A DNA stretch of 38,057 bases. Origin: Saccoglossus kowalevskii. Lineage: Eukaryota; Hemichordata; Enteropneusta; Harrimaniidae. The stretch is from positions 11,900 to 49,956 of the forward strand of contig NW_003151261.1 in assembly GCF_000003605.2 (NCBI RefSeq), read 5' to 3'. Made by a program: the position numbers and the translations under genes. Of this stretch, positions 1 to 38,057 are shown piece by piece. The notes beneath the pieces were generated by a model, which saw only the letters and a list, made by a program, of their open reading frames with translations, was not told the DNA's origin and did not search any database. Each line of letters starts with the position of its first letter. Positions within the stretch are counted from its first letter, which is position 1.

Positions 1-79
1 TAAACAGGACTATTTATGAAATTTGTAATGAAAAGATGGAACTGGTAAAAAAAATGCAGAATTCTTTGTTTAATTTCAG

Positions 80-223
80 TGTATGAACTAATTGAGTTAC
101 AAACACTCAAGTCAACTGCTCCAAAGGATATAGAATATTTTGAAGCAAATGAACACCATTATCTGGTTATTGCAAATGCCTTTGGTACAGATGAATCCCA
201 TTCTATAATATATTGGTGGGCTG
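80..223 (+). CDS. Exon 1 in window: EAR repeat
   Basis: Acceptor TTTCAG ends at 79; donor GTAAGT starts at 224. The exon enters and leaves in phase 1. It encodes one EAR repeat, with 'ELQTLKSTAPKDIEYFEA' followed by 'HHYLVIANAF' and a W-W pair near the end. Earlier exons are missing from the window, so this is not the true first exon. Confidence 0.85.
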
Positions 224-3200
224 GTAAGTGATAATTGCTGAATGAAAATGGATCAACCAATAAAACGTGGTATTTGAAGAAGTTGCGTTAATGTACGATG
301 CACAAGAACGTTAATTTCAGTATTTTGTGCATAATATTGTTATACTGTAGAATACTTTTATTTCTGCTTGGAATTTATTTTCTCTATTTTTGCTGAAGTA
401 TGCTTCAGTTAAAATAAAATCCAGTGAATGTACTTTTACCTATTTCACATTAAATTCATCAGTGAAAAACAAATATACAAAAAAGTGAAAATTAATTCCA
501 AGTTTTACAGTAATATGCAGCCTAATGCTGTCTGCACCATGATATCAACACATTTACAACTCTCATATTGTCTCAACTCTCACTTTGCATATTAAATCCT
601 GATTTGGCTTCACCACCTGCAGCTTTTTCAATGTATGATATGACACTGTTGTCGGAGCTTTACAACATTTCACGAGCCTCGACAATTTTTTTTAAATATT
701 TTTCAGGAAGTGGATTTGTGGAATATCAACGTATTGCCACTTTTAATGCTACAGCTATAGAAAGCATTAGAATGCCCAATGGGGAAGTCATAATTGCCAT
801 TGCCAATTCTGAAGTGAGTCAAGTTTAACTTGAAACTGTTTTGTTAGAACATTTTGATGCTGATATCTATTGTCCCAATAGCGATTTAGTAACATAGCAT
901 TTAACCTAATGTTTTTCACTCAACGTCGGAGAATCTAGGTTTACTTGTGTGTGGGTGCATTTCAGCTGACTTGAAAGTGAAAAGTTATTTTCTGATTCTC
1001 TACTCAACATCCAATCTGTAGTCACTAAGTTTTCAGTCAGTATGTTTTAATTGCATGTAAAAAATGGGAATGAGAGTATTGTGAAGTTAGTCTTGAAGGA
1101 AAAGTAAGGTTTTGCTAGTATCGTTTTTGGCTAGATTTAACATTACCAAGTTTTTATATGTCTCGCATTGTACCTTTTTAAAACAAACATCTAATAAGTT
1201 GTTCTTTTTGCAGGATGTTGGTACAGTTTTCTATAATGTAGACCAAAGTGGTATGTTTGTGCCAAGTACTGTGCAAGGATTGGGAACTAATTTTAGTAAT
1301 CCAGAGTTCACAGATCTTCAAGAGTTCACAATTGGAAATTCTTTTTATTTGGCTGTATCTACTATGGGCGTTTTTGAACTTGTATTTGATTCTCAAGTAG
1401 GTGGGTATACTCGGTAGTTCATACTATTATCTGAGATAGTTTACCTTGTGTGTATCATTTAATTGGACTGAAATTCAACGCAACTGTAGAAAGAACTCCC
1501 ATGTGCTTTTGAGTATTGGCGAAATATGAAGTAAAAATAAATACAATTGAGATTTTGAGCTTGTAAGCAAGTCAAATAAATTGCAGCTATTGTAGGTTTG
1601 CTAATCATGTCTGAGCATTGTGTACCAAGTTTCAATGATTGGTTCTGGAAATAATAGTGGAACAGACATGTACTCGTATAAACATGTATGTACGTGCAGG
1701 ATCATACAGACAGGATTGTGCTCCTTGCTGAAAAAGACATTTTTTTTATTCAATGTTCTTACACGTGCCTAGACTAAATAAAATTAAACGTCCTGCATGC
1801 ATTATACATATCTTGGCTGTTCAGATGGCTTTTGGATTCAAAATGGCTGACTGGCAGTCATTTTTTTTAATGAATTTGGTTCTAGGGCCATATCTGACAT
1901 TCTTTGATAATGTTCATAATTTGTATATTCATTATACATAGTGTCGTACATATACAGATGTGTTTAAAATGGCTTACCATAATTATTGAGCTTCTAGATC
2001 GATTTATGACATTTTTATGTTCCAACTATATTACTATAAACAAACTGTATTAAATTTTATAACTAATTTTACACTTTTTGTTGGTATACAATTGATAAAT
2101 AACAGTATTTTTTCTAATATGCTTTTATTTTCAGTTCTGCCATCACCTAAGCCGATATTGACCTGTTTAGCTGATGTCATTGCTAATCTAACAGCCCAAA
2201 TGATGGCAGTAGCACAGTTGCAAGAGAGACTGAATAACAGATTGAGCCTGTCCATGGAGCAAACAGTAGATGTTCCAGTAGTCTTTAATGGTAAAATTTG
2301 ACATTTCTTCAATAGTTGGCTGTCATTCTGAGGATTGTCAGTTACGAGTGTCTGATCCTCTCGCTCTTACTGGGCTGTGGCTATCATTCTAAAATGTTCT
2401 AGCACAAATATTTTACTGGCACGTCCCTAAATTTCATAAATATTGCCAGAGCTAATACTTGTCGTCATAATGAAATCTCTTGGTCAATCTTAACCAGTAA
2501 ATGTGTTTTGAGTATCACCATCAGTTTGTTTCTATGCAAAAATTGGGGGTGGTGGTGTGATTACCAGCTTGCAAAATTTGTTCATTGGTTCCCGGTTTTG
2601 ATGAACTATTGACCCGTATGCAAACAAAATTGCAATGTTTTTACAATGGAGAACATAAATGTGTAAGATAATGGTGCATCTTGAAACTTGGGCGCTATAG
2701 TTAACTTTTTAATTTTTTAAATTTTCATCAGTGGAAAATTGTTTTTTTTTTATTAAAAAATGCATGCTGTAACAAGTGAAATCTTTCTCTAAACTATATT
2801 TTGAAAATTTAGTTTCTAATCATCAGTATATGCATACCAATTCATTGTGTGGACTTCCCAAGATAACACTTTAATACTGCACTGGATATTCAGTGACTTG
2901 TGGGAAAACCAGTGCCACTATAAATATTTGGGCCTGAATGATTTTAAAATTTTTAAACCACTGGCCTGACATATTTAATTTTAAGTGTCTTCTTGAGAAT
3001 TTTCTTGCATCTGACGTGTCATACTTAAATTAAAGTGTTTTTTTTTTTTTCGAGAAGTTCAGAAAAGGGTCAATTGACAATTCAGAGGTTCCAGGAGATG
3101 CTAGTTTTCCAATATATACAATTGGAAGTTATCTCCCATAATGCATTACATATATACACCGTCCCTCGTGTTGAGGGACGGTGATGTATATGAGCAGTAT

Positions 3201-6200
3201 TAAAATGCTCAGTAGTGCAAATTTTGTATTTGCTTAATGACATGCATACTTAATAAATTCTTGAATGAATTTTACTCAAAAGGGCATTTATCCTATTAAT
3301 TGCGTGTTTTTGTGAATTTTGCTAAAACAAAACTTGTATACTGATCATGCAGTTGAAAATATGTAAATTTCTCTACATGGCTGCAGTTACTTCTAGGGAC
3401 TGATAATTGTAATAATTTTATCCATTGCACATTGATGTTTATTTACTAATACATAATTATTTTGCAGTGTCTGTGACGTCACAGAAAAACTTTACAACTG
3501 AAGACCTTGTACTTGATAATGACAACAGATTTGACTTGGATGATTCATTAGAGCCAGTAAATCGTCGTGATGTAAAAAAAAATCTGACAGACATTCTGAA
3601 TGACCTTGATGAATATACCAAGGAATCTAAACAAGTCGTGATGGTATCTAAAGTGCAAGATATTGGAGGTAAACGGCAACAATTTGAAAAATAAAAATAT
3701 TTTCATTCTTGCAATAAATGATGCAACATTTGTGAGGATATTTCTGTATCATTATTGCTGGGAAACTATTGAGCAGCTTTGTTCATTGTTGGAAGGGGAG
3801 GATGGGGTGGGTGAATTGCATGCACTTTTTTTATCATAACTGATAATGAAGTTTCATTCTAGTAACAATTTTGGAAAGTGTTGAATTAGTATGAAATAAT
3901 TTTACATGGTTGTGTATTGACGGCAAATAGTTTTGTTATTGACCACCTGATTTTTAGTCCCCGTTCAGACGTAGTCCGAAAACGGGGACTTGTGTTTTGC
4001 CCTGTGTGCGTCCGTGCGTCCGTGATCACCTGTATCTCGAACATGCATTGACCGATTAAGTTCAAACTTTACACATTATATGGGACATGTGCACATGCAT
4101 TTTTTTCATGATCCGATTAACGATAGCTGAATAGCGGCCATTTTAAGGCCAAAAATGCATCAAAATCGCATTTTTTCACCATTCCGGACCTGGATCTCAG
4201 TTATGCATGGACGGATTTTGTTCAAATTTGGTACATACATTAAACATAATAGGACCTTGATGCACGTCATTTTTTTTTTTTTTTTGGATCGGAATTCAGT
4301 TCTGGATCTGTATCCGAGACATGTCTGGATTGATCAAGTTCAAACTTCACACACATATGGTACATTGTACATCATGTCACAAATAGATGTGTGCATTTGT
4401 TTCATGATCCGCTTAACAATAGCTGAATGATGGCCATTTTAAGGCCGAAAATGCATCAAAATCGCGCATTTTCACAATTCCGGAACCGGTCATGCATGGA
4501 TGGATTTTGTTCAGATTTAGTACAATGTGTTGTACATATACAGGTGCATTTCGGTCATGATCTGCTTTGAATGTATGTCACTCAAATATGAACGGAACGG
4601 GGACCTGTCATTGACAATGACTTGTTTTCTTTTGTCTTGAATTGATGACATCGCCTAAACCTTTGTCAATCCTTCTTTTCAGGTCGCAAGACATTTAATG
4701 AATCTGTTGAAGTTGTAGACACACTTAATGTGGCTGATCTCTACATTGAAAATGGATTAATTAGTGGTGTTGATGTCGTTAAAATAAACAACACTGCAGT
4801 ATGGCGAAATGCTGATCAAACAATTACTGGCAATACAACATTTTATAACAATGTCAGCATCAACTCTAATATAACTTTATATGGACTGTTAAACAATGTT
4901 GACTTTCCTGGTGAGTAAACAAGAGCATGTGTGCAAGTAAGATAAACTATATACACTAAAAGACAGTGTCTGAAACTGATATGTTACCACAACATGGCCA
5001 GATAAAATATAACTAGGTCTCTCGAAATCAGCATTCCTTGTTACTGTCAAATGACTAATTTCCGCTGGGTTTAAATGTCGCCGATTTACCATTTGAGGCA
5101 TATTCAGTAGGTTTTAAATTAACGGTTTTGTTATTTAGATAATGTGTTCTATGCTAAATTTCACATTCACTGGGTTTTAATTTGGCACATTTTTCCAGTC
5201 AGCGAAATAAGGAAAATTAAAGCCCAGTGAATAATTAACCCCTTTACAGTACTGTGCAGTTCGAAATCAAAACTGGTACATGGAGCATCATGATTAATTC
5301 TTGAAAACTACCAGCCAGATTGTTTATGATGTCTGATGCATCTTAAATTTCACAAAGTAATAATATCAATGCTACACATCTGTAATTTTGCTCATTCATA
5401 ATTGGGCATATTTTCAAATTGAAAAATTAACTTGAAAATGGCATTTTTTACCAACTAAATGGCAAAAACTTAATTTGCTCTAATACAAAACTAAAATTTG
5501 AAGTTGGCCACCAAGATGGAGTGCCACCCCAAAACAACTCCTTTATCTTTTGGCGAACTTTGAACCTGTTATGTACATTGTATAAGAAAAATCCCACCCA
5601 CAAGAAGTGGGTCAAAAAATACAACATGCATTACAAATGATCTGGAAAATTATTTTGAGACTCCTAATTTCCACATAAACAGAACGGTGCTTTGAAACTC
5701 TTCAATTTGAGATTTTACCAGTAAAGGCGTATACGTGGCTGATATATTATAGGATTAGTGGTCTGTCACCACTTCAGAGAATGTTTTTGGACGATTGCAA
5801 CATAATTTAATTGTAACTACCGACTGGCTAAAGATTTAGTGAAACCATACGAAATAGAAGACTTGTAAATTTATAAATATAGTAATTAAATGCAGGGAAA
5901 TTTGTTCTTGCATGTATCCATGTCAAATTTAATTGAGCAGTCTGCTCAGAAATTACCTAACTTATCCAAATTATAACTGTTGCTTGTTACTATGTTGGAA
6001 TTGCAAGTTAAATTGTATCGCTTTTTGGCGTTTCCAGGAAATGTTCTATTAAATCATGGAGATCAGAACATTACTGGTAATATAACTTTCGAGTCTGACG
6101 TCAATTTCGAAAGTAAGATTACCATATACAACCTGAATGGCATCAATTTATCCAGTGAGCTCGTGACTACATTTGGTGAACAAGTCATCCATGGCAACAA

Positions 6201-9200
6201 GACTATAGAAAGCGATATTACAGTCAGCGGAAATGTGTTGCTTCCAAATGGAACAAGTATAAATGGGGTAAGAATATTGTAAAAAAATGCATCCCGGTAA
6301 GTTGAATAGTTTAATAGCATCCGAGAGGAGTGTTCAGGTTGTTTCCTCTCCAGTGGGGAGAGGGTGGGGCATACCTATGCCGCAAAAACATTACAAGATC
6401 GAATTTGTCTACATTGCGATAAGCATGAGGAACATTTACTTGTAGTTTGTTTTGTTACTCTCGTACAATTCTCCCAAAAGAAATCAAAACTAATGAAAAA
6501 TTTCAATTTATAATGAAAATAAGACAGAACTTCAATTAAGCATGTTGCACAATTTATCTTCATGGCATTCCAACATTGCATAAACGTGCAATTGTTAAAT
6601 TCTTACCAACTTGTTATATTTTATTTTATGTATTAATATCTCTATTGCTTTTTACTGAAAGAAATTTTTCTGAAGATGTAATAAACTATAATTTTTATGT
6701 TCATGTCTCAATTTTATATTTTTCACAGGTTGATCCATCAGAATTTGTAAAGACTGCTGTAAGCCTAGCGGAGGATGGACAAATAAACGGGAAAATAAAT
6801 TTTTTCAGAGACTTGGATATTCAAAATGATTTACTTGTAACTGGTTTGATCAACAATGTGGATATAGGAGATCTGGCTGCAGAAGTGATTTATAAACACA
6901 AGGAATACCAAACTGTGACGGGTATGTTGCTATTGCTCCAGTCACAAGTTTTTATTTTTAGTTCCACTGTCATTGTAGATGACAGAGCGGAGCTGTTTGG
7001 ATAGATGATTGTCTGCCATTTTCTTGAAAACTACCAGCTGAACTGTTTTGATACTTAGTCTGTAGATATACATTTATCGGGTGGACCTCTATAAGATTTG
7101 TTCATTTTTGACGATATCTTCAATTCTTTACTTTTGGCAAATATTTTTGTCAATTTTTGTAAAAAAGTAATGCTATTTTTGACTTCCTCTTGAACACTCC
7201 CAACATGATTGATTTAATATTTGAGATGTACATTATTTGTGTGAACAATTTGTTCTTTACTTGGCTACCAAAATGTTCTTGTAGGACACCAAAGCTACAT
7301 GTATTTCAATCATCGGGTCACTTGTTTGATCAAAGTTTTTCAGGCCATTTTGTGACTTGAAAATTACTTGCTTTTGTGTTGTAACCATTGGTGGCTGTTC
7401 AGGGATTAGATTACTTGAACATAATTTTTTGCTGTTCATTTACTATTTTACAATGCACATTTTCCTAAACCTCAGAACTACACATTTTTTTTTTATGTCC
7501 TGTATTTAAAATTTGTGTATACTTAGCAGTCAGACAGGATTGATCATGTCCCTAACCACTGCATCTTGCCCTGGTATGAGTAAACGCAGTCGTAAAGGCA
7601 CCATGCCCAGGTTTATATGGGAGAAATAAAATCCAACACCTCATTAGTAATAGATCCCAAATAAAACAACTATGAATTATCATTAATTACAGCTCGAAAA
7701 GATTTCCTGAATAATGTTTATGTGAAAAATGATATTACTGGAAATGGTACCATAAATGGTATAGACATCTCTGAAGACCTTGTATATTTGAACACAGATC
7801 AGGATATTCTCGGCAAAGTTACTATATCTGGTGATGGAAACTTTACAAGTATTACATGTGATTTGGTTAATGGTGTGGATTTGTCTCTAGAGGCGATATT
7901 AGTGTCTGGTGCACAAACAATGTCAGGTGTGTGTTTTTTTTACATCTTCCAAATATCAAGCATGTTTAATGGACTTGGACAGGAAATTGTTTATGAACTT
8001 AGAAGACATTTATGTTATTTACCATCATTCTAGTATAGATACTTCGCCAAACTTGAAGCAAGCATTATGACATTAGTTATCTTGGCCATGTGATTTTAAC
8101 AGGGGATGACTATTTCTCGGGATTCTTACAAATGTATACCAAATTGCCCAAAGTACAACATGAATAAAGAGCTCAACAAACGGAACACTTTTGACTTTGA
8201 GGTAAATGCACTGGGTCAAAATATCATTGGGAGATTTGGAAGGAAAATATACTTGTTCTGTAAAACACAATACAGAAGCTAATAAGTGTAAAATAAGAAT
8301 TATCTAGTAGGTACATTTATTTGGACAGAAAAGTCAGGTGATTTATTTAAATCAGTTTTAGATAGTTGGAGAATAAATGATGGTGTTACTTAAGCTAAAT
8401 CAAACATAAGATATAAATAGTATTATCAATTCACTAACGCGTATTTTAGTTAGCACTGGCGAGTCCTGTTTTATGGCTATATAAAGATAGAATAAAATAA
8501 ACTACACTAAGATACAGTAAAGTTAATCAACTACACAGAATGCTAAAAAAAGCTAAATATTACAAACTCGCAAAAGATCACAATGAACTTGTATGGTACA
8601 ATAGACTGGCCAATATTGTTAAGAGGTAAAAAAATTATATTAAGTCATAATTATCCTGGAAAGAATATTTCTAATTTTGGTAGTTGCTCACATCTCATTT
8701 GTATAATATTAAAAATAACTCCCATGTTAATACACTCTCATTTATTTGATACAATGGTAATGCCAGTTTGTTTATATGGCAGTGAAGTTTGGGAGCCTAT
8801 AACATTAACAAACTGGGTCAAAATGGTATCTTGAAGTCATTATTAAATGAGAGCAGGGATTGAGAAAATGCTCGGGGGGGGGGGAGGATTTGTCATAAAA
8901 TTACTACCGGTAATGTATGAGGAGAGTTGGGTAAATGCCCAATAGTTAAATAGTATATGCAAGTCAGTTTACCAATTGAACAAAGAGTTACAAAAACATT
9001 TCACAAACTACGTGAATATGCAAAATCTGTGATGAAAAGCATTACATAATGTAATGCATCACCGGTAATGCTAAAATTTATTCGACAAAATTAGCTTTCC
9101 ATAGTTTGATAAACTTAATGCTGAATGAAAGTTCATATATTTAAGTGCTTTAGACACTTGTTCTTTTGCCAAATAAGTATATTCTATTTTGAAACTAGTT

Positions 9201-12200
9201 GATAGTTCCGTTTAGTGACCATATTGCTATATAAACTAGTGTTAATAAATTAATTATATGCTTCTCAAGCAGATGTCTAAACCAATCGCATTAAAACTTT
9301 GTTAGTCCCTGTTCGGACGAAGTCCGAAAACGGGGACTTATAATTCGGTCTCTGTGCGTCCGTCCAGAGTCGTATCTCAGAATCCCTTGGATCGATTCCG
9401 TTCATTTTTTGCATGTGCCTAGTACTTTATGTGGGACATATGCACATGCAGTGGTTTAGCGATTGGATTCAAAATGGCTGACTGGCAGGCATCTTGTTTT
9501 TGTTTTTTTATGCGGTATCTTGGGCGTGCTCTGTTAGTTTTCATTCAAATTTGGCACATACATGTACTTTATACAGGTTAGGATGCATGTTCATGACAAT
9601 TTGTTTCAAAATCTGGTCAAGGATGGCAGATTGACAGCCATCTCACTTTTTGGCCTTACTACTATATTTCCACAATTTATGTACCATTTTCATTCGTATT
9701 TGGCACGTACATCATACATATCAGTGTTTCATAATCAGATCAAAGATGGCTGAATAATGGCCGTTTTTATTTTGGCCATATTACTATGACACGAAACGCG
9801 TGTTTTGATGTAAATAAACAATCTGTTGTATACGCCACTTGGAACTCAAGTTTCAAGGACACACTCGCGAAAACCCCTCCGCTTTAATATGATGAGCACA
9901 AAGAGAACTTAATGGGGACTGTGTCATTTTCAATGACTTGTTTATCATGCCTCTTGATTTGTAATCATATCAAGATGATTTAATCGTTGCCAATTGGTGC
10001 AGAAAACTGGGTTGCATATTAACGGGTTCCGTTAAAACATTAGACATTGTGGAACCTGGTGTTTTATTTTTAAAGTCTGGTAGCCATTTTGTTTTAATGA
10101 ATGCTTTTCCAGGGCCAAAAAATCATTATTCAAGTTACTAATCACATGTCATAAATATGCACTGATACTTGATATCAGAGTTTTATTCAAAAGTAATCTT
10201 TAGTTACTTCTGTGCAATGTCTTCAAAACTATTAAAATATAATTCTTTTTTTCTTTCAGGTGCAAAGAGTTTCAAAAATGGATTCACTGTTTCTGGTGAC
10301 ATTATCATGTCTCCCCTTGCTACAGTTGATCAGGTTGATATTGACGTGTTCAACTCAACAGTCATGAAGTTGACAGAACCAGCGTCTTTAGAAGGGATAA
10401 AAACATTCAAAAACAACGTCACAGGTGAATAAGAGTTATCAAAAATGCTCAACAATTCTGAAGCAATGTCATTGTCACTTTCGCAGTATTTTTTCAAATT
10501 TGCCCAACTTGTAAAAAGAATTTGCACTTGCTGAAAATTCCCAACCTAAGCCATTGTGTCAACACAGGTGGCGCTATTCAGCACAGACCTGTGTCTTATG
10601 ACGCATAACTAGCCTCTGAAGGCTAAATATCCACCCGCTACCATTTTTCTCAGAGTTTCTGCCGCGGAACTATATAAAAGTATTTTTCTTTTGAACACAT
10701 CCTCCCCCGATTTTTAGCAAGATTTAATCTTTAATGAGTTGATCAATTAAAACTACACACAACACTCATCAGAATATCTTATTTTATTAACATTAAAATG
10801 CATGTAAATTGGGAGGTCAAAGGTCTAATTTTTCTCAATATTGCATTGACACGCAGATTGCCGCAAACCAATCGAATAGTGCCACCTGTGTTGACACAAA
10901 GTGGAAATAGTTCCGACCACTTTTCTCATAGTTCCATGCGCGGTACGTGTCAGATCGGTTGGTTTGCGGCAATCTGCGTGTCAATGAACCTAAGCACTAG
11001 GCCAAGTTCAACATTCAGAAATGGTAGTCACATATACAAATTTTTCATGATCATTCACACCATTTTTGGTGTGTCCATTGATCCTATGGCGATAGATAAT
11101 TTGATTAATTAACTGCCTTTGTCTCTCAGTTAATGGTTCTGTAGTGCTTTCTGACATTTTGAATGGTCTGAATATTAGCTTTGCAATGGATGATGTCTTG
11201 ACTAAGTCAACTGATCAGATAATCAATGTACCTGTTGATTTAATTGGAGACTTTGTTTTCATGGGTAATTTGAATACAAGTAGATTTGATAACCTGCACA
11301 TGGATGACTTCATTCTACTGGAAGCACCAGGTCAAATTGAAGGTAATTATACTCAAATTATGCATTTACGGTAAGTATATGTATGTATTCTCGTACATGT
11401 TAAATTACTCCAGAGGTAAATGTAATTGATAGCGTCTGATAGTAACCGAATGGAATATATGGTGGAGGAATATTTTTATCAAAAGTAGAACAGAGTGAAA
11501 GAATTATTACTGAAATAATGAATATATCGTTGCATGCCATTAGTGTGAGATGGCAATCACTTTGTATATGCTGTATGGCATTTCTTGATTTGCTAGGTTT
11601 TGTGTAATAAACTTTCTGAGCAACTGAAAAATGCATGATCTTGCCAACATAAATTTTCTTCCACCATACAAGTCCTAGAAATGTTCCCTTCTCACCCTCG
11701 GGCGGGGGTGTATAAAAAAAATACTGAAGTTGCATAATTAAATTGATTTTCAAGGATTTATAACATTTAAGTCTTCATTTGTTCTCAGGTTTCAAAAACT
11801 TTACAGATCATGTTAACATTGTGGGTGATTTAGATGTGGACAGTGAAGTCAAGATTAATGGTATTGACTTATCTGCATTAGACAATAGTGTAAGTTCACG
11901 CCTTCTTGCAACGAGTTTCAATGAATATTCATTTTGGTGGTCATGGTAACCATGTCTACATTGCAGTGTTTGCATTGTCGGTAAAAGTCAGATACTCTTA
12001 AAGGCCCAATTCACTTGCCTCCCCCCTGCCCCCCTGGGCAAGTGTGAATTGGAGGTGTGGCTATGCAAATAAGTGTTAATCACTTGCATAGCCTATGAAG
12101 CATCCTTTTTCAGCAGTTCAACATCACGTTACTTTGATTGACAGCAGTTAATTATTCAAGATTAGTAGCCAGTCCCTTTTCCCGGTTCGTGTTTTTGACT

Positions 12201-15200
12201 TTTATCTGCCAAAATCTCAACTAGTACACTATATATTGTCATAAATACTACAGTCACTGCTGTGATATTCATTGTCACATCCATCCACTTTTGCACAACA
12301 TAATCGACCTGTAAAAACGCATTTTTACCGCAGCTTGGCTGGAGCAGTTTACTACAGTGTGACAAGCAAGGAAATGATCCCTATTGTTTAGAAGTGTTTT
12401 TATAGTATACCTGGGCCTTTAAACAAGATGATAAACATTGGCCAGAAATTTGCCAGCATCTTATTGCATATTAGGTCAACAAATAAACTCTGTCGTGAAT
12501 GGTGACTCTTTAATGGCTGTCACTATAAGACATTTGAAATTTGATTGGTAACTACAAAAAAAATCTGGAAGTGAAACTACATTGATCTGTCAGGCATGTG
12601 TTGGGTTTGGAGCACTGCAGAGGGTACAACTCGTGTGACCTTGTCGGGTTAATTGCTTAATATATCACTGCTATGAGTGGGTCAGAATCACTAATTTTTT
12701 GATACTAAGGAGCATTTTTTTATATTGCCTTGTACAATGTGTTTATCGTGATGGTCTTGTTACCAGGTTGTGAAGAAAGAAGGAAATCAAACTATTCTCG
12801 GAAACATTGAGTTCTCTGATTCAATTAGTGTTGATGAATCAATTGAAGCTTTCAGTGTAAATGGCTTTGATATACTGCAGGACTTGGTCAGATTAGATGA
12901 CCAACAAACAGTAGCAGGTAAGAACTACCCTATAAATGTGTATACATTCAAAGATTTAATTTGTACAGTGTTGTGTATAAAATAAATGTTTGGTGAAATG
13001 GCTATCTACAAAAGTTTTAAGTTTGAGGACAGCGGTCCTGCTGAAAGTAATTTGTAGTGTCGTTTACTGATGCTAGTCTGGTGTGCTCGCTGTTAAAATT
13101 ACCAGGGGATTAGGAGGCAAGTTTGAGATCACCTGTAATAGGCATTCAATAATTTTATTACCGGTAATGGTAATCTTGTGTATACGAAACAATATATATT
13201 GTCTAACTTGGTATCATGTATTTGTATCTGATCTATATACTGGTTGTTTGTATACATTTTCTAGTTGATCCTTGTGCAGAAATTATTGAATTTATTGCAT
13301 CCTTGGAAAGTTTCCATTGGTTAACAGCAATGAAATGTTTGTGATACAATACACAATACTAAAGCTTTTCCTGGATAAGGTTCTCGGTGAAGTAAATGCA
13401 ATGAAGAATTCTTTGATTTTCTGTCTCCTTTTTTTTACTCAAAGGTCAGAAAACATTGCGTTCTAACCCTGTGTTCATTATGGGTAATCTGAATGTGACT
13501 GAAACCTATGTAGACACTATAAACGATGTAAATATCACTCTACTAAATCAAGAAGCTGTTCTAGTTGATGGAAGTCACATCATAGAGGGAAGCAAAGTCT
13601 TTATTGGCACTTTAGAAGGCAAGTAAATTGTTTCTTCATATCAATAGTTAGAGCTGGTTTTTAATTTAAGGGAACTGAAAGAAGCAATAGCTTTAAATAT
13701 CAATCTTCTGATTTATATTTAATATTTCATTTCCTGTGTAACTACAATCACACTTGGCATGTATGCTATATACATATGTTGTACCTTAAAATCATGTGCG
13801 AATGGAAAGATGGCCATTTTTTTTGGGGGGGTGCCATCTATCAAAATCTAGTTTGGTCAAGCGAATCTTGAACATTAGCGAGTCTTTCTATGCTGCATTT
13901 CCAACTTTTAAACTTTTATTTCTGTGCAGTCACTGGATTCCTAGATGTAAATGGCCTTGTAGATGGTGTGAATACAACTGAATTTACCGAGAATGTGGTC
14001 ATGCTCAGTGGTATGCAAACTATATATGGTAAGTATGCTATACATCTTTTGGCTTAAAGGAAAAGTCAAGGCTAACATAAAACGCCCAGATAAAAAAGCT
14101 CTGCAAATGTAAAAACTTGCAATTTAGTTTTTTTATATCGCTTTTCATTCTCTAGATATTCAACTTTTCATCAGTATTATGTAGTCCACCATCTTGATTC
14201 TTTAGAACATCACATATCCACTGTTGCCGAACATGAATATAAAATGGTTGGAAATATTAGAACTGAAAATATTCATCTTTGTGTTTCTACCAAATCCTTA
14301 ATTGTTCTTGTATTGTTTACAATTTATCTTTGCGAGTAGGTTTTACAAGTGATTAATAACCTGTTGACCACAGAAAGGGGGACAAGTGTCATTAACTAAA
14401 AAATCAAAAAATTGTTTTTTTGGCAATATCTTTACTGTTTGTGTATTTGTAACATTCTAATTTAAGTAATATGCACACCTAAAATTTGAACGAATTACTA
14501 ATACTAAATCAGTATTTCATGCGTTGTATAGAATTTTCTCAGTGTTTCACACAGTGGATGTCAATTCTTTTGCTGAAGAACCAAGACGGCAAACTACATA
14601 ATACTGATAAAAAGTTGAATATCTAGAGAATGAAGTTATACAAAAACTGTAAATTGCATTCTTCTACATTAGTGGGAGCATTGGTTGCCTTGACTTGGTG
14701 TTTAATATTGCTATTATGGTTATGTACTGACCTATGTGTATGCATTAGGAACTGTATTTTGGATATATCTGCCAATCATTCAAACTTCACACGTAATTCT
14801 AGGGATACATAGGAATGTCCAAATGGCAGCCATTTAATTGTTAAAATTACATCAGAATTGAACTTTTCTGCCATTCTGGAACCAGATCAGCATCATGAAT
14901 GAATTTTGTTAAATACACATTGCGGGTTTGTGAAGCATGTCATTGTTTTTCATCAAAATTAAGCATTTCTACTTCAACAAAAAATTGTTGCATTTATTCT
15001 AACATTGCTTAGGTGAGAAGAGTTTTATGACAGACGTGTATATGATCAATGTGACGGTTAATGGCACTGTAAATGGTATCAATCTGGAAGAGTTTTGTGT
15101 TAGTGTAGTGGACTTGTCTACTGATGATGTCGTCAATGGCGAAAAAACATTCGAGTGAGTATTCACAGTACGGGTTTACATACTGAAAGACAATATTCTT

Positions 15201-18200
15201 GTTGCTTAAAAAAAAAAATTTTAACATCTGTGGCCATTGTTTCATTTCCTGCAGTGAAGTTGTAGTGAATGGCGACTTGATGCTTGGAGGTTACGTCAAT
15301 AGCTTAGACCTATCAGAATCTTCTGGGCTGTACTTATCTAAGACAATACCACAGCACATTGATGGGTATAAGGAGTTCTCACAGAATATAACCTTGAGTA
15401 AGTGGATAATACAAGTCTTGAGTATTTTTTTTTTATTTTTGGAATTAGGCTTTGAGATGCTGATTACTCTATTACAGTACAAATTTTGTACCAAGATAGT
15501 TTTAAATAAAACTTACCGTAGTTGTCAGAATATAAACTCCTCAAGGGAGGGGGACGACAAATTAATGAAAAATTAGAGGGGCTTATAAATGGATAAAAGT
15601 TAAAACTTCTTCTGAGCGATAATTTATTCATAAACAAATAGTCGCGTGTACGATACTAGTCTTCATCAACTAGCAACGTCCAAATTAACTAGAGGACAGG
15701 CAGTTACCCCGGGATCACTCTTGGGTACGTTTACTAAGTGGAACAGCATTTGACCCTGCGTTTCACGTGAATATTGGGGTAATGAAATTATCGGTATATT
15801 CTAAATGAAGTTTCAAATAATCGGGTAAATTACTTGTTGTAAAATGCTGTAAATTTGGAGGGGGGCTTATATAACTATGCTACATACTTCACGGTAATCT
15901 CGTGGTACACATTTTTCCTTCTGGAATTGTTTTGTACACTGTACAAACATTTTCTGGGTGCTAGATGTATATTTGTTATTGCACACTATAACAGACTGTC
16001 CAGTGATTGCCTTGTCAATAATAAAAGGTGCACCCTAATCTTTATAAAACATGTACTATTAACTTTTGTCAGATGATTTGATGATAGACTCTGGTTTTCT
16101 GCTGGATGGTGTTGATATCAACGATATGGCATTAATTGATCAGAATGCAGTGTTTTCTGTTGATGTTTATTTTAACAATACACTGACCATCAACGCTGAT
16201 ATTATAATTGAAGATGGAATCAATGGAGTGGATATAGTTGAGGTAATAAGATGACTAGTTGTAACTTTTGAGGGAAAACTTTATTGATTACCAGTACACA
16301 TTGGTTGTAGCAGCAGAACAAAATGTTACCTCTGTTTATTCACTTAAGTCTGTAATTTGTTTCCAACTTAACTTTTTGTATACATTGCTCAAAAAACTTG
16401 CTTGTAAGTCATCCCTTTATGTCAGTTATTTTTTGTTCCTGAATAGTAGTTATCAACCTTTGTCAAGACTTTGTTACAGCAAGTGAACTGTCTCTGTGAC
16501 ACTAAGTCTATGTTGTAAGCATACAAGTTTATATAACTGATAATAATCGGAGCAATATGTTTATAAATTCACTTGTTAGAAATTAAATTACAAAAATATG
16601 TTTGACATTTATTAAGACTGTTATAATACAAAACAGGCCATTCAGTAACGAGTCTTGGTAGATTTAACATAGTTTTATGATCACATCATAGTACAATTTA
16701 TTTTCTAATGAGACCTATTTATCTGTTGACAGAGCAGATTGTCTATCGTTAATATTTATTTTTTAATCTGTCAGCTGGTTGTCGTACTTGCTACAAAATG
16801 TGCTGTGAATGGTTTTCCCTCATATTTGTTAAATTTGTGACAATACTTAAATACAAAATTTTTGACTTTTTGAAAACATCTACCCCAATTGCTTGGACAA
16901 TTGATGTAGTTTAGATAACTTTAGTTTCCTAATTTTAGTGTAGTCTTAACATGATCATTAAGTATCCCCAAAATTTCTCATTGCTGTGTATAAGGACTTT
17001 CATTGCAGATTTTTTTTGTTTTTCCCCAGCTTGACAACACAGCTGTTAAATTGAATACTGGAGAACAGCTGATTTATGATATTAAGTCATTTGGTGATGT
17101 TACAATTGACGGTGATTTGGTGGTAAATGGAACCATTAATGCAGTTGATGTTACTGGTATGTGAACTTATTTTGGAGTTTAGACTTGCCATCAGATTGTT
17201 TATTGCATTGAGAGTTTATTTTTATTTGCCATCATTGGCACAGAACTACGTTATGTATTGATCTGAGATCAGATGGAGTTGGGTGTGTAAATCTTCTCGA
17301 AAGAATCTTGTTCTAAAACTTTTTTTGTGCTCATGTATACAGTATTTATAGCATTTACTATCTGGGAACACTTTATAATTTACTTTTAAATTAAGACTTT
17401 CAACTGATTATTTATGTTCTCATTGTATTCGCCAGATCTGGCAGCTCAAGCAGTTTCCAAGACAGCTGGTGATATTTATGTCCATGCTAACACAAATTTC
17501 TCTGAACCAGTGCAAATTAATGGTGATGCTTTGTTCATGCATGATATTAATGGCGTTGATTTGCATGCACTTTATGAAGATGCTGTTAACTTACACGATG
17601 ACCAAGTAAGAATTAGCTGGTATTAATCTGTACATTGATTGCTGATATCAATAACTGTTCAAGATTAAGGCAGAATCTCGGGGCCAAGAACCCCGAATTT
17701 TTATTGAATTTTACTCCTTCCCTAGGGGAAAGGGAACGGTCATTAAAGAAATAAACTATGATAAAATCACTAAAATGCTGACAAAATTTGAAAAACAATA
17801 GTTGTAGAGAAAAGTTCTGGTGAAAAATTGTTTGTCAGATAAGCGACCTTTTTCTGACTTAAAAAATGTTAGGTTGTCTGTAGGAGTTTGCCTAATTGTG
17901 AGGAATTTCACTACAAGCAACTGTGAACATGTTTATGCCTTGCATGAAATGTTAACCATATATTTGTTTGTAACTTTGTAAGGACATTGATGGAGCCAAG
18001 ATTTTAGTTCACTCGTCTGGTATTTATATGAACAATGTAGAGGTTACTGGTGATGTCAATGGTGATTTCAATGCACATGATGTACATGTTGGAAACTTTG
18101 TGAAAGACTTGGTCATGAAATCTACAGACCAAGATATTTACAGCTCGGTGGTATTCAACAGAAGTCTGGTTCTTAACAGCAACCTTATTGTTAATGGTAA

Positions 18201-21200
18201 GATTGGTTTTATGTGAACCCGGTGTGTATATATGCACATGTTTTAAAGGGGCACCTTCCAGTTAAGCCTAATCTCACAACAAATTTACTTTCTGGGTTAA
18301 AATAACAATAGATAACAAAAGATAGAACATTGTAAACATAAACAATAGTGTCCCATGATTCTTTGGGGCAATCCATGGGATTGAGCCGTTCCTCTTTAAG
18401 TATGTACATTTACTTGGTTATGGCTAGTGTGTTAACTGCTCATCCAACATTACTTTTTGGACATGCCTTAATTGGCTGATTTTGTTCAGTCGTAGTAATT
18501 TACCTAATACATTTGTACATCAACTTGTTTCATTNNNNNNNNNNNNNNNNNNNNNNNNNNNNNNNNNNNNNNNNNNNNNNNNNNGACCAGGGGCACCTTG
18601 TCTCAATTCAACATTTGGAGCATGGCAATTTTTCCTGCCATGCCTCGGCAGATCCATTTAAAATTCATATTGACATTACACATGGTGAGGTTACATTTAT
18701 TTAGTCCTAAATCACAATCAAACTTCAAACATGCATCATACATAATATTTTACACATCAATTTGTTTCACAATCTGATTTAAAATGGCCGACTGGTGGCC
18801 ATTTTGTTGTAATTAATGCTGTTCCAGAGCAATGTTTCTCAATATGGACAAGTACTTGTTTGACGATTAGATGCAAGATGTCAATCATTTTATTTTTTGC
18901 AAAATCATCATAATCAAGCGTCGTCTACTTGACTGAATCAACCCTAGACAGTGAAGTATTAATTAAATCAAATCATGTTTGATGGTTTGATACAAACTAT
19001 TCAACTGGTTGCCACACTGCTGGTTTTATTTGTACAGATCCACGCAATGACAGTTCTAATATGCAACAGTCAGTCAATAAAAATTCCCCTCGTATTAAAT
19101 ATCCAATTTGTGTAATTATCCAATTTTTGACTCCCATGTGCGAAGCACATAATGGGAGTCTTTGCAGTTAGTGTGTCTGCATGTATGCATGTCAGACTGT
19201 TCCACTACTATCTCAAGAACCACTCATTGAATTTTGATGAAAATTGATACATGGATGCTCTGAACATATGCGCAGATTTGATTAGTTTTTGGTAATAATC
19301 CGTGGATACTAATTACCTAATTTGCATAATGATTAGTCAATTTTGGGTTTTTCCACTGATATCTCAAGTACTAATCATCACATTTCAATGAAACTTGGTA
19401 CATAGATGTCATATGACACTGCACAGACCTGATAGTTTTTATGGTAATATCAGTACATACAATTACCTAATGTGCATAATTAATTAATTTTCAGCTTTTG
19501 ATACAAGTAGTGAGCATTGAATTTCAATGAAACTTGGTACTATGCAGAGATTGTTTTGGATAAATAATTGTGCATATTAATTACCTAATTTGCATAATTA
19601 ATTTTCAGCTTTTTTACTGATATCTAAAATACTAATCATCACATTTCAATGAATCTAGAATTATGCAGAGACCCAATTAGTTTTCGGTAAATATTTGTGC
19701 ATATTAATCACCTAATTTGCATAATTAACCAATTTCCAACTTTCACACTGATATCTCGGGTACTAATCATCACATATCAATGAATGTTTGTACATGGATG
19801 CTGCAGGACAATAGACAGACCTCGATAATTGTTGGTTAAAATCTGTACATATTAATTACCTAATTTGCATAATTAACCAATTTTAAGCTTTCACACTGAT
19901 ATCTAAAGTACTAATTATTCCATTTCAATGAAACTTAGTACAAAGATGCTCTAGGACAATGTACAAACCTAAATAGTTTGGGGTAAAAATCTGTTCATAT
20001 TAATTCCCTAATTAGCGTAATAATTGATAATTTTTTGGTTCTAATCTCATTTCAATTAAACTTGGTACATAGATTTTCTGTTACATTGCGCAAACCTCAT
20101 TAGTTTTACACTAAAATCTGTTTATATTAATTTTCTGATTTGCATAATTAGTTTTCAGCCAAGTAATTTCGAATTATATTTAATGTGTTACAATACTCTC
20201 AGCACATGGGAGTTCTTTCTAAGCTTTCTTTGATTAGCCTTTCTGTTGCCCTCTGGAACTACTTTAATAGATTTCACTGAAACTTAATATACAGACGTGG
20301 TCTGGGATTATTTGTATTTTGCAATATGAATAACGAATTTTCTGCTGTTCCACTGATGTACCCTCAGCACACAGGATTGTGTAGGCTGTTAAGGTTGGTT
20401 TAGCAGCACTGGTCATTTAAATGTATTTGGTTTTTTTAAAGTGCACATTTGCAACCCAAAATGTGCATGGTAGAAATTCAAAAACAGATTTTTCATTTGT
20501 CAGATGAAAACTGGTAATTGAATGCGTTTATCCATACGTATATGCCTCTATCTTGAACACTAGTGTTAAAATTTCATTCATATATCTTGGGATACATGTG
20601 CTACATTAGTTTGTGATCAGATTTGAGATGGCCATTCGGTGGCAATTTTTCAAAATTAAAAATGCATTTAATTTAAACATTTATTTGAACCAGATCTTCC
20701 CATTGATTCTCTCAATCGGAGCAGCATGCATAGCAACCATTTATTTGTTTTAGTGAATGCTTTTGCATAGCCAAATTTAACATGTCTGCACCAATCGTAT
20801 TCATACATCACGTTTCATGATCGGGTCTTCATCCACAATAGCTGACTGGTTTCAGTTTGGTTTGCTGTTGCACAACTGGGACTCTAGTGTTGATGAGTTG
20901 TTTGGCAAGATTTTTAATTTCAGATATTCACTCTAGTTTATGTTTCAATGCAATGTACATACATGTAGTACTACAAAATGAAACTCTATACACACAAAGT
21001 GAAAAGTAGGGCAATTTTACAGATGAGTGGGCGCTGTAGTTTTTAAATTGGTATCAGATTTTGAAAGTCTCACAAATTGAATTTTTACAAACAACTTCTA
21101 GGACTGAACAAATTTGTGGCAAACATTGCATGCAGAGCCGAAGTAGAATTATTCCCACTCTTAGTAGATATTCAGATCAATTTAATAAAATACTGGACTC

Positions 21201-24200
21201 GTATCAGTAAATTACCAGACAATAATATCACAAAACAAGCATACCTTGAACAAAAGAAATCCAATTTACAATGGTACTCTTAAATACAAAAAATGATGAA
21301 CAGAATGATTTGTTAACAAAACATATACAGAAAATTGGCAAAGTTGTCAAACAAAAATACATAAATTTCTGGAGAAAAAATATAACTGAAAAAACAAAGC
21401 TGAGAACTTATGAAAAATTCAAAGACTTTTATAATTTTGAAAAATACTTAGATGTGCTAAATTTGAAACAAAGAATTTCAATGACAAAATTTCGAACTAG
21501 TAATCACAATTTAGCAATAGAAAAAGGGAGACGTATGCAACCAAAAATACCTACTGAAAATAGAATTTGTAAACACAGAATGAAATAGAAGATGAACTGC
21601 ACTTTGTTATGAAATGTCCACAATATAAAGTAATACGCCAACAAATCATACAAAACATTATATTTCCACAAGAAACCCAGGATGATCTCCAGAAATTTAA
21701 TTTCTTGATGACTTCAAAAGATGATGTAATAATAAAAAAGATTGGCAACTATATTCATTATGCATTTCAATCAAGAAATAAAAATGCCATTTGATATGTA
21801 ACACTTGCTTTATCTTTTTTTTAACAACTAACTTTCTTTTTGTAGTAGTAGTTATCACAACTAATCTTTATTGCTATTAACTGATAGAAACATTGTATTT
21901 CTAAGGATGCAATAAAGTTATTATTATTATTGAGTCGATACAACCACATTGCTATTGACTGCTCGCAATCAATCAGCTCACCACTTCAAAAATTTCACTA
22001 AAATCAAACTCTCAAATAGGTTGGTTTATCTGGTATCATAGCCAAATAATTTACAAAATAGGATATTACATTTTTGTGTTATCTACTTGACATTGTTCCT
22101 CAAAACGTATACTTAAACTGTTTTAATGTAAAATATTCTATTTATTAGGTTTTATTGACTTTGTTGATCCTTCGGAAGACCTTGTTTTAGTGCATTCTAA
22201 TGGTGTCGTGACAGGTGACAACACTTTTTATGCTAACATCACAATAGATGAAGACTTAGTGGTGGTAGGATTTGTTGATGGAGTTAATGTCACCCATCTT
22301 AACAACAAATATGCAAGTTTGTCTCGACCTCAGGAAATCACTGGAGCAATCACTTTTCAAAACAACGTCACTGTTGTAGGTAAGTAACAAACTCATTGTA
22401 TATAGATTAGTAGTATAGCTTACTTCATTAGTAATGTTTGAGCTTAAGACTTATTTTGACCATAGACGTCTCATTCCTATCTTATTTTTAGTCAGCCTTG
22501 TGGATTGACCTGTGTCCGTCTGAACCTGTATCTTGGACATGCCAGGACCAATTACATTTAAACTTCATACATGTATCATGCATAATATTATACATATGCA
22601 CATCAATTTGTTTCGCCATCTGATTCGAGATATCTGAATGACGGCCGTTTTTGTGCTGAAAAATCATCAAAATCAAGTTTCTCTGCTGTTTACAGAGATT
22701 TTGTTTGAACTTAGTATTTTCATTAGACACAGGACCTTGATGCAAATAATTTTATTTTTCAGACAAGTTTTAAAATGGCTGACTGTTTTAATGTATGCAG
22801 TTTTAGAGCTATATATGAGATTCTTCGTTTGATTATGTTAAATTTTATATTCATTATACATCATGTCATAGATATACACATATATTCAAAATGGCCAAAG
22901 GCTGGCCATGTCTCTCAATGTGGACAAGTACTCATTTGAGAATTGGATACAGAATGACAATCTCAACCTAAAATTTAATTTGAATTTTAATGTTGAAAAA
23001 TCATCAGCTTCTGGATCCATACCTGACATGTTTATGCTGCAACTAGATTACCATAAACTATATCTTAACTTTAATGACTGCCATACATACTTTGTTTATT
23101 TCATTTGGCCTTATCTAACTTGTTTGCATAAATTCATAATTCCTACAGATGACATTAATATTAATGGTACACTAAATGGAGTTGATATTGACGACATAGT
23201 TTTAATAAATGGTGACCAAACTATCGTGGGAAACAAGACATTCAGTGATGGTGTTGTGATTGTTGGTGATCTAGTTACTGATGAGATCAATGGACTAAAC
23301 TTACAATGGCTACATGATAACATGGTTAGACAATTTTGTGATCACAATGTTACGGGTGAAAAGGTAATTTTTACTAAATCAACAGTTCTCGTGATTTTAA
23401 ATTCCATTGTTGGAGGGGGAAAAAAAGTCCCAAGTGATGTTAACATTTGCTAAAAATGCAAAGGCTCATGGGTAGACGCTTGTTTGTAAACAGTGACACG
23501 CTATGGCCATCTGATTTGTGCGCAGGTGACGACTTTGCCGCTTTAATACAAATGATATAAATGTAACCCTTTAACGGCATGTACCCTGTGGTGACGGTTG
23601 TACTTACAACTTGCATGTCGCTATCGTTTAAATTTCACATGAATAATAATTTTATAGGTATTCCAAAATGATGTGTACATTATGAATGATATGGTGGTAC
23701 TGGGTTTGATAAATGGAGTCATTGATATACCAGAATTACACAACGATGGTTTGAAAGTATTTCAGGACAGTACACGGATGTTGACACATGTAAATGAAAC
23801 TATACGTGGCCAATGTGAGCTGGTATTCAATTTATCCCAAGCAACTGCTGGTAAGTAACAATAAATCTGGTACCCCCACCCCCACCACCTCTCTCCACCA
23901 TGTGTATTCTTGCACCATACTGCTACCAACATGGAGATCGAAAGTTAACTTGATTTTGTTTCTTTGCTCCTGAAGAGAACAAAGGCAGGAGACTTGTGTT
24001 GTAGTGATGTATGAAAGTTATAATTTGTAACTATAAACCACTGAATGAATTGGTGTGCAATTTGGTACAAAGCAACATGTTGGTACAAATCTGTGAATAA
24101 TTTGCATACTAATTAGCTTCTCTTTAACAGGTTGTTATAAAATACCCTACTAGTTTGTTCAAATGTATTCAAACTTCTTGTGATGTTGAATATCTAACGC

Positions 24201-27200
24201 TACTTTGAATTAAATTTGCATATTAACTGAATAAATCAAAATCTCTAAAGCAGTATTAACATTTTACCATTTAATCTTTTCACCAACTTTTTACAAAACA
24301 TTTAAAAAAAGTCCTCTTTATAGTCTGCACTTTCTGCACAAGATTGCAACAAAAATGGCTCTAAAATTAGGGTTCGTTTTCAGAAATATTAAAGAATACA
24401 AATTTGAGTGAGGTATGGTAAAGATTATCACAAAAAACTCAATTTACAGGGAAAAATTCTCTAGTATTGTGTAGTTTTTGCATCTTGTAATTCCACCACT
24501 AATCACGCACGTGTGCATACTTGAAGCTTGGACATGCCTAGGCCAATTTTACATAGGTAATTACTTTCTTCTGCAATTATATGAAATTGGTGCTTTTCCT
24601 TGGGATGTCTGGTGGTGATCTCTTAAGAGATCACTTTGAAAACTTGCCAAGAGGGACTGTTTATTTTGAATTGAGGGTCTTCCCTTGTAGACATCAGTTT
24701 TGGGTGGGGGTTTATCATCTAAACAGGGCTTTGTGGTGTTTTGAGGTTACAAGCTGAGCATGGCCTAAAGCCTGTACTTAACTATAAATCTTTATTTTTG
24801 TGCAGGGCAAGGTATGAGTTTCAGTCACTTTGAAGACTTCCAGGATTTATATACTATCAGTGCCGCACAGTTCAACAGCGTTCAGTACGACAGTGGTGTT
24901 GTCTTGTTTCTAACAGAGTCTAACTTTCCATTTGTTCCACGATGCACAGAAGGACATTTATACATGTGCCCTCAAGAGGACACTATCTGCTGGGAAATTC
25001 AGAACCAAAAATTCCCATCTACTTCAAGTGTCAAGGGTTATAATATTGGAGAAAGAACTTTTGTTGTTCTCACCCACAGTGAAGAGATGATTAGTAATAC
25101 TTGTGTAATTAAACAAAATGACATGGTGACTAGAGTGCTGGACTTTGATGATGCTTCCTTTGACCAGAATCTAACTACTAGTGGTTCTGTTGACTCGGTT
25201 ATGTTTTCAATTGATGGAGAGATTTACTTAGTAGTTGCCAATGGTCACAACAACTCGTTAGGTAAGATTTATTCCTCTTATGTATATTTAAAGCAAGCCA
25301 GTTCACTGAACTTCAATATTTTTTAACTCGCAAGTGTTGATCAGGCTTGTACATGTACACTGAAGCTCCTAACATGACAATGTTACAGCATGGTCATGTT
25401 AGGAGCTTAGAGCCCTATTACCATTCAGAGTTCCATCCCATCCCACCTCTTCCCTGGCGCATATTTGTTTATAAGAGGAAGTAGTTCAATACAATTTTTA
25501 TTTAAAACTAGTTTTCTACTATGACTAATATTAACCGTTGATATTTTGAGTCGTCATGTTTGGCAGAAATATTTGTTGAATTTTAAAAACTTCACACGTC
25601 ATTTGCCGAAAGCTAACTTTGTTTTAAGATCTGACATTTGTGTATCGTACAAGTTTATTGTGACATGATGCATATCATTGGCAATTGTGAGTCTATTAAA
25701 CCAAATGAAAACTGTACATGCAGTATACTTTGGTTGTCCCCCTGTAGTTCAGTTTGCAGCTTTACTTTGTTTTTTTTTACCAGTAATCTCCAACAGCGAC
25801 TCGGATGTATTCAAGTACAACGAGGGCATCAATGCCTTTGAGGAATATCAACAACTTCCAACATATGGAGTGAAAGCTGTAACTTTCATTGACATCAATG
25901 GAGTTTACTTCTTGGCATTTGCTAATTCATACGATAGTGAGCAAGCAACTGAGGAAGTTGATGCCACTGTGCATGCATGGAATCCTTCTAAAAAACGGGT
26001 AGGCGACGAGTCTTAAATAATCTTGACACTTTTGTTGACTATTGGCGAAACGATTTTAGTATTGAAAAATTTGCTATAATATTAATATACTGTTAAATAA
26101 TTTTAGCTGGAATTAATTTTCGCTGAAAAGACTTTTTTGGTGTTTTATATTTAATTTTTTTTTTTTGACAAGTTTGAATGTAAAATATAAGGGTTTTTTT
26201 TAATTTTCACTAATTCATTCCCTCAGCAAAAATTAATTTCAAGCAAAAAGTGTTTTACAGTACTAATTGATACTGTTTTTACCTCGGCTGTCAACTTGAA
26301 AGCTTGATTGCTTTGATACGTGTATCCTGGGTAGATTGATTGATTTATTTGATTTGATTTATTGCGTGATATCTTAAATTCTCAAATTGTTATTTTTGTT
26401 AAAAAGTGATAATTTTGACTTTAAAAATTCTGATTGCTTCAATATTATACATACAAGTACCTCAGGTGGTCCTCTCAAATTTGTTCATTTTCTAATATCT
26501 TCAATTCTCTAATTGAAATGCAAGTTGCTATCTCGGCTGGGAGACTGCAAGTTTTAAATAAGGTTAGGCTCAAAGCTTTGCATGTTTAGATGTGCATTTT
26601 TTATTGACCTTGCAGAAGCGCTTCACTGCCAGTGTGCAGTTTGTTTGAATGATGCATTGTGTAGCCTTTTACTGAATAGACCAACAATTGCTTATGGTGT
26701 AACAGTATTTGCGTTGTACATTCTCAGATTATATTCATATCAACGGTGGGAGGGCTTAGTTTGGCTTGAAAAATGCATTTAAAAACCAAACAGTTGTCAT
26801 GGTTACTGTGGCGGTGTTTTAAAATAGCTTTGTAACTTTTCTTTAGTTTGAAGCAGCTGAATCTATTGTAGATGGATATGTGACTGTTGCTGCCAGCGAT
26901 GTCATTAATTTCAGCATAGATGATGAGGTATACGTTGCTTATGCAAGTAAAAACATCCATAGTGGTAATGGTGGTGATATCAATATCTTTAAATATGAAT
27001 CCACTGGGTTCAAACACCAACAACGAATAGAACTAACTAATATTGTTGATTTAGAATTCTTTGAGGTGTCCGGTAAGTTTGTATTTATCATAGTCTTCAT
27101 TCTTGTTGTTTTTTTAATAGAAACTATCTGGTTGTATTTTTTAGAAACTAGTAATTACACAAAAGATACTGCATTTGGTTCCTTTTTACCTTACAATAAA

Positions 27201-28205
27201 CTATTCGCTACAGATAACTTCAGCAGAATTCTATAAAAGTTTTTTTTTTTCACTTTATACAGGCATGTCATTCATTCTGGCAGTGGACAGTACTTATCAT
27301 ATTCATATACAACAATGGGCAGCAGCCAGTAACTTTGTGCACATGCTTTCTTGGAAGTACACTGGTATACGATCTGTACATGCCTTCAAACGAGGTGATG
27401 CATTGTATATAGCAGCAGCTGTACATGTTGACCAAAGTGACCAGTCAATGTCAAAGATAATGAAGGCAGTTGTTAAAGGTTTGTCTGGTTTCCTACTGCA
27501 ATTTACGAATGCGTGGGCTATATACTTAAACATAATTAGCGAGGGTTTTTATGCAATAACAGTATTGCTGAATTTAATTTAGATGAAGAGTGCAGTATAA
27601 CTGCATTCAAATAGATGGTGTTGTCTTTTATGCGAAAGTTTTTATTCTACCTAGAAAAAGTGAAAACATAGTTCTCTTTACATATTTTTTTGAGATTCAT
27701 CAATTGCATGATTCCTGTTCAATGAATTTGATAAATGCTTTCAAATATATGCATTAAAGGTTTGGATTGACAAAACCTTGTCTGAAACGAGTAGTTCCCC
27801 AATTCTACCTACCACCTATTTTACTTTTGGCCAAAACTCAAGAAAAAAGGCAAACCTACATGAAAAGCAGAACTTATTTTTTTTACTTTATTACCTTGTA
27901 ACAAATTGCATTTTTAATATGTAATGAACATTTGAATTCCTGCAGTTTTTTAGTCTAGATATGTTCAAAATAAAGTCACTAGTGAAAGTTATCAAAATGC
28001 TGAATACTTGTGCTGTTCACAGAATCTGAAATGCATTGAATAATCAGTCAAACTTTACAACTACTACATTTATGCGTAATGTCATGTTTCGTGTACTGAT
28101 TGTAAATGCCAGATGCTTTTTTTTAGCAGTTTTTACTATTGACTTGTTTTTATTTATTTCCTTGCAGGTGACCGATCCATGCTGGAATTTGAAATCCAAA
28201 ATTAA
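80..28205 (+). CDS. Large EAR-repeat extracellular protein with about 26 novel internal repeats (29 exons, 5' partial)
   Basis: I spliced 29 exons by hand. Every junction keeps frame, giving about 1778 codons and a stop at 28203-28205. Domain order from the first visible residue: EAR/EPTP-type repeats (residues about 1-145), a helical linker (146-197), an acidic linker (198-264), about 26 repeats of roughly 43 residues (265-1395), about six further EAR-type repeats (1396-1766) and a 12-residue tail. EAR repeats show the family pattern: an F-x-x-Y-Q type strand, then a hydrophobic 'yLvvAN' strand, as in 'HHYLVIANAF' and 'GEIYLVVANG'. Known EAR proteins (LGI, TSPEAR, VLGR1) are extracellular and fold these as propeller blades. 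Many N-x-S/T sequons and the absence of a transmembrane segment fit secretion. Introns are 20 phase 1, 7 phase 0 and 1 phase 2. The signal peptide and any N-terminal domain lie upstream of the window. The middle repeat is not a family I can name, and function is unknown. Confidence 0.88.
343..512. repeat. MITE-like element, TACTGTA terminal inverted repeats
   Basis: Starts TACTGTAGAATAC and ends TTTTACAGTA; lies in intron 1. Same ends as the elements at 5042, 26088 and 36919, and the same internal words as the fragment at 35384. Confidence 0.6.
707..813 (+). CDS. Exon 2: EAR repeat
   Basis: Acceptor TTTTTCAG ends at 706; donor GTGAGT starts at 814. Starts phase 1, ends phase 0. Encodes 'FVEYQRIATFNATAIESI' then 'GEVIIAIANSE', the two signature strands of an EAR repeat. 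Confidence 0.85.
1214..1400 (+). CDS. Exon 3: EAR-like repeat(s)
   Basis: Acceptor TTTTTGCAG ends at 1213. The donor is GTGGGT at 1401: the nearby GTAGGT at 1397 would end in phase 0, while the next exon requires phase 1. Encodes an EAR-like strand pair including 'NSFYLAVSTMGVFELVF', less canonical than exons 1 and 2. Confidence 0.8.
1620..1990. repeat. Fragment of the dispersed 'AGTCCCCGTTC' family
   Basis: Carries internal words of that family ('caaaatggctgactggcagt', 'cattatacatagtgtcgtac', 'aaaatggct') without recognisable ends. Intron 3. Confidence 0.4.
2135..2290 (+). CDS. Exon 4: helical linker between EAR block and repeat array
   Basis: Acceptor TTTTCAG ends at 2134; donor GTAAAA starts at 2291; phase 1 to phase 1. 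The 52 residues open with a Pro-rich stretch and one Cys, then a Leu/Gln/Met-rich segment ('MMAVAQLQERLNNRL') that looks amphipathic and may be a short coiled coil. No known domain recognised. Confidence 0.8.
2291..3467. other. Intron 4, no gene seen
   Basis: AT-rich intronic DNA with poly-T runs and the hairpin at 3157-3183; otherwise nothing recognised. Confidence 0.7.
3157..3183. repeat. Hairpin, 11-bp GC-rich stem, 5-base loop
   Basis: CACCGTCCCTC then GTGTT then GAGGGACGGTG in AT-rich intron 4. The flanks (TATATA and ATGTATA) extend the pairing weakly. Confidence 0.75.
3468..3668 (+). CDS. Exon 5: acidic linker
   Basis: Acceptor TTTTGCAG ends at 3467; donor GTAAAC starts at 3669; phase 1 to phase 1. 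The 67 residues are rich in Asp and Asn ('DLVLDNDNRFDLDDSLEP') and then charged and helical ('NLTDILNDLDEYTKESK'). It ends 'DIGG', the same Gly-intron position seen inside the repeats, so it leads directly into the array. Confidence 0.8.
3956..4626. repeat. Dispersed element of the 'AGTCCCCGTTC' family (copy 1)
   Basis: The left end is a hairpin (AGTCCCCGTTCAGAC / GTCCGAAAACGGGGACTT); the right end has GAACGGGGACCTGTCATTG then CAATGACTTG. The inside holds about two tandem copies of a roughly 320-base unit ('catgatccg', 'tagctgaat', 'ggccattttaaggcc', 'atgcatcaaaatcgc'). No coding capacity seen. Lies in intron 5. Confidence 0.65.
4683..4910 (+). CDS. Exon 6: first internal repeats
   Basis: Acceptor CTTTTCAG ends at 4682; donor GTGAGT starts at 4911; phase 1 to phase 1. 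Starts 'RKTFNESVEVVDTLNV', then 'LISGVDVVKI', 'DQTITGNTTFYNNVSI' and 'LLNNVD': one full repeat plus the start of the next. Several N-x-S/T sequons. Confidence 0.85.
5042..5251. repeat. MITE-like element, TACTGT terminal inverted repeats
   Basis: Starts TACTGTCAAATGACTAATTT and ends CTTTACAGTA. Closely similar along its length to the copy at 36919-37120 (shared words 'GGCATATTCAGT', 'TTTAGATAATGTGTT', 'CCAGTCAGCGAAAT'). Confidence 0.72.
5252..6037. other. Rest of intron 6, no gene seen
   Basis: AT-rich, unrecognised sequence following the MITE-like element; no conserved frame on either strand. Confidence 0.6.
6038..6267 (+). CDS. Exon 7: internal repeats
   Basis: Acceptor GTTTCCAG ends at 6037; donor GTAAGA starts at 6268; phase 1 to phase 0. 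Contains 'GDQNITGNITFESDV', 'NLNGINLSSE', 'GEQVIHGNKTIESDI' and 'TSING', and the next exon begins 'VDPSE', so the intron splits the 'NGVD' core. Confidence 0.85.
6729..6921 (+). CDS. Exon 8: internal repeats
   Basis: Acceptor TTTCACAG ends at 6728; donor GTATGT starts at 6922; phase 0 to phase 1. Contains 'VDPSEFVKTA', 'DGQINGKINFFRDLDI' and 'LINNVDIGDL', and ends at the 'TVTG' position where phase-1 introns recur. Confidence 0.85.
6975..7200. repeat. Fragment of the TAGCTCCGCTGT family
   Basis: Has GAGCGGAGCTGTTTGG near the start, then the family's internal unit ('ttcttgaaaactacc', 'ttttgatacttag', 'gatatcttcaattctttac', 'gtaaaaaagtaatg'). Intron 8. Confidence 0.48.
7693..7926 (+). CDS. Exon 9: internal repeats
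   Basis: Acceptor AATTACAG ends at 7692; donor GTGTGT starts at 7927; phase 1 to phase 1. Clear consensus copies: 'TINGIDISEDLVYL', 'DQDILGKVTISGDG', 'LVNGVDLSLEAIL', ending 'TMSG'. Confidence 0.87.
8505..8835 (+). pseudogene. Non-LTR retrotransposon (LINE) ORF fragment
   Basis: Translated plus-strand pieces include 'KAKYYKLAKDHNELVWYNRL' and, near 8750-8798, 'LFDTMVMPVCLYGSEVWEP'. The 'P.LLYGSEVW' motif is typical of the region after the reverse transcriptase domain in CR1/L2/Jockey-like elements. Broken by stops. Intron 9. Confidence 0.6.
9304..9942. repeat. Dispersed element of the 'AGTCCCCGTTC' family (copy 2)
   Basis: Starts AGTCCCTGTTCGGACGAAG with the same hairpin end (GTCCGAAAACGGGGACTT) and ends with GGGGACTGTGTCATTTTC then CAATGACTTG, as in copy 1. 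Inside are the same 'aaaatggctgactggc' and 'tttggcacatacat' words in tandem-like order. Intron 9. Confidence 0.65.
10260..10424 (+). CDS. Exon 10: divergent internal repeat
   Basis: Acceptor CTTTCAG ends at 10259; donor GTGAAT starts at 10425; phase 1 to phase 1. Begins 'AKSFKNGFTVSGDII'; the core is degenerate ('TVDQVDIDVF'); ends 'EGIKTFKNNVTG'. Confidence 0.84.
10555..10990. repeat. Nested foldback element
   Basis: Inner inverted repeat: about 32 bases at 10844-10875 (CATTGACACGCAGATTGCCG...) against 10955-10986 with one mismatch. Outer pair: GTGTCAACACAGGTGGCGCT near 10558 against AGTGCCACCTGTGTTGACAC near 10878. The outer right arm lies between the two inner arms, so two elements or a rearranged one are nested. 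Intron 10. Confidence 0.6.
11130..11342 (+). CDS. Exon 11: internal repeats
   Basis: Acceptor TCTCTCAG ends at 11129; donor GTAATT starts at 11343; phase 1 to phase 1. Contains 'ILNGLNISFA', 'DQIINVPVDLIGDFV' and a degenerate second core 'RFDNLHMDDF'; ends 'QIEG'. Confidence 0.84.
11789..11889 (+). CDS. Exon 12: internal repeat
   Basis: Acceptor GTTCTCAG ends at 11788; donor GTAAGT starts at 11890; phase 1 to phase 0. Encodes 'FKNFTDHVNIVGDLDV' then 'KINGIDLSAL'. One of the shortest exons (101 bases). Confidence 0.84.
12008..12053. repeat. Hairpin in intron 12
   Basis: AATTCACTTGCC and GGGCAAGTGTGAATT can pair around a C-rich loop (CCCCCCTGCCCCCC), with one bulge. Confidence 0.5.
12054..12766. 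other. Rest of intron 12, no gene seen
   Basis: A minus-strand open frame at 12162-12365 has no family features or splice support. Nothing else recognised. Confidence 0.55.
12767..12917 (+). CDS. Exon 13: internal repeat
   Basis: Acceptor TACCAG ends at 12766; donor GTAAGA starts at 12918; phase 0 to phase 1. Contains 'NQTILGNIEFSDSI', 'SVNGFDILQDLV' and 'DQQTVAG', the last residue again at the recurrent intron position. Confidence 0.85.
13445..13618 (+). CDS. Exon 14: internal repeat, ends at a GC donor
   Basis: Acceptor CTCAAAG ends at 13444. The exon must end at 13618 in phase 1, because exon 15 is open only in that phase. The following bases are GCAAGT, the usual non-canonical GC donor. 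The nearest GT (GTAAAT at 13623) would give phase 2 and run into stops in exon 15. Encodes 'QKTLRSNPVFIMGNLNV', 'TINDVNITLL' and 'SHIIEGSKVFIGTLE'. Confidence 0.82.
13930..14028 (+). CDS. Exon 15: internal repeat
   Basis: Acceptor CTGTGCAG ends at 13929; donor GTAAGT starts at 14029; phase 1 to phase 1. Encodes 'GFLDVNGLVDGVNTTEF' and 'SGMQTIYG'. Shortest repeat exon (99 bases). Confidence 0.84.
14052..14705. repeat. Long inverted-repeat (MITE-like) element
   Basis: The arm at about 14119-14202 and the arm at 14576-14657 are inverted copies of roughly 83 bases. Shared words: CATTCTCTAGATATTCAACT with AGTTGAATATCTAGAGAATG, and ATCAGTATTATGTAGT with ACTACATAATACTGAT. Outside these, AAAGTCAAGGC and GCCTTGACTT may mark the outer ends. 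Intron 15. Confidence 0.65.
15013..15154 (+). CDS. Exon 16: internal repeat
   Basis: Acceptor TTGCTTAG ends at 15012; donor GTGAGT starts at 15155. This is the only phase-2 donor in the plus-strand gene. Encodes 'EKSFMTDVYMINVTV', 'TVNGINLEEF' and 'DDVVNGEKTF'. Confidence 0.84.
15255..15397 (+). CDS. Exon 17: internal repeat
   Basis: Acceptor TTCCTGCAG ends at 15254; donor GTAAGT starts at 15398; phase 2 to phase 1. Encodes 'EVVVNGDLMLGGYVNSLDL' and 'QHIDGYKEFSQNITL'. The intron before it is only 100 bases, the shortest of the gene. Confidence 0.84.
15514..15896. repeat. Possible transposon remnant with TTACCGT ends
   Basis: TTACCGTAGT near the left and CACGGTAA near the right, with GGGGCTTATAAATGG and GGGGGGCTTATATAAC as repeated inner words. 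Ends are weak. Intron 17. Confidence 0.3.
16073..16242 (+). CDS. Exon 18: internal repeats
   Basis: Acceptor TTTGTCAG ends at 16072; donor GTAATA starts at 16243; phase 1 to phase 0. Encodes 'LLDGVDINDMALI', 'DVYFNNTLTI' and 'GINGVDIVE'. Confidence 0.84.
16243..17029. other. Intron 18, no gene seen
   Basis: AT-rich, no repeat or conserved frame recognised. Confidence 0.65.
17030..17156 (+). CDS. Exon 19: internal repeat
   Basis: Acceptor TTTCCCCAG ends at 17029; donor GTATGT starts at 17157; phase 0 to phase 1. Encodes 'GEQLIYDIKSFGDVTIDGDL' and 'VNGTINAVDVT'. Confidence 0.84.
17436..17605 (+). CDS. Exon 20: internal repeat
   Basis: Acceptor TTCGCCAG ends at 17435; donor GTAAGA starts at 17606; phase 1 to phase 0. 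Encodes 'NTNFSEPVQINGDALF' and 'DINGVDLHALYEDAV'. Confidence 0.84.
17983..18196 (+). CDS. Exon 21: internal repeat
   Basis: Acceptor TTTGTAAG ends at 17982; donor GTAAGA starts at 18197; phase 0 to phase 1. Encodes 'DFNAHDVHVGNFVKDLVM', 'TDQDIYSSVVFNRSLVL' and ends 'LIVNG'. The next exon resumes exactly in repeat register, so no exon appears lost in the large intron with the N run. Confidence 0.84.
18535..18584. other. Assembly gap (50 N)
   Basis: A run of 50 N inside intron 21, amid repeats. Flanking exons 21 and 22 join in phase and in repeat register, so no exon is needed here. Confidence 0.95.
18585..18862. repeat. Fragment of the dispersed family, right end 'GACAAGTACTTG'
   Basis: Contains 'aaaatggccgactggtggcc' and ends AATATGGACAAGTACTTG. 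Directly follows the N run, so its left part may be in the assembly gap. Confidence 0.42.
19129..20213. repeat. Element with ACTCCCATGTGC inverted ends and internal tandem repeats
   Basis: Ends are ACTCCCATGTGC (19130-19141) and GCACATGGGAGT (20202-20213), perfect 12-base inverted repeats. The left end also folds on itself (ACTCCCATGTGCGAAGCACA then TAATGGGAGT). Inside are about seven degenerate copies of a 120-150 base unit marked by 'attacctaatttgcataatt', 'ctgatatct' and 'tttcaatgaaacttggtaca'. No coding capacity. Intron 21. Confidence 0.7.
20510..20905. repeat. Fragment of the dispersed family
   Basis: Has 'atctTGAACA', 'agatggccattcggtggc' and further degenerate copies of the same internal unit; no clear ends. 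Intron 21. Confidence 0.38.
21062..21931 (+). pseudogene. 3' end of a non-LTR retrotransposon (CR1/Jockey-like), frameshifted
   Basis: Three overlapping frames together give the C-terminal part of a LINE polyprotein: 'FYKQLLGLNKFVANIACRAE', 'LIKYWTRI', 'MTKFRTSNHNLAIEKGR', 'ENRICKH', and 'DELHFVMKCPQYKVIRQQI' with a degenerate Cys/His pattern. At least two frameshifts (near 21275 and 21590) make it a dead copy. The 3' end is AATAAAG followed by (TTA)n at about 21911-21931, as in elements that end in a short tandem repeat. Intron 21; probably the same family as 8505-8835, which holds an upstream part. Confidence 0.75.
22149..22379 (+). CDS. Exon 22: internal repeats
   Basis: Acceptor TTTATTAG ends at 22148; donor GTAAGT starts at 22380; phase 1 to phase 1. 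Encodes 'FIDFVDPSEDLVLV', 'GVVTGDNTFYANITI', 'FVDGVNVTHL' and 'PQEITGAITFQNNVTV'. Confidence 0.85.
22488..22937. repeat. Dispersed family copy, right end 'GACAAGTACTC'
   Basis: Begins near AGTCAGCCTTG and runs through 'tgtccgtctgaacctgtatc', 'ttggacatgcc', 'gaatgacggcc', 'aaaatggctgactg' to 'ggccatgtctctcaatgtgg' and ACAAGTACTCATTTG, matching the right end at 18862. Intron 22. Confidence 0.5.
23149..23363 (+). CDS. Exon 23: internal repeats (best consensus)
   Basis: Acceptor TCCTACAG ends at 23148; donor GTAATT starts at 23364; phase 1 to phase 0. Contains the cleanest copies: 'TLNGVDIDDIVLI', 'GDQTIVGNKTFSDGVVIVGD', 'EINGLNLQWL', then 'HNVTGEK'. Confidence 0.87.
23658..23850 (+). CDS. Exon 24: last internal repeat
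   Basis: Acceptor TTTTATAG ends at 23657; donor GTAAGT starts at 23851; phase 0 to phase 1. Encodes 'VFQNDVYIMNDMVVLGLING' with one residue inserted in the core ('INGVIDIPEL'), then a stretch with a Cys that leads out of the array. Confidence 0.84.
23851..24805. other. Intron 24, no gene seen
   Basis: Begins with a C-rich tract (CCCCCACCCCCACC) near 23875. Some words near 24050-24240 ('tgaatgaattggtg', 'tttgcatattaact') recall the ACTCCCATGTGC element, but too weakly to call. Confidence 0.55.
24806..25261 (+). CDS. Exon 25: start of C-terminal EAR block
   Basis: Acceptor TTGTGCAG ends at 24805; donor GTAAGA starts at 25262; phase 1 to phase 1. At 456 bases it is the largest exon. About 150 residues contain three EAR-type strand sets, e.g. 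'GVVLFLTESN', 'GERTFVVLTHSEE' and the canonical 'FSIDGEIYLVVANGHNNS'. Four Cys lie close together between the first two sets and suggest a disulfide-bonded insert. Confidence 0.87.
25363..25408. repeat. Hairpin, 16-bp perfect stem, 14-base loop
   Basis: AAGCTCCTAACATGAC and GTCATGTTAGGAGCTT in intron 25. Could be a small foldback or a structured intronic RNA; nothing distinguishes these by eye. Confidence 0.75.
25784..25998 (+). CDS. Exon 26: EAR repeat
   Basis: Acceptor TTTTTACCAG ends at 25783; donor GTAGGC starts at 25999; phase 1 to phase 0. Canonical EAR: 'DVFKYNEGINAFEEYQQL', 'GVKAVTFIDINGVYFLAFAN'. Confidence 0.87.
26088..26262. repeat. MITE-like element, TACTGTTAAA terminal inverted repeats
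   Basis: Starts TACTGTTAAATAATTTTAGC and ends TGTTTTACAGTA; the inner arms (AATTAATTTTCGCTGAAA and CAGCAAAAATTAATTTC) also pair. Lies in intron 26. Confidence 0.6.
26281..26545. repeat. Degenerate fragment of the TAGCTCCGCTGT family
   Basis: CTCGGCTGTCAACTTGAAAG at the left and ATCTCGGCTGGGAG at the right, with 'gctttgatac', 'aaaaagtgat', 'aaatttgttcattttc' and 'atatcttcaattctctaatt' between them. Intron 26. Confidence 0.45.
26847..27072 (+). CDS. Exon 27: EAR repeat
   Basis: Acceptor TTCTTTAG ends at 26846; donor GTAAGT starts at 27073; phase 0 to phase 1. EAR strands: 'VINFSIDDEVYVAYASKN' and 'INIFKYESTGFKHQQRI'. Confidence 0.86.
27263..27478 (+). CDS. Exon 28: last EAR repeat
   Basis: Acceptor TTTATACAG ends at 27262; the donor is a weak GTTTGT at 27479; phase 1 to phase 1. 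Contains 'MSFILAVDSTYHIHIQQW', 'GIRSVHAFKRGDALYIAAAV' and a basic end. If the donor is skipped, the frame stays open to a TAG at 27580-27582. Confidence 0.82.
27479..28167. other. Intron 28 (or alternative 3' end), no further exon seen
   Basis: The first 104 bases continue the frame of exon 28 with a hydrophobic stretch up to a TAG (27580-27582). The rest is AT-rich, with an AATAAA near 27970. Confidence 0.55.
28168..28205 (+). CDS. Exon 29: terminal coding exon
   Basis: Acceptor CCTTGCAG ends at 28167. Read in phase 1 it gives 'GDRSMLEFEIQN' and the stop TAA at 28203-28205. It is short, so its support rests on the strong acceptor, the matching phase and the poly(A) signal just downstream. 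Confidence 0.65.
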
Positions 28206-28281
28206 TCACCTAGAGTTTTCAATATTGTATAAATTATATTTATATATAGTCAAAATTTATTTATGGTGTAATGTTGTATGT

Positions 28282-28287
28282 AATAAA
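28282..28287 (+). promoter_or_regulatory. Poly(A) signal of the EAR-repeat gene
   Basis: AATAAA 77 bases after the stop codon, in AT-rich DNA. A short 3' UTR is inferred. Confidence 0.6.
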
Positions 28288-28402
28288 TTGAACTCCAGCT
28301 AAATTCTTGTTAATGTTTGGTGTACTTGTCTTAGAAGCTACCACAGTGGGGGTGGGAGGTGGCTAATAAGACTGAGGATAAAATTGCTGCCAGTCAGCTT
28401 TT

Positions 28403-28986
28403 TAGCTCCGCTGTAGACTTTGTCGAGCATTGACACGGACACTCACTCATATAAGTCATGAGTGAGTGTCCGTCATCCGTGTCAATGTTTTACTTTATCG
28501 ACTTCTTGAAAACTACAAGCCTGAATGCTTTGATACTTGGTGTATATGTACCTTGGGTAGACCTCTCTCAGATTTGTTCATTTCATGATCATATCTTCAA
28601 TTCTCTAATTTTGGTGAATATTTTTGGTAAAAAGTGATATGTTCGACTTTTTGTGAAAAACCGCAAGTCCAATTGCTTTGATATTGCATGTACTACATGT
28701 ACTACATGTACTATATGTACTACATAGGTACTACATGTGGACATCTCTCAGATTTGTTCATTTCATGATATCTTTAATTCTTTAATTTTGATGAATATTT
28801 TTGTCATTTTTGGTAAAAAGTGATATTTTCTTGTTAAAACCCACAATCATCTATGGTCAAAAATGATATTTTTGAATTCTTGTTGAAAACGGCAAGTCCC
28901 ATTGCATTGATACTATACATATTGTTCATTTTCTAATGATATCTTCTGTTCTTTAATTGAAATGTGCATTGTTAACAGCGGAGCTA
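28403..28986. repeat. Element with TAGCTCCGCTGT inverted ends and internal repeats
   Basis: Perfect 12-base ends: TAGCTCCGCTGT and ACAGCGGAGCTA. The left part has a strong hairpin (GGACACTCACTCAT / ATGAGTGAGTGTCC at about 28436-28471, inside CATTGACAC / GTGTCAATG). The inside repeats about three times: 'ttgaaaac', 'gctttgatac', 'cagatttgttcatttc', 'atatcttcaattctctaatt', 'ggtaaaaagtgat'. Intergenic. Confidence 0.68.
28688..28737. repeat. Short tandem repeat, TACATGTAC units
   Basis: About four to five copies of an 11-base unit (TACTACATGTA) with small changes, inside the TAGCTCCGCTGT element. Confidence 0.6.
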
Positions 28987-29540
28987 TCTCCTGTACCATG
29001 TTCGGTCCAAATTAGTGGTGTCAAAACAGGAATTGATTGAAAAACCTGTCAACGAATCTCTCCAACTGGCAATCCCAACACCTCAAAGAGCAATGCTGCT
29101 AGCACTACAACTGAGATGCAAGCTCACAAATGTAATTGTGCAAAAATTTCTTTTCATAGTATGAAAATAGTTTCTATCATTTTAAATAGGATGGCAAGAC
29201 TCGTTAATTAAATCTGTGAAAGTAAGTATCATTGCCTCTGTAATCAAATTAAAACAAGTATTTGCAACATACAAAATATTGACTAATTGGGAACAAATCC
29301 CGGAAAATAATGAATATGTAGCTTGCACATGTTTTTTTTTAACTCTTGGTTTCATGAAGACTCAAATCTTGTTTGTTTTTTTTTGGGCCTTGATAAAACA
29401 TTTGGCCCAAATAGATTTAAATTATAAAAATGCTTTTATTGGCTGTAGAAATGGTTTGGTAATGCCCATTATACCCACGAGTCTTTGTGTAGAGTTTCTT
29501 TGATCCATTGGCAGATTACCTCATAAAATTTACTAATTTT

Positions 29541-29597
29541 AGAGGACAATACTTTCAATTAGTTGTCCGGACAAACTAATTGAAAGTATTGTCCTCT
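29541..29597. repeat. Near-perfect palindrome, about 28-base arms, no loop
   Basis: AGAGGACAATACTTTCAATT with AGTTGTCC, followed immediately by GGACAAACTAATTGAAAG with TATTGTCCTCT. The arms differ by one T. Intergenic, followed 15 bases later by a second hairpin. Confidence 0.8.
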
Positions 29598-29612
29598 GAC
29601 GGTTAAATGTTG

Positions 29613-29666
29613 AACTGAAAAAGTGAAGTTCATATGACTACCTCGTATGAACTTGACTTTTCAGTT
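29613..29666. repeat. Imperfect hairpin next to the palindrome
   Basis: AACTGAAAAAGTGAAGTTCA (left) pairs with TGAACTTGACTTTTCAGTT (right) around a loop of about 12 bases. Confidence 0.65.
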
Positions 29667-29729
29667 GCTTTAGCATGGATTTGAAATTTATAAATTTTAT
29701 ATAAAACAAAACTTGTTCTGGAAACCTGG

Positions 29730-29950
29730 TGCGGGCATGCATGCTTTCTTCAGGACCTCTTATCTATATCTTGGACATGCCTGGAATGATTACATTTAAA
29801 CTGTACACATGAATCTAATTCAAGATTAACCAATTGCAGCCATTTTGGGGCATTTACAGAGGGATTTTGTTCGAACTTGGTGCATGCATTGAATACTAGG
29901 ACCATCCATGGTGTACTTTGCATGGCTTGATCAAATTACTTGCTTAGCTT
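29730..29950. repeat. Fragment of the dispersed family, intergenic
   Basis: Contains 'tatatcttggacatgcctgg', 'gcagccattttggggcattt' and 'tttgttcgaacttggtgcat'. These are the internal words of the dispersed family. Confidence 0.42.
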
Positions 29951-31723
29951 GGAAGGCATTTTAATCTTTTTGAGTATTTTGTAGACTCCTGACAGTTCCC
30001 AAGTGTCAAATGCAACCATTGGACCAATTTCCTTCCAAATTCACATAAACTACAATGTAGCAGTTTGGATTGCTGTAGAATCAAGCAGTCGGTCTTAAAA
30101 GTGACAATTTAAAAATATTCAGACTAGATAGTTGCATAATTGCAGAGTCAACAGTGTTCTTGCTGTATCCTGAACTTCTGAAGACCAAATTACTCTGCAC
30201 TGCACTATGGCATTTCAGGATCAAAATGTAGTTTCAGCATGGCATGTAGTTTTGCACATGGAGCTGGCTGCCATTTGTAGTTTCGATTAGTATAATTATA
30301 TATTTGTTTAGTATAATAATCGGGTATCTTCTAATCGTAGCAAGGGCGCAGTCGGGGGCGATTAATTTGTTTTTGTAGTTTAAATAAAAAAAACTGCGAA
30401 ATGGAGGTGTTGGCGCGAAATCACCTCGCCTGGTTTATTCTGAATGGCCCTCTATTGACTATGCAGGAACCTGTCTATTTTTCAACGGGTAATTTCTTAA
30501 TGAGTGTTCTAATTGATGATCATCTCAGCCAATCGAGTCTCTTCAACTGACCTCCGACAGAGAAGACGTCAGCAGTGTGACCTTTACTATGTTGACCTAG
30601 TTATGTACACATTTCTGCGCCCACCTTGTTGTATGTCCGTTCATGAATATTTAATAGCAATGAATTTCCTGCAGAATAAACCAGTCGGGGGTGATTTTGT
30701 GCCATTCAATGCAGCAAAATAACACTGATAAAGCTAGCAAAAAATACTGAAAGAGGGGCAAATCTCGTCTGGACAATAAAGATGTACATGTAGTGCAACT
30801 TGCCACCTTGCTCGTGGAGAATTTTTATTGAATACCTGGATACAAACAATGCAAAATCCTTTGCATAGGAATGCACTATTTTAAAACTGTTTTGCTTGAA
30901 AAATGCTTGCTAAAATTTAAGTTTCAAGGAAGCTTTACAACTACATTTATCCTCTTGTACGAATGAGATAAAATCTATACAATCATTGACAGTAAATGTA
31001 TTGGAATCTTCCATGGTTGTCTTGTTAAAACAGGGAAACGGAGACAACAACCACTGTTCTGAATACACCAAAACGCCTACCTACCTTCATTCATTCATTC
31101 ACAAGTATTATTATGGTAAATACTGATAGATACAGGGTCAGTGTGGTGGCAACTAAGGTGAAATAAACGCCCTACCCTATAAACTGACCAGCCAACTGAA
31201 CACCCCATGAAAGTTTGTGATTGAGTCTGGTGTGTTGTATTTTCACAGGTCATTTGCCCACCCACTGTCCTATACAAAAGTGCTATTTGCTGTTGATTAA
31301 AATCTGAATTTTTTAATTTTAAAGACAATTGTCTTGCATTACAAGCACCAGTCAACTTTGGTATTCAATTGTGACATTTATCTTTGGCCTGTGATTGCTA
31401 CCCACAATGTATTCTGAGGACATGTATTAAAACAATTGTCCTGGTTATATCTTTAAATTGATGAAGCAATTATCCTGCCAGGCACGTGGGAGTAATTTTA
31501 TTTAACCCCTCTATAAATTGCCTTTTACCTAAATTCGACGTGATCTGGTATTGCAAAACATACTTTTGAAAAATAAATGCACGATTCCATAATTTTTGGA
31601 AGGAGGAAATGATTCATATTGATAGTTTACAGCAATATTCAACAAGCACTCAATATTCCAAGTCGATTTAAATCTTGTTTCGCAAAATAGCACAAAACAT
31701 AAATTGCTGTTAATCCAATCAAT
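29951..31723. other. Intergenic region, no gene seen
   Basis: Between the two convergent genes. Contains a short (ATTC)n run near 31088-31101 and a somewhat GC-richer patch around 30350-30430. No convincing exon on either strand. Confidence 0.6.
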
Positions 31724-31729
31724 TTTATT
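31724..31729 (-). promoter_or_regulatory. Poly(A) signal of the stereocilin-like gene
   Basis: TTTATT on the plus strand, AATAAA on the minus strand, about 25 bases after the stop. A very short 3' UTR is inferred. Confidence 0.5.
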
Positions 31730-31754
31730 CATCTTTACTCAAATGCCTTGTACT

Positions 31755-31834
31755 TTAAGCGAATTGCATGTACAGCGCCACCGTTAATACTTGCTGGAAA
31801 ACCATTATGGCAGTTGCTGAGCTCTGCTTGCCAG
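31755..31834 (-). CDS. Stereocilin-like gene, exon k (terminal; GPI-signal-like tail)
   Basis: Acceptor CATTACAG ends at 31835. Phase 1 gives a small-residue segment 'GKQSSA', then the hydrophobic 'TAIMVFQQVLTVALYMQFA' and a stop (31755-31757). Small residues followed by a hydrophobic run up to the stop fit a GPI-anchor signal. Confidence 0.72.
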
Positions 31835-34800
31835 CTGTAATGAGAAAAACAAAAGCAGTTAGTAGAATGAACTGTAGGTGGTGTTTACTCAATGTTGCAG
31901 GTATAATTTTGTTGATCTATTGTTGGAGTTTACTAAAAACTCAAAAAAAAATTGGGTATCTGATTGGCCTCATTTATTATGTACCGGGGGGGGGGGGGGT
32001 GTAATCAAGATTATCAAGTCAATATAAACTAGAGGGAACAATATTGTCATAACAATACCTGCTCCTATATCCATTTGATCTTCATCAATAAAGCCTGTTG
32101 TTGACAACGCACTTCTCTGCGATTCTGATAACTCTGATTGCTGTGCATCAGTAATGGCTCCCACTTGATCCTCGTCAAAAATCAACAGCTGTGCCGAACT
32201 GAAACCCAGCTGTAATACAAGAGGAAAATATTAGAAACTCTTCTATTTTGAATGACATTTCCTCCAAAAATTTTGCATATTCTAATTTATGAATGCATTT
32301 TTTATTCCTTGCAACAGATGTCGATCAAAAATTAACCCAATTCCTCTATTTAGATTAGACTAGAATACAATGGCATACTAATTTGCATCGTTCCAAATTT
32401 ATGCAATTGAATACTACTATGCGTGATCAGAATATGAGGTTACTGTATTACAAGGATATCGCAGCAGAGGTTAATGCAACTACGTACTGTATGAGTGCAT
32501 ACTTTGCGGTATCCTCGTAATAACCTTATTATACATCTTTTTCTACCAAAGGATATGGGAATGCCAAAATCCAAAACGTTTAGAACAGATTTAGCAAACT
32601 TCTTTGTGTGGGATCTGGTCAAACCCTGGGGCTGCCCCCAAACGCAGCCATGTTTGTTTTTATTATTAAAGGACACTGGTGCACCTAATCGTTCCATATT
32701 TGGAATTCAAATTTCCTATTATAGGATGCAAATGCCCAGTGCAATACCACATAATTACGACACGCTATAACTGGCGTAACGTTGACAAATGTATGATAAT
32801 ATTTATGATGAAATAAAAATGGAAAATAAAACCCAAAATACTCATTATCACTATGATTTAACCAGGTTGATGTAATTCTATGTTCACCGTCTATATTGCA
32901 TTACCAATCAAAACACAAATAAAACCAGTGTACATTCATGTTGGTACTACTTACTGCAAATGTTTCTTCCGGGATGAGAGCAATGGCCTCTGCTGCAATG
33001 GCAGCTATGGATGCATTACTAAGACTACTTAATTCTGTTGTAGTGAAACCAGCTACAATAAGAAATGAACAGTATGTAATCTGTGTATATTTCAACATCT
33101 AAAATAACATACTTCAGCAAACAAACCAGTATTTAAGTAGATCAAGGAATGCCCACATTTGTGCGTTACAAATAAAATACCAGAATGTATGAAATGGTGA
33201 TGATATTCTCTACTTCACAGAGCATGACAAATAATTCAGTCTTAAAATCGCTGATCTGCTAGTCAATATAGATCAAAATACGGATTCCACAGAGAAAGCA
33301 ATTAGCCATTATACTAATTTCAGCAAAAGTCGTATGTTATTTTGAATACAGAATCTTTGAGAGTCAGACATCATGGAACAGAGCTAAGAAAAAAAAGGCT
33401 ACTTACCAACAACAAATCCAATTTCACTGAAGATTTCTGGCTGCCAGTCATCTAAATCCCCAAAGGCCTGGAATGCTAGACCTTTAAAAGCTGCCCATTG
33501 TTCTGTACTACAGCTGAGACTTCCAACAACAGAAGACACTTCACTGTGTGCAAACATTAAACATAATATTAGCAGGGAAACTTACCTGGAAAGTTGTAAC
33601 AGAATATAAATCTGAAGAAAATGACAGTCATACTTTCAATATGGCTCAATATAGGTTATAGGGGGTTATTACTCACCCATAGGCTTCAGCACTTAATGTT
33701 GATATATCGTCTACTGAAAAGCCGCACAGGAAGTTTGACAATGAAATAAAATCTTGACCAGTAAGCGCAGATGTGCTGCCACCGTTCAATGCCACATAAC
33801 GAGCAGCAGCGGCTTCCAACTGAAAATGAAATATATGCCTTTAATTACGAGACTGTAGGTAGTGTTAGAGAGTTCATGTGGGTGGACAGTTGCCTCCCTA
33901 CATTCCAGATAGTTTTGAAAGAAAAAGACTGTAGTACAGGAAAAAAATAAATATATGTTCCCCTTCAACACTTGCCCAATTTACAATGAAACTGCTTCAC
34001 AGCCACCTGTTGAACAAAACTCACCTGTTGACTCGTCCATCCGCTGTATTGTGCAATAGCATAGACAGCATCATTATCAGTAAGGTTTAGTTGACTAATT
34101 TCATCAGCAGTAAATCTAGTAGCGACTACACCTAGCTGTTGAATCTCAGTACTTGTCATGTCGCCAGCTTCTCCCCATGTCTGTAGTAGAACATTACGTT
34201 AATAGATTAATCATAGTCAGTAGAATTTTTACTACAGTAACGTTATCGTTGAAAACCATATTTAGTGTGTTTTGATGTTGATAATTTCTAAATATTTATT
34301 GATCTATGTGATTTGTTCCAATATAATGAGTAATTCAGAGTTTATAGATAATTATTCCGCTCCAGTTTGTATAAAAATCAATCAAAAACATTCTATCCTT
34401 CCTTTCTGGCTAATATTCCATTATTAATTTAGGATGCAGTCACTGATTGCTTGACCTCTGTCTGTGTGGAAAACACTGTAATTTTCCTTTTCCCTTTTAA
34501 AAGTTAAACAGTACTTGTGTCTAGTTTTGTCTAGTTTTAGTCCATCTGTTTACTATGCTAACTCACTCAAACCTTTTAAGTCAATTTTTATCACTTTTTG
34601 TCAAATAAATCAAAAATGTTGATTAGGATCTAGAGCAAATAGGGAAATTATGTCCACTTAGTTCCAAATTAGCAACGGAATTGGAGAAAATAATTTCAGC
34701 AGGGAAACTTATAATAGCAGCATATGTTATTTTATGAATAATCACAAATTATAGGTAGATTTCAAAGATTGGAAACTTTGTATACACACTTGAATTTTAT

Positions 34801-37800
34801 TCAATACTCAGCTGAGAGCTTCTCAAAATAAAATTCAAATGTAGCAAATGACATCAGCACTGAGAACTGATCATCAGAACATGTGACAGAATGTTTTGTT
34901 TATTTTTAAGTTCATGAACTTGGCAGGAAAACAATGAGTCCTATTGTTATTCAGAATTTTCATGTGGATTTAATTTAGCAAATTGTACTTATTAATAAAA
35001 TTATCAAAATACAATATCCAATGACTCTCATAGTACAAACATTACCTCTATAGCTTTGTCCAATAGAGCATCTAACTGATCATCATCAAAGCTTTCAATC
35101 AGACCTAATGTTTCAGCACAGTTCTCAAACTCTGCTGCAGTGATGGCTGAGAGTTCATCAGGTGTCCAGGCAACGTTGCCTTCTCCCAGTACTTCAATTT
35201 CTTCACATGTTGGAGAGTAAGTTTCTGTAAAAGGAATGTAAGTATTAAATGTAAGTTTTTTTTTTACAAGAAAGAAATTGGTTGAATGTTGGCTATTAAA
35301 AATACCAAATGACACAATGGAAAAAAAACACAGTCTGCATCTGTGCATTTTGTTCTATTTTGCATGAATTGTTTAGTATGCACTACTGTAAAATACTTTA
35401 TTTTTATTTGGAATTCACTGAGATGATTCAGTGAAAAATAAAATCTAGTAAATATATATTTTTTCCTATATTTCACATTCAAATAAGTTCCCTACAAAAC
35501 ATACAAAAAGTATATCTTGTTTGGTATAACACTGTATGGAACAAGGTAAATATTTATAGATAACATTCATATTCCCATAGGTACTGGATTTCCAGGCCAC
35601 CAAATGGAGGATAGTTATTTAAGTCAGTTTTAAGCTAAGATACATGTGATCATCACTAGTAATCAGGGAATTAAAAACACTGTCAATTGCAGTATGAATG
35701 TAAGATTAAATACCTCTTCGCCATCGCTGTGCTTCTACACTGACAGCACCAAATACTAAAGCATTTTTGGCAGAGATTGCGACATTAATAAATCCATCTT
35801 CCAAGACTCTGGTATCTTTGTTGTTCATATCCACATCTTTTTCACACTCCTCCTTAGTTTCCAAGTATGTTTTAAATCCTCCCATTACTTCCTCAGCAAC
35901 AACCGAGAATTCACCCTGGAAATGATTGGGTAAAGTTTACTATTACAGTGAAAGTTTAGCTCATGTTAGTTTACTATCACAGTGCCAGTCTGACTCATGT
36001 CCATTTACTATCACAGTACCAGTCTGGCTCATGTCAGTTTATTATCACAGTGCCTGTCTGGCTCATGTTCATTTACTATCACAGTACCAGTCTGGCTCAT
36101 GTCAGTTTATTATCACAGTACCAGTATAGCTCATGTTAGTTTACTATCATAGTGCCAGTCTGGCTCATGTCAGTTTACTATCAATGTATCAGTCTGGCTC
36201 ATGTCAGTTTATTATCACAGTGCTTGTTTGGCTTATGTTAGTTTACTATCATAGTCCTAGTCTGGCTTATGTCAGTTTACTATCAATGTATCTGTCCGGC
36301 TCATGTCAGTTTATTATCACAGTACCAGTCTGGCTCATGTCAGTTTATTATCACAGTGCCAGTATAGCTCATGTTAGTTTACTATCATAGTGCCAGTCTG
36401 GCTCATGTCAGTTTACTATCAATGTATCAGTCTGGCTCATGTCAGTTTATTATCACAGTACCAGTCTGGCTCATGTTAGTTTATTATCACAGTGCCAGTC
36501 TGGCTCATGTCAGTTTATTATCACTGTGCCTGTCTGGCTCATGTTAGTTTACTATCATAGTGCCAGTCTGGCTCATGTCAGTTTACTATCAATGTACCAG
36601 TCCGGTTCACATCAGTCATTGCGATATACTATATATATTGCAATGTCTTATACTGTTGACTTACCTCTTGGTATTTTTTGGATATCAGAATCTTTTATCA
36701 TCATTAAAAGATTGCCTACATTAGATATTATATCACTACTCCACGTATCTGGTGAACTGTAAAATGAAAAAAAAAAAAAACAGTTATATACTTGCCTTAT
36801 TGTGAATTAATATATTGTGGCAAATGAAAGAGAAGGAAACTTGCTTAGTATGTTCACAGATTCTTAGCAAAACAAAAAAACTTGTTACCTATTGCAATTA
36901 TTGCACATTGTCTCTGAGTACTGTAAAATGACTAATTTTCACTGGGTTCAAATTTCGCTGATTTATCATTTCAGGCATATTCAGTGGGTTTTAAATTCAC
37001 GGTTTTATCATTTAGATAATGTGTTATATGCTCAATTTTACATAATCACTGGGTTTTAATTTTCCAGTCAGCGAAATGAGCAAAATTAAAACTCAATGAA
37101 TAACTAACTCTTTTACAGTACATCATATGGAACTGAACATAAAAAAAAAAGCCTGAGTTGTAGATCACTGCCTCAAAATTAATACATGACAATGTATAGA
37201 GCGAGTTACAATCTTACCCAAAATCAGTTATGATACGTTTTCCAATCACTTTTCTCTGTTTCATTGACAAGCAACAGTGTTGGAAATCATACAGTGCATT
37301 ACTGAATACATCAGTGGACAATCTCTCCAAGGCATCAGCATCAACATCACAAATCAATTTACCCAACACATCTAGATCTTCACTATCAATTACTGAACCA
37401 GCTCTGTCCTTCTCCTGAAAACACATTAATCATGATTATTGACTTTGCCAGATCTTGTTATGGTTTGTAGCAGCCTTAAGACAATTATTGTACAGAGATC
37501 AATTTTTGTGAAATAAGATTGTCGGTTTTGTTTGATTTCTATACTTCTGAACTATACAGAAATTTCTCAGACAATCTGTAATGTACTTATCAGGAAATAG
37601 AGCAATATACCCAATAAAAATTCTTTTGAAAACATACAGATACAGACACAAAATAGACTTTCACTCAACTTACCCGCATTTTTAAAATATCATTTGCAAT
37701 TCGTTCTTGTTTATCTCTGTTCATGTTGGTTACGTCCACTTGACCTATAGCGGTGTAAACGTGTTGACGTTCTTGTGAACCTATATTTGTTAACTCATCA

Positions 37801-37803
37801 GCT
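31755..37803 (-). CDS. Mesothelin/stereocilin/otoancorin-like protein (11 exons, 5' partial)
   Basis: Eleven minus-strand exons give about 520 residues. The sequence shows the superfamily's helical repeat style: 'W..eii...G' segments ('TWSSDIISNVGNLL', 'DDWQPEIFSEIGFVV'), 'FTADEISQLNL', 'LCGFSVDDISTLSAEAYG', and near the end 'IAAIAAEAIALIPEETFA', 'DEDQVGAITDAQQSELSESQ'. In known members (otoancorin, stereocilin, mesothelin) such alpha-helical repeats make extracellular surface proteins, often GPI-anchored. The last about 20 residues are hydrophobic and end at the stop, which fits a GPI signal. Phases match at nine of ten junctions; the exception lies between 36665 and 35915. The 5' end lies beyond the window. 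Family call from motif style only; which member it is nearest to cannot be told here. Confidence 0.78.
32059..32209 (-). CDS. Stereocilin-like gene, exon j
   Basis: Acceptor GTATTACAG, donor GTATTG; phase 0 to phase 1. Encodes 'LGFSSAQLLIFDEDQVGAIT', 'DAQQSELSESQRSAL', 'FIDEDQMDIGA': the last helical repeat, with repeated Q-x-x-x-L elements. Confidence 0.8.
32210..32954. other. Intron between exons j and i of the minus-strand gene
   Basis: Open frames on both strands near 32440-32770 mirror each other and show no family features; nothing else recognised. Confidence 0.6.
32955..33052 (-). CDS. Stereocilin-like gene, exon i
   Basis: Acceptor TTATTGTAG, donor GTAAGT; phase 1 to phase 0. Encodes 'GFTTTELSSLSNASIAAIAA', 'EAIALIPEETFA', matching the 'I..i.p.ai..iP...F' pattern near the C-terminus of otoancorin/mesothelin proteins. 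Confidence 0.82.
33407..33543 (-). CDS. Stereocilin-like gene, exon h
   Basis: Acceptor GCACACAG, donor GTAAGT; phase 2 to phase 1. Encodes 'GSLSCSTEQWAAFKGLAFQA', 'DLDDWQPEIFSEIGFVV'. The single Cys here could pair with the Cys of exon g. Confidence 0.82.
33677..33819 (-). CDS. Stereocilin-like gene, exon g
   Basis: Acceptor ATTTTCAG, donor GTGAGT; phase 0 to phase 2. Encodes 'LEAAAARYVALNGG', 'FISLSNFLCGFSVDDISTLS'. The 'fLCGfs..di..L' segment is typical of the superfamily. Confidence 0.82.
34025..34180 (-). CDS. Stereocilin-like gene, exon f
   Basis: Acceptor CTACTACAG, donor GTGAGT; phase 0 to phase 0. Encodes 'TWGEAGDMTSTEIQQLGVVA', 'FTADEISQLNLTDNDAVYAI', 'SGWTSQQ'. The most family-like exon. 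Confidence 0.82.
34181..35045. other. Intron between exons f and e of the minus-strand gene
   Basis: AT-rich, no repeat element or exon recognised. Confidence 0.6.
35046..35224 (-). CDS. Stereocilin-like gene, exon e
   Basis: Acceptor TTTTACAG, donor GTAATG; phase 1 to phase 0. Encodes 'EIEVLGEGNVAWTPDELSAI', 'LGLIESFDDDQLDALLDKAI'; acidic with two Cys. Confidence 0.8.
35384..35470. repeat. Partial MITE-like element of the TACTGTAAA family
   Basis: Starts TACTGTAAAATACTTTATTT and shares the 'TTTGGAATT' and 'CAGTGAAAAATAAA' words with the element at 343-512. I see no clear right end. Confidence 0.45.
35714..35915 (-). CDS. Stereocilin-like gene, exon d
   Basis: Acceptor TTTCCAG, donor GTATTT (weak). 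Open only from phase 0: 'GEFSVVAEEVMGGFKTYLET', 'DGFINVAISAKNALVFGAVS'; ends phase 1, matching exon e. Entry phase conflicts with exon c: exon c plus exon d reads TGA at once. One G fewer after the acceptor would make 'PRGEFSVV' and restore the frame. Confidence 0.7.
35934..36613. repeat. Minisatellite, 20 copies of a 34-bp unit
   Basis: The unit is AGTTTACTATCACAGTGCCA plus GTCTGGCTCATGTC. Unit starts fall every 34 bases from 35934 without any insertion or deletion. Variants (CACAG, CATAG and CAATG at unit positions 11-15; TTACT or TTATT) recur in threes, giving a 102-base pattern, and units 6-8 repeat as 13-15. Lies in the intron between exons c and d of the minus-strand gene. Confidence 0.93.
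36665..36756 (-). CDS. Stereocilin-like gene, exon c
   Basis: Acceptor TTTTACAG, donor GTAAGT; phase 2 to phase 1. Encodes 'SPDTWSSDIISNVGNLLMM' and 'KDSDIQKIP', a typical W-x-x-x-I-x-x-x-G-x-L unit. Its phase-1 end does not match the next exon. Confidence 0.75.
36919..37120. repeat. MITE-like element, TACTGTAAA terminal inverted repeats
   Basis: Starts TACTGTAAAATGACTAATTT and ends CTTTTACAGTA, about 200 bases. It is the partner copy of 5042-5251 and lies in the intron between exons b and c of the minus-strand gene. Confidence 0.72.
37218..37414 (-). CDS. Stereocilin-like gene, exon b
   Basis: Acceptor GTTTTCAG, donor GTAAGA; phase 0 to phase 2. Encodes 'SEDLDVLGKLICDVDADALE' and 'LYDFQHCCLSMKQRKVIGKR', a Leu/Asp-rich helical pair with three Cys. 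Confidence 0.78.
37674..37803 (-). CDS. Stereocilin-like gene, exon a (5'-most visible)
   Basis: Donor GTAAGT (plus ACTTAC ending 37673). The acceptor is TATAG ending at 37804, or the AG two bases further in, so the upper end is uncertain by 2 bases. Encodes 'ADELTNIGSQERQHVYTAIG' and 'DKQERIANDILKMR'; ends phase 0. Confidence 0.7.
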
Positions 37804-38001
37804 CTATAACAGCAATTGAAATATTAATTTAATATAACTTCATTATCTACTCAAAAGTAACGAAAAATTGAGTAATTCATTTCTGATCAAAAATGTTTGA
37901 ATACTAACAAAAAATTGAGAACAATGGTTAGTATATGTAGGCGATCAGTCTAAAATTGCCATGACAACCAAAACCAGTTCTTTACATTAACTCAACTGTT
38001 T

Positions 38002-38057
38002 GGTCACTGGTAGCATAGTGGTTGTCGCATCAGACTCATGATCGGTAGACCCAAGTT
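38002..38057 (+). repeat. tRNA-like sequence, probably a tRNA gene or a tRNA-derived SINE head, cut by window end
   Basis: TAGCATAGTGG at 38011-38021 matches the pol III A box, and ACCCAAGTT at the very end could begin a B box. A 7-base start GGTCACT would be an acceptor arm. A clean cloverleaf is not visible (the D stem pairs poorly), which favours a SINE head over a functional tRNA. Confidence 0.42.

Follow-up and report, generated by a model that had tools for sequence, protein, structure and literature searches.

A tandem repeat resembling phage baseplate necks between the EAR regions of a predicted Saccoglossus kowalevskii protein, a candidate homotrimeric rod

Which structure is encoded between two EAR regions of a predicted Saccoglossus kowalevskii protein by a tandem repeat of about 43 residues, and where does this repeat belong among known families? 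The window, the whole stretch of DNA analysed (38,057 nucleotides), carries the gene on its forward strand. Twenty-eight open frames were chosen by motif or EAR likeness, donors and acceptors were scored, and one exon each was chained. Splice-site scoring yielded a phase-consistent chain of 28 predicted exons, all phases in agreement, with a product of 1766 aa and without a stop. Most splice sites in the model were among the best-scoring candidates. Two were set by hand: the weak acceptor of exon 21 (17983..18196), under the score threshold used at 17983, but in phase, and the donor of exon 14 (13445..13618), which has GC in place of GT at 13618, the following intron being of the GC-AG type. 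The 5' end of the gene is outside the window and cut by its start; the donor of exon 28 is weak and the modelled 3' end provisional. An N-terminal EAR/EPTP region, likewise cut by the window start (80..1400; exons 80-223, 707-813 and 1214-1400), reached 42.1 bits for EPTP, a C-terminal region (24806..27478; exons 24806-25261, 25784-25998, 26847-27072 and 27263-27478) 55.1 bits, against a cut-off of 21. EPTP repeats above the cut-off thus stand on both sides of the array. Exon 4 (2135..2290) likely forms a coiled coil, judged by eye from a heptad I-L-M-V-Q-L-L with 3-4 spacing. Exon 5 (3468..3668) has, besides an acidic segment, another short stretch that looks heptad-like by eye, and a first partial copy of the repeat begins here. 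Nineteen repeat exons (6-24; 4683..23850) follow with 25 clear copies, the remainder of the first partial copy and, in exon 24, a degenerate last copy. The initial annotation had placed a tandem repeat in these exons, and the same coordinates were recovered from our exon chain.

The array of about 1145-1146 aa consists of 25 clear copies and one partial copy at each end. Copy starts are 38-48 residues apart (mean 42.3). In a leave-one-out test every copy was scored with a profile built from the remaining 24, and all 25 copies did better than any of 40 shuffles of their own residues (copies 10.0-50.2 bits, best shuffle overall 13.8). The repeat array is beyond chance, and the claim of a regular repeat within an EAR protein was borne out. 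An aligned copy has 43 consensus positions. Positions 18-41 are occupied by four hexads of the form turn-turn-core-x-core-x, with the consensus GDQTIT, GNKTFS, NNVTIN and GDLVVN; in the other 19 positions, an I-N-G-V-D-I turn is joined by a short segment whose hydrophobic residues have, in our reading, helix-like spacing (linker consensus INGVDI..L..dVV.L). In the 25 copies, hydrophobic residues make up 94 % of hexad position 5 and 57 % of position 3 overall, the latter with 4 %, 32 %, 96 % and 96 % in hexads 1 to 4; Q and K dominate position 3 of the first two hexads. Positions 1 and 2 were Gly, Asn, Asp or Ser, i.e., turn formers, in 71 % and 68 %. The short strands and glycine turns proposed earlier fit this pattern, with Gly/Asn turns. 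The run of hexads expected of triple-stranded beta-helices, in which a pair of core residues separated by one position points inwards, is present with four hexads per copy. The periodicity claim rests on this aligned test and not on a Fourier test of the unaligned array, which revealed a weak signal at period 6 (3.1 vs 4.6 at 5.5), perhaps caused by linkers breaking the phase. The array has 37 N-glycosylation sequons (shuffles average 16, none of 2000 reached 37) and four cysteines, which fits a secreted beta rod.

Conservation of this kind could reflect duplication only, in a coil-rich elastic linker from EAR to EAR without a fixed fold. A mean pairwise identity among copies of just 25 % and the poor quality of the monomer models would agree with such a linker. 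However, core and turn positions are kept while others drift, as in a kept fold, and the array matches a folded phage neck; we regard the elastic linker as very unlikely.

The initial annotation found no match to a named domain and called the repeat apparently undescribed. For the module this has to be revised: the whole array reached 45.3 bits with Pfam PF18338 (BppL_N, phage lower baseplate protein; curated cut-off 25.8), and a profile of the copies retrieved solved phage baseplate proteins from the PDB. The score of 45.3 bits is a sum over copies; just two stretches of the array match singly at E<=1, and as single copies four of the 25 match PF18338 at E<=1 (best 2.7e-5). Neither the reversed array nor one shuffled array had a PF18338 match. 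An exon-by-exon Pfam scan presented weak matches only (BppL_N 0.042, GXGXG 0.029); the whole array was needed as query. Among 177,635 PDB sequences, the 25-copy profile had 17 matches at E<=10, ten of these at E<=0.0012. Seven of the ten best were the TP901-1 baseplate receptor-binding protein or chimeras (3e-7 to 5e-7, residues 33-62). The others were 5e7f and 5e7t, labelled 'Major structural protein 1' (2e-5), which we take to be a protein of the related phage Tuc2009, and 9efk, labelled only 'orf22' (0.0012); the remaining seven matches were mixed, with E 0.21 or worse. A profile of 11 copies gave a best match of 8e-7, the same copies reversed nothing below 0.9. A single-sequence PDB search with a 672-residue part of the 1146-residue array, in which 15 of the 25 copies lie, returned three matches, all to the TP901-1 protein, at 0.41-0.46 and hence not significant. 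In the profile's register, the 25 copies together have 221 identities to the BppL neck, against 57 (sd 17) for shuffled necks, of which none in 5000 reached 221; copy 17 shares two of 30 residues with the phage neck. At position 3 of the first two hexads, where the copies mostly have Q and K in place of hydrophobic residues, TP901-1 has E and K. According to the structural report, the matched stretch consists of a linker (31-39) and a beta-prism (40-63) of three interlaced chains with a six-residue repeating motif (PMC3893620). With the match covering residues 33-62, the repeat resembles the TP901-1 linker plus prism, about 26 times over. Simple hexad motifs can converge, so the likeness need not mean common descent from phage. 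The array departs from BppL_N in its setting: in phages BppL_N opens a baseplate receptor-binding protein that ends in a head, and the array lies between EAR regions of a gene with introns. The term undescribed remains fair for the tandem arrangement: apart from PF18338, which covers 25 positions, no repeat model for the whole 43-residue unit was found in Pfam, nor was one found in NCBIfam with the first 672 of the 1146 residues.

A single chain might instead coil on itself, as had been suggested before, into a beta-solenoid or stacked beta structure with a convergent resemblance to phage necks. Regular length, hydrophobic alternation and Gly/Asn turns are compatible with this fold, and hexads are also found in monomeric left-handed beta-helices. 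Exon 6 has the weak match to GXGXG, presumably a beta-helix domain (E 0.029), and one copy a weak match to B_solenoid_ydck (E 0.26). On the other hand, about 19 non-hexad residues break every four hexads, and the PDB matches below 0.01 were the TP901-1 protein, 5e7f/5e7t and 9efk, with no known solenoid among them. The solenoid is thus an improbable reading, and an interlaced triple beta-helix of three chains is indicated in its place. AlphaFold2 monomer models were obtained for exon 7 (6038..6267; most of copy 2, copy 3 in full and the start of copy 4) with pLDDT 74.8 and pTM 0.32, for which DSSP returned nothing and Foldseek no matches, and for exon 23 (23149..23363; end of copy 23, whole copy 24 and first part of copy 25) with pLDDT 59 and pTM 0.28, showing one short helix and a bridge. 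Both folds were set aside for poor quality, and as models they would neither support nor refute a trimer. For TP901-1, AlphaFold2 models of the receptor-binding protein trimers on BppU are reported to agree closely with the X-ray structure (PMC10747895).

We consider it probable that the array, with its about 26 modules, forms a homotrimeric rod of triple-beta-helix type that has EAR propellers at both ends. The proposal starts from the sequence repeat, the hexad pattern, the match to the phage neck, the flanking EAR regions and a second gene, all of which were observed; from these we infer trimerisation, and likewise interlacing, rod length, the extracellular place and the bridging function. 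Each module would combine about 19 linker residues, in helix-like spacing, with four hexads. The coiled coil of exon 4 and the linker segments may bring three identical chains into register, which would wind about one axis, their strands interlacing in one prism after another. Core side chains (I, F, V/I, L/V) would face inwards, the turns and probable N-glycans outwards. The outcome would be a stiff extracellular rod of perhaps about 0.1 micrometre, a rough estimate that uses an assumed strand spacing. Such a rod would keep the EAR propellers apart at its ends; trimeric and bivalent, it would serve as a spacer or an adhesive bridge.

Is the gene a family member of the animal or a viral remnant? 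The 572-Mb genome to which the window belongs has a mitochondrial COX1 that requires TGA to be read as Trp; its six best matches among solved structures (747-760 bits) include the bovine enzyme 1occ and rank ahead of plant and yeast entries (689 and 604 bits). Together with the EAR genes, this is a pointer to an animal. With a consensus double repeat as query, the genome contigs presented 21 places at E<=0.1: 14 on the same contig, six on contig C3233 and one on contig C4665 (E 0.094). Contig C3233 has the repeat in 20 open frames, all on the same strand, between 220901 and about 233860 (E<=0.05, some weak). A Pfam EPTP match is located upstream of these frames at 218759, and further exons are EAR-like by eye; our own EAR profile found nothing on this contig, despite the Pfam match. 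A profile of 15 fragments of this paralogue ranked 9efk (6.6e-5) and TP901-1 (0.001-0.002) first in the PDB. Eight EAR loci elsewhere in the genome, sampled over about 3 kb each, had the repeat in no case; two of them contain N, and one is the C3233 gene, sampled too far from its repeats. The list of EAR loci is incomplete, since the EAR exons of the window itself were absent at the threshold of the genome-wide EPTP scan. Of the introns within aligned copies, five of 18 are located at the Gly24 codon in phase 1 (P 1.5e-5 under uniform placement). The intron between exons 5 and 6 appears to share this place. Because introns recur at Gly24 in phase 1, parts of the array probably grew by duplication of intron-containing units in a eukaryote.

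These observations bear on a further explanation, in which the DNA is not an animal gene but a fibre gene captured from a virus or phage, or a fragment of an integrated virus. Modules of this type are known from phages, and BppL_N is reported in polinton-like viruses of protists (PMC12220804). Eukaryotic viruses thus carry the module, which does not settle the source of the S. kowalevskii gene. Against capture of the gene as such speak the 19 repeat exons with their introns, some at a recurring place, the EAR domains flanking the array on both sides and the second gene of the same kind in the genome; we hold it for hardly credible. The module itself may have come from a virus long ago. That a fibre module of virus or phage type entered an animal lineage and was multiplied there, with exons and introns, into a gene family of long homotrimeric fibres with an EAR propeller cap at both ends is put forward tentatively, as a possibility we rather doubt than assume; if true, a virus-fibre shaft was rebuilt as animal extracellular architecture.

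When three actual copies were used as queries against phage sequences, four records were obtained (best E 0.05). A consensus query, biased to the motif, matched 13 of 50,697 phage records and, among 72,556 plasmid records, a single one, a hypothetical protein from a plasmid of Borrelia hermsii (E 2e-6). Leuconostoc phage Ln-7 had one strong motif match, in a baseplate protein. From bacterial genomes and viral contigs, 24 stretches were inspected, and a regular array of about 43 residues was seen in none. In PHROGs, 672 of the 1146 residues matched the tail protein phrog_7911 (0.0017); single copies matched 20 families at E<=1 (best 2.5e-4), of which three were reached by two of the 25 copies. 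Within the open-licence literature, searched by title and abstract, the repeat in an animal protein was not found among the matches listed. In this literature the module is known, and its use as a shaft of 26 copies in an EAR protein is apparently new. Shafts built as triple beta-helices occur in virus fibres, and the one animal example that we met is the short stalk of MYRF. If the proposed rod is true, an array of 26 modules in an EAR protein is a new kind of extracellular rod, and EAR proteins gain a trimeric bivalent form. The question is raised whether a viral fibre module was borrowed by animals or the same hexad rod was reached independently.

Among known systems, the TP901-1 BppL neck (PF18338, PDB 2f0c/4hem) shares with the repeat a 30-residue ungapped match over linker and four-hexad beta-prism, with 15 of 30 residues identical to the consensus of the copies. 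The helix before the linker in the phage protein (PMC3893620) is counted as a further likeness. The phage protein differs in that each chain in the virion carries one neck, with a receptor-binding head after it, whereas the S. kowalevskii array has about 26 tandem units in an intron-rich gene between EAR regions. The tailspike-like proteins Wentworth gp31 and Gibson gp30 of Streptomyces phages, found by the consensus query and hence selected for likeness, contain a VKLTGDQTITGVKTF-like motif in nine and seven stretches per chain (partial sequences), but most matches stop after the second hexad and the spacing is irregular. LGI1-4, TSPEAR and ADGRV1, which we take to be EAR/EPTP proteins, are comparable in the EPTP repeats found above the cut-off on both sides of the array; we know of no array of such kind in them. 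Among animal proteins, MYRF sets the precedent for a triple beta-helix of phage type (PMC8326128). No S74/ICA model was among the Pfam matches at E<=1 in the array and the N- and C-terminal parts, the gene ends being outside the sequence covered. The MYRF stalk is similar to the proposed rod in that it is reported as a phage-tailspike-type triple beta-helix in an animal protein (PMC3742443), built of hexapeptide repeats whose two core residues are separated by one position; it differs in being short, only partly intertwined and followed by the self-cleaving ICA domain of a transcription factor.

The intron that follows exon 14 of the main gene (13618-13930) has a GC donor, with the junction reading AAG/GCAAGT, and the phase is otherwise consistent. 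Exons 21 and 22 are separated by a long intron, which contains a tandem array at 19178-20163, spaced mostly by 148-151 bp. Open frames at 21250-21794 resemble, as judged by eye, the end of the reverse transcriptase of a LINE.

On the minus strand, the open frames at 31970-37823 were likened by eye to a gene of the mesothelin/stereocilin type; a Pfam search with these frames gave nothing stronger than weak matches (Stereocilin, E 0.23). A short stretch is repeated at 35926-36700, where the resulting open frames resemble LMLVYYHSASLAHVSLLS, and this repeated stretch looks like a minisatellite.

Elsewhere in the genome, a second gene was observed on contig C3233 (218759-233860; stretches L053 and L054), in which EAR-like exons are followed by an array of the repeat of the main gene. 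Long EAR open frames of 363-379 aa were found outside the window at four loci (L004, L005, L009 and L011), and EAR genes seem to be numerous in this genome. On the mitochondrial contig C4830 (L056), COX1 lies on the strand opposite to frames reading as ND1 and COX2.
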